From: Utricularia gibba
Taxonomy: Eukaryota > Streptophyta > Magnoliopsida > Lamiales > Lentibulariaceae
Assembly: GCA_002189035.1 (NCBI GenBank)
Contig: NEEC01000002.1
Coordinates: 5,541,001-5,605,000, forward strand
Length of the DNA stretch: 64,000 nt
Reading direction: 5' to 3'
Positions within the stretch are counted from its first letter, which is position 1, and every line of letters begins with the position of its first letter. Shown here one piece after another: positions 1 through 64,000 of the stretch. A program made the translations under genes and the position numbers. Below the pieces are notes generated by a model. The model saw nothing but the letters and a program-made list of their open reading frames with translations. It did no database searches and was not told the DNA's origin.

Positions 1-2
1 AG

Positions 3-1590
3 TTGCATAGACACTTGAAAGATTGTGCTCCAAGACATGAATGCATGGTTCAAAGCAAAAATTTACATCAACAGGTGCTGTCTTTTTCTAGTGATGGTAT
101 CTTTAATCTCTTATCTTTTAATTATGATCATGCTAAAGTGAGGGAACTTGCTACTCATATGATTCTTGCTCATAAATATCCTTTTAAGAGGATGGAGCAT
201 GTGGTTTTTAACAAGTTCTTGAATGCAATTTCCCTATTTTATGTTAAGATTATTAGACAAGAAGTAAAAAATGATTGTCATGCTATAAATAAATTGGAAA
301 AAAGCAAGTTGAAGATATTGTTGAAGGATGTTGAGAGAATTTCTATTACAACTGATTTGTGGTAATCTGGTCAGAAATTGCAATATATGGTTTTAATATG
401 ATATTTTTTGGATCATAATTGGAGCTTACAAAAACGTGTGTTGAATTTTTGCAATGTGCCACCTCCCCATATAGGAGTTATTATTGCAGATGCTCTGATG
501 AATTGTTTTACTGATTGGGGATTGAAAATAAAGTATGCAATATCACCGTTGATAATACTGTTTATAATGATGTATGCATACGGATGTTCAAAGAGAGTTT
601 TTTGGTGGGAAAGAATTTTTCTATTAAAGGTTAGTTATTTCATGTTCGTTGTTGTGCTCATATATTAAATCTTTTGATATAAGATGGTTTGAATGATATT
701 GATGATGTTGAATATATTAGAGATGGACTCAAATATTTGAATAGTTTAGAGGCTCGTTTGATATAATTTGGAAAAATAAAAAAAATGTTACAATTGCCTA
801 TCAAAAAATTTGAATTGCCCTATTTGACTTGAAAGTTAAAGATGTGATTATGAGATATAAAAAAAGAAATATTGGTTTTCGTTATGTTCATACTACTGAT
901 GATTGGTTGCAAGTGCAGCAAGTATGTGATTTTTTTTACTTGTTTTTATGTGTTAACGAACATTATTTCAACTTTAGATTACCCAACCTCTAATCTTTTT
1001 TTCACAGAGCTTTGTAGATTGAAAGAACGTTTGGTTGAGAAAAGTTTAGATCTAATGCTCGTGTAAGGGCTATGGCTTTCAGTATGAGTTTGAAATTTGA
1101 TAAGTATTGGGGTGAATGCTATATGGTAATAGCATTAGGAGTAGTTTTAAATCCTATATTCAAATTGGAGCTGTTGGAATTTACTTTTCCAATATTAGAT
1201 GAGGAGGATAAGACACATGAGAACATTGAGGAAGTCAAGAAAGTATTGACTGATTTATATAATAAGTATGCACTGTTTTATACGCCATCTCAGTCTACTC
1301 AAGTACAAACTTATCTACTTGTCAGATGATACTATCCCTTGTGATCTTAGTGATGCTAATGTTGCATCAAAGTTTGATATTTTGAATTGGTGGAAAATAA
1401 ATAGTGTGAAATATTATATCTTAACCAACATTGAAATACATATTTTGGTTATTTCTATGACATATATTGCATCATAAGCTACTTTCTTGGTGGTCGAGTT
1501 ATTGATGATTTTCAATCAAATTTATCAACTTAAACTTGTGAAATATTACTTTGTGCTAGTGATTGGGTGAAATGAATTCATGGAATAAAG
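3..1590 (+). pseudogene. Decayed hAT-family (RICESLEEPER-like) transposase
   Basis: Collinear fragments in shifting frames read as a plant hAT transposase. The left edge (3-365) resembles the region just after a BED zinc finger and ends in the motif ISITTDLW, typical of the hAT catalytic domain. At 408-668 a PPPHIG/IIADAL block follows. At 1072-1315 the stretch around LKFDKYWGECY and LNPIFKLELLEF matches the DUF4413 region. At 1370-1590 FDILNWWK and then FLGGRVIDDF-like residues in another frame mark the C-terminal hAT dimerisation domain. Stops and frameshifts separate every block, so no functional protein is expected. The element starts beyond the left edge of the window. The family assignment is from recognised motifs; the exact subfamily is not resolved. 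Confidence 0.8.
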
Positions 1591-3762
1591 AAATCTACAC
1601 GTGTAAGTAATCTTACTTTGCATATTTACTTCAATATATTTAAATTTTTTGTTTAATAACAATTATATTTTTGTGAAGCAAGTCGGACTTCAATGAGAAC
1701 AATAGAGTTGCTATAGCAGCACAAGTGTTGGAGCAAATACAGAACAAGAAGAAGAACAAGAATATGATACTTATATTTCATTTTCAGAATAAATATTAGT
1801 TCATTTTGTTTGTTATTTATTTTATAAAAAAATATGAATAATAATAACCTTTTATATTTAAATTTGAATTTTATAAATATATTTCTAATTTTAAATTAAT
1901 TTTGAATATAAAAAATTATAATAATTTATAAATTTATCTTTATTCGTGAACGTTTGTGAATGTGAATATTAAATAAACGAACATGAATAAAAATCTTGTT
2001 CGATTAACTTAAATAAATGAACATGAACATAGATGTTTGTGTTCGTTCGTTAGATATAACATCACTAGCCGCAATCAATATGGTCACAATCAAAGTATGT
2101 CTCTGTAGAATGATTGAGACAATTTTCACATTCTCATACTTAAACAAAGTTTCTAAAATCAATTGTCTTATACTTCTTAAATGTGGGTCTTTTTGATTGT
2201 GTGCGTGAGACTCTTTTTGGTTGCATAATTCTTGTTCTCTTTTATCTCGATTGATAACTTCATCACTTTCTGAGATAGAAGATAGTGTGAAGATGATGTG
2301 AAGATGGGTGGTGACATAAACAACATATTTAACGTAAATGGTTATTTTACTTTGAATCACTCAATATAAAATGTTAACATATAATATAATATAATTTAAA
2401 ATATTATATAATATAATTAGTAACCAAACTTTACATAAAAAAAGTAAATGTTTTAACATTTAAGAAAATAAATTTTTTTATCCACCTGTTATTAACTTTA
2501 TCCATTTTACCTTTAATCTCATCATTTGATAAAAAAAAGAATGAATAAAAAAAATTATAGTGGACTAGAAAACAATGACCATACGCACCTTTTTCTACCT
2601 TAGACATCATGTTTTGTTTAGCTATTTATATTGAAAATAAATAAGCTAAACATAAAGAATTGCATCAGATTCATATCATTTCCCAATCCTGCAAACAGAA
2701 AATAAATTGTGTTGAGTACAGTAAAATTCAAATAAATAAAGTTAAGTAATGTATTCTTGATCTACTTCTACTTGAGAATAATGTTCCTACATTTGAGTTT
2801 TTTAAAATGATACAAAAAATATATTTCTTTCTTCAATGTTTTGTGTTATTCAATTTCTTACTTCATCTCCAAATCTCCCCCTCCTTTTTTATTCTCTGTC
2901 CATGTGCTATTTTTTATTCTTCTCTCCTTTTTGATCCGTAGGCATCTATTTTGATATCTCTACTTCAAAATAGGCTTATTCTTTGTAAACCTGTTTAGAG
3001 TGTAACTTATCCAATGTAGTGTAATACTTAGACAAATGATGTTAGATTAAGATTTGAACTAAATCATGAATTTTATATCAATTTTAAACAAAAGATGAAA
3101 ATTGCATCAACATTCTCATAAAAATCAAAATTCATTCCAAAAGCCTAATTTTAATAGGATAACACATATATTTCTTTACCTAAGATCGATTGAACAATTA
3201 TAATTGTGTTCTGGAAAATTTTTTAATGCTATTTTTATTTCAATTTTTTATTGAAAATAATTTACACATAACACTTTCTATTTCTATTTCTATTTTTGAT
3301 AAAAAAATAACTTTTAGATATAATTAAAAATGAGTCAGAAGTATAAATAAGAAAACATTTCCGTCAACTTTTCATTTTTACTTTTGCCATCCAATTCTCG
3401 AAAATATTTCAGTTTCTGTAATTTTTCCAAAACATGTTATTTCTATTTCTAATTCTTATAAAAAATTTATATTTCTATTTTTTATTTTTTTCAAAAGTAA
3501 AAAACATCATTCAAAAATTTTCTAAAACACTCCTTATGTGTTATCAACCAATCATGCAACGCATGCATTCCTTATCAGTAGTTCCATGTGATCGTGGGAG
3601 TATCGGAGTAGACATCTTAGCAAAAAGTTCCTTTCCATGAACAATATGCTAACAAGCTTATCTATCCGCTCGTGAAGGGTAATAAGGTCAATCAGGACGT
3701 TTGGATAGATTCTCCCTAATAACAGGGGTGAAGTATTCTCTTCCACAATTAGGAAGGTCTAA
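1591..3762. other. AT-rich intergenic sequence, no gene recognised
   Basis: About 2.2 kb of AT-rich sequence follows the hAT relic. At 1940-2055 there are repeated GAACATGAA / TTCGTTCG-type words of the kind common near ends of decayed plant transposons. Short open frames on both strands show no recognisable protein motif and carry low-complexity residues. I see no promoter, RNA gene or conserved coding segment. Confidence 0.5.
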
Positions 3763-4158
3763 GGATATAGTCTGCATGACTTATTTTTCAACTTATAACT
3801 TTAAGTATAAGTTAAAATTACTTATTACAAAACCATCTGACTTTTACTTATTTCTAACTTCTACTCAAACTTATATTTAATTTCTACTTATTTTAAATTT
3901 ACCTACATTTCTACTTAAAACTCAACTTATTTAATAAGTTACATTTACCTTACTTATCAAAATAAGTCACCAACTTATTCCAACAAATGTCTTTGCTTCT
4001 AATAAATCAAATCTAAACAAAATCAAAATACATTTGTTTCTTCATAAATAAATAATAAGTTGCATAAACCACAACTAATTATTTGGGTTCTATTTATCCA
4101 ATAACTTCTACTTATGAATTAAGTAAAATTTACAAAATAAGTGGTGTAGACTATACCC
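3763..4158. mobile_element. Tourist-like MITE, copy A (PIF/Harbinger type)
   Basis: A 396-bp non-coding element begins GGATATAGTCTGCATGACTT and ends in its near-inverse (AAGTGGTGTAGACTATACCC), and is flanked on both sides by the trinucleotide TAA. Terminal inverted repeats of about 25 bp plus a TAA target duplication are characteristic of Tourist-like MITEs mobilised by PIF/Harbinger transposases. The interior is AT-rich with many TACTTATT words and no coding capacity. A second, larger member of the same family lies at 12051-12702, which supports a real element rather than a chance palindrome. Confidence 0.85.
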
Positions 4159-5741
4159 TAAGAGTTGGAAAAGTCAATCCTCTTACTCTTTTTATAACCA
4201 CACTATGCAAAACCCATTATGGACATGCAATGAATAAGAGAGATCTAGTAGAGTATGCACAAAAAATGGTAAAGTTCTTTGGTAAGATCTTGTATAAGGG
4301 GCGGGCAGAGCTGATGAGCGAGGTCCATTTCAGCAAAGAAGAAGCATGGGTGGGGCCTTCTCCTCGCATGCTTTTCATCACAAGTAGACAGGTTTGATGG
4401 GTGGGACGTGGGGAGGAACTCTAAGAGAAGAGAAGAGAACGTAAGTGACACGTGGATTCAGAAGCGGGAACCTAGTGAGTGCAATATGACTCTCATCTTT
4501 GTGCTTAACTTGCGAGTGGACAGAAGGGAGGAACAATCCATCAATCTCTTGTGAAAAGAGGAAACCCGGAACAACAAAAATACCTTGGACCACATTTTGG
4601 AAACTTACTTCTCTAAGAATACAAATTGGGTTTTCATCCCATCCATTCATGCATCCTCTCACAGGTCCGGTCCTAGAAGAAAGGCTTGCAAAACTTCCCC
4701 TCCAAATGCATGAGGGGTTTCTTTTCATTTATAGGACAAAGTCAAGGCATTAACTTCCAAATGCCCAAGGAATGTTTGCTAATCATGTGGAAAGCTTCGT
4801 CCCCTTCTTCTTATCCCTCCCTCTCTTCCACAAAGATGACAACCACTCGCAAAGTAGTTAAGGTTTGAGGCTTAATGGACTACCCTTGTGTGGTGCGGAT
4901 GGATACAAAAAAGGAATACAGCATGCCAGCCTATATAGATGATGATGACACACAGGATCGAATAGAGTGCATGTTATGCAAATCCAAGTCAAAAGGGAAC
5001 CGAGCAATGATTATGAAAATGCACTTCATTACAATCAATCATTCTTTTCCTCAAACAGAAAATAGAATAACAATCCATGATATAGGCAAAACTTAAGTCA
5101 TGATATACAATCAAGATAACCTATTCATCTTCTACGGTAATTAATATTTTCTATTTTTTTCTATACTCTTTCAATCAATTTAAAGTATACTACGTAAACA
5201 ACAAGATTAGAAACAAAATAATGCAGAATCACTCTTGATATTAATTGCTAGATTAAGAAGAGAAGAATTCTAGATTGAAGTGACTATTCTATTCTTCTTT
5301 TTCTTTTTTTTTTCTTTTTTGCCTTTTTTTTTGCTTTTTTTTTTTGAAATGGAGCCCCCGCTTTGGGGAAGATATATTTGGATTACGAAACTTTATTTGT
5401 GGTTTATAGTAAGATCATTACTATCCACAGCTTCGCCAAGCATATCTTACTTTTGCACTCCTCTTTTATTTTAATTTTTTTAAAGTTGAATGTCACTCAA
5501 TCTAGAATTAAAAAGATAAAAAAAGAACAATTAAAAATTCAAAAGTGATCCTAACATATATCTCATTTCTAATGCATGTTGTTATAGCTTGATATCCAAA
5601 GTAATGAAAAATCTAGAAGAATTACCAACGGTAAGATAGTCTAAGCACTTAATCATGATCAATTATAAGCTATGCCTAATCATGGATGTTATCTAAATTT
5701 GAAAAAGGACTCGAAGAATGTTGTAACCTATCAGCAGCCTT
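4159..5741. other. Unassigned sequence with a promoter-like, GC-richer stretch
   Basis: Between about 4240 and 4880 the base composition is visibly less AT-rich than its surroundings. It holds a G-box/ABRE-like CACGTGG at 4449-4455, a second ACGTGG at 4406-4411 and a TTTATAGG at about 4728, followed by an ATG at 4836 that opens only ten codons before a stop. This could be a promoter fragment captured or left by a lost gene, but I recognise no product. A T-rich tract lies at 5286-5346. The rest to 5741 is AT-rich; its right end probably holds the 3' UTR of the ZFWD gene. Confidence 0.3.
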
Positions 5742-7811
5742 CTACATCATCTTCCAGGCACAGACGTCTCCGGCTGCATCACCAGTGAAGAACAGCCCCA
5801 TCGGAGGTTCTGCGTGAATGGTGCGGACTTCTCCTCTAGAAAATATCCTGCCTCTCTCGATGAACCTGAGATGCAAACGCAGCTTTCCAATCACAACACA
5901 TAATGAAAAACACCATACGATGAGGGAGACGGATTCTCACGATGGCAGGTCGTATAAGCGAACGGTGTGGTCGCTGCATGAGCACAGCAAAACAGGCTTC
6001 CTCTCCGAATCATATACGCCGCAGAGAGCAAGCACGCCCTACAAAATTGATTTATGATTGATGGATTGTAAAGCCAGCCAACTAGTAGGAGGAGCTATTG
6101 CATGCACTTACATTGTCTTCCTGCTTCTCATGGAGGACCTCTATGATGCCCTTTTCGGTTTGTCCCCAGGCCTAAAGCACCGGAGGCCGACCGTTACAGT
6201 TGAAAACGTGCGAAATACAAAGATGGAGAGAGCTAAACCTTCACTGTCTTGTCCAAGGAAGCAGATAATAGAAAATATCGCCAGCATAATAAGGACGTCA
6301 CATCACCCTTGTGCCCACACAGTGTCTGCACACACTGCAAACTATCTCGATCCCATGCCTGAACATCAAAACCGAAAGTGAGGAGATTCAGCAAGCAAGG
6401 AGAGACCATTCAAAAACGGATACCTTTATCGTGCAGTCTTTTGATCCCGTATAAAGTCGCCTAAAAGCAGCAACAACAATTGAACATACTGCTCCAGTAT
6501 GCCCCTTCAAGACTGCAACTGGATCAGAGTCAATCTTCTCCGCGCTCCACTTCCACACATAAATGGAACCATCCTGGAACGGATTCAAAACTAAGAGATG
6601 CGAAAAGTTTATGCAAACATACTTCTAAGGCATGATTTCCGGGAGCCCATAACCATGCATAAGCAGCTAGTTTTCGGACACACAAAGCCACTATAAAAAC
6701 CAACACCATTCAGCCTACCTCCATTCCCACAAACAGCTTATCATCATCCGTCTCCATGCTAGATACTACGCAAGCATCGATGCACAAAGAAAACTCAAGT
6801 TGGTTTTGTGAATTCCATGCCTGTTGAACATCAAACACTTGATATAATATAAGACAAAACAAGTAGTGTACATACAAATAATGAGTTGTTTTCCCTCAAA
6901 AATATACCTTCACACCGTTCCGAAGCCCCACAAAGAGCATAGGGCCTTCAGTGACTACGCATCGCACTTCCACGCTTGTATCAATGCAACCAACACACTG
7001 TGCATACAATGAGTAGGAAGTTCAAATCAATATACAGTGCGTCATATTATCGTTCTGTCTCACTAAATTGACCCATGTTCTTACCTTTCCACTGTTGCAG
7101 TCCCAAACTCGAATACAATTATCAAAGCTCACAGAATACAACTTATCAGAGCCACATGGTAAGGCTATTCCTGAAACAGCCTGAACATTTTCCAGAAACT
7201 CTATTAATATGAAGAAATTTAAAAAAAAAGAGAGAAAAATTTATTCACAAGTTTACCTTTGAATGCCCTTCTAGTTTCGCCAACATCTGAAATCCAGAAC
7301 CACAGAACCAAGAGTGCAGATTCTTGCATTTCTCCCCATGGACGCAATTTCCAGTAACCCAGTATTCACATTGTTTTGGCTTGTCTGAAACAGCCATTTC
7401 AGAACAAGGATCTCTCTCCAGCACTGATTCATCTTCATGAGCATCAACTTTTTCAGGAACTGGGGCATTATTATGATCCTTGGGACCTTCAATACATTTA
7501 GTAGCTACTGGCGTGTCGTCCCCAACATTCATCTTCCTAACCACAGAAGATATTTGAGGAGCGCTATTCTTCTGAGGACTAGGAGATCTACGATAAACAA
7601 ATCTTCGGGCATTTGTTTTCTCAGGAACGCGACTCTCCAAAGTTTGCCTTGCACCAACTGAAGCATATAGTCTCCTCTTTTTCTGCAAATTCCCTGGTGC
7701 AGGGACGTTACCATGTATGAACCTACAGGGGTTCCTGTTGCACCCCCCTTTGAGCCAAAACACGCAAACTTCATTCTCATTCCGGGCCAATGCTCTCTTC
7801 AAAGTGGCCAT
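5742..7811 (-). CDS. Zinc finger CCCH / WD40-repeat protein (ZFWD family)
   Basis: Nine coding exons on the minus strand: 7811-7257, 7180-7085, 6997-6908, 6820-6719, 6573-6424, 6358-6239, 6171-6112, 6038-5941 and 5865-5742. They join in frame to 464 residues, close to the plant ZFWD length. Two CCCH fingers sit in exon 1: C-x7-C-x4-C-x3-H near residue 17 (CVFWLKGGC then CRFIH) and C-x7-C-x5-C-x3-H near residue 149 (CEYWVTGNC then CKNLH). A basic, Pro/Ser-rich linker separates them. WD40 blades follow from about residue 180 (IRVWD, YVWKW, VRLYD, CAWKMM at the end). The family combines likely RNA binding with a propeller scaffold. A 5' UTR intron (8392-7821) is inferred from splice motifs. The exact Arabidopsis orthologue is not decided. 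Confidence 0.95.
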
Positions 7812-8480
7812 CGCAGACTACTATACCAAGAAATAAGGGCAACATGTAAGTACAAACTCGAACACATCGATCCTCTGTAAACTCCACGAAGATCCATGGC
7901 GGCCAGATACGAAAAACAAATAATCCGGAAGTCTGCGAATCCGCTACGATCCCCTTGCAGCCTTGAATCGTGATCATTCCATTTGACTCCATTACAAGGA
8001 AATTCAAAATCTATCAACTAATCCGGAACCCACATTCTACCATGCGAAAAATCAAAAGAGAATGAGTATCAACCACGAATATTTCAACCCAGAAGCGCTT
8101 CCTCAACCAAGAAACACAGAAATCCGCAGAAGATCCTCAAGAACTGATAATGAATCCATTACAAAACTCAAGGATGAATCTAGACGGAAGCATCCCCTGC
8201 CATCCCGTGCGTCTGCGAATGATATCAACAAACATAAAACCCCACTCTACAATGAACTCCCAAAACCTTCACCTGGAAACCTCGCCGCAAGACTAAGAAA
8301 CTCGAATATCGATCAAGAATTTCCCAAAACAGAAAATTCAGGGATTTCAGGAGATAAAATGAAGAACAAGACAGAAACCGCAAATAACCCACCGTAGATC
8401 AACGCCAGAGGAGATTCACGAGAATGGAACAGAATTATCGGAATCGGGAAGAAAAGAAAAAGGATGAAGGAATCAAGAAT
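7812..8480 (-). other. ZFWD 5' UTR with probable leader intron
   Basis: Reading on the minus strand, a donor CTACG/GTGGGT ends a leader exon at 8393, and a pyrimidine-bearing acceptor ending TATAG at 7821 lies 10 bases before the start codon. Together they suggest a 572-bp leader intron, common in housekeeping plant genes. The 111-residue open frame on the plus strand inside it (8062-8397) looks non-coding. Splicing is inferred from motifs only. Confidence 0.55.
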
Positions 8481-8495
8481 GGGCGCGCGAATACG

Positions 8496-8503
8496 TATTT
8501 ATA
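8496..8503 (-). promoter_or_regulatory. TATA box of the ZFWD gene
   Basis: On the minus strand this reads TATAAATA. It lies about 100 bases upstream of the inferred leader-exon donor, so transcription would start near 8470. The 0.7 kb between here and the LORELEI-like start codon at 9202 is shared by two divergent genes. Confidence 0.6.
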
Positions 8504-9169
8504 GTTAGAGAGGTAGGCGTTAATTATGAAGTTGGTGCCATACTTTCTATAATTTACGTTTTAACCCCTATTTTCTCTGTGTATTCCTTAAAACCCCAAA
8601 ATATCTCGAAATCAGAGCGAGTTTCATTCCCTCGTAGTGCAATACAATATGCTGTTTTCTTGGGGAGGAAAGTGTCACAAAGTGTCACAAATCACAAGTT
8701 TCCAGATTCATATATGATTCAAATAATTTGGTGGGACGGATGCTCTGCTGTCTGCACTGATGAGGTGAAGGAGACGAATCAACAACAACGAGCAGACCAG
8801 TAGCTATACTCCTGCATCCACCTGGAATGTTGGTGATACTTTTTTCTACGGTTGATTTCAGAGCAGGCCCTTGCTTGGTGTGATACTTTCAAAATCTCAC
8901 AAAAGCCAATGGGTGGACGGCGGGGCGGGCTGTTTGGGAGTTGATCTGGTCCTCGGGCGAGGAGCTAGTTTTCAGTATTCCTGTTCTTTTCGTGGCGCCA
9001 TTGTCCAAAGTAGCTAATACCCAGCTGTGCCCCAATTCACTGTCTGATTGGGATGTGCAACGAAAACAAATACCGATGTGTCTGGCGGGTAATTCTCAAT
9101 AAATTGTTGGAATTGGAGCCTCGGCCCCAGATCTACCCTATTTCCATACCCATTGGGGTTTTGGCTTTG

Positions 9170-9202
9170 ATGCTCTCAACGAGATCGGGCTTTTGCTACT
9201 GA
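9170..9202 (+). promoter_or_regulatory. Short upstream ORF overlapping the LORELEI-like start codon
   Basis: An ATG at 9170 opens ten codons and stops at TGA 9200-9202. The last A of that stop is the first base of the main ATG (TGATG arrangement). If the leader extends this far upstream, translation of the main protein would need reinitiation, leaky scanning, or use of the next in-frame ATG at 9217. The arrangement is seen directly; any regulatory effect is inference. Confidence 0.4.
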
Positions 9203-10396
9203 TGGGTTTGTATCAGATGAAGCGTGGCGGCTATTTCATTCTAACCATTTTGGTTTTTTCAGCTGTTTCGGCTTCGGCTTTCAGTTTTGGTGCGTGGACT
9301 TGCCCTGATCCATGTTCCTTTCAGCTATGTGATTCTTATACCTAGTTTGATTTGTGCAGATGATGCAATTGGCCCCTCCCTTTTGGGCGAAAGGCGACTC
9401 CTTCAAGCCAAAACACGTATGTTGGAGTTTTCATACATTCTCTAACATAACAATGAAATGATTCCTCCAATTCCGCATATGGGATTTTTTTCCCAGTAGC
9501 AGTTTATGAATCTGTTGATAGATTTTCTGCTGTACTGTCCTTGCTTCTCATGTTGTCCCTTCCTTGATTCTAGTGCTGTCTTTCCATTTCAGAAATTATG
9601 TCTGTAGGAGAATGCATGCTAGAGAGTGGAAAGTGATTTTGAGAATCCATTAGAGAATGCAGTCACACGTTTTAGGGGCTAACGCTTCGTCTTTGAAAAT
9701 CTAAACACATTTGCATGCGATCGTCCAGTGGCGAGGCGTTTCATTGTACTAGTATTGTGTTGCTTTACAATGCACCGTGTCTTCAGACAAGCACTTTGAA
9801 ATGTTGAGTCACTATGAGCTGATCCTTGGTCTGGGTTACTGTAAGCGGTGTGTGAACATAAACAGTCCTGGGGAGCATGAGGAGGAGTAATGTGACTTAT
9901 CCCTGTTTTTCCATCGAATTGGGGAGTATCAATTCTGATGCATGCTGCAGGGTAGTAGCAGTGTCCAATTTCTGAGCTTTTTTCTTGTCCTGTGTTTGCA
10001 GCATGCCCCGTGAGCTTTGAGTTCGAGAACTACACGATCATCACGAGCCAATGCAAAGGGCCAGACTACCCACCGAAGCTGTGTTGCTCAGCTCTCAAAC
10101 AGTTCGCTTGTCCAAATGCGGAGTACTTGAACGACTTGAGCAATGACTGTGCTTCCACAATGTTCAGCTACATCAACCTCTACGGGAAGTACCCACCGGG
10201 GCTCTTTTCAAGCGTATGCCGTGAAGGGCCACTGGGGCTGGAGTGTCCCCCAGGGCCTCCCTCACGTGCGCACTTGGATCATTCAGCAGCGGCAACCAGC
10301 AGCAGCAGCAGTAACCGGTGGATACTGTCGTCTCATTTGCTGCAGGCACTGACTCTCTCACTCGCACCACTCTGCTTTCTAGTGTCAAACTCCTAA
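9202..10396 (+). CDS. LLG: LORELEI-like GPI-anchored protein (LLG family)
   Basis: Three exons, 9202-9289, 9360-9416 and 10002-10396, join to 179 residues. An N-terminal hydrophobic segment (FILTILVFSAVSASA) is a signal peptide. The mature part has the LORELEI pattern of eight cysteines (CPVSFEFENYTIITSQC, LCCSALKQFAC, NDC, VC, EC) and the hallmark FSYINLYGKYPPGLF. A Ser/Ala-rich stretch followed by a hydrophobic tail (LLQALTLSLAPLCFLV) is the GPI-attachment signal. In plants such proteins act at the cell surface as chaperones and co-receptors of FERONIA-class receptor kinases for RALF peptides; that role is family knowledge. ATG 9217 is a second in-frame start. Whether this is LLG1 or LLG2/3 type cannot be settled here. 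Confidence 0.95.
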
Positions 10397-11790
10397 GAAT
10401 CACAGCTGCTTGGCATTTCAGAAGAATCCGACTAGGCCAACTGCCGTTGTAGATTATGCCAGTTACTTTGGAAAATGACCAACTCAGAAACAGGAAAGAA
10501 ACTGCGTCTGTCAACATGTCTGCATTCACGAGTCATTTGACTGAAATCTTCTTTCGCTATGAATGGATTTCTCTCGATACCTGAACATGTATTCCTTTTT
10601 TTTACATCAATCTGATGGTGATTTCCACAGTTCATTGAATCTGCAGTTCTCGAGGAACTCTAGTTCTGTTTCAGCTGAAATGAATGATATATTATACACC
10701 CAGATTACATGTACACCTATATTGATCGAGGGCCATATAGCTTACTTGATTTTGAAACACCGTGAAAATAATATGAACTTCGAAACTGCCTTTTGATCTC
10801 ACACTAACAAAGTCACAAGAAAATTGCATTTCTTACTAAAAGAATATTTTTCGCCGATTGAATGAAATACTTATTAAATATTAAATAACGTATTATAGTA
10901 ATTTAAAAAAATTATAATTAAAAATAGAATTTGATAATTTAAGAATATTATTTCTTGTCCTCAAAAACATAATTTTGTTTGTCTAAATTAAGTTAATTTA
11001 TCATTGTGTTTTTTTAAATATTTTTTATAAGTATTGATTTCTCATAAGTTTTTGTAAATTTGTTACTTCAACAATATTTGTAATTAAGTTTTTTAAAATC
11101 AAACACAACAAAATGATCATGAATATAAAAAAAAAATCGTCATCATTATTTTTAGTTCTTTTTCGAGATAAAGAACCGAAAGTTATAGAAAATTTTACTT
11201 CTTCACAACTACAAACTTGATTTGGGTAATCGAATGGTTCCAAAAAATGAGAACTTTGAAAACCGATCTCCTGCATTTTGTAAGAAAATAAAAAATAGAA
11301 TATTCATAGAAAGTATAATGAAAATAAGTTGACTTTCCCCAATCACTTTAGTCATAAAAACCCAAATTTCAATTGTACCTTCAAATCGAAATTCGTACGT
11401 TGAAACTTGAAACTGAGATAAAATTTGGTATGATAAATGGAAACATAAGAATGAGAAATATATAAATGAGGATAAATATTGTGTATAAGTGAGAAAGTGT
11501 ATGAAAAAAGTAAGAAAATTTTTTAGAGTTGAGTATAAAATTATGTGAAATAGATAAAATATTAATACATGAATTTTAATATTAATATATCTTAGCCCTT
11601 GGCAAAGGTTAGTTTAATTTTTTAAATGATGAGTATTATAATTCATATGATAAGAGAAATTATATAATTAAATAATATAAATTATGCATTGATCTAAGAA
11701 TTTAATAATTATTTGAAATGAATTATTCAATCCTTATTGTAAAAATACATTTTCGTAACACAAAAAAAAAATACAATTTGGATACTGGTT
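10397..11790. other. 3' flank of LORELEI-like gene and AT-rich spacer
   Basis: The first 400 bases are probably 3' UTR and terminator of the LORELEI-like gene. Beyond 10800 the sequence becomes strongly AT-rich, with no recognisable protein motif on either strand. Open frames here (for example 11025-11276 minus) are low-complexity and unsupported. Confidence 0.45.
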
Positions 11791-11953
11791 ATTATCTAAT
11801 TGATGATTATTATTAAAACGTTTAGTAAGATTATGTGAAACTTTATTTGAATGCTGTTTATTATCATTAGACAATATCTATATAAGATTTGGATGCTGTT
11901 TATTATTACTACACAATGTACAGAATAATCTTAACATTGCTTATTATCACTAA

Positions 11954-12047
11954 GGATATAGTCTGCGTGATTTATTTTTTGACTTATGATTTAAAATAGT
12001 AATTAAATTACTTATTACATAAAAATCTTGACATTGATTATTATTAT
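11954..12047. mobile_element. Truncated 5' end of a third Tourist-like MITE
   Basis: Immediately before copy B, a TAA followed by GGATATAGTCTGCGTG and about 80 more bases repeats the left end of the same MITE family and then stops. It has no matching right end of its own. It may be a solo terminal fragment, or copy B may have inserted into an older copy. Confidence 0.65.
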
Positions 12048-12050
12048 TAA

Positions 12051-12702
12051 GGGTATAGCTTGCACGATTTATTTTTTAACTTATGATTTAAAGTAAAAAT
12101 TAAAATTAATTATTACAGGCCATCCCGATTTTTATTATTTGTAATTTTTAATCAAATTTTTACTTAATTTCTATTTTTTTTAAAATTTACCTACATTTAT
12201 AACTAAAATCCAACTTATTTTATAAGCTACGTTTGTCCTAGATAAGTCACCAACTTTTCCAACAAATGTCCTTGCATCTAATACACCAGATTTAGCGAGA
12301 GCAAAATACACTTATTTTTTCGTAGATTTCCCTTCCCCTGGTAAGATTGGGAATCTCCCCCACTTTTTTTGAATGGATTGCTCAGTTTTTATGTTTTGTG
12401 TTACAATGTAGCACAATATAGGTTGAGAATCGAAAGATTTCCACTACGGATGAGTTTCTATGTTGTCCAGTTTTATTATTAGTAACGTTATATATGTTAT
12501 TTGATCTTTAAAATAAGGGTAATATAATAATTTATAGTTTTATTTACAATCTATCTTTATTTATTTGCAGCTAATTAAAAATAATTTTTATTTAAATAAT
12601 AAGTTGCATGGATCACAATTATTTATTTGAGTTTTCCTTATTTAATAACTTTTAATTATGAATTAATTAGAATTTATGAAATAAACCATGCAAATTATAT
12701 CC
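12051..12702. mobile_element. Tourist-like MITE, copy B (larger relative of copy A)
   Basis: The element starts GGGTATAGCTTGCACG and ends with its near-inverse (CATGCAAATTATATCC), flanked by TAA on both sides. Long stretches align with copy A at 3763-4158: the TACCTACATTT, AAGTCACCAACTT, TCCAACAAATGTC and AATAATAAGTTGCAT blocks occur in the same order. About 250 extra bases in the middle (roughly 12325-12590) are absent from copy A and less AT-rich at first, so they may be a secondary insertion. No coding capacity. Confidence 0.8.
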
Positions 12703-13589
12703 TAAATAGTGTTTAGAGTGATCTGGATAATTATTACTAGCACCAAATGGCATCGAGACGAATCTAAAACATTGCTTATTAGCACCAAGTAGTATCTAGA
12801 TGGGTCTGGATGTTACTTGTTTTTACTAAGTGATGCCATGAATATTCTTTTGGAAAGTTTGTAATTGGAAAGAGTTATGCAATTTAAAAATAATAAAGAA
12901 GATAAACATTCTTCTAAAAATATTGTGATTACACATAATTTGAAATCAACATTAATAACATTTGGAGAATTTATTTCATATAACTACTAGGTTTTAGATT
13001 AATATAAATATATATTATTAATTATATGATTCTTTATGTCAATCTTCCAATTAGGTGATTAATGTGAAGATTATGAATTAAAATTTTGTGATCGTAACAT
13101 ATATGAGAATTCAGTAGTATAAATTATATACTTTATAATATTATATATAATTGAAGTGATTGAATGATGGTATCGAAAATCTTCATCATACAATTAAAAC
13201 AAAGAGGAACCCAAAGATACTAAGCAAAGAGATTAAAAGTTAAAGAAAAGCATAAATCTGGAGGAACAACCGGAAAAGTTGGTTATGGAACCTAAATCGG
13301 TTCAACAGCCTAAACTAAGCTATAAAGTGCCGAAGCAGCAAATCGGCCCAAAATAAACCGGCCCGAAATTGCCAATTAATCAGCTACACGTCAAGAAGGA
13401 GATAGGAAAGAGACAATTTCAGTTTTCAATGGTTTGAAGATAGTTTAAAAGGTAATTGATCTACAAGAAGTTAAAGCAAGAGACGATTATTTGACGATGA
13501 GATCATTAATAAGATCAAGCAAATCTTGTCACGTAAAAGTAGTTGATCTTGTTAGAATCGGTAGATCAATATTTCCTTGTTAATAAGAG

Positions 13590-14150
13590 TTCAATTCAAA
13601 AGAAAAGTATTCTATATTCATGTTGAGGATGAAAATCGTTGTTCGTGATGGGACCAATTTACGAGTTAAAAGGTGCGGCCAGGAAATTCCGCACCTTATT
13701 ATGTTTTTCACGATTATGTTTAGTTTGATCAGCGGGAGAAGGGATAGGCGGAGATTTTTTACGTGGAAATCGTCGGAAGGCGGAAAAACCACAGAGTTGT
13801 CAGAGTTTGACGGAGAAGATTTATACTAGACGGAGGTAGTGAATAAGATGATACAAGTTGGAGAGTTCTTAGAGTCCCACCCTCTTTTCGTTATAGTTAC
13901 TTCAATTTATAGAAGAGATCGATCTGGCCGAATCCCCACTTCTACGGGTGTCGACTACTTTTATGCCTGCTGTGCGATCTCGCTTTTCAGATATCGATCA
14001 TCTATTCTGCTGTAATTCGGCTGCTTTTCAGATTGTGTCATATAACCATATCTGTCAAGATATCTATCTGTCGACTAGCATTATTCACTCAAAATCCATT
14101 TTGACAGCTTTTTAGAAGCCTATTAACCTTGACCCACTTTATCTCCCATC
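13590..14150 (+). repeat. Dispersed repeat, copy 1 (related to 48130-48600)
   Basis: Blocks such as TACGTGGAAATCGTCGGAAGG, GGCGGAAAAACCACAGAG, GACGGAGAAGATTT, TCGGCTGCTTTTCAGA and the trailing CTGTCAAGATAT find ordered counterparts at 48230-48600. This copy lies between two genes and has no coding potential that I recognise. Its ends are not defined. It may be part of an LTR or a non-autonomous element. Confidence 0.6.
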
Positions 14151-14922
14151 AATTCATTTTGTAATCATTATAATTCTCTACCTTTCTTCTAGTAAGACCA
14201 TTTCTTCCTATAAACTCCCTCAACTCCATGTTTTTCATGATCGTTTTCATGTTAAAATATTTATCCTTTGTCGCTTTCATAGCAATTAAAAAACAGATAA
14301 ATTGGGAATTGGTAGATTTGCCCTGTAGAAATCGGTTATTCACCTTTTGATCGATTTTTCACCATAATAAAAGCATAATTCATTCACATTTAATAATAAA
14401 ATTATTTATAAAAAATATTTTTTTTAAGCAAAAGTTGTTCGAAAAAGAGTTGCAATATTTTTTTTACCCATATTTCACATGAGTATTTTTCCTTAAAATT
14501 TTGCATGAGAAATAAATTAATTAATTCAAACAATGAATAAAAATATCTGTACACTAAATTAAAATGAATAAAGTTTTAGAACTATTACGTATGTTATTTT
14601 CAATAAAATTAAAATAAGTTTTGAATTATTTTGTGGTAACGCTGTATTTTTTTAGTGTGATTAAGTGAAGATGTTTTTGTGTTTGAGTAATCAACATTAT
14701 TAATATTATACAAAAATTATATAACTGCGGGAATTCTCAAAGACGTACGAGAACGAGAAGAAATGTTGTGCTAAGCAGCCGCCATTGTTGGGTTTCCCAG
14801 ATCTCTCTGCATTCATCAGGATCCGGCTGACCTGATTCCCACAGGAGCATCTTTGCTTGTGGAATTCCGTATCAATCGGAGTGAAGGGTACATCGGAGAA
14901 TCTTTTCTTCTGGAATTCTGTG
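14150..14922. other. Upstream region of the ataxin-2-like gene
   Basis: AT-rich sequence to about 14700. A TTATATAACT at about 14715 could serve as a TATA element for the gene starting at 14923, followed by a GC-richer leader from 14725. Nothing else is recognised. Confidence 0.35.
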
Positions 14923-17900
14923 ATGGCCTGCACGAAGGAGGAGTTGACAGTCGGAGGTCGTAACGTGACACCGCCGCCTGATGCAAGGGTATCCGTTGGT
15001 GATACGTTGTTGCTTGCAACGATGTACATGATTGGGATGCCCGTAGACGTCCAGGCGAGAGATGGCTCTGTGTATTCGGGAATTTTCCATACCGCCTCTC
15101 TGGATGATAATTATGGTTTGATTTTTGTTATGTTTGTTCTGATTTCTTTATGAATTGGCTAGATGCTCTTTCATCGATACACAATCTCTTGTATTGACTT
15201 CTCGTCACCCGGTCATCTTAATTTTGAAGTTAAGTTCTTGATTTGTTCTGATTACGTATGGTTTTAGCTATTGTATTGAGGAAAGCGATGCTGCTTAAGA
15301 AGGGGGACCTTGTTGCAAACGTGTTGGCTGATACATTAATAGAGACTCTTGTAATTGGAGCAGAAGATTTTGTCCAAGTTGTTGTGAAGGCAGGTTGCTA
15401 GTGAGTTATTCTTCTTGGTTTTTTACTCAGTTTTTAAATTTTTGCATCTCATTTGCCCAGGGAGATGTCTTTTCTTCTGCTGAAATTACGAGATTTTTAA
15501 GTAATGATGGCTTAAAACTTGCTGAAGCTTGTAAGGAGTCCCTGGATACTGGCTCAGAGGTTGTAGAGACTATCATGCCTAGGTGAGAGAACACTGTTTT
15601 TCTGATGTATGGCGCTGTGTAGTTAGAAATTGATGTTTCTGAAATATTATCTTGGTGATTCGTTACTACTCACATTTAATTACAACCGAATAAGAGCAAG
15701 AACCACTGAGTTTGTACCAAAGGGCTGTTTATTGGTGTTAGAATGTGAATATTGCAGAACAATTGGATGCTTTGACGGAACAATGATTTTTCATGAATTC
15801 TGCATTTTATTTTGTTTGTTTTTCAGGTCGGAAAATGGTGTTACTTGTTTTTCTGTGGCTAGGGAAACGAATGTATTGGGAGCTTCCTTAGGAGATCCTG
15901 GCAATAGATTTGATATGATGAATATTGTTAAGGTGATTGTTATTTGTAGCATATTCTATTTTCTTGGAAATGCAATCTTTCAATATCTGTTTTGTTTTTA
16001 TTCACCTTCTTATGGGATTATTTTTCTTGCAGACAGATGCCACACAAAATTTCTCTATTAATGAAAGGTGCCAAATTTCAAATTCACGGCTGTTGGTTAA
16101 AGACATTTTGTCTGGCAATTCTGTTGTAATTCTTTGTTGTGTTCTACATTTTATGCTATTTGTGATTACAGGAAGGAAGTTGACCATGTAGATGCCGTAG
16201 ACGAAGGCCATGAAAATGACCCTGTCCTTGGGGACATGGCACGGGTATATTTAGAATTTTCCTAGCTTATAGTTATCTCCTCTTTGTATGTAGTCTAATT
16301 TCGTTTATTACAGACTGATGAAGTTCAAGTTCCAAATTCTAATGGTGAGTCATCATCTTAGACTGTTAAAGAAAATGTTACAGGGACGATTGTTTTAGAT
16401 GCTTGGCTTTCAAATCCATCATTTTTTTTTCTTTTGGAAAAAGAAATTTAGTTTCAGCCTGTCTGAATATGAAATTCCCTGTACTGTTATTTCCTTCATA
16501 TGATTCTTTAACTGTGTGTCTATAACTTCTCGGATGATGATTTCAGGAAGCTCCTCTGATAGTCAATCAGATGATGTTCAAATTATCATTCATAATTCGG
16601 TTCACCAAAAACCAGAAGATGTGTTTTCTGATATTAGCAAAGCAGAGCATGATCAAAGTAATGAAAAGCTTGGTACAGATGATGTTGCTGCTGCGGATTC
16701 CAAGATAACTGATTTTATTGCATCTGATCCTGATCCACTGATGCCTTCAAAAGATTCAAGTAGAGAGAAAAGTTCAAAGGTACTTTTGGTGCTCCATTAT
16801 ATATGTTTACGGAAACAAAAAGCTTTTCTTGAGAATCACATGAAAACTGGAAACTGTCAATTAGTAGCCATCTAGTCTTTTGTAAAGGAAGTTTCTTATT
16901 TTTGTTATCTATTTTCTTTACCTCTGACATGACTTCTCGTATTCTAGTCATCTAAGCTCAATCCTGGAGCTAAGACATTCTCCCCATCAGCAATGTACCA
17001 CAGAACAAATCCAACCAATTTTGCGTATGTGCCCATTTCAAGCTATACAGCGACATCATTAGTAGCACAAGATGAAGTTGATGCAAGTTCGTTTGCTCCG
17101 TCATCTGTTCCAATAAAGTATTTTCCATACAGCACATTGAATGATGCAACATATATCCATCCTGTAAGTTCGTTCGTTTCTATCCAGCATGTTTTGGACT
17201 ATAAAATCCGACTGAAACATAAAAACACTCAATTGTTTTACCTCCTGTCTTTAGAAACACACAGTACCATACAGGTCCTTGGCCAAAAGTTATACTTTTG
17301 TTCTGTTTGCAGATATTTTCACAAATAGGAAACAGGGGACTACATTCTAGGTATATTGGCCAATATCAGAGCGTCCAATCGGGGACTCCATACATCCACC
17401 CAAGCACTCAAAATGTGTGACATGAGTATCTTTTTGAACGCATTCATTGACAAAGCTCTATTTTAAATTAATGGTTTTGTTTAGTCTTCAAATATTTTAC
17501 ACTGGAAATTATATTCTCAGATTGCTTATGGAAATGGAAGAATTGGACCTGTTGTTTTCATGCATTCAGTTTCTGGTGTAAGTGTCCAAAACTCTCCCTG
17601 CCCTCCGTTCCCCACACCCTTAATAATCATTTCTTGACATGTTACATTTATAAATAATGCTGCAGGATCCGGTACCAAGTGCTGTTGGTTTTTCTCCTGC
17701 AGTCGTTCCAAGGCCCATCCTAAATACAAATCAGGCGCATATTTCCAAGCATCTAAGTAAGCAACTCTCAAGATCTTTCATTTGTAAACCATGAGTGTGG
17801 TTGTTGTCTAGAGGAAAGAAGTCAGTGTTGCAAGGTGCTTGTTTCTGGAAAGACGTCATTTTTGGTTATATGATCCATGCATCCCAACCATACTGTGTGA

Positions 17901-18101
17901 GTTTTTTTATTGTTTTATCATTCACATCCCATGCTTACCAAAGAATGAACGTTTCACCTCGCAGGAACCAGTTCTCCTCAGGCAGTACAAGTTACAATGC
18001 CTCCTGGACAACTGCAGTTTCTAACGCCAGCTCCCATACCCCTCCCACAGGCATTTCCTGTATCCTACCCTGTCACAGTCCCAGGACAAATGGGATCCTA
18101 A
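14923..18101 (+). CDS. Ataxin-2/Lsm-domain protein with PAM2 motif (CID-like)
   Basis: Twelve exons: 14923-15115, 15268-15389, 15461-15582, 15827-15932, 16033-16067, 16172-16244, 16314-16344, 16547-16779, 16948-17163, 17521-17577, 17666-17756, 17965-18101. They join to 471 residues. Residues about 25-105 form an ataxin-2 type Sm-like fold (GMPVDVQARDGSVYSGIFH then LVIGAEDFVQVVVK). Residues 307-319, SKLNPGAKTFSPS, are a textbook PAM2 motif that binds the MLLE domain of poly(A)-binding protein. The C-terminus is Pro/Gln-rich. A role in mRNA stability or translation is inferred from the family. No LsmAD domain was recognised. Intron 2 appears to use a GC donor at 15390-15391. Convergent with the galactosyltransferase gene. 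Confidence 0.9.
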
Positions 18102-19280
18102 GCACCGAGTCTGCCAAAAAATAGCAGCACCGGTACACCCTAATAAGCCTTGGTGCTTCCTCGTTGCTTCCTCAAGTTTTTGCCACCCTATAGATCATCT
18201 CTCTCTTTTTTTTTTTCTTTTTCTGAGCTTCCTTCTGTGGTCCATATAATGGGTATCAAAATTTTGGAAAGGGGGTGCCTTGTCCCTCTCGTTTGAATCT
18301 GGTTAAATGTGACGGTGAATGTGATTGAAATGGGGGTTACGGAGGAGCCTATGTGAATTTTGAAGTAAACGCAGCAATGGAAATAAAGAGGCTCAGTATT
18401 TCTGTTTTGTAACAGTAGACATCCTGTGAGAACAAACAGGTCGAGATGATTAGCTTCTTTCTTTTGTTTTTTGATAATGTGCTACATTTAGTTACCCAAC
18501 AATCAGCTTTGGTAGCGGAGGACTTGCCAACGCCCAAGATTTCAGTCTGCTTGTTTGGTATTCTTACGTTAATAATTCATTCGGGTGCGGAATTTAAAAA
18601 TATTGAGAAATGTTTTAATAGACATGGTAGATGAAATAAGGATATACCATAGGGTGAGATATATTTAATCGATGAGTTATAAATAGTATAGAAAATGTGT
18701 TTTGAAGGCATTTATATGATAATATAATTATGTGTTTAATTATTTTTTAAAAGAATATTAAAGAAAAACTTTACGTAAGTCCCACCTCTAGAATTTAGGG
18801 ATATTAAATTTTAATTTTTATAAATTTTATTCAATTTAAAGTTAAGGTTAACCACCCACACCCTTGGCATCTCTGGCAATTTTAATTTATAATCTTGGGG
18901 TGCTGACTCTGAGCAGATCATGACATGAAAACACAAGGAAACACTTGGAGATCCAGGATTAGAAGAGTTGAGCAGTGCCATTAAACTGGGCAAGTTAGCA
19001 CTTTGATTAGGATGAAGGAGAAGGCACCATTACAAAACAATCTCAAGCTGAGCCTGGGGGAGGCATCCACTTGAAAAACGTACTCTTTTCACTCCTAAGT
19101 ATGGAAGTGGTATAATCACCCGACACAGTTTTCGGCTCAAAAAACCTTCTTGTAAACAGATATCACACCTACGGCAGGTAACTGCAGTGTAAACACCCCA
19201 ACAAATTCGTCCAGACTCACCTTTTGTCCTGAGGCTGGACGGTGGTGGAGCTTGGATGACCAGCATCAAAAGTGTCCTGT
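18102..19280. other. Convergent intergenic region (3' flanks of two genes)
   Basis: This lies between the stops of the ataxin-2-like gene (plus) and the galactosyltransferase (minus). Both 3' UTRs are expected here. From about 18550 to 18830 it is AT-rich. I recognise no coding segment or hairpin terminator. Confidence 0.4.
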
Positions 19281-21957
19281 TCAGAAGGTTGTGTTCCATA
19301 ATGCGGCATCCCCTTCTCCACACCTCCGGTGAACTTCCTTGATCCTGTCTGCAGAGTTGCAAATCCCACTGCAGCTCCAGTCAAACGAAGCAACACAGGC
19401 GTTGCCTGCCTGGGCCTTCCACTCACAGTCTGCAATTTTGGTTACACATTTGAGAGGCTTGACTTTTTCATGTTGTTCCAATGAATCACTTAATAACTCC
19501 TAGTTGTTTCATTCCCTTAACATGAATTTCTTTGGGAAATGTAAGGATGCATTCCACAGTGCATTCGTATCAGCGGACTGGGGGAAAGAGGTTACCAGGC
19601 GGTGTTCCACAGCATAATCGCCTATCATCAATATGCTCGACATCCAATCCAATGAACCAGGATCCCAGTGAGACATCTTCATTTGCGTACTTGTGCAAGA
19701 CATGCCTAACTCAGCAAAAATTTGTAAGGTAACACCAGTTTCTAATTTCAGATGTATTACAAACAGCACAGCAGGGGAAAAAGAAGATGCTCACTGGTTT
19801 ACTGATATATATGTAGCCAAGTCTCTGGAAATTGCATATAGTTGCCCTGTTGCATGACGGAAATACTTGTTACCCTGCTCACCAAATTTCCAATGCTCAG
19901 GCTCATGATATCTTACACCCCTGCAGTAGAATAATGCAAACAGCATTGAGATGGTAAGAAAAGGGAGTTCCTGGAACAAAAGTTGAATGAAATTCTCATA
20001 CTTTTGAGCTAATACTGGCCCGGATTTCATGCATCCTATGTACACCCTTGGCTTTGAATGATGACGACTCAGAGTTGCAGCCAAACTTCCTGCAATTAAC
20101 AAACATTTCCAACATAAAGTTGTGACACTTGACAAACGGTTTCTTATAGGTTATTTTGTTATCTCCTAAAACCATATACACATTCACAAAAAAAATGAAA
20201 ACTTATGTCACATAGCGTGCTTCTTACCTACATTTACATGGACATCATCATCAACTTTAACATAGAAATCCGCATTCCAAAGTTGAGCAGCAGTAACAAA
20301 ATATGTCTTTGTCTTTGCTGACAACTCAAGATATCCTTCCACATGTTCCTTGAATATTGCAAGAAGATTCAAAATTCTGATAATATTTGTCAATCCCTGA
20401 AAAGAAATATAAAAAAAAACAAAAATTACCAGTCTCAGAAAATCCCCATGCTTCCTATCCTCAGCTTCAATGGCTCTATCCAGAATACCACCTGCTGTTG
20501 CACTGTGTACAGGTGAACAAAGAAAAATATCAAGTAAGAAATCCTTCATAGTCAAGAAACACTAATCAGAAGACAGCCAGTAGAAAGCCCACGTCAGCCA
20601 AGTCTAATGTCCTGAAGATGCTAAATTATGATTACACACATGCCAAAGTTTCCAAGGTAATCCCAGTGACCATTCAAAAACAAAATCCTTCCTCACCTGT
20701 GACCGATCACAAAACGAATTATGATGCCTTTTTCTTCCTCTAGCTTTTTCCGTTTATCACCTAGATCGGCCAAAGCAATTTTAGGCTCTAGCAATTCAGA
20801 ATGACAAATATGTGTAGCATGAAACTTAATAATCACCTTGAGGCATCCAAGTAGCACGCACTGAATCTCTTCGTCTACGGCTGCTAAAAGCAGTATTTAT
20901 GCCGATTACCATCAGGTATCTCCTTTTTCTTGATGAGTCAAGAATCTTTGACTCTTCAGAGAAAGGAGAACCGGTGAATAAAGTATCTTGTACAGATCTT
21001 GCAGCCGCCAGCTCCGTCTCCAAATTTGAAATTGTCTTGTCAAGACTTCTGCACGTTTAGATGGCCCTTAGTTACAGTATCAGATTTGAATGTAGTGAAA
21101 TAAACATCATCGACGCAGAAATACTTACAGAATATCATCATGTCTCTTAAGAACTTCACTTAGTACATCGTCTTTGGATCCACTCTTTACATCCTTCTAC
21201 AACAAGGGATATAGGAGCATGCTATAGATTAATTATAGAAGCTAAGCTGGTTCCAATTATCATAAATAATTGCAAATCAGTGAGCTAGAGCATCAACATT
21301 AAGGTGTCTCTGTACTTGTGTAGCTTTACCCTCTACTTTTCAAAAATTTAAGAACAGCGACAAGGTGAAACCTCCACAGTAAATCAATCTAAAATGAGAA
21401 AGCAAAACATGACAACAAAACCTGTGTGTGCCTTTGTTTTTCACTTGAAATCATTAAAAGCTTCATTGAGGATTGAATAAACCAAGTAGCAGCCACCTCA
21501 ATTCACACCAAATTGAAACAGAGAAGGGATAAGAGATAAAAGGCAGCCACGCCAACACACAGTGGCATCTTGCAAGAAGGAACTGCGAGAAGTTCAAAGT
21601 GGACGTGAGCGATCACTCACAGTGTAAGGATCATAAACATCTGAAACGAGCTTAAGATTCTCTTCTAATGTTCCTCTTGGCGGTGTCAAACCTTCATCTC
21701 CTGGAACTGCCCACATCCTGCGACAAGAAAATAGATCAATCACGCCCATCCCGAATCCAAAATAAAGGGAATCATTTCGTGCTCCAATGGCATCATTCGT
21801 AACAAACAAATCAATTTCATGAGAAAACAAAAGAAATTAACCTGTCAGTAAAGAGCGTCCCAGCAAAGAAGCAGCCAATACAAAGAAGAAGAGTCAGTTT
21901 TCTAGAAACAACATTCTTGGAAGAAACTGTCTCCACTCCCCTGCTCTTCCAGGACAT
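19281..21957 (-). CDS. B3GALT: Beta-1,3-galactosyltransferase, GT31 family (B3GALT type)
   Basis: Eleven exons on the minus strand: 21957-21842, 21717-21621, 21196-21129, 21048-20837, 20760-20697, 20502-20430, 20348-20228, 20089-20002, 19920-19795, 19705-19596 and 19429-19281. They join to 407 residues. A short cytoplasmic N-terminus precedes a signal anchor ([16 protein letters not shown], about 21-36), as in Golgi type II enzymes. The stem region up to about residue 115 matches the plant DUF4094 type. The catalytic GT31 domain has [12 protein letters not shown], the metal-binding [10 protein letters not shown] (Asp243-245), and the conserved C-terminal block [19 protein letters not shown]. 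Plant relatives add beta-1,3-galactose to arabinogalactan proteins or N-glycans; the acceptor of this one is unknown. Confidence 0.96.
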
Positions 21958-24201
21958 CCTCAAATCTCACGAACTTTCAGCCAAGAAATGAATCCACCGC
22001 CTCAAATGCCTCCAACCGTCGAGCAATAATCCAAAAAGTTAGCCACCCACATCACAGACACACTGGAAATAACTGCTTTTGCAGCTGGAATTATGATTAC
22101 GAAACAAAATCTAGACAAGTATGCGAAGATCAGGCCAGAGAGAACTGGCTACAAGTACGATTTCTCTGCATTGATGTCGACAAAAAAAGCCAATTTTTGT
22201 GCCTCACACCGACAGAATTCTTCAGAGTTGCGAAGAAGAAGACGAATGGTGATACAGGAAAAGGTTGTGAGAGCGAACAGAATCGACCCACCCGCCAACC
22301 ACCCAACTCCTGCGCCAGTGCAATGTAATCAATCTACTGCTTTTTAAGCTCGTAACTCAGGCTCTTTATTTCATCTTTTATCAGCTCGCGTGTTTACTTC
22401 AATTACCGGAATCAAACACCAACCGTACACAATACAATAAAATCAGGAAAATTGTCCGAATTTTATTTCCAAAAATATATATTTATACCCAATATTTAGA
22501 TAAATATATTAATATTCTTATTAGGAATTTAATCACACGTTACAAGGTGTAAAGGTAAAATACATAAATGTTATTATTTTTTGATAATGAGATTTCATGC
22601 TTACAAAATGTTTTCTATAATGTGAATTAAATAAAATGTTTGGAAATCAATTTCATTCTTCAAAAATAAATTTGTTCTTGTATAATGGATTCATTAATTC
22701 TATGAAAATATATTTTTGAAAATCATTTCAATTTTATTAGAACTAGAAAATAATAACTGTCCTATAATAAATGTTTTTTTAGAATTAATTTTATGACTAA
22801 ATTTATAATTCTATTTTTATTGTATAATCAATATAATTTTTTACATAAATTCTTTTACAATCAATACATTTTTTATTCAAATAAATTATTAAAATATTTT
22901 TTATTTTTAAAAAATAAAATTAATACGAATATATTTAAATAATAATAATAATTTAATTTATCGATTCATAATATTTTTATAATATCAATTATGTCTAAAT
23001 ATAATTTTTTAATTATCAATTCATAAAATATAATTATGAATAAATATATCATTCACTCATATATTTACATTTCAACCTGAATCAGTTATATAATATTATT
23101 CTTAAATATACGTCTAACATAATTTTGAAAATGTTTTTTCAAACATAATTGAAGTATATTAGTAAAAACAAAATCTATTAAAATCAGAATCTTATTAGAA
23201 CAATTTAATCAACCTTAGAATTTATACTCCTGGTTCATATTCTCACATGATTTTGAGAAAGTAAAAGCTTTTCTTTTTCTTTTTTTTTTTAAAACGCATT
23301 AAAATCGTAGTTTCCTTTTTTTGTGAAAATGTTGTCAAAAATATAATTAATGTACCAATGTTGGGTAATAAATATGATTAAAACATGTAGCGGTAAAAAG
23401 GGTGGGCTATGGACAAGTCAGAAATAAGGGGCTATCCATCTATGTGTAGGAATAGCTTAGCGTGCCTTGTCACAACATTTACTCCCAACTTTAGAATTCA
23501 GTAATTTTGTCCAAGTAAATAATTAAAGATACGTAATTTAATTTTTTGTATACCAATTTACAGTTAAATTCGAAAAATTGGAATATATTCTACATCTATT
23601 TTTTAAAAATTATGTAAAATAGAATCAATTTTAAAATTTTATAAATAAAATTTAACTTTTTAATTATACAATTATTTTATGTAAAATTCAAATATTGTAG
23701 ACTTTACTATATCAAATTATGTTAAAGATCGTTTCATAGTTGAATATTAGTATGTTTAAGTATAATATAATTGATTATATATATATACTTAATTATAAAT
23801 AATATTTGATATTAAAATAGAAATTTGAATATGTGAATAATTTGATAATATAAATATAATTAATTATTTTATACACTTGTATATATTATTCATATATTCA
23901 AAAAATAAATATATGAATAATATATATATCATGTAATTAAATAATGATATATATGTAAATTTAAATATAAATTTTCTATACCAAACTATCAAACACTCTC
24001 TTACACCATTACAATCCTTTCCTCTCCAAATAAGTTTGAATGATACAAATAAAATGGTATTTGTACAAAGCTGACGTGTTGCTTTTACATCGTAAGTCGA
24101 CTTCACTTCTCAGGATGCCTGACTCGATGCTGAAGTACAACAGGGTACAAAACCCTGGAGGTTTCTGGTTTCCATGGACCTGGGAGGAGCAGAGCAGCTT
24201 G
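21958..24201. other. 5' flank of galactosyltransferase and AT-rich spacer
   Basis: The first 400 bases are the leader and promoter region of the galactosyltransferase gene. From 22430 to 24000 the sequence is extremely AT-rich with long TTTATAAT tracts, a T-run near 23281 and a MITE-like element at about 23728-23998 described separately. No coding segment is recognised. Confidence 0.45.
23728..23998. mobile_element. Short AT-rich MITE-like element (related to 57445-57650)
   Basis: A tract with TAGTATGTTTAAGTATAATATAA, an (AT) run and a TTCATATATTCAAAAAATAAAT block is repeated in the same order at 57445-57650. The left edge (GATCGTTTCATAGTTGAATA) and the right edge read on the other strand (GAGTGTTTGATAGTTTGGTA) are loosely inverted, as in a small terminal-inverted-repeat element. 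Ends are approximate and low complexity could inflate the similarity. Confidence 0.4.
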
Positions 24202-26942
24202 TCACAAGTTCTTCAGGTTCAAGGATTTCAAAGCCTTTGAAGCAAGGGCTGATGCTTTGGCCGTCGAATCCCGCATCATCCATTCCCTCTCGGATCTTCG
24301 TTGATGCTGCCTTGCGTTCTTGGCCCTCTTCGGTGCAAGCCGAGCATCTCTCTCCAGAAATGCCAGCCTGAATTTTTCAGCCACTGATATCTCGTTGGAA
24401 CCTGGAGCTGGTAGAAGTGGAGGTCTCAGTGATGAGTCGAATCCCTGCACTGCCCACGTCTTTGGATCGATGTTTTGGACGATGGGATCGTCTAACGCAT
24501 GCTGATGTAATGCTTCTCTAGGAACGTCTGCGCCCCTGAGTCCCAATAGAGACGGCTTTGGATTTACCACGATTCGTGGGCATTGCATGGCCATGAGCTC
24601 ATGAGTGCTCTTTTCTATCTTTGGCTGTATCATTAGAAATACCGAGTTGATCATGATCGAAACGTGGAAAATCGCAATGATGAAATATCAAGAAAAATGA
24701 AATATGCTCCAAGTTTGAGGAGAAGCACATACCCATACTAGCCATCGAAGTGATGGGGTACCTTGAGCCAGCTCGGCTGCATCAAGCTCTTCCCACGACT
24801 CCCCCACACTGTTGGTCAGGTTTGGCTTCAGGAGGCTCAAGCATTCATGAGCAATATGTTCGCTTCTTGCGCAACCACTGCAATATAAAGTTTCATTCAT
24901 TCCTGTCATGAGGAAACCAGCCAAGATACGCATGAAGCCAGTTTAGGTAGCCAAATCAGTAAAATGCAGCTATTTACTTTTATAAGCAAAAGCCACAGTG
25001 TTCTCTAATGCATGGCAATTCGAAAGTGAGCTTTTTAAGAAAAATTCTGGCAGATGGTTTAAAAGAATGGATTCAAACATACGGGGAAAACTCACAATCG
25101 AAAAGGGTCCACACGACAGTCAGATAAAAAGAACCAAAACATCAGAGTTTAAGTCATTTCGGAAGAAAAATTTAGCTTTATTCTTCCAGGAAATTACCCC
25201 GCGAAACTAATGAAAGTCACAACAGCATCAAGGAAAAAACAAAGCCTGCTTCATTCTTCTGTAGAAAAGATTAAACCGAACAGGCAATGCCAAAGCAACA
25301 AGAGTAAAAAATGAAGATTCCAAACCATAAGGATCAAGGTAGGTGGAAAAACAAAAGAAGAAGAATGAAAGATATTGTGAGCTTCTGAAATTGCTTCTCC
25401 TCCCATGCATTCCATTGTTACTGTTCTACTAGTGCAGATGTCAGCCAGCGCAATTACTAGTTGAATCTGTTAGTAAGTTACAGAGAACCATATCTACATT
25501 TATCGGTGACTACCCATTTACAATGTCCCAGCTTGCAGATTTTAAAAACGCAAACCTATTCTTTTCTCTACCATATTCTCTATAACAAAGAAGAATGCAA
25601 TGTCCAATGCTGGAGAGAATTCAAAGAAATATATGACTCAAATGCAGATGACTACTACAGAGAGAGAGAGAGAGAGAGAGGGAGAGCATGTTCGATCTAT
25701 TATGTTAAGATAGTGGTTTGGAAGATAAGAGCGTACCCCCATCTCAGGGTCTCAACTGAATGACATTGTTGAAGAAGTTCGGAAACTCCTGCGGCAGTAA
25801 GATGGCTGCAATCACTAGAAAATTATAAAATTCTTAGCCTGAAATTAGTAGAGCTCGAGTAAACTGAGGTTGCTTCTAGCATTCAACAGCTGAGCATGTG
25901 ATTTCTTGACAGGTTTCACGTATTTAATGTATGAATGTACTTGACGCAAGGCATGTTTGTTTCCCTAGAGTCAAAATGGAATATGAAGATTACCTGATAT
26001 CGACTGCTTTGATATTTCGACATACATAGGCAAAGTAGTGAAGCCCAGAGTCAGAGACACTGGAACCTGATATATCAACAATCTCCCAAGAACTATCGGC
26101 CAGTGCAATTAAAACACCATCGTCTAGCAACTTCCTTCTTCTGGCAATAGCAAGGAACACCAACTGCTTGATAGGCCATGTACAACACATCCACAATGTT
26201 GATATGATGATTTGAAAATTGAAAACAAAAAATGTCTTCAAATGATATGAGAGTCCTGGGGTGTCACTAAAGCTCAACGAAAAGAAAAGGAACAAATAAC
26301 CACAATAACTGGGCATGTTCTTGGCAACAATCTTTAGATCACAGAATCTCTTTCTATCATTGAGCTTCTAAAATTTTTAACAGAAAGTGGCAAATAGGAT
26401 TACCCAAATAATAAGAAGGTCAAGTAACTGCAGGTATGATATCAAATCCAAATCTTGATAATAACACAGACCATTGTTATGGCTTTTAGCCCAAATATAT
26501 AGTTCTCACCTTGATATGGGATGGTAGAGCAGGCGCAATGTCAGATAAGTGATCGATAATATCCTCAAGATAGCAGCCGATTTTACCAAGACACAAGTTT
26601 AATAAGCTCGGGGGAGACAAAGTCGAATTCAATAACTCTGCATAAAAAGAATGTACTCAACTTCCAATTCGAGACAAACAATGAAATTTATCGACAAAGA
26701 ACATACGGGATTGCTGGGAAAAGCTGAATATATCCTGTTTCAGGTTCAATTTCGAGGCACCAGTGCTCGATCGCAGACTGCGTGGGCACATGTTGACTTG
26801 TGACGGCACCTTCGTTTTCGGTTTTTCCATCAAAAAGATCAGGGACGCAGCGCGAACACAATCCCCAGACGCGAGCGACCTGATTCCGGATATCCAATCG
26901 AACTCCGATTATGCCGGCACCAAATTTACTTCGCCGTCTCAT
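24202..26942 (-). CDS. RNI/LRR-like protein of unknown function
   Basis: Six exons on the minus strand: about 26942-26703, 26635-26510, 26163-25994, 25805-25737, 24877-24733 and 24624-24202, giving about 390 residues. The middle resembles leucine-rich repeats of the ribonuclease-inhibitor-like superfamily (EIVDISGSSVSDSGLHYF, VSELLQQCHSVETLRWGGC). The C-terminal 140 residues carry a block typical of one plant family in this superfamily: CPRIVVNPKP, DDPIVQNIDPKTWAV, SVAEKFRLAFLERD and basic RAKNARQHQRR. No F-box is visible. Exons 2 to 6 splice cleanly. The exon 1 donor is a problem: the strong site CCC/GTATGT (exon end 26707) breaks the frame; only the weaker TAT/GTTCTT with acceptor CAGAG/TTA keeps it open. 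Function unknown. Confidence 0.8.
25659..25686. repeat. (AG)n microsatellite
   Basis: A run of about 12 AG dinucleotides with one G interruption, inside the intron between exons 4 and 5 of the RNI-like gene. It is likely polymorphic in length. Confidence 0.95.
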
Positions 26943-27765
26943 TTTAATATCGTTTCGTCTTCACAATTTTTTTCATTTTATTTCTTTTAATTCACATTTT
27001 TTTATTATATACATCTCGAGAGATAAAATAAATTAAACAGATTTTTAATGTAAAATTGGAGAAATCGCACAAAACCAAGAGATTCGTCCAAACTTGTCGT
27101 CATTACATTATTATTTATTATTATTATATTATATTTATATATTTATTTATATTATACTATATATATTATAGTAAAGTATGATGAAATAGTTGATATTATT
27201 CAAAAAATTAACTCAGATTCAATATATTCATTAAAAATTTTTATAAAAAATCATCAACTAGAAATATCAGCGTCACAATAACTGAATATTTTATACCCAA
27301 TGACAGAAAAAAATAACAAAAAAGAAGAAAGATTACCTTTCTTCTATTCTCAAAATGTATAAAATTGGTATGGGATGAAAGATTTTACACCAATTTCAAT
27401 TTTTATATCTAAGTACATCAGAGTATAATGATTTTAATAGAAATTTTTATAACTTCTTAAGGATAGAGGGCTGATGCATTTATTTGTTGTATTAGATTAA
27501 TTAATATTTAGTGCTATTTCTACATATTTATTACATATATTTAGATCTTAATTCAGGATTAAGTTGTTCTAAAAGTTATATTTATAATTATTATATTTTA
27601 TTTAAAAATATTTTATATATATATATATTTTTTTTATGTTATGTTTTTATGCACTTTCATCAAAAAATTGCAAAAATCAATTGATGATATACGTTTTCTT
27701 TGTATTTTATAATACAAAATTATTATATTTTACTGTGGTTTAGGTTAGGTTTGTATGATTTTTTA
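26943..27765. other. AT-rich spacer upstream of the RNI-like gene
   Basis: AT-rich sequence with TATTATTATTA tracts at 27110-27180 and an AT run at 27615-27632. The first few hundred bases should hold the RNI-like promoter, but no clear TATA box can be singled out. No coding segment seen. Confidence 0.4.
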
Positions 27766-27769
27766 TGTT

Positions 27770-29083
27770 TTATGTGTTGTTTATGTTAATTTCATGTTTT
27801 TGTTGAAAATTAAACTAAATCCTCTGATTTAATCCATCTTTTATTACTGATGTATAATTAAGTTTAGCAGGAGTATTAGTAGTAAAATTAGATTGAGAGA
27901 TGTATGGATTAAGTTAAAGGGCATAACATTCGAAGGGAAACAAAAAAACACTGTTATGTAGCCTACAGTCTGCAAGTTCAAGCCGAGAGCATTACTAGTG
28001 TTAGGAATAGTGCAATAGAATAAATAACGGGAAATCTTTTTGGAGGAGAGAAAAACCCCAATGTAGAGAGCTTCATTAGAGACATCTTTAAGAACATGAA
28101 CACCTATCCATAAAAGAGGAAGAAGGAGACTCACGACGAAAACTACCATCCTCAAGAACACCATCAAGATCCAGTTCAACACTATTATTTTTGGTCATAA
28201 ACAGTGGCAAATGAGAATTAGAATAATCTTTTACTTTATTTTCGTTTGCTGAATATTTTTAGTTTCTATGACTAACTTACTCATAATGTTTCTGTTACTT
28301 TGGCTATTTAATCTTAATGATATTATGTTTTATTTTTCAAGTATGAGTGATTAGATCTTATGGATGCCTTCGGCTAAAACATGGTGCTGTGGAGCTAGGG
28401 TTTATAACCCAATTCACCGTTATTTCTTAACTTTTGTTTCTATTATTCCATGGATAGAACTAAAGAGGGAAATGAACACCTTTGCAACTTAGATCTTTGA
28501 TTTAGAGTTAAACTAACAAATCAAAGTGGAGACAGTAGGTATTAATATATAATAGAACCAATAGAAATGAGTAAACTTAGTTCCATATACCTTGCATGTG
28601 GGTAAACCTAATTATGACGTTGGTGATGATATTTGGGACTATATTAGTCAAGAACATGATGAATAACATGTGTAAACTTTGGTTGTTTGAAATTGTGAGT
28701 ATAAGAACGAAGTAAATTAAATTAGACATTTTAGTACCACATCAACTGTATATTCTTAAGGCATCTTAATATTATTTTGTATTATAACCAATATCTATTA
28801 TTTTCAGCATTGAGACTTGATTTTGTTTATTGAACTTGTCTACCATTGTTAGTTTGGTCTTAGACTAATAATAGCGTTTATTATGAATTTTGTATCTCTA
28901 AAACACTTTGCAAACACTAGTTCCTTGTGATCGACCCAAATCTACTATACAAGTTTTTATAAATTTGTATTTTGTGTAAATTATGGATTATAAATTTATT
29001 TGATATGAGGATTTCATTTCTTGCAATATTGAAGAAGACACTGTACATGGAAGACAATGATTTTAAGACATTTTCGTTTATCA
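27770..29083 (+). mobile_element. Diverged LTR copy, same family as the solo LTR at 49530-50951
   Basis: Ordered blocks shared with the intact solo LTR include TAAATCCTCTGATTTAATCC (with TAAATCAAAGGATTTAGCCC), CAGTGGCAAATGAGAA, TTGCAACTTAGATCTTTGATT, TAGGTTGGTGATGATAT-like and TTCCTTGTGATCGACCC, and the right end TCGTTTATCA. It lacks internal coding sequence and has drifted considerably in AT content. The left end is uncertain. The frame at 27843-28182 minus is a chance reading of this LTR. Confidence 0.65.
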
Positions 29084-32000
29084 TCAATGTTGGAATATGG
29101 AAGAAGACTTCAATTAAATAAATACTATAATTTCATAGCTTGTACATAAGTAGGATTCATTCTAAATGGAAAGCTCACACTGTACATGATTTATGCCTTA
29201 CGACATATAGAAAAATCTACTATGATGATTAAAAAAGCTTCTTGTACAAATGAAAAAAGTTGAATATATGCAGAAGACAATGATGGAAGAAAAATAAGGA
29301 AAGTAAATTTACTTTGGATTGCAAATTAAAACAAATCTCGAACTCAATAGATGAAATTTTTTTCTTTCATTTTTCTCACTAGAACTTTGTATTACTTTTG
29401 TTATTCTTTTTCACCATAGGGAGGGAAATGACTTGTATTTATCTATTTTCATTTCATTTTGTCATCATCATTCATTGGTAAACTTTTTTAATTTATGTGA
29501 ATTGATGAAGTTTCTTTGAATATTTTGAGCACAACTCTCGGTTATTCATTGATTTTCCTCCGAATTTCATATATTACCATGTATAATGTTATAATCTTTT
29601 TTCAATAGCTCTTAATTATAATATATGAGTAACCAAACACTCTTCATAGATTTTGATATAAATCAAGGTAAAGAGCATCATCTTTAACTCTATTTATTTG
29701 AGGTAGATGGCGAATTGTTTGTGATTAAAATACTTCATTAATAAATGGGTAGTGATCTCATACCCATACCATTGGTCATTGGCAACAATTTGGACGCACG
29801 TACAGAATTTGGTTTTAAAGGCAATCGATGACAATCTTCTTGTCATCTTAATCGTCCAACAGGAAATCATATAAAGCTATTCTCGAGACTCTTTTTGAAA
29901 GTGTAAAGGAGAGTAGATTATTTATTGCGATTATAACCAATTATTTGAAAGAAATCACTAAAACCCGAAACAATTATAGACAAAGAAAAAATGAATTCTC
30001 TTTCATAATAACTATTTCCTTTAATCAAAATCTATTAATTACATTTTATTTTGTATTCTAATATCATAAGCTCCTGTTAGAGATTGTTTGGTTGACTAGT
30101 GTAACCCAATTTCTATTAAAATTTTATGTGTTTCTTATGTTTCATTTTCTCTTCAATGATAGTTTACTACTAGAGTTTGTCTCCACATCATTGGGGCTAT
30201 GATCATCGATAGGAACCATTCAAAAATGGATTCATGTACACCAAGTCATGAGTAAATTTGGTGAGGTATTCACTATCTCAGTGTTGGAGACTGATACTTG
30301 TTCCATAACATCTCTATATATATACATGATCTTTCACCTGTTGTTCTATCCTTTTCAAATATTTAACACCAATCTTGATAGAAAGAGAACACGTTATCCC
30401 GCATAGAACAACTAGGTTTTGCCTTAACCAAGAATACACAATACAAAAACCTAATTTGATCATTCTCGAATATTTTTTAAATTATATACCAATTACTACT
30501 CACAATAAGAATGTAACAAGGGACCACAATCCAATAATGCAATTTCTACTAAAAAGATGAAATTATCAAAATGGTCGAGAGGGAATAGAAATAAGAGGTG
30601 AATGCATGCATGTAATCCTTATACACAAATGGAATTTAACTTTGATAATTTCCTCCCACGACACTCATCAATAGCATCTATCATAATAGTAGTTGAATTT
30701 TATCCATTACCGCTTCCACCCAAAATATCCAATACAGAATAATATCTTTTTCCATCCTTGAAACTTCGAGCTCATTTGAGAATTTGCATATATAGTCATC
30801 ATTGGAAACAATTGTTGCATACCATTATCTATGTTCCAGCCATTTTTGGTACATTTCTTGAAGACAATAATAAAATTCCTCTCTTCAACTACCAATCATA
30901 AACGTTTGAAAGCCTCTTCCTCCATTGGCCCTAAGCATTGCATCGCTTAAACTCCCTAATTGCAAACCCTAGGAAAATAAAGAAAAAAATGAGAAGTAAA
31001 GGATAAATTGGTTTTTCAAATGTAAAACCAATGAATATCCTAGCCCAAAACTTACAAAGCAAATATATAAAGTCAAAACTCTCACCTACAACCAATTACA
31101 TTTTAATCAATAACCATGTGTTTAACATCATAGTAATCTAAACAAGGAAAAAAAACCTTCCCATCAACCAAACAGCTTATTACAAACATATGATAATTTA
31201 TAATAGATTAGCATAAAAACTCTTTTCACAAAATTTAATTCTCCTATGATCGACATTTATACTACACTTAATTGTGTTTTACATTTTTCATAATTAGAAT
31301 TTATTGAGAAACAACACATAATAGTTAAACACGTAGGATTATAATATTCTATTAAAAACATATCGTGGATAAACACATTTTTTAAACCAACATTTTAAAG
31401 ACGTAATTAATCTTCTTTAAGATGCATAAGTCCATGTGTTTTAGGTATTGCAAACTCCAATTTATAGTACTTGAAAGATATTGTTTTTATAAAAGTTGGG
31501 CAAAGTAGACATCTTTTTCCCATATCTAGATGGGTGTCTTGACTACTCTAGATTAGTCTTGTGAGATGTAAATCCATGTGTTTTAGATACCATGAATTCC
31601 ATTTTGTGGTGTCTCAAAGATATAGTTATTTTGTTTTGTAAATGAGTTATTATGGTGAAAATAGTTATATGAAAGCTAATATTGAAAAACTATCTACCAA
31701 TATTTAATACAACAATGACAAAAAAGACTCTCAATTATCCTCAAGAAAATGTAATGTAAATATATCGACAAATAACTAACTTACCAAAATAACGATTATA
31801 TCTCATATGAACAAAAAATAAAACCAATGTTATAGATATTATTTACATGCATCTGCCTAATGTAACACTCAATTACTTATTTAATTAAGTCTAGTCTATC
31901 AATTAATTCTACAAGAGGCCAATGACACCTCAATAGGATTGCCGCATCGCGAGGGTTTAGAAATTATAATGATTGTTATAGTTAAATTTCCATAATATTT

Positions 32001-32668
32001 TATATGGATTTTTAAAGAGATAATATCATAATACATCAAACATAATAAGGCTATATTAAATAATTTATAATATTTACTCATACATATCTATTTTTAAACA
32101 TATCTAACAAACATATAAAGTACTAAATTCTAAATAATTGCAACCTATACATCTAACCCATAATTCCCAACAAATCATCATTTAAAGGACTAATTGAATA
32201 GTAATAATTTATATCCACCTAACAACATAGCCTAAATGAGTTTAGAAAATAATTATCACAATTTTGGAATTTTTATCTTTTATATTCTCGATTAAAAAAA
32301 AGAAAAATCATCTTTACACAAGAAGACATTGCTCAAAAACATTGTATATTTGAATTTCAATTTATCTATTTTTCTATTAAATTTTGTATAGACCAAAATA
32401 CATGAAATGCCAAGATGTGGTGGGGGACCATGGCTTCTATCTAACACAATTCCAAGTATACAAAAATCCAACGCGGACGCGGAGCGAAGATCGACTGCTC
32501 ACCAAGTGTTAGAGGAAAAGGCGCACTGAGTATCAGAAAGCGAAAGCGTAGTCTCTCCCACTGACCTTCGCTGTCCGCGTTTCACATCTCCGTCGCTTTC
32601 GCTTTTCCGCTCCATAAGAACCCCCACCTCCCGCACTCCTTCCCTCCTCTTCATCCAAGATTCCGATC
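29084..32668. other. Repeat-derived AT-rich region before GDSL lipase A
   Basis: About 3.6 kb without a recognisable gene. At 31419-31500 and 31561-31650 two imperfect copies of an approximately 85-base unit occur (shared TCCATGTGTTTTAG and CTTGAAAGATAT / TCTCAAAGATAT), about 143 bases apart. Open frames such as 30707-30895 minus give no recognised motif. The last 250 bases (GC-richer, from about 32465) are the promoter and leader of GDSL lipase A. Confidence 0.45.
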
Positions 32669-34364
32669 ATGGGTTCAGTATCCGCCTTCCTCCTCTCGGT
32701 GCAGATTATCCTCTGCTTTTGTCGAGGTCTCGCCGGAGCCACGGCGGTGCCAGCGCTGTATGTGTTCGGAGATTCACTGGTGGACGCCGGCAACAACAAT
32801 CACTTGCCGCTGTCGATTCTCAGAGCCGATTTTCTGTACAATGGCATCGATTACTCCGGCAGGAGACCAACCGGAAGATTCTCCAACGGCAAGAACGCCG
32901 CGGATTTTGTAGGTCTGTGAGTTAAGTATCTCCCTATACGAAGATTTAGATGAGATTCTCTTTTTTTTTCCGAGCATTTGAGGCCATGGGGCTGCTGGTA
33001 TTTACATTAAATGGTGGAATGTACGACAGCGACTGAACTTGATATTGGTGTATTGGTTGGCAGCTGAGCAATTAAAACTTTTACCGGCACCGCCTTACCT
33101 TTCCCGGCGTAACGGCACATTTGAGGCCGGTGCAAACTTCGCCTCCGGCGGCGCCGGGATCTTGAACACCACCAACAGTGCCGTCGCTGTAAGCAACTAC
33201 TTACTTCCTCTACGCTCTACACTCATTTATTACCGTTTACAAGGCTTCTGTAAGATCGTAGATATTCCTTAACAAATATCCCTAATTTGTAAATTTATCG
33301 CAATATTTTAAGCCAATTTGGCTGCACGGAGTTGCACCGATATAAATGATTGGGTTGTCTTGTAGCTGCAAATATCTACCACCTGCCCCTGCGACTGCGC
33401 GCACCGGCGCACGTCTCCCAACGGGCAGCCGTGCAGGGCGGCCACCTGCCTGACATATGACTCCTTTGTGAAATTTATTGAGCATTTGTTTTTATCATTG
33501 GATAGGAACAAAATATTCCGCTGCGGAAGCAGTTATGGTATTTCTCCAAGGTCCGAGCAAAGCGGGTGGAGGAGCTGGGATCGGAATCTGCAGCCCAGGA
33601 GCATTTCTCCCAGTCCATCTTCCTCTTCGTCATCGGTAGCAACGACGTTCTGAATTTCGCCGGATCCAAATCCGCACAAGATTTACCGGCCGATGAGTAC
33701 ATTGCTCAGATGACTTCCACATTCAAGGCCGTGATCAAGGTAATTAATTCAATTTTGTAAACTTGGGTCTTTTTCTAGCCTTCTGATTCGGCGAAATCAA
33801 TTGAAGGCGGCGCATACCCTGGGAGCCCGTAAGTTCATGGTCGCCGCGTTGCCGCCGGTAGGCTGCACGCCCAGGCAGCGATCGGGGATCGCCGATAGTG
33901 AATGCAATGCCGAGGCGAATTCGATGTGCGAGAAGATCAACGCCGTATTCTCGCGGATGCTGCCGGAACTCAAGTCGGAGCTCGTAGATTTCCACTACAC
34001 CTACTTCGATACGTATCGCGTTCTGATGAACTTCATTCAGAATCCTGAAAATTACGGTAACGAATGCCCGACCTCAAACCGAATTGATTGATTGCACTCG
34101 TTGTTGGACGGCGAATCGACGGGCCTTTGCTTTCACATTTCAGGGTTTGAGGAGACCAGATCGGCTTGCTGCGGCCTAGGGAAGCTGAGGTCGGAGGTCC
34201 CCTGCTTACCAGTTTCATTGTTCTGTTCCAATAGGAGTAACCACGTTTTCTGGGACATCTACCATCCAACGGAGAGAGCTGCTCGCGCCGCCGTAGATGC
34301 CCTTTTTAGCGATTCCGGTGAGTACGTAGCTCCTATAACAGTATCCCAGCTCATTCAACTGTAA
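32669..34364 (+). CDS. GDSL esterase/lipase A
   Basis: Five exons: 32669-32912, 33064-33188, 33506-33739, 33807-34056 and 34144-34364, joining to 357 residues, the usual plant GDSL length. A signal peptide (LLSVQIILCFCRGLAGATA) implies secretion. The SGNH catalytic blocks are all present: FGDSLVDAGNNN with nucleophile Ser36, the oxyanion Gly in ANFASGGAG near residue 110, GSND with Asn169, and DIYHPTE with Asp322 and His325. The family hydrolyses acyl esters of lipids, cutin precursors or acylated metabolites; the substrate here is unknown. Intron phases 1,0,0,1 are identical to those of GDSL lipase B at 55795. Intron 2 contains an unusually GC-rich 75-base patch. Confidence 0.96.
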
Positions 34365-35275
34365 AGCAAAACCTGCTCCGCGATGGCTGGCACTTACAAA
34401 AAGCTCTCCTGAGTTGATGCATCTAGTTTTTGGTACCAGTAGCTTGTGCCCGCATGATGAAAACCTAGCTTGATAAAGGAGCCTTATACTTGTGGAACTT
34501 CCTTTAGAACAGCTACTGCATCTTAGATGATGAACCTGTCATACAGAGCTAGAACTTGTAGATCTTCTGGTTCTCCCCTAGCTGCCAAAGGATGTCATCC
34601 CCTGTTTAACCCCCCAAGAAGCCTGCGGAAGCTCCATCTTCATCAAATCTGAACACAATCAAAATGACTCACTCATGTAGGGATCTGAAAAAGAAAGAAA
34701 AAGAAAAAAGCGCAATATTCAAAGAAGATGACAACCCTGACACCTGATAGGTACAAGTGAATCCACTAAATACAAGGTAGGAGATTCTGATTCAAAGCTG
34801 TGCTGATCTTCTTTTGATGTGTTGGAATAGCTTTTTCCAGCTTTCCACATTCTGAAATAGAAATATCAGTTTCAAATCTCTTACCTTATTGCTGCTCCCA
34901 TTCATTCTCCTCAACATATGATTACAAAATGGAACCTGCTTTCATGATGAATAGAGACAGACAAAAAGAGAAGTTTAGAAGTAGCAAGGACTGGTCTACC
35001 GACCATACACCATATTTAAACTGCAAATTCACATGAACTCCATTTGTGACTACTTGAAGTTCATGTCCGGAACACAAACTAACGTTTTTCGACTACAGCA
35101 TATCCTCTTGAAACCCAATGGAGTGTGAAAATTTAGCAAAGAGTAATATAAAAAGCCAGCAATTTGAATTTGGTCAACTTTAGGGGAAGGAGAATAAAGC
35201 CTTGTATAAAGATAAAATTAAATAATTAATGTGTTTATCAATTTATATTTAATTATCTGGAAAATTAATCGTACT
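34365..35275. other. 3' flank of GDSL A, including a segment duplicated at 53.0 kb
   Basis: After the 3' UTR, positions 34769-35081 are matched in order by 53006-53660: AATACAAGGTAGGAGATTCT, TGTGTTGGAATAGCTTTTT, GAAGTAGCAAGGACTGGTCT and CTGCAAATTCACATGAACTC are the clearest blocks. No open frame of note and no recognised product, so it is probably non-coding. A second, partly deleted copy implies local duplication of this neighbourhood. Confidence 0.6.
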
Positions 35276-35999
35276 AATCAAAGTTATTACAAACGAGCTG
35301 GTCAAGCCGAGCTTTCTAGAAAATTTGGAGCTGGAGGTGGAGCCCGAGCTCAAAATTTTTTATAATTTTTTTATTTGTATAGTTTTTAGGTCAAAATTAC
35401 TTTATAAAATTAATATCTCGAATATTTTTTTTAATTATAATTATTTAAAGATAAAATACACTCAAAATACAAATAAACCACAAAAATACTTAATTAAATA
35501 ATATAACAATAATATTTAAATTTAAATTACATTTTAATCTTTTTTAAAAGTCAAAAATATACTTTTGACCAATATAGACTAATCCCATTCTAAATCCCAA
35601 TTACTTGTAAAAAAATGAAAAAAATATATAAAATGACTATCATGAAAACTTAATGGTTAAAAATCATCACAAAAATGTGAAAGGTATATTAAATAATTAC
35701 CACCAAGTAATGATAATTTCATTTTTCATTTGCAAATCACCAACCAGAAGTAGTATTTCAATTCCTTTTGTTTTTTTCTACAAGTATACAATTTTAATAT
35801 ATGGAAAAAGAAATTAAATAATACATCAAATAAGTTACATTGATTTTTTCAGTAACTTTAAATTTTTTACGTGATCAATGTCCTCCACACATGAATACTT
35901 GAAATGTATCAGTTCACAATGATATTCGATACCAATTAACCACTCTACTATTTCCAATAAAACATGCTTTCAAGGCTACATATGTTATAAGAATATCTA

Positions 36000-36680
36000 A
36001 AATATCTCTAGCAATGATCGAAGATATTCTGTATCTAGAAGATTCGATTTTTCACCATTATAAAAAAATCAAATTTTATATTACTTTTTCAATTATCTAT
36101 TTGAAATATATTCTCTTCTAAATATGTGTCAAGTTCAGTCTTTTTCACGGCCTCCATATCATCTTCTTGAACATACTCATTCAATTCATTCCAATAATCT
36201 GAAACTTCTCAATATTCAATAAAGGTCGCAAGTCCATTGGTATGCAACTACATATGGTCTTGTCTTATTGTGAGTCTATGAAACTATATTCAATTGTATA
36301 TTCTTAAAAAAGAATATGCAAAGTCTACTTTAGCTTTTTTTTATTTTCTTCCACTTGGCACGATGTACACAATTTTGAAAAATTAAAATCAATCATCTTC
36401 ATCTTGAATCTTGGATCTAAAATAGCATCAATAAATAATAATAAATGGCAATCTTCCCAATATTTCTCAAATTTTAATTTCATGTTCGAGGTCATATCTT
36501 CTATGAATGAATCCATAAATTGAGACTTGCTATCTAATATTACTTTCACACTGATTACTTGTTTAAAAAAAATATTTGAAGTTGGATAATTAACACTTGA
36601 AAGTATATGAGTGGCATGCCAAAAAACCTTCAAAACTTTTTTTCTTGTTAGATATAGTGTACTGATAATCAAAACAAGCT
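36000..36680 (-). pseudogene. hAT transposase, C-terminal half relic
   Basis: The minus-strand frame at 36672-36325 contains YPTSNIFFKQ, LKFEKYWEDCHLLLFI and ILDPRFKMKMIDF, the DUF4413-type region of plant hAT transposases. Continuing on the minus strand toward 36050, the words TELDTYLEENIF match the segment before the C-terminal dimerisation domain. Stops interrupt it. It plausibly belongs with the N-terminal fragment at 39530-40110. Confidence 0.75.
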
Positions 36681-37402
36681 AAAGTGTGTCTGTTACTAGC
36701 AAAGTTGAATATCCATTAATGTTGATATCTCTAGTGAGATTGGAGAAGCATGTTCCACTTCAAATAAATGTAAGGTTACCTCATCTTTGGATTGGTATGA
36801 CCATTTTATTCATGATAAAAAGGCGAAAAAGGTGATACATAATTATTATATGATGGAATCGGTACATACCATGTCGAGGAGGAAAGAAGATAGTTTGTAC
36901 ACCTCCCTCGAGATAAAATGAGCAGTGGAGAACACAAATCGGAGGTCTTCATCGGTACTACATCAGAAATCTGCAGGACAACACCGATTAAGAGTATAAA
37001 TCAGACTCTTACACCTGATAAGTGGATACATGCCTGTAGGAACCAAGATAAGACAGTGTCAAGCCTCAACCATTTCAATAGACTCTAAAAGCAGCTGAAT
37101 TGTAGGATCCTGGAACAAGGGGCGGTTATTTGTAAGTAGAACAACATATGCGCCTGACATATCTGCTAGATGCAGAAAATAGTTGACACCTATAATAATT
37201 GGTCTATCAGGTTTCCCCTATGAATAACGAAACATTTGAAGAGAAAAGCATGGTGGATTCCATATGTTACTTGTTATCCTACTCCTTCTCTTCTCAATGA
37301 AATTATTTTTTTCTATGAACTCCTCTAGTTCCATGGTTTTTCTATTTTAATAGTTTCCACGTAAAAAATCCTCGATATTCTTAATGGCTTTTCCCACGAC
37401 TG

Positions 37403-39210
37403 TTGATCGCACCAAAAAGTCTTTTAATAAAAAAAAGACACCGATTTAATACTCTAAAATCGAATCCCATTGAAGAGCTAATTTTCAACGACAACATTGT
37501 AATATATGTTATGACCATGGCAAAGGGTTCCACATCTAATTTTTTACACCACATTAGAAATAAACATCTTGATAGGGGTGTTTCTACTTTAATACAATCA
37601 AATCGAATGTGGTTGGGAATAGTATTACTGAGCATTCAAATTTGATGTTAATGTTTGTCAAGTTGATTACGTACTTACCATGATTGCTAATGAGAAACCA
37701 TTTTCTAATGTAGAAAATCATTTATAAGAAATTTTTAACCAACTCTCATGCAACCTCATTTTGTGCCAATTTCTAGAAGGAAAGTTTTTAGGATAACATT
37801 TTAACAATTTGAGGAAAAAAAGCTTATCTAGTTTCTTCATTTTAATCTATGTGATATAAATTTAGATTGACAAGTGATGGGTGACATGGTATTAATGATG
37901 AGGATTATATTGTTGTAACTATTCATTGGATAAATTATAAATTGAATATGCATAAAAGGATATTCGAGTTTAAACCTAGGGATTCTCCTCATACAAGTGT
38001 ACATATTGCTGAGTTTATTGTTGTTATCTACCTTGAGTATTCGATTCTTAATCATATTTTTAATATTAATCTAGATAATGCTTCAAAAAATGCTACTGCA
38101 ATTACAGCAAAAAAGTCTTCCATGAACCCTATTTTGATTGGTTGATTTTTTAGATCCAAATGTATTTGTCGTATTATGAATATATATGTTCAAGGTACTT
38201 TATCCATAAATGATATTGACACTACTTTGTGCCATGTGCATAAAATCATTCATCAATTGAAATCTTCTAATACTAAAAGAACTTATTTCAAATGCATTTG
38301 TGAGCTGAAAAACATGTCATATAGAGCTTTAAAAGGTGATTCAGCAACTAGATAGAATTCAACTTTTAAAATGCTACAAGTTTTATTTCTCATAAAAATG
38401 TTATTTCATTGTTTTTGAAAATGCATGGTAATATGAATATTCAAATAGATGATTCCATGTATGTTAAACTCAAAATTCTTATAGAGTTTTTATTTATGTT
38501 TATAAGTATACGCTAATTTTTAGTGGAGTTTACTATCCCCCGTCCCATTTATTATCTGCTCTTGTTTCTATTGCTCTTTATTTATAAAGTATTTTTGAAA
38601 TTGATGTTCTTGTAGATGTTGCCAAAACCATGATTTAGTTTTTAAAGTAATATGAAACTATTCCTAATTTGTTTCTTGTAGTCAATATGCTTGATCCTAT
38701 TGTAAAAAACGGATGGATTGCAGACTGGTTTAAAGGTTTTTTGTAATTGCTTTGTTTCACTCAATCTACTTGGTTTTTTACCTGATGCTAAAGACATGTA
38801 TGATTCTACTTTAAATGCTTTAATATTGTATGAATTATATGAAAATGAATATGATACTTCAAAACAACAACAACAACAGGGGATGAAACTATTTTACAAC
38901 CTTCCGTTGATGATTATTATTCAATGGTTTTAGCTTCTCGTAGCATTAATAAAAAGACTAGTAAGATTGCATTATACAATGCAATGCATCAGTTTCAACG
39001 TAAAGAAGATAGATTTGATATTTTAGATTGGTGGAAGACACAAGCTTCCATTTATCCAACTTTGGCACAAGTTACAAATCTGTGCTTGCACCACCTGCTT
39101 CTACAGTTGAATGAGAGTGCTTTCACTTTGGGTGGCAGAGTCCTTACCGAAGAGATCAAACTTGGCAGCCACCACTTTGAAAGCTTGTATTTGCTTTGTT
39201 GAGAATGATA
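37403..39210 (+). pseudogene. hAT transposase relic, nested, opposite orientation
   Basis: Multiple frameshifted segments read as a plus-strand hAT transposase. HHIRNKHL (about 37545-37570) fits the end of a BED finger, then IANEKPFSNVENHL at about 37690, YPPSHLLSALVSIA-like at 38530-38580, and at the end DILDWWKTQASIYPTLAQV (39020-39080) followed by LGGRVLTEE (39125-39152), the hAT dimerisation signature. Stops occur throughout. It lies between two halves of a minus-strand hAT, consistent with insertion of one element into another. Confidence 0.75.
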
Positions 39211-39529
39211 GAGATAACAAGAAAGATGAATGAAATTCTGCATCTGAGACTGATTGATTTGTTTCATTCCTTTGTATGCCTTTTTATTTTTGTTGTTGTA
39301 TTCTTTGTATACTTTTATTGAAGACCATATTATTAACTTCTTAATAGCTACGAAATTTGGTTACATGTGCTATGAAATGTTTCAAAAATTTAAATTGTAC
39401 CAGTTACATGTGCAGGTCCGATCCCGATTACTGGTCAACCCGGGACAACTCGTAGTTGGGATGAGTGAACCTCCTTGACCCATCGACTCGTACCAGCAGG
39501 ACTGAGTCGTGACCTGTCCGGGTCAGACC

Positions 39530-40110
39530 CATGCCCATGCCTACTTTGCTCACATCTTCCAAAATATTCATCAAATGTTTTTTCTCCTTTCATAACTATT
39601 AACACATTTTTTTCAAAGTCTCTTGAGATTTTTCATATCTCATCATATGATTAAATCCTTCTTCTTCCATAGATATAAAGTGATGATCACGCATTACAAT
39701 CCAATCTCCTATAATCTCCTTCATCTTTCCCTCATCATACTATAAAAAGTGAATTGCCTAGATCTCCATCTGAAACAATCTTTAGTGTTGTTTACTTAAA
39801 TCTATCAAATTATCTTTTTTTTCAATGCCTCACAACTTTCAATGTGTCTTCTCAAGTTCATGTAGGATTACCGTTGCTTTTTTTGAAAAACTTGTCACAA
39901 TGTATACATTGATTTTTAAAAGATTGTCTATAGGATCAACCGAATTTCTAAAAATTTTTCACACATCAGATTTCTTTGATCTCTTTGCAACTTAATCGTC
40001 ATCTAAATCTTCAATATGTTCTTCTATATTTGCATCTTTTGTACCGGTTTCTAATTGTTCATGGATTACTTCATCATTAATAACATCAAAATCCATGAGT
40101 AACTTATGCA
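39530..40110 (-). pseudogene. hAT transposase, N-terminal BED zinc-finger relic
   Basis: Reading on the minus strand, MDFDVINDEVIHEQLETGT starts at about 40095; the next block, in a shifted frame, reads CIHCDKFFKKSNGNPT, which fits a BED zinc finger (C-x2-C then the aromatic/NG turn). Further on, EKTFDEYFGRCEQ appears at about 39540-39580. Several stops break it. The homologous continuation seems displaced to 36000-36680. Confidence 0.65.
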
Positions 40111-40730
40111 CCATATCCTTAAATTTGATTAAAAAAAAAAGAGCACGAAACAAATTGATTCCCACACAAATTCATTAAAACATAGAATTTGAAGAAAAAA
40201 AAAAGTAAAACAAGCATCACAATTTTGAATACTTACTGGTTTGAGTATAGGATTTAAGTTTAAAATTTCAATGAATAAAAGACTCAAAAAGTCTTCCGAT
40301 AATCAAGTGCAAACTAAGAAACAAAAAGTAGCTCAACGGTCTAGTCTAATTAATAGGAAGAATAAAAGTTTATTGGGATTTGGAATTGTAAATTGTCACA
40401 TCAAAAAGAAATATTAACATATTTTTATCATATATTCATTTTCAATAACTTAATATATATGATTGATATTCACTTTTATATTATTAGATCATTTTTAAAT
40501 ATAGGAATTAAATGAATGTCTTAAACAATAAAATACTATAATATATTTATGGTATAATTTACTCTTTCATAGTAAATATATTTGTTTGATAGTATTTTAA
40601 TTAATTTTATATCATTAAAATTTTTTTATAAAAAAGCTCGTGTGCCGACTCGAGAACCTCGTTAGTAGTCGTCAGTATAAAATATATTGATGTTTATTCG
40701 AGCTAAGCTAGACTCGTTAGTAGTCCTAAT

Positions 40731-42254
40731 TTAAATTCAATTTTCTTTCATTTCATTGCATTATTTCTACTATGATCAAAGTTTTTGTTCCTCAAGTTTA
40801 TGCATGATTCTTATGTTGTAATTAATTTCACGTTTGTTGTAGAAAAATGAAATCTCTTCCAGTTTAATAGTAAACAATTGTTAATAACTCTAATAAGGAG
40901 AGTATTAATAATCAAAACCAACCAATTCAAGTAGTAGGCGTAGTTGGACACCACCAGAACTGAAGTCTTCTGTTGTCTCTTACAAATAAAGCATATTGCT
41001 TGGATGGAATAACGAGAATGGTTTTCGTTCTGGTTATTAAATTGTAATTTAAGATAATTAAAAATATTACTTACTAAATTAGATATACATGTCAACACTC
41101 ATGTTATGTCAATGTATCACAATTGAGAAAAAAACAAATACTACAAATTGTTTTAGATCTTGAGAAAATCAAGAACAAGTTAGAATAGCTCTACTTATAT
41201 GATAGCTGTCATATCCGAATAGTGGACAAAAATTGCATAGGTGATATTTATTCTAGTTGCTATGTTATTTTTTATTTTGAATCATATTTTGTTTTAATTT
41301 TGTTGTTATGTTATATTCATCCGAAACTTGAAAGATTATATTTAAAACAATGACTATTATATCCATAATGGAAAAAAGATTTTTGATAGAGATCTTGCAA
41401 CATGGGAATTCGAAACTAATACACAATTCTGAAAAGAGATGGTTTATACAATGTTATACAGTGTTATACAGTGATCAAGTCAGAGATGGTTGATCACTGG
41501 CTTGCTGATGGCTTCGTGATACCTGTAGTGATGTAATCCAGATTTATAATCAATGGTGTTATTGACATTTTTATAATAAATGTTTTATGTTAATAGTATC
41601 AAATCATAATTATAATATTAATCACAAATTTTTGTCGAGTGTTACCATGTTCCTGCCAATATGAAATGTGATATCTAGTAGGGTTTATAAGATTTGTAAG
41701 AGAAAAGAAAAAGAAAAATGTGCAAAAAGTAATACTAAAAGTTTACAATCTGTCGGGTCATTTATTTTTTTAAATAAATATTTAATCTTAATAACAAAAA
41801 TAATATGTTTATTCTTTACCAAAAGCCATATATTTATAAAAAAACAATCAATACACTCTAAGTGCATTACCGCGATTATTTCGAAAACAAATGTGTTGAT
41901 TTTTGTTCCAAAATATATTTTTAACATAAACATTTCTTACATAGCTTGCACTCAATAGAATTCCAGTAAATTCATCTAATAAACAATGTTAGAATATCTC
42001 ATCAACCGACAATCGTCATGATTCAATGTTTAATAACATATTTAATAGTTTTTATAGAGAAAATAAAAGCTATTGTGTTATTGAAGTTATTTTAACTTGT
42101 TATTATATTTATTCCAAAAATTTACTCATTTCATAAATGAGATCCATATTAATCACTGATTGTCAACGACCTCATACATTTTATCAATCAACTCGATATA
42201 AATCATTCATGCCAGCAGAATAAATGAAACAATACGAGAATAAATGAATGAAAC
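40731..42254. other. AT-rich intergenic sequence
   Basis: No gene recognised. A perfect 10-bp inverted repeat, CAGTGATCAA / TTGATCACTG with an 11-base spacer, lies at 41469-41499, preceded by a small direct repeat (GTTATACAGTGTTATACAGTG). The remainder is AT-rich, with low-complexity open frames on both strands around 41670-41960. Confidence 0.45.
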
Positions 42255-42520
42255 AATACCACAAATTATATATTTTGTTTTATGAAATTACATATTTTTT
42301 GTATATTTACATGATACCTTAATTTTTATTTTTCATTTATAAAATACCACATTTTAATTAAATTATAATTACTATTTAAATTCTAACTATTATATAATAA
42401 TAATAACCTACTTTAAATTAATATTGAATTCCTAATTTAGCATAATTATAAAATATTTATTAATTCACTTTTTTAAAAAAATTATTGAATTGACTACCTA
42501 ATTTAACAAGCAGGGCAGAG
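42255..42520 (+). repeat. Left inverted repeat of the Mutator-like block
   Basis: This 266-bp segment is matched on the opposite strand by 52438-52700. The alignment is continuous by eye with few differences: AATACCACAAATTATATATT, ATTTATAAAATACCACATTT, TTCTAACTATTATATAATAA, ACTTTAAATTAATATTGAAT and ATTTAACAAGCAGGGC all have inverted counterparts. It is best read as a terminal or subterminal inverted repeat of the MULE that lies between the two copies; two unrelated MITEs in opposite orientation remain possible. Confidence 0.75.
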
Positions 42521-43810
42521 GGTCTTTTTGAGAACTAATCATCCTCTCATTGACACATTTGAAAAATAACCATCCTTTTTTTCTTATTTAAAAACTAACC
42601 ATACTTTTTAATTTATTAAATATTAATCATTATATATTCATTTTTTAATTAAATAAATAACAATGCATGTATTTTTTTTAATTAATTTCTACTTACATAT
42701 ATAAATAGTATAATATAATTATTTTTAATTTTTAAAATATAAATGATTATATTTTTAACATTTATTCAATGTTCAATACATCTATGAGGAATAAATTTAT
42801 TTTGTATAAAAAAATAAAAATATGTATTTATTAATTAGTATAATATAATAAATAAAGAATAAGTGTTAAATTTATACTTTGGAGTAGTTTTTATTTAGTA
42901 AAAAACATTGATTTCATATTTCATTTGAAAATTAGTTTAGTTATGTTAGATTGCTTTATTTTAAATTACCCTATCTTTTCAGTTTTTACAATATGTTATT
43001 ATATAATTAATTTAAATATTATTTTTTAATATAATAAGATATTTTTATACCAACATATTTTCATTATCAAAAAATCGTTTTCTTTTATTAATAATCTTCT
43101 GCTCAGTATATCTATTATATATGCAACATATAAAATCAAATGCTTTTTAAAAAATTCGAAATAACACAAATTTTAAAAAAAAAATTTTATTTACAATTTG
43201 ACTTGAATGGTTTTGTAAAATGAATAAATAAAATATAAAAAGTTATATGCAATATATTTAAAAACTAAATACTTTCATTTAATTCATAAGTTTTATTACT
43301 TCATAACAAAAATGATTATTGTTATTGGTAAATAAAAATATATAACATATCTAAAAATATCTACAATTATGATTATCATTTACAATATATAATTTTCATA
43401 TAATAAATTAAATTTTAATGAACATAAGCATGAATGCTTATAAAGAAAAAATAATTTATTATAAAATTACAATATTTCGAGTTAAAATATGATAAATAAA
43501 ATATATTATCAATTTTTCTTAAACATGTGATTTCATTTGTTTCTCATAATCAATATTAAATATGAGTAATCTATTTTTTTACTTAAATTTTTAGTAAAAA
43601 TAGATAATTTGATGTAACAATTTTTTTATAATCATAAATAAATTAAAATAATGAAAATAAAATTAATTCAAGTATGAAAAATGATTAAAACATAAAGTAT
43701 AAATGATGTAATACGAATAATAGTATTCAAAAAATCAAAATGGATGTCTAGTTTTTAAAAAATAGCAGCAATTAATACATATAACGCTCAATAATGCTTT
43801 TATAGATTTA
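42521..43810. other. AT-rich sequence inside the Mutator-like block
   Basis: About 1.3 kb of very AT-rich sequence with no recognised coding segment. It lies between the left inverted repeat and the stop codon of the FCP1-like gene. Confidence 0.4.
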
Positions 43811-44900
43811 TCAATGTGGATCAGTCTCATCAATTGGCTTCTGACTGAACCAAAATTCGATGACGTAACTTCCCACATCATCCACATCTAGACACCCTGA
43901 AATAACAAATGAAATATATTGTAGAGGTCAAGAAAATTGTTCATACCTTCAGTGCAATTCCATGAGATGGGAAATATTGCATTGTTAACCTAGAAAAATT
44001 GCATTAAAGAGATTTATAGAATAAAATTAAGAATAAAGAAATTTAATAAACAATTAAAAGTCACTAACTGGGTTTAAAATTGATTTATACGGAGAGTCAT
44101 CCAATAGCAATTTGTTGGTAGAGTTGTATTTGACTTCAAATACTTCATTTTCCCAAATATACCGTAGAGGTTTAAACTTCATGGTATCAAATGCATTATC
44201 GATCCACCTCTCCGAAGTGATTATGCAATTGTTTTGATCCCATAAAAACACCAAATTCTCCTTGATATTATTTCTAAAAATGTACTCTACCAAAGCTTAA
44301 CTATATCGCTATCATCAAAAATACTATTAGTAATTGAACAAAAATAAATCAATTTAATTGCATAATACAATATTTAAAAAATGACTTACATTCCCCTAGA
44401 TGACCATATTCCTACATCAAAATTTGTCATACACCACTCTAAAAAAGATCTAGAATATGGTTTTAAATACATTGAAAACAAAAATGGTTAATCTTATATG
44501 TAATTTCAAAAAATGAAACAAATAAATATATTAACCTCCTTGTCCCTTAATCATAATTGGAGGTACATTATTTCTATAATATATGACATCGGCTAGTACC
44601 CCACAAATGTCTAAAACAAGTAACTTCCGGAACATCATGGAAAAATAGCTAGGTTGCGCAATCAAGCTTCCAGTTCTTTCTTTATAATTACAAAGAGTAC
44701 TAGTCAATTTCTCTATCTCTGATTGTGGCTCCAATAACTCCAATTGTACCCTTTGTAACTACAAATAAAATAGTAAATATGAGAAGAAAATATGTAATTT
44801 ATATAAATCATTTAAAAATAAGTAACATACATACCATTTCAACTAAAGTGTCAACATGTGTGAAAGATGAAGTATCATAAGGCTATTGAACGTCTCATGG
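43811..44900 (-). pseudogene. FCP1/HAD-like phosphatase-type gene, probably broken
   Basis: Minus-strand segments read as a plant HAD-superfamily protein with an FCP1-homology domain: KLLVLDICGVLADV (44640-44600; the usual second motif-I Asp is absent), SFLEWCMTNFDVGIWSSRG (about 44435-44380), LVFLWDQNNC and NKLLLDDSPYKSILNP (44250-44069). The last three exons splice cleanly: to 44069, 43989-43947, and 43896-43811 ending SQKPIDETDPH and TGA. The first exon seems to run 44758-44536. Near 44296 one base appears to be missing: VEYIFRNN cannot be joined in frame to the preceding GIWSS block through any acceptor I see. It lies within a Mutator-like block, so it may be captured host sequence. Confidence 0.65.
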
Positions 44901-45199
44901 CACATTTTCGATATTCAGAATTTCTAGAGATTGTTATTGTCTAGATGCATTCCTTTTAGTGCCATACCAAATACGTCTAGTACTTCGAGTTTTCATAAAT
45001 GGTGGCTAAACTTCTGACCATTTCAATTGTTTACTGTGAATCAAGATAATCAAAGAAACTCTTGACGCTTCATCTAATTCATTGACACCTTCATAAAAAT
45101 AATCATGGTAATTTAACTAATATAAATCAATCAAATTATAAACAATTAACCGAAAATTAAAAAATATACTAAAATAGATTAAATTATAACACTACTATA

Positions 45200-45700
45200 A
45201 TTAAAACATATCTTCAGCAATTCCAACCGAATCGAGGTCTCCAATTATTCCTGTACTAATTCGAATTTGTGTACTCATTCGTGGTATCACCCATATGAAA
45301 CTCGACCACCATGCACCATAATATATTTGTAATCCTTCAACAATAATAGAAAAATCTTGCTTGCAAGTGATAGAAAACCGGTTTGAATTTGTAACTCGCT
45401 TGCAAAGAATTAGACTGAAGAATGCACTTACTGAACACGGAAATCCATATGACTCACAAATATAACCGAAGCCCAATATATTTGCAATTGATGGTGGTGT
45501 CGCATATGCCAAGTGGAAGCTTCAATTTTCGTAGCACTTTTACCACGAAAGGATGAATCGGAAATCATAGACCACATCGAAAATGTTCTGTACAAACAAA
45601 AAATCCTCCATTTCCGATTCTTTCAAGAGCTAAATCCGTGATTTCTTCACCATCAATTTTATCCACTGTTGCGTATCGTTTTCTCAACAAATTTTAAATA
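45200..45700 (-). pseudogene. Fragment of a plant transposon gag-like domain (Transposase_28 type)
   Basis: Across two frames on the minus strand the sequence reads GFFVCTEHFRCGL, then FPIHPFVVKVLRKLKLPLG, then IANILGFGYICESYGFPCSV, SAFFSLILCKRV and WWSSFIWV. The order of a hydrophobic FPLHPF block, a short loop, GF..LCE..G and FF is that of the putative gypsy-type transposon domain found in plant retroelement and transposon polyproteins. Frame changes break it. The assignment comes from motif order only. Confidence 0.45.
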
Positions 45701-46965
45701 TTTAAAACGTAAAACATTAAAAAGTGTAGTACGAGTAATGATCACAGGGAGTTGTTTTCGTGAAAAGTGTTTTGTAAGAAACTTTTAGAAAATGTCACGG
45801 TTTTGTAAAAGGGGGTTTGTGAAGTACATAAATAAAAGTTTCAATCTAAGTAATGGCCTGGACTACGGGACACAGTTACTGGGAATAAGATTTTATCTCC
45901 TTCCTTTGTCTATCCTCGCCTCGGTTTTCTTTGATTTCTTCCGAATAGCTGGTTATAGGAGAAAGGAATAGCTTACTCTTCCTTACACTCTGATTGACAA
46001 GGAGGCACGGGAATAGCCTCATTTGACTCCCCTTTGGACTATTAGGAAGACAAGAGGATTGCCTTCGATTGCCTTCATAACCGAATTGCGCGCGTGTGCC
46101 CAGCTGTTGCCAATGGCCAATGGCAAGTAAGAGGTCACAACCTGTTCACTGTCGCGGTACCTAGGCCACAAACAATCCGCTACTTCCCTCGAACCGATAG
46201 GGTTGGAGTTGGTGCTTTTCACTTTGATCTTCACCAAAATCCGCAGGGAGTGGCCTGCTACTCACGGACCTTGAGTAAGAGTCGTTACACAAAGATTGCA
46301 ACAATATGCGTGGAAGTATGCAGAATCCGAATTGAATTCAGCGAAGAACCGAGTATATTACTCAAGACTTGGAAGTAAATTTCATCTACTCCCAGAAACT
46401 AAAGAGTTTTAGCCACAAAGGCCCGTGGAAAAAGAAACGTAAATGAAAGCTAAGTGTTCTTCCTCCTTGAAGAGGAGGAGAAACCTAAAAGTTCTAAGTA
46501 CAAGAGAAATTGTTCAAAAGTCCGAAACTAAGTAATCCAAATGGCTTTTATATGACTCCCCACGTGCAAAAACTCCTTTGTGTCCCCTTCCCATCATTCC
46601 TTCTATCTTGCATGCACCAGCAGCTTTCCTTTGCGTGCAAGTTAGCGTCCAATTATTGCTGCAGACTCTGACATGCCGTAAGTAAGGGGCCTTGACCAGT
46701 TTCAGTCTTCCGCCCACAATTGTTCCAAGTTGCGTACAAGGCACGAAAAGTTAGACTCTGACCACCTGAAATACTCCTGCAACACTCAACAACAGTCTCC
46801 TGACATGTCTCGGTCAAAGTGTGAGAAAAAAGACATAAAATATATACAAAATAGGAAAATAGAAATTTTCCAATAAAAATGAAATAATTAATAATAAGAC
46901 TCCAAATTGGGCGACTTAGCACTAGATTAACACTTAATAATAGCTAATAAATAACTAGAAAAAAT
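45701..46965. other. Unassigned, less AT-rich sequence
   Basis: From about 45850 to 46800 the composition rises to near-balanced G+C, unlike both flanks. No protein motif is recognised on either strand; frames of 70-90 codons (46019-46237 minus, 46094-46378 plus) overlap each other and look accidental. It could be organelle-derived DNA or the interior of another transposon. A database comparison would settle this. Confidence 0.3.
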
Positions 46966-46972
46966 GATTTTT

Positions 46973-47320
46973 AGGCACTGCAACCACGAGATGCAATGCT
47001 TGGAAATCATATGTAACCAAATGAAAAAAATATTTCCAGACATTGCATCGCGTTCTATCAATGTCTGGAAACTTCAAGGCACTGCAACCATGCGATGCAG
47101 TGCCTGGAAATAATATGTAACCAAATTAAAAAAAAAAATTTCCAGACATTGCATCGTGTGCTAGCAGTGTACAGAATTTTCAGACACTAATAATAAACAA
47201 AGTAGTGCCTAGAATGACATTTTTTTTGCAATTTTTGGAATGACATTATTTTTAATTAATTAAACATGTATTACTAATGTCTACTTTCCAAGCACTGTTA
47301 ACACACGAAGCAGTGCTGGG
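46973..47320. repeat. String of short hairpin repeats (CACTG...CAGTG theme)
   Basis: Six consecutive inverted repeats with 9-13 base spacers: 46973-47002 (imperfect), 47036-47068 (CCAGACATTG / CAATGTCTGG, perfect), 47078-47104 (GGCACTGCA / TGCAGTGCC, perfect), 47142-47172 (degraded), 47181-47212 (CAGACACTA / TAGTGCCTAG, near) and 47288-47320 (CCAAGCACTG / CAGTGCTGGG, near). The first four form two tandem units of about 105 bases that share ATATGTAACCAAAT between hairpins. Non-coding. Confidence 0.85.
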
Positions 47321-48129
47321 AATCCAGAAACGCCTTTGTGTGTTAGCCGTGTGTGGATTTCAGGTAATACTCACTTGTCTTCAGTATAGGATTTAAATGG
47401 AATTGGTGACAACCCTGTGGAATAAAATATTAATTAGATTGAAAATTCCTAAATAATAGTAATAACTAATTTTATAGAGCTTACCATTTGCGTATGAGAA
47501 CAAAGATATCTCTCTATCAATCAAATACCGCAATCGCACGTTTGATCTCGAACATTGACTCTATATATTCGCATGGAATGATGTCCCCAAGATTGTACCT
47601 CACATGTTTGCATGTTCACATTATATGATATGCATTTAAACATTGTTAATTAATTCGATGTTTCTTGATACTTCACGTGGATTTTGTGTCCCAAGGGAAC
47701 ACCTTTTTTCTGCCTTGATAGTGCCTTTGATCTATAACGTCACGTGTCTTTTCGAAGGTCACCTACAAAGTTATGGTAACATCAAAATTTATTCAATAAT
47801 GAAACTAAATTGCAACTCGTATAACTTTTGCAAGTGCGGTTGGAGGTAAACGTCTTGCTGATCGTAAAACGTTATTCATACACTCAACGTGATTTATAGT
47901 CATGAGTGTGTGTCTATATTTTAAGAAAACATGTTAGCTAAAGTAAGTAAAACAAACAACAAAAACGTTTTATCGATGTCCACCATCATAAAGCAATATC
48001 CACTTTTCTTTGGGTATTCTTTCTAAATAGTGACAGACATCAATCGAATGTCTTGCTATCTCGCTCATAGCCATATTGAAATCAGTTTCGGTTCTAGCAT
48101 AGGAAACTCTTTTGATCTATTGTTCCAAA

Positions 48130-48600
48130 CCTTTTGATTTCGAATGAACATGCTTGTTATGGGTGAAAATTGGTTGAGTGGACCGGGTTGATTTTTCGGT
48201 TATGGAGGTGACTGGAAAGGCCACTTTCGTATATTTTTTTCGTGATCTGTTTGGTTTGACTGGGTGAAATGAATCCAGGCCGATATTTCTAACGTGGAAA
48301 CCGTCGTAAGACGGAAAAATCACGGAGCTATTGGAGCTCGCCGGAGAAGATTTTCTTACTAGCGGGATGTGGTGATGGAAAGTACAAATGGGAGGCTTTG
48401 GATCCAACCCCTTCTCCGTTATAATTTCTTCTACTTATGGGGGAGACCGGCCCGACTGAATCATGAGTTTTGTAGATGTCGGCTACCTTTCTGCACTTGT
48501 GCTATAATCTTGCTTTTCAGACAATCGCTGTCCATTCTGCCATGACTCAGTTACTCTTCAGACTGAGCCATACTGCCCTTGTCAGATCTTCTGACATATC
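48130..48600 (+). repeat. Dispersed repeat, copy 2, inserted in the MULE relic
   Basis: Related to 13590-14150 by ordered blocks (TAACGTGGAAACCGTCG, AGACGGAAAAATCACGGAG, GCCGGAGAAGATTTTC, GCTTTTCAGACA, CTTGTCAGATCTTCTGACAT). The transposase reading frame stops before it at about 48610 and resumes after it at about 48110, so it looks like an insertion, with loss of some transposase sequence. Confidence 0.6.
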
Positions 48601-49529
48601 ATCCGATTTATATCCTATCAATGCGACATACAATTTCTTTTGATATGGAAGTTGCACCATCGATGTATGCCATAGGGAGGGCTAAAGTGCTTGTAATTAT
48701 CATAAGCGCCAATAATCCTATAAGCACGATCAGAGATAATACATACATTTTTCCTTTGATAAATAAAATGATTGGCGAGATTACAAAAGAAAAATTCTCA
48801 ATCCTCAGGTTATTCTCCATATGCGAATGCATAGGTGACGGGAAAGACACAGTTACTAGCATCAATAGCAACACAAACCAACAACTTGTAGTTGTATCAT
48901 CCGTATAGGTGAGTCGCATCAACACAAAGCACGGATCGATAATATTGAAATCCTTCAATAGCAAACCTGAAAGCCCAAAACACATTTCGGAACACCTTCT
49001 TCCCATCTAGATCACGACTATGATGCCATATTACAATTGTGCCTAAGTTTTGAGTGCGAAGCTCTCTTAGATATCGCGGTAGCTCAATAGTAGAAGTTTC
49101 CCATGTTCCATAACGAATCTCAAAGGCTCTGGTTATATAAGCCCATGCCTATCAATAGGATATCTCATAATGCCATTACTGCTTTACATAGGCTTGCACA
49201 AACTTAACATCTATCTTTTCATTCAGAAGTGCAACTAAACGTGGTGCAATGAACTTGATTGTAAGATTAACATTGGATGTCACAAGATCAACTGTGACAT
49301 CGCATGTATGCGGTTCTACAAGCTTCGAGATCTTTCAAGTGTTAGATCGTGTCTGAAATCCTGCCCAGAGATAGAATGGATAATTAGAAGCTTTTTCTTT
49401 CATCTGACGACAAATGCAAGCATATGTCCTTTTATCACTTGTCACCATGCAGGTCTCTCGATGTGCTATAGAAGTATTGTAGAGAGCAACTGCATCAATA
49501 ATTGTTTGTTTATCTAAAAAAAAGCATCC

Positions 49530-50951
49530 TGATAACACACAAATTTTAATGTTTTAGGATAAGAAAAATCATAGATTTTAATTATGTTTAAGTGTTAATT
49601 TTATAGTTTTAAGTATTTTTATTTGATTAGGGAAAATATGATTTTTGGTGTAATTAGTGGGCTAAATCAAAGGATTTAGCCCACCCCATGTCTAACCCGA
49701 TTTTGGAGTCTAGCAGCAGCAGCCCAAGAATCAAGGAAAAATCTGGATTTCATGCAAGTCACTAGGGTGCAAGGGGCAATGAGTACACTGTCACGGCGAA
49801 AGTCTGCAAATCAGGGCCTGGAGCAGTAGATCTGTCAGAGAATGTACTTGCCTTAGGAAGTCGGAGGCAAGAGAAAGCTGAGAAGAGAGAATCGCAAAAA
49901 AGAAAAGGGAGTTCACCCCAGAATTTTCAAGGGGGGCAAACACACGAGGGGGTTTCTCCCCCCACCCCAACTGAAACACGAAGAAGGAGGAAGAAATGCG
50001 ATTTTTCTGGAGAAGAACCACCAGCTTGAAGGAAGAAGATTAAGACCCAGTTCAGCGCCACTGTTCCGGCCTGTGAACAGTGGCAGATGGAATCTAGAAA
50101 CTTTGCTGTCTTATTTTCATTTGCTTATGTTCTTAGCTTCTGCACTAAACTTCTGCACAATGTTCTCAACATTTTCGTTATTTTATGTTAATGCCATTAC
50201 ATTTTACCTTCAAAGCATGACTAACTAAACCCTAGGAGTGCCTTAAGGTGAAGCATGGTGGTGTGGGTCTAGGAGTCTTAGTAAAATTAACCTTAGTTTC
50301 TTAGCTCTTGTTTTTATCAAACCATGGGTAGACCTAATGAGGGGAACAAGTAGCTTTACAACTTAGATGCTTGATTTAGAGGTAGACCAACAAATCAAGA
50401 CGGGAGCAGTAGGTATTAGTCCGGGGTAGAACCAGTAGAACCGGGTAGATTTAGTTCTATATGCTTTGCATGCGGGTAGACCTAATTGTAAGGTTGGTGA
50501 TGATATGGAGGACTAACTTAGCCGAAAATATTGTGAATGACCCGGGTAGACTTAGGTTATTTGAAGTTGTGAGTATAGGAATATGGTAGATTAAATTAGA
50601 AATTTTGGCATCACATCACCTGTAGATCCTTAAGGCACGTTAGTATTATTCTGAGACAAAACCAGTACCTGTTACTTTAGCGTTAAGACCTTATATTGCT
50701 TACCGATCTTGTTTACCGATCTTGTTTACCGAACTTGTTTACCACTGTTGATCCGAGCTTAGACTAAGACTTACCTACTTTGAGTTCTGTATTTGCTGAA
50801 ATACAAGGCAAGCACAAGCTCCTTGTGATCGACCCCGAATTCCACTGTGCATTTTCAGATTAATATGTATTTTGTGAGGATTAGAGATTATAAATTTATT
50901 TGATAACGAATTTTCTATTTTTGCAACGACACTAGGAATTTCCGTTTATCA
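49530..50951 (+). mobile_element. Solo LTR (1422 bp) with 5-bp target duplication
   Basis: The element starts TGATAACACACAAATTTT and ends TTCCGTTTATCA, so the terminal hexamers TGATAA/TTATCA are inverted and show the canonical TG...CA ends. It is flanked on both sides by CATCC (49525-49529 and 50952-50956), a perfect target duplication. No internal coding, primer-binding site or second LTR is attached, so it is what remains after recombination between the LTRs. It contains TTCCTTGTGATCGACCC-type sequence common in plant gypsy LTRs; the superfamily is not proven. It interrupts the MULE transposase relic. Confidence 0.9.
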
Positions 50952-52437
50952 CATCCCTTGTCGTAATTGATTGGATCCCTCAACATAGAAATCATTGTAA
51001 ACAGATATATCAATATCATCAACATATAAGAAGTCCATTCAATCCGGTGATTTAATTTGAGTTTCAAAACAAGTTTATGATAGATGATCAGAAATCACCA
51101 GAATTTCATTATCCTCAGAGTCATTCATTGATATCTGAGGGTTCATTATCAGCATACATCGCCCCCTCTAAATCAGACTTTTCAATAGGGGCCGTTGAGG
51201 TCTCATAAGTTTGATTTACGTGACCTCTGTTATCATATATCTCATCTGAAACATATTCATGATCACCTAAAATAAAAGATTAAAATACAAAATATTGAAT
51301 AGAAAATAGTAATGTTAAAAAATAGAAAGAGATTAAAGAATTTAATCAACACAAGAATGTGAAGATGGAATTCTAACCATATCGAGACGAAAACTCCCAA
51401 AAAGGATCAAATGGCGCATCCAAGTCTTGTATTGGATAACTGTTATTGTTGCACTCCTTACTAGTTTGTTCGTTTAATTTGAACCTTCAATCTGCAATTG
51501 TAAAAAATTTCATGTCATTTTATATCACAACTTATGATCGAAAACCTTAAAATTTCTCTAAATTTCACATGGAGCATGACTACTAGAAGTCCACTCCCAT
51601 CGTGGGTTTGTTTTGATGAACAATTCAATTCCATACTCCGAATTGGTAGGTGATAAAATATAATGTAATATGTCAGTACTTGAAATCTCCATAAAATTTG
51701 TATTTCTGGATTCCGCATCATGGAATTTTGTATTTAAGGTAAATTGAAAATACAAGGGTGATATTTGGAGGGTCTCATCTATAATTTTAATAAGTTTATC
51801 AAGAATAGATGTGCATTTCACTTTGATGATTTTCACAGGGTCTCTATCGTATGCAATGTATCCAGATGCATTTTGAATTAGATTTCCTCCGTAGAACACT
51901 TTGACAAGAACCTTACTCATTATCCTTTAATGAAAAAAAAATTAGAAGAGAAATTAATGAAAAAAATTACTTAAAAGTGAAATACAATGCCTATTATATG
52001 AGATTGTCAAATTTCACTTAATGATAGCACCACTTGTAGTCGAGAAGTTGAGAAAAAAACTGATACGATTCATACTAAAGAAGTCTTTTAACATAAAAGA
52101 TGAAAACAAATATTTTATATTGTGTGACTGTGATTTGTAAAAGATAGTATGAAAATAAATAAGTGAAGGAAGATAGTGGGAACGGATATCATAAAAATCA
52201 AATGAATAATATAAATTTCAATTTGTATTTTAAATGTTTTTAAACTTTTTTTGTTATGTAATATTTAAATTTTTTCAAGTCTTATATTTTAAAGATATTA
52301 CTTTAACATTCATTATTGTAAATTTAAAAATTAAAAAATTTATATACAAAAACCATATTAATAAAATGAAATAACTGATGATGTCATGTATGCAACATCC
52401 ATAGGTGGGCGCTACTTACCATGTTCATAATGCCCAA

Positions 52438-53005
52438 CTCTGGCATTGCTTGTTAAAATAAACAATCAATCCAATAATTTTTTTTAAAAAAAGTGAATTA
52501 ATAGATATTTTATAATTCTATTAAATTAAAAATTCAATATTAATTTAAAGTATGCTTTTATTATTATATAATAGTTAGAATTTAAATAATAATTAGAATT
52601 TAATTAAAATGTGGTATTTTATAAATGAAAATTAGAGCATTATGTAAATATAAAAAAAATTAAGGATTTTCATAAAACAAAATATATAATTTGTGGTATT
52701 AAACTTATTTTCGTATTATTGTACAAAGTAATTTATAGATTTATGTCATTTTACAAAAAAAAATAAAAAATAAGTAATTTACAAATGAAAAATTATAACT
52801 CATATAAAATACCAATAAAATAAAAATTTACAGTATTTTTTTAATCTCTATCATTTGATACATATATCTACCAAATTTAGTCAAAAAGTTCCGGTAGATT
52901 GCAAATGAAAAATTGTAATCCATATAAGATATCAATAAAATAAAAAGTTACGGTATTTTGTCAACTTATTTCCTCTTACACACGTATTTAGCAAATTTGG
53001 CCATG
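52438..53005 (-). repeat. Right inverted repeat of the Mutator-like block, with outer extension
   Basis: Positions 52438-52700 are the inverse of 42255-42520. Beyond 52700 the right side continues for about 300 bases in two related subunits (AAATACCGTAACTTTTTATT and AATACTGTAAATTTTTATTT on the minus strand, each followed by CAATTTTTCATTTG-like words). The outermost bases on the minus strand begin GGCCAAATTTGC, a plausible MULE end. No equivalent outer part is seen on the left, so the left end is truncated or diverged. Confidence 0.65.
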
Positions 53006-53660
53006 AATACAAGGTAAAAGATTCTAATTCAAACCTCCTCTGAACTCCTTTAATTAGGTGTATACATGTACTTTTTGCAAATGGCTTGCAAAATACCTGA
53101 TGTTATGTTAAATCTGGTTAGGTTTGCAAATGAATATTTCATTTGTATATTAATATTAATATTAACATTAATATTTTTAATGAAATTTAGTACATTAATA
53201 TTAATTTCATATTTGTATATAATAAATAAAAAATAAAGTATTTTTAATATTTAGTGTAATATCAAATTAAATATTATATATTTTTTCATATAGTATAATT
53301 ATATAAAAATTATTATAATATACTACAATACACATATTTTTATAATTTTTCTTGCAAATACATATATTTTAAAATATTTTTAATTTGTAAATTACATGTA
53401 TTTTGCAAATAGTTTGCAAAACATCATGTATTTTACAAACTATTTTCAAAACATAATTTCTGAAAGTACATCAACACGGCCAATTTAGCCCTTCTTTCCA
53501 TGTGTTGGAATAGCTTTTTTCAGATTTGCACATTCTGAATTGGAGACATCAGTTTCGAGAAGTAGCAAGGTCTGGTCTGCCGACCACACAACATAATTAC
53601 ACTGCAAATTCACATGAACTCCATGTGTACTACTTAGTGGTTTATGTGCAGAACACATAT
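53006..53660. repeat. Second copy of the sequence downstream of GDSL A
   Basis: Two pieces, 53006-53060 and 53488-53660, align in order with 34769-35081. A block of about 105 bases present in the first copy is missing here. A 427-bp AT-rich segment separates the pieces. The left edge coincides with the right end of the Mutator-like block, which suggests the element inserted at or cut this duplicate. The GDSL coding part expected to its left is not present in the window. Confidence 0.7.
53061..53487. mobile_element. Probable MITE inside the duplicated segment
   Basis: The insertion begins GTGTATACATGTACTTTTTG and contains TTTGCAAATGGCTTGCAAAA; read on the other strand its right end is GTGTTGATGTACTTTC, followed by GTTTGTAAAATACATGATG-like words. 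The ends are therefore inverted, the interior is very AT-rich and non-coding, and the homologous locus at 34800 lacks it. Target duplication is unclear. Confidence 0.55.
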
Positions 53661-55723
53661 ACATCTAATGTATGGTCTTTTTTGACAAAATAAAAATAAT
53701 TTTATTTACTTTGTTTAATAAATTATAATTTAGTAAAATATACATCCTATTTATAATTATCTGAGTGCTTGAAAAAAATTATTTCAAAAACAATTTTCTT
53801 TCCATACAAATAATTTTTCACACATCCAAATTGGTATATAGGGAACTAAAAGCGTCCTACTTATTTTTTTAAACATTTGAAAATCAAAGTAAAATAAAAA
53901 TGTTAAAAGTAAGGTAGACCAATGTTTTTTTCCAATCTTATGTTAATGAAATATTTTCAATTTGAATGGATTTAAAATAAGGATATTATGTTTTAATTTG
54001 TTTATATAATTTTTATTTAGCTTAAATGAAGAAAACTTCTAATGTAAAAACCAATTTCATCCGCCGGTATGCATGGACCCACTCTCATCGCGAAAGCAGC
54101 TTCAGTAATTCCACGACAGTCGAGTGGTTCTCGATTGGGACGGGACCTGTGCTTAAAAATAGTTAATATAACCAATAAAAAATTAAAAATTGACATTACA
54201 AAAAAGTAAATTCAAAAATTTAAAAATTATATAACATGTTATTTCTAATTAATATCTAAAATAATAATTAATGGATTCGACTCGTTGGATTACTCCTCCC
54301 ATCTTAAAACACATCTCGTGAGGGAACCAAACCAACACAAAACATTTAAAACTTTGTTTGGAACAATTTATATTTTTTTCAATATTTTTGTAAACAGTTT
54401 TATTATAAATAATTAAGTATTTTTATTCAAAAAAACCTAAAAATTTAGAAGCATATATCATTTTTAAGAAGTTGGAAATTCACATCTTTTAATTTTTCAA
54501 AATCAAGATAAATATAGGGAACACAAGGTGAGGATGGTGAGCCTCGATTTGCCGTAACAGAGACCGGACACATGTAAGTAACTGTGTGATGTGGTATTGA
54601 TGAGGCATGGACCCCGGACAGACGCACACTTCATAAATAGCATGAAAAACTAGGTACATCGGACACCACAACTTGTACCTAAATCTTACCTTCACATTAC
54701 CCTAATAATAAATTGCATCAAGATGGACAATTTTTATTATTATTTTCTTGGACAACTGTAGGAAAATATTGTCGGTTTGAAATTGTCAAAAACCACTGGA
54801 AAATAAATAGATAAATAAATACCTCGAGTGGATGATTTTTTAAGGCAGATCAGATGTTTTGTGACATATCACACATTGGTTATAGAAGAAAAGAAAATGT
54901 TAAATATTAGTAACTTCTTAATTTTACACGAAGTATTTTTTTAAAAGAGAAACATATAAAACCGTTAGGATTAAATGTTCAAAACGAACAATATCATATA
55001 AAACGAGAATGTTACACACTTGATTTAGATGATATTTTCTTATTATTTTCATTTTTGTTTCAATACCGAGATTTAGATGATCATCTGATTTTGTTAGTAA
55101 TTTATAACTAATGTCACAATAGTATATTCAAGTTAATGAATGGAGAACATCTGTTCAATACAATTGAGGCTTTACTATTATCGAAATATCAATTTTTGAA
55201 GAGGTGTTTTAAAAATAATTTTATTATTAAATATGAAAGATTTTTATTTTAAAAATTTTGATAAAGTATGATAATGAATCTAATTGTTGACTCTCAAGTC
55301 GTCCCGAACCTAACCCCATGGCCCATGAAATAAAGACGCCATCAGGGAGTTCATTTGTGGAGTGACCAAATCCCATATCAATCGCCAATTAGAGAGACAA
55401 ATGTTTCCAAATGTAGACGCTACAAGCATATGTTATCTGATCAGACAACACGCACATCTTCAAATCTAATTTCGAAATTCCTATATTTGAATTATATAAT
55501 TAATGCTTTATTTAAAATAACATTTTATTGGATAAATTGTTTAGAATATATTAAAAAAATCAAACTTTGATTAATTAAAAAAATTGATTTAAAAAAATAT
55601 AATTAGGTTGGACAGGAATCGTGTGTGCATGTTATCATCAACAAGCCAGCTCTGGGAGTTGATGGAGGCAGCGCCGGGGCTGCGCAGTTGGTTCCATTAA
55701 ATTCGCACAGCGACAGCGCCATT
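53661..55723. other. AT-rich intergenic sequence upstream of GDSL B
   Basis: No gene recognised in about 2 kb. Short minus-strand frames at 54445-54695 give no known motif. From about 55290 the composition becomes less AT-rich approaching the GDSL B promoter. Confidence 0.4.
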
Positions 55724-55730
55724 TATAAAA
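55724..55730 (+). promoter_or_regulatory. TATA box of GDSL lipase B
   Basis: TATAAAA lies 65 bases before the GDSL B start codon at 55795, in the context GCCATTTATAAAAGCCC. Transcription would begin near 55760, giving a leader of about 35 bases. Confidence 0.75.
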
Positions 55731-55794
55731 GCCCCTGAACATTCACATGCTCAGTAGCAGTAGCAGCAGCAGCAGCCTACTCGTCTGACACGAG

Positions 55795-57222
55795 ATGCCT
55801 TCTTCTCCATCTTCCTGGATTCCACTTTTGGCTGCTCTAGCAGTCGCGGCGGCGGTGCTGCTGCCTGCGGCGGACGCCCGCGCGTTCTTCATATTCGGCG
55901 ACTCTCTCGTCGATAATGGCAACAACAACTACCTGCTCACCACTGCTAGAGCGGATTCTCCGCCTTACGGCATCGATTATCCTCCCACGCACCGCCCTAC
56001 GGGACGATTCTCTAACGGATACAACATTCCGGATCTCATAAGTACGTATTTTTTTTGTAAATTCCCTCAGATCTCGACCGCATTGTAATGTTCCTGACAT
56101 AAATCGCTTCCAGGTCAAGCTCTCGGCGCCGAATCGACACTTCCGTACTTGAGCCCCGAGTTAGACGGAGAAAGGTTGCTCGTCGGGGCTAATTTCGCCT
56201 CTGCCGGGATCGGGATTCTCAATGACACCGGTGTCCAGTTTGTACGCGTCCTGATCCGCCGTTTTTTTTTCTTTTCTCGTCTCGATGCCAACGGTTTACC
56301 GAATGAATTGAGTGTCTTTGGATAATGCAGGTGACTATCATCAGGATTAGCCAGCAGATTGAGTTTTTCCGGGAGTATCAGCGGCGGGTGGCGGCGATGA
56401 TCGGAGAAGATGCGATGCAATCGCTCGTGAATGGGGCTCTTGTGCTGAGTACCCTTGGAGGCAACGACTTTGTTAATAATTACTTTTTTTCTTCATATAG
56501 AAGGTCGCAGTACAATCTCCAGGATTTTTCCGTCCTCCTCATCACCGAATACAGAAAGATTTTAATGGTAACTTTTTTTGAATATTATTTAAAAAAAGAA
56601 AAAAAATCTTGATATATAAATTTTGAGATTTTTTTTTTTTTTTTTTTTACTAATTTGTGTGCCGCAGACATTTTACGAATTGGGGGCGAGGCGGGTTCTA
56701 GTGACCGGCACCGGGCCGTTAGGGTGCGTGCCCTCCCAGCTATCGCAGACCAGGAACGGGAAATGCGCGCCGGAGCCACAACGCGCCGCCGCCATCTTCA
56801 ACCCTTTACTCCTCCAAATGGTCAGCGAACTCAACCGTGAGGTCGGCTCCGACGTCTTCATCTCCGCCGACGCCCACGCAAAGCAAAACGACTTCATCGA
56901 CTACCCCCAAAACTTCGGTAAGTAGACACACCACTGACGGCGGCTTCAAATGAAACGGCCGGAATAACGAACCTGTGATGCCATGGCAGGGTTCGTGTCG
57001 TCGAAGGTGGCATGCTGTGGACAGGGACCCTTCAACGGAATGGGGATCTGCAACCCGACGTCGAATCTGTGTCCTGATCGGAATAAATATGCGTTCTGGG
57101 ACCCGTTTCACCCCACGGAAAAGGCGTGCCGACTGATCGTGGAGACGATGATATCCGGGTCGGAGAAGTACATGTTCCCGATGAACTTGTCGACCATCAT
57201 CGCATTGGATTCCAGAGTATGA
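55795..57222 (+). CDS. GDSL esterase/lipase B
   Basis: Five exons: 55795-56041, 56114-56241, 56331-56567, 56668-56917 and 56990-57222, joining to 364 residues. A signal peptide with an alanine-rich core ([20 protein letters not shown]) implies secretion. SGNH blocks: [12 protein letters not shown] (Ser37), [14 protein letters not shown] (Asn170) and DPFHPTE (Asp325, His328). The C-terminal cysteine pattern ([22 protein letters not shown]) places it with classic plant GDSL lipases. Exon phases match GDSL lipase A, but the sequences are well diverged and the insert around the second half differs, so the two belong to different clades or an old duplication. Substrate unknown. A long T run lies just before the exon 4 acceptor. 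Confidence 0.97.
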
Positions 57223-60200
57223 TCAAAATGTCATCTTGTTGCATTGCCACCGAATAGTAGCCTTCCCTCATCCTACTTCATCTCACAAATAACAAAAGTC
57301 TCCTTTTCGGAATAAGATGATATTTAGGTCGATATTATTTTAAAAACTATTATTGATGTTTTCATTTCATTATACTATTTTTGTTAAATATAATATATTA
57401 TAATAGTTTTCGGAATACTCCCAAGGATTGCATGAGTAGTTTTAGTATGTTTAAGTGGTTGTTTGATATTAGATTATAAGTATGTTTAAATATAATATAA
57501 TTGGATATATATATATATATTCAGTTATATATAACATCTGATATTTGATAATAAAATTTTAAGTATGTATGTAATATAAATATAATTAACTTTCACCATT
57601 TTATATGTATATATCATTCATTTACTCAAAAAATGAGTATTTGAACAATATAACACACAAGGTTACCATACATATACTAAGATTTACCGTCGTAAATTTA
57701 CATTCTTGAAACGTAGATGCATTGTCTTTATTCTATCATTAATTTTAACTCGCATGGAGTCATGTGTAGTTGCCCCCTTTTTATTTTTTTTTCCGTTTTC
57801 GAAGTCTTTGATATTTTATTATTTGTTTTACTTTTATAGTAAATCTGAAAATCTTAATTTCCCATGGGATATTATTAGCTATTATTTAGATTATGGTTGA
57901 ATTCGAATCAACTGCGACATGCATAGATTATTCTGTTTTATACGAATTCATGTATACAAAAGACAAATTTTTGGACATACATACATACGTATTCAATAAA
58001 TTTTTATTAAAATAACATTTTAAACTTTCGTCAAGTGATTGCTATGTATATTAGCGCTTTTCCTAAAAAAACAAAATTCTTCAAAAATTTTAATTTGTTA
58101 GACAAATATTTATTTTTTAATAATATTTTTTATTTTAAATACTGGTACATTTAAAATTAGTCGATCGTAACACTTGCCGATCATGGCAAACAAATGCATT
58201 TAATAGGAAAGTCAAAGATTGAAGACGAATGGTTTAATGAGGCTGCACATGCACATGGCATGATGAAGATGATGGCGACACATCCATCCAGCATGATCCT
58301 CCCCCAGCAGAAAAGGTCTTACGTGGCGGAACCACATCCAACCAATCCCGATTGTCCCCCCACCCTTCACAATGAATATTAATTTCACTACCTTATGTGA
58401 TAAGATGTGTTGAATAAACATGTCACGACAATCAAATACGTTAAAACTATTTATATTAAATGTACACATTGTTGGGTTTATTATAGGATTAATCATTCGG
58501 AGCAGAGTAATCAGGCTCAATTTTAATCTAAATGTTTTATTGTGTTCATCTCAAAGATTTTAATAAAGGCGAAATTAATAATTACAAATACAATTATTAA
58601 TAAATATGAATAAATATGTCATTTAATTACTAAAATCAATTCTTATTTTTTACATTCCAATTATGAATTTATTTTATAATAATTATTATGAATTTAAATA
58701 TATATTAATTTCATTCTATCATAATTTTTAATTATGTTAAAATCAATTCTGAAGTGATTTTTTTAAACATAGTTTTGGTTGTAGTAGATCTTATGTTTAA
58801 TATTGTTGGGATATACTTCGATTTTCTAGTGTTATTAAATTATTTATTTTTATTCCTGTTTGACGACTGTCCTCCATAGTCCAATATTCATTGAATTATT
58901 GACAATAATTTAATCATGGACCTTAATGATTTAGGCACTTTATTCCGCTTTGCGTTTGTCAACAATTCTTGATGTACGGATATTTGGTACGTATAGAATC
59001 AATCAACTTCCCCCGTGCTACAAAAGGCGAAGTTGGTGACACCAAATGCCTTTCTTTTTTTAGTTTCTCATTACCTTAATTAATATAAAATCTGCCTTTT
59101 TTTGTTATATTACCTTAGTTGAATATGAATGGTCGGAATTCATCGCTGCCACATTCTAGTGGAAGACGAAATGAAGGAAGGCGTGGAGGATGGAAGGAAT
59201 GGATGAAACTACTTGTGTTAAAGAGTTCATTGAAACTAAGGTTAAAGAATTGTTTATTGATGTAAAACAAGATTTGAAAGCAATCAATTTGAAAAAAATT
59301 AAGGGCATGTTCTAAACTATTTTTTTTTACTTTTAATTTTAAAAAATAGAATGAAAAATAATTTGGAACACAAAAATATTCTACCTACTATTTCTAATTT
59401 CTCAACTACTACTATTTTTTACAAAATATAGTAAGTATGATAAGTAGTTTTGGCTTATTTATATCTTCTTATTTTTACTTATTTACTTAAATTTTGCACG
59501 TTTATTTCTCAAAACAAAAATATATTCATTTATCATGTTATACTATTATTTTCCTTTCACATATTTGTATTTTGCTTTGGTTTTTATCTCACATCCAAGT
59601 GCAATATCGAATATTTAGATTTGTGTATGGGTTTTTGTTTTTAGTCCAAATCTATTGTATTGTATGAATTTTTCTTTTTATGTATTTTTAGTTTTGTTAA
59701 TTAAGATTGATTCAGTGTTGGATATTGTAATAGGTTAGCATGCATATTTTTTTCTGGTCAAATTTTGTCAATTTAGTTGTTGATTTTAAGTTGAAATTTC
59801 TTATCTTTTGTATTAACGAGTTTGAAGTGATAGATGAAATTCCTTACAAGAGTGTGTAGTGATAGATGAAATCTTTAAGATTAAGGTTTTGTTTAAAATA
59901 GCTTTTTGTTTCTAAATAATTATTTTATAAATAGTTTATTATTAAATATGAATTAATTATATTGCAAAAAAAATTATATAAAGAAATCATATAACCCCAA
60001 CTTCTAATTTACCAAAAACACTTATTTATCCAAAGACTAAATTGTTAATAAAATAAAGTAAATGATTATTAGTAAATTAATAATACAAAATGGTAGATTG
60101 TCAAAGGTGTCACCAAACCTGATCCTCTGGTTGGAGATGAGATCTGCTCAACTGCCACGGTTGAACATGGGAGCCAACATTAATGAATGCTCTCTCCCTT

Positions 60201-60691
60201 ACAAAAAAACGACCATGATTAAGGTTGATGACCAAATATAATAATTAAATTATATGATATAAATATTTTTAATTAGGTAAAAAATGAATAATATAATTTT
60301 ATATATACATTGTATTTAATTATTAAAAAAATATAATAAATTAAATAATTTTTAAAATTAATCACACAATCAGAATTTATGATTTTATTATATAATAATT
60401 AAAAAATAGAATACTTAAAAATTAAATATAATCAATTAAAGAAATTATGTTCACCCAACATCTCCAAAAAAGAATCTTTTCTTTTTTTTCAACATTTTAA
60501 TATCAAAAAGCAGAATCTAATGATTTCAACTACTGTGGGACCACTCTCGTATGAATTATTCAAAAACGATAATTAATTTAGAAGTGGCCCTCGATGGATT
60601 CGTTCAGGTTTCACTGAATCCCATGTATTGTAAGAAAACAGACTCAGACTGATCAACAGAGCCGCCATAGCTTGATCTGCAAGAGGAAGCC
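57223..60691. other. AT-rich intergenic sequence
   Basis: About 3.5 kb with no recognised gene. The segment 57445-57650 repeats the MITE-like sequence of 23728-23998 and holds an (AT) run at 57508-57526. At 58240-58370 a short GC-richer stretch (GTGGCGGAACCACATCC, CCAATCCCG) looks promoter-like but precedes no gene. The last 150 bases are leader and promoter of the ankyrin gene. Confidence 0.4.
57445..57650. repeat. MITE-like repeat related to 23728-23998
   Basis: Shares AAGTATGTTTAAATATAATA, an AT run, TATAAATATAATTAA and a TTTACTCAAAAAATGA-like block in the same order as the copy at 23.7 kb. It opens with GTGGTTGTTTGATATTAGAT, similar to the inverted right end of the other copy. Confidence 0.4.
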
Positions 60692-63219
60692 ATGGTCTCA
60701 ACCCCAGAGCTCCAAGTCAACCTCGATTCTGCACCAGCTCAGACCCAACAAGCTTCAAGCAAACAAGATGGTGGAACTTTCCGGCATCATCTGGTTACTG
60801 TCTTTGTTCTCATTATCTGCATTCAAATTATGTTTCAGGGGAGGAGATAACGGCAAACCCGGAACATCTCATAAACGTCTTCGAGATCGAATCCTCATCA
60901 TCTGAGAGTGATGAAGACTCGCAGAGTGCAGATGGTACTGTTGACTGTTGTGCAGCTTATATTCACCGATCGTTCCACATATTCATTCTGTGACTATTTT
61001 AGAGAATAGAGAATCTGATTCGAGTTGATTGACTAATTATATTGCATTTGTGATGATTTCAGAGCGTTGCGAGGGCGCTCCTTGCTGGCTGGGAGAACTC
61101 ATTGACGCAGTCGATGAGTGCGAGTGGAAGACGGTGATCAAGATTCAGACAAGGCACAAGGAGGCGGCCACCGCGAGGGTGACGCGTGGAGAAGATACGC
61201 CCCTGATGGTTGCACTCATGAGTGATGCGAGCTTGCGGTATATCCGGAAGCTCGTGTCGCTTATGTCGCGTGAAGCTTTGGCCGTCAGCGACTTCTCCGG
61301 CAACACGGCGTTGCACAAGGCGGCGTGGCATGGGAACATCAAGGCGGCGAAGCTTCTGATAGAGAAGAATGAGAATTTGCCTAATGTGTTTAACAACATT
61401 AATTGGCTGCCTGTACATGTTGCCGTACGAAGATCCCACCAGAAGATGACTCTGTACTTGCTGTCTAAAACAAGTCCAGAACGCATGCTTCTCGAGCCAA
61501 GAGACGCCATGATCCTCGAGTTCTCCATCAAAACCGAGCGCTACGGTAAGGAAACCACGAGGGATATAGCGCTTCCATGTTCATTTTCCAATCTGAGATA
61601 ACTGGTTCTAGCATTGCTCAGATTTGGCTCGATACATTGTGGAGTACAATACTCGATTGGCTTTTGAGATGGAGGATATTCCCTCCCCTTTGGATGTGTT
61701 GGCTCATAGTTCTTCTTCATTCCCAAGTGGAATGAAACTCAGCTCGTGCCAATCAGTCCTATATAACTGTGAGCTTCTCTGTGAAATCTTCATATCTTAC
61801 TCCCAACCTCAACCTCCTTTAAAGCTTTTGTTGTTTCTCTCTGCCTCTCAAGGTGTTCCAGAGAAGCTGATGGTGATGGACAGCATTTCACTAGTTAGAA
61901 ACCATTTCTCTACTCCCAACACAACAAAGAAGAGGATCCTCCGGGGTGTGAATCGTGACCTTTTGTTCATTGCCGATTTCCTGCGTTTCTGAAATGACTG
62001 AAGCCTATACGCTTTTGCAGTTTGCGAGGAACTATATGCATGCTTTTGGGTCGCTTTAGAACTGATCGGTAAGCTCGAACAAAAAAAAAAAAAAGCCACG
62101 TGAATACGATTTTGCATGGCTGAAAGTGTTTATGATAAATTTACCCAGTGTTTCCCATGAAGCAAGTTCGTCGTGAAAAGGCGAAGCATTTTCATGCCAT
62201 GGAACTGGTGGAGTTGCTGTGTGAGAAAATATCTTCCACCGAAGAGGAAGCCCTGTTCAAAGACCCACTGCTTCATGCGGCGACAAATGGGATATATGAG
62301 ATGGTGGAAGAGATCAGAGACTGGTGCCGATCCGCTCGAAACTTCGAAGACGAGCAAGGCCGCAATTTCTTCGAGTTGGGAGTGATCAATCGCCATGAAA
62401 AGACGCTCAAGGTTCTGGAGGACTATCAAGAAAAGGTTCACATTTTGAACCGAGTGGACAGTGACGATAACAACATACTGCATCTGGTGGGACGTGAGCC
62501 ACGATACGATGATTTCGGCTCCGGTGCTGTTTTCAAAATGCAACTCGAGTTGCTATGGTTCCAGGTGACGTAAATCTTTCCTTTCAGGAGTTCCATGGGA
62601 GCGATTTCTTAGACACAGGTTTTGTTGTTTACAGGAATTGGCATCAATCTACCCTGAGCTGAAAACGAGGCTGAACAGAGACAGAAAAACTCCCCTGATG
62701 ATCTTCAACGAGGAGCATTCAGAGATCGCTAAAAGCGAGCTGAATCGCCTCAACTCGATGGCAACGTCCTGCTCCGTGGCGGCATCCATAATAGCAACGG
62801 TGGCATTTGCCGCCGCGATCACAGTCCCCGGCGGAAATAACAGCGACGGCCTCCCCAATTTTTCTCGCAGGAACTCCTTCACCGTGTTCATGGTCTCGGA
62901 TGCGCTGGCGGTGGTGAGCTCGATCACGACGCTGGTGTCGTTTCTGTCCATCTTCACGTCGCAGTACGTCGCCCATGACTTCGTGTACGCGATTCCGAAC
63001 AGAGTGATCTTAGGGCTCATCTCCCTCATGTTTTCCATCGTGTTTTTGATGGTGGCGTTTGGGAGCACCGTGGTGCTGGTTGAAGCCGCCCGCAGGCCCT
63101 TCGTTCTGCTGCCTATCGTGCTCCTGGGCTGCGTGCCGGCGGCCGTGTTTGTGCTGTTGCAGGTCCCTACGCTTCTCAAGATGATCTCCTCCACCTACGG
63201 CCCCTCCATTTTCAAGTAG
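60692..63219 (+). CDS. Ankyrin-repeat membrane protein with PGG domain (ACD6/ITN1-like)
   Basis: Eight exons: 60692-60770, 60839-60934, 61063-61545, 61622-61768, 61853-61945, 62021-62068, 62149-62564 and 62635-63219, joining to 648 residues. The N-terminus is acidic and Ser-rich (ESSSSESDEDS). Ankyrin repeats lie at about residues 95-200 (DTPLMVALMSD, GNTALHKAAWHGNIKAAKLL, WLPVHVAVRR) and again at about 345-440 (DPLLHAATNGIYEMVE, DDNNILHLVG). The C-terminal PGG domain (TVPGGN, Pro519-Gly521) is followed by hydrophobic segments, about four membrane spans in all. Relatives act in plasma-membrane defence or salt signalling; that is family knowledge. Exon 1 relies on a short 68-base intron and is the least certain part. 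Confidence 0.9.
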
Positions 63220-64000
63220 CTCTATTTATAGTTTCTATATGGAGTTTGAGTTGAATAGAATTATGGATTCTGCCTCCTTATTGTTACATTAAATTGAAGT
63301 ATAGCAATTCTTAGGTTGAGTCAAATTCTGATCATGAATTCTATTTATTTTTACGTTAAATTAAATTACCTTGAATCGAATTTAATTTAACTTAACCTTA
63401 TATTTATTTTTTTAAATTTCACCTTTTATGATAGATTAAACCTGATTTTAGGCTTTATTATTCAATTTATTTAACTTGATATTTTATTGGAATTTCAATA
63501 ATTTTCAAAAAATAAAAATAGAAACATTTTATAAAAATAAAAATTACGATTAAGGGTCTTCAACAAAAATTAAAATAAAAGAGGAATAAAAAATAAAATA
63601 AAATAAAATAATATTATAGATAAAGGTAGATCAAATAAGTGCGTGAAATCGGTTATTTAAACTACTTTATATCGTGAATGTAGAAATTGAAATTTTTTAC
63701 ATTCACGTGTAAAAAAAGTAAACAATCTTATCATATAAGCAAGATTATTGTCATATAAACAAGACTCTTGCCACGTAAACAACACTACTGCCTACTAAGC
63801 ATACTCTCGTCTACTAAGCAGACTCACATTGAGTCGCTAAAACAAAATAGTATTTTAACACAAGGTGCTTTAATTTACTTTTAATGACACAAAATTGAAA
63901 ATACTTATTTATGTGCCAATGACTAACACAAAAATAAGCTTACTTTTTAGATTTAAATCTCAATCCTACTTCTAAAACAGGATTATCAAGATCATAGTTT
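63220..64000. other. 3' flank of ankyrin gene and AT-rich sequence
   Basis: Probable 3' UTR to about 63300, then AT-rich DNA with an (AAAAT) pentamer run at 63586-63612 and a short tandem array at 63730-63827. No coding segment recognised. Confidence 0.45.
63730..63827. repeat. Five imperfect 20-bp tandem repeats
   Basis: Successive units built on ATCATATAAGCAAGATTATT, GTCATATAAACAAGACTCTT, GCCACGTAAACAACACTACT, GCCTACTAAGCATACTCTC and GTCTACTAAGCAGACTCAC. The core TAARCA is kept while the flanks drift. Confidence 0.75.

Follow-up and report, generated by a model that had tools for sequence, protein, structure and literature searches.

Positions 42255 to 53001 of the window hold a defunct Mutator-like element (MULE) with two genes, a MULE transposase and an accessory gene. 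The window is a stretch of 64,000 nucleotides of Utricularia gibba DNA (C451:5541001-5605000), and all genome searches covered the 100-Mb assembly of 516 contigs. The accessory gene encodes two domains, a Transposase_28 domain (T28, PF04195) followed by a linker and then an FCP1/NIF-like domain, and we refer to it as T28-FCP1. Relatives of T28-FCP1 recur as fixed parts of other transposons in this genome, namely a second MULE family, PIF/Harbinger elements and at least one hAT element.

The two-gene element in the window

A comparison within the window aligned inverted repeats at 42255-42512 and 52447-52700 with 86.6% identity over ~258-261 columns (E ~1e-84). Repeats of about 265 bp had been claimed in an earlier note at 42255-42520 and 52438-52700, and they are indeed present. 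Aligned copies revealed that both are the inner segment of a terminal inverted repeat of ~550 bp that contains tandem units of ~120 bp. The right terminal inverted repeat spans 52447-53001 on the minus strand. Its inner part (52447-52700) matches the left repeat, its outer part contains the ~120-bp units, two of which lie at 52779-52878 and 52899-52998, and its terminus GGCCAAATTTG is found near 53001. Homology within the family begins at 52997-53003 and the flank outside differs between copies, which places the right end of the element at ~53001, a few bases from the end at 53005 given previously. Only the inner portion of the left repeat remains (42255-42512, plus strand). Other copies extend ~300 bp further outward, and this outer part is missing from the window copy. 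Since the left end is lost, a target duplication of the 8-11 bp expected of a MULE is unreadable there. The window element has the long terminal inverted repeats of a MULE, which are longer in intact copies.

The transposase relic that had been noted between the repeats consists of two pieces on the minus strand. The N-terminal exon (51561-51920) shares 63-84% amino acid identity with the equivalent place in three other copies (L011, L012 and L037), and the decayed DNA-binding and catalytic core (48633-49529) shares 80% with the copy on contig C375. The MULE transposase domain PF10551 scored above the Pfam cut-off at 48633-48932 despite the two TGA and one TAA stop codons in that stretch. Two later insertions were also recognized, neither of which is present in L011. 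One lies within the transposase gene (49531-50955) and is a dispersed repeat with 70% identity to 28141-29005; the parts that flank it are contiguous in L011. The other (~48153-48621) is a dispersed repeat with 69% identity to 13700-14042. The repeat that interrupts the transposase gene has copies elsewhere in the window (28141-29005 and 29479-30019) and inside the element at 45868-46411 and 50016-50905, in both orientations. The transposase and the accessory gene are separated by an array of ~100-bp tandem or inverted repeats with the motif TTTCCAGGCACTGCATCGC at 46973-47170.

The accessory gene lies on the minus strand as well. Its first part is a T28-like domain at 45279-45675, which matched a T28 protein of the second MULE family with a tblastn E-value of 4e-14. 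This is followed by FCP1-like exons at 44525-44635, with motif I LLVLDICGVLADV where other copies have DING or DVNG; at 44389-44472, with EWCMTNFDVGIWSSR; at 44066-44293, with motif IV LLLDDSPYKS and no stop; and at 43814-43903, the last exon. These exons account for the FCP1-homology gene that had been described inside the repeats in the same orientation as the transposase. The earlier reading of an FCP1/HAD-like gene as MULE cargo is supported. The cargo is more than FCP1, as it includes a T28 domain, and it is not a one-off capture.

The FCP1/NIF domain is recognizable by sequence. Pfam NIF (PF03031) scored above its cut-off in a Harbinger-borne copy, L051 (E 5.4e-8), and slightly under it in the window copy (E=0.0016), while T28 scored above its cut-off in L047, L050 and L051. 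The architecture is best seen in the intact copy L050, where T28, a coiled-coil-like linker and the FCP1/NIF-like domain are encoded by five exons whose joins were set by hand. T28 lies upstream of FCP1 on the same strand and within 3 kb at no fewer than 51 of the 117 listed FCP1 loci, with a median spacing of 1,021 bp. As controls among the matches listed, the reverse order was found six times and the opposite strand once. A second and more uniform set of T28 matches has no FCP1 nearby. These matches cover profile positions 5-67 and lie in open frames of up to 425 amino acids (for example C328:348352-348537, C402:1790372-1790560 and C4:2215268-2215453).

Active HAD phosphatases have a second Asp in motif I (D-x-D). 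T28-FCP1 resembles the FCP1/SCP phosphatases (NIF, PF03031) in its NIF domain, in the first Asp of motif I and in the DDSP of motif IV, which are retained in most copies. It differs from them in being fused to T28 and in lacking the D-x-D pattern: motif I reads DVN or DIN in most copies and DIC in the window copy, so that the second Asp is replaced by Asn, or by Cys in the window. The D-x-N motif of most copies argues for weak hydrolysis or none; the FCP1-like domain may instead bind a phosphorylated protein, perhaps as its reader or decoy. A sequence search of the PDB found no relative.

Further copies and a second MULE family

When the left repeat was searched against the genome, 21 places matched, several of them as inverted pairs. 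Three of these loci belong to the window family, here class a, and hold parts of both genes inside the shared ends. L037 (C142) carries the transposase and the FCP1-like gene in the same orientation, and L012 (C255) carries the start of the transposase together with the T28 and FCP1 parts. L011 (C375) carries the transposase and a distant FCP1-like gene (47% amino acid identity) in the opposite orientation. L037 and L011 retain only the FCP1 exons of T28-FCP1. Both are flanked by perfect target duplications of 9-10 bp, GAAAAAATTG at L037 (9-bp form GAAAAAATT) and ATTAATTTT / GATTAATTTT at L011. Perfect duplications of this length were also found at L015 and L016, and none at L012 and L013; the chance of a common 9-mer in such flanks is ~0.5% each. 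The flanks of L011, L012 and L037 differ outside the repeats, showing that these are separate insertions. The check that had been proposed, a search for copies with the same ends and both genes, thus returned three at unrelated sites, two of them with perfect duplications, and these copies support the earlier reading of an FCP1/HAD-like gene carried by a MULE. We regard the MULE anatomy, with T28-FCP1 as a shared accessory gene, as very likely.

Three short MITE-like elements of 1.4-2.1 kb (L013, L015 and L016, on C413, C255 and C213) have terminal repeats like those of the window MULE. At L011 and L014 (C375 and C255), one terminal-repeat family is associated with two T28-FCP1 lineages, which face opposite ways with respect to the transposase. 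Two lineages in one repeat family suggest that accessory genes have been exchanged between elements.

A second MULE family, class b, has the transposase and T28-FCP1 head to head (L044-L049). Identity between its transposase and the class a transposase is only about one third. The element at L045 is bounded at 372-8995 (8.6 kb), with a target duplication that matches at nine of ten positions at its ends (AGTACTGTGC/AGTAGTGTGC). When the repeat on the T28-FCP1 side was searched in the genome, 16 class b element loci were found. Counted from coordinates, T28 and/or FCP1 occupies the expected position next to one repeat in at least 12 of these 16.

Carriers among PIF/Harbinger and hAT elements

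L051 and L052 have a 6-kb unit in common, with DDE_Tnp_4 first, T28-FCP1 next and, on the opposite strand, a Myb_DNA-bind_3 gene last. The unit at L051 is bounded by the terminal inverted repeat (TIR) GGGYGCGTTTGGTT (GGGCGCGTTTGGTT and GGGTGCGTTTGGTT) with a TAA target site duplication on both sides. It thus combines the DDE_Tnp_4 transposase, Myb-like gene, 3-bp duplication and short TIR of a PIF/Harbinger element. Both loci have the transposase and Myb-like gene pair known from PIF/Harbinger elements, but with T28-FCP1 lying in between as an additional, third gene. At least 35 T28/FCP1 loci have a DDE_Tnp_4 match no more than 4 kb away, and the transposase is upstream on the same strand in 33 of the 35. 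Random placement gave ~4 such neighbourhoods on average and a maximum of 10 in 300 trials.

The loci L050 and L054 form one hAT unit of 5,651 bp (C402:1730682-1736332) with an intact T28-FCP1 inside. Its TIR, TAGAG[G/C]TGGGCACGG, matches at 14 of 15 positions (inverted ends TAGAGGTGGGCACGG and TAGAGCTGGGCACGG), and its 8-bp target duplication ATTGAATC/ATCGAATC at seven of eight, with one mismatch. The hAT transposase is on the strand opposite T28-FCP1, with PF14372 and PF05699 above cut-off. The unit therefore has the transposase, short TIR and 8-bp duplication of a hAT element. A MULE transposase found at a distance of 7.5 kb from L050 was dismissed as part of the host element, since it is separated from L050 by a host-like gene and the real carrier is the hAT. 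At least 28 T28/FCP1 loci are within 4 kb of a hAT match, versus 4 expected. L055 is a hAT locus by content, and no terminal repeat with duplication was found within the 8.4 kb examined there.

Both domains occur together at 52 of the loci among the matches listed. DNA-transposon transposases adjoin 41 of them (19 Harbinger, 14 hAT and 8 MULE) and none was found near the remaining 11; no locus is near two kinds. Copia reverse transcriptase, a control repeat of comparable number among the matches listed, was near 3 of 210 T28/FCP1 loci in that set, versus 4.2 expected. A genome search for CACTA (PF02992) gave no matches, and its control likewise gave none. These genome-wide counts are lower bounds among the matches listed (150 scored per family). 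Most co-location counts are distances between matches, which are weaker than bounded elements; both ends and a duplication enclose T28-FCP1 or FCP1 in five elements only (L037, L011, L045, L051 and L050).

Two further candidates were rejected as cases of cargo. At L038 (C255:1662000-1671999) the MULE repeats enclose the transposase only. This MULE (3883-8969, repeats with 81% identity over 91 bp) is a nested insertion in a T28-FCP1 gene, where it separates T28 from FCP1. At L040 the repeats (425/4162) also enclose only the transposase, and the gene lies just outside.

Origin and possible role of the accessory gene

In class a, the FCP1 part has dN/dS values of 0.23-0.66, resembling those of the transposase. 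Most pairs of class b copies have dN/dS near 1, which indicates recent copies without visible selection, as expected if copies decay once they have inserted. When the hAT, Harbinger and class b genes are compared with one another, synonymous sites are close to saturated and dN is ~0.5, which suggests that the protein has been conserved over a long time. In an unrooted tree T28-FCP1 copies cluster mostly by carrier type, and a single clade of MULE-borne copies is neither supported nor rejected. From this tree we claim several carriers but no direction of transfer.

These values bear on the possibility that a large host family of T28-FCP1 genes was captured independently by different transposons, in the manner of Pack-MULEs, and is carried as passengers without a role. 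The genome has more than 100 FCP1-like loci, class a carries two FCP1 lineages in opposite orientations (L011 versus L037), and plant DNA transposons are known gene capturers (Pack-TYPE elements; PMC8903248). Like T28-FCP1 carriers, Pack-MULE and Pack-TYPE elements are transposons with coding sequence besides a transposase. They are, however, non-autonomous and hold varying gene fragments, whereas here the carrier has its own transposase, decayed in the window copy, and the same whole, intron-bearing two-domain gene recurs. Order and orientation are moreover fixed per transposon family over many copies, as in 33 of 35 Harbinger cases, and the dN/dS values below 1 in class a and the strong constraint between groups speak against passengers. 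We consider such capture unlikely.

It is far less probable still that T28-FCP1 is a mobile unit of its own or a favoured insertion target, with the observed neighbourhoods arising from nested insertion in repeat-rich regions. Nesting is plain at L038, where a MULE interrupts a T28-FCP1 gene, and at L040 the gene is just beyond the repeats. Conversely, terminal repeats and target duplications surround both genes in L037, L011, L045, L051 and L050 (FCP1 exons only in L037 and L011), spacing and orientation are almost constant, no locus adjoins two transposase kinds and Copia is without association. Finally, the idea that the window repeats are two independent MITEs around an ordinary host gene, a doubt already raised in the earlier note, has next to no probability: short MITE-like relatives of the repeat family do exist separately (L013, L015 and L016), but the window interior is collinear with L012 (83%), and also with L037/L011, on the left side from the repeat through FCP1 and on the right side from the repeat across the transposase start, which excludes two stray MITEs.

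The best overall explanation, which we think probable, is that the window holds a two-gene MULE with T28-FCP1 as its accessory gene, that relatives of this gene are fixed in other DNA transposons and that its role is on the host side. Since elements with unrelated transposases all keep T28-FCP1, its protein probably acts on the host side, and it would stand outside strand transfer. FCP1/SCP proteins act on the C-terminal domain (CTD) of RNA polymerase II. Most plausibly, T28-FCP1 would keep its element expressed through phosphorylation of the RNA polymerase II CTD or through an effect on silencing, as VANC does in VANDAL MULEs. We tentatively propose that this accessory gene is functional, has passed between MULE, PIF/Harbinger and hAT elements and could help any carrier, for instance by countering silencing through CTD phosphorylation. 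The anti-silencing or transcription role itself is possible but rather more doubtful.

Accessory genes in MULEs are of a known kind, and one gene common to three superfamilies is, to our knowledge, seemingly undescribed. The accessory genes of plant DNA transposons that we know of are few and each bound to a lineage: MURB, VANB/VANC and Ulp1 in MULEs, and the Myb-like gene in Harbingers. The closest parallels are the Arabidopsis VANDAL elements with VANC (and VANB), which are likewise MULEs with an extra gene besides the transposase. VANDALs are non-TIR MULEs, whereas the window family has terminal inverted repeats. We know of no FCP1/NIF or T28 domain in VANC, nor of any report of it in hAT or Harbinger elements. 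The VANC gene acts in trans on related elements and leads to a loss of methylation (summarized in PMC13317346). A host-derived enzyme-like domain is also a regular extra gene of the KIU (Kaonashi)/Ulp1 MULEs of Arabidopsis, melon, rice and grapevine (PMC13317346). There it is an Ulp1 protease, while here it is an FCP1/NIF-like domain fused to T28, and Ulp1 carriage has been described in MULEs only, whereas T28-FCP1 is also found in Harbinger and hAT elements. In the literature searched, with Repbase and most subscription journals outside the search, we found no mention of MULEs, Harbingers or hATs with FCP1 or Transposase_28 as cargo. Ulp1 and VANC are both named in a 2026 review on how plant transposons capture genes, from which the word phosphatase is absent (PMC13317346).

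If this explanation is true, the retention of one gene by three superfamilies would indicate that all of them face the same obstacle, with host silencing or transcription as the most plausible one, and T28-FCP1 would be a concrete protein with which to probe it. Many plant genes annotated as 'FCP1-like' or as 'gypsy-type transposon (Transposase_28)' would then be genes of DNA transposons.
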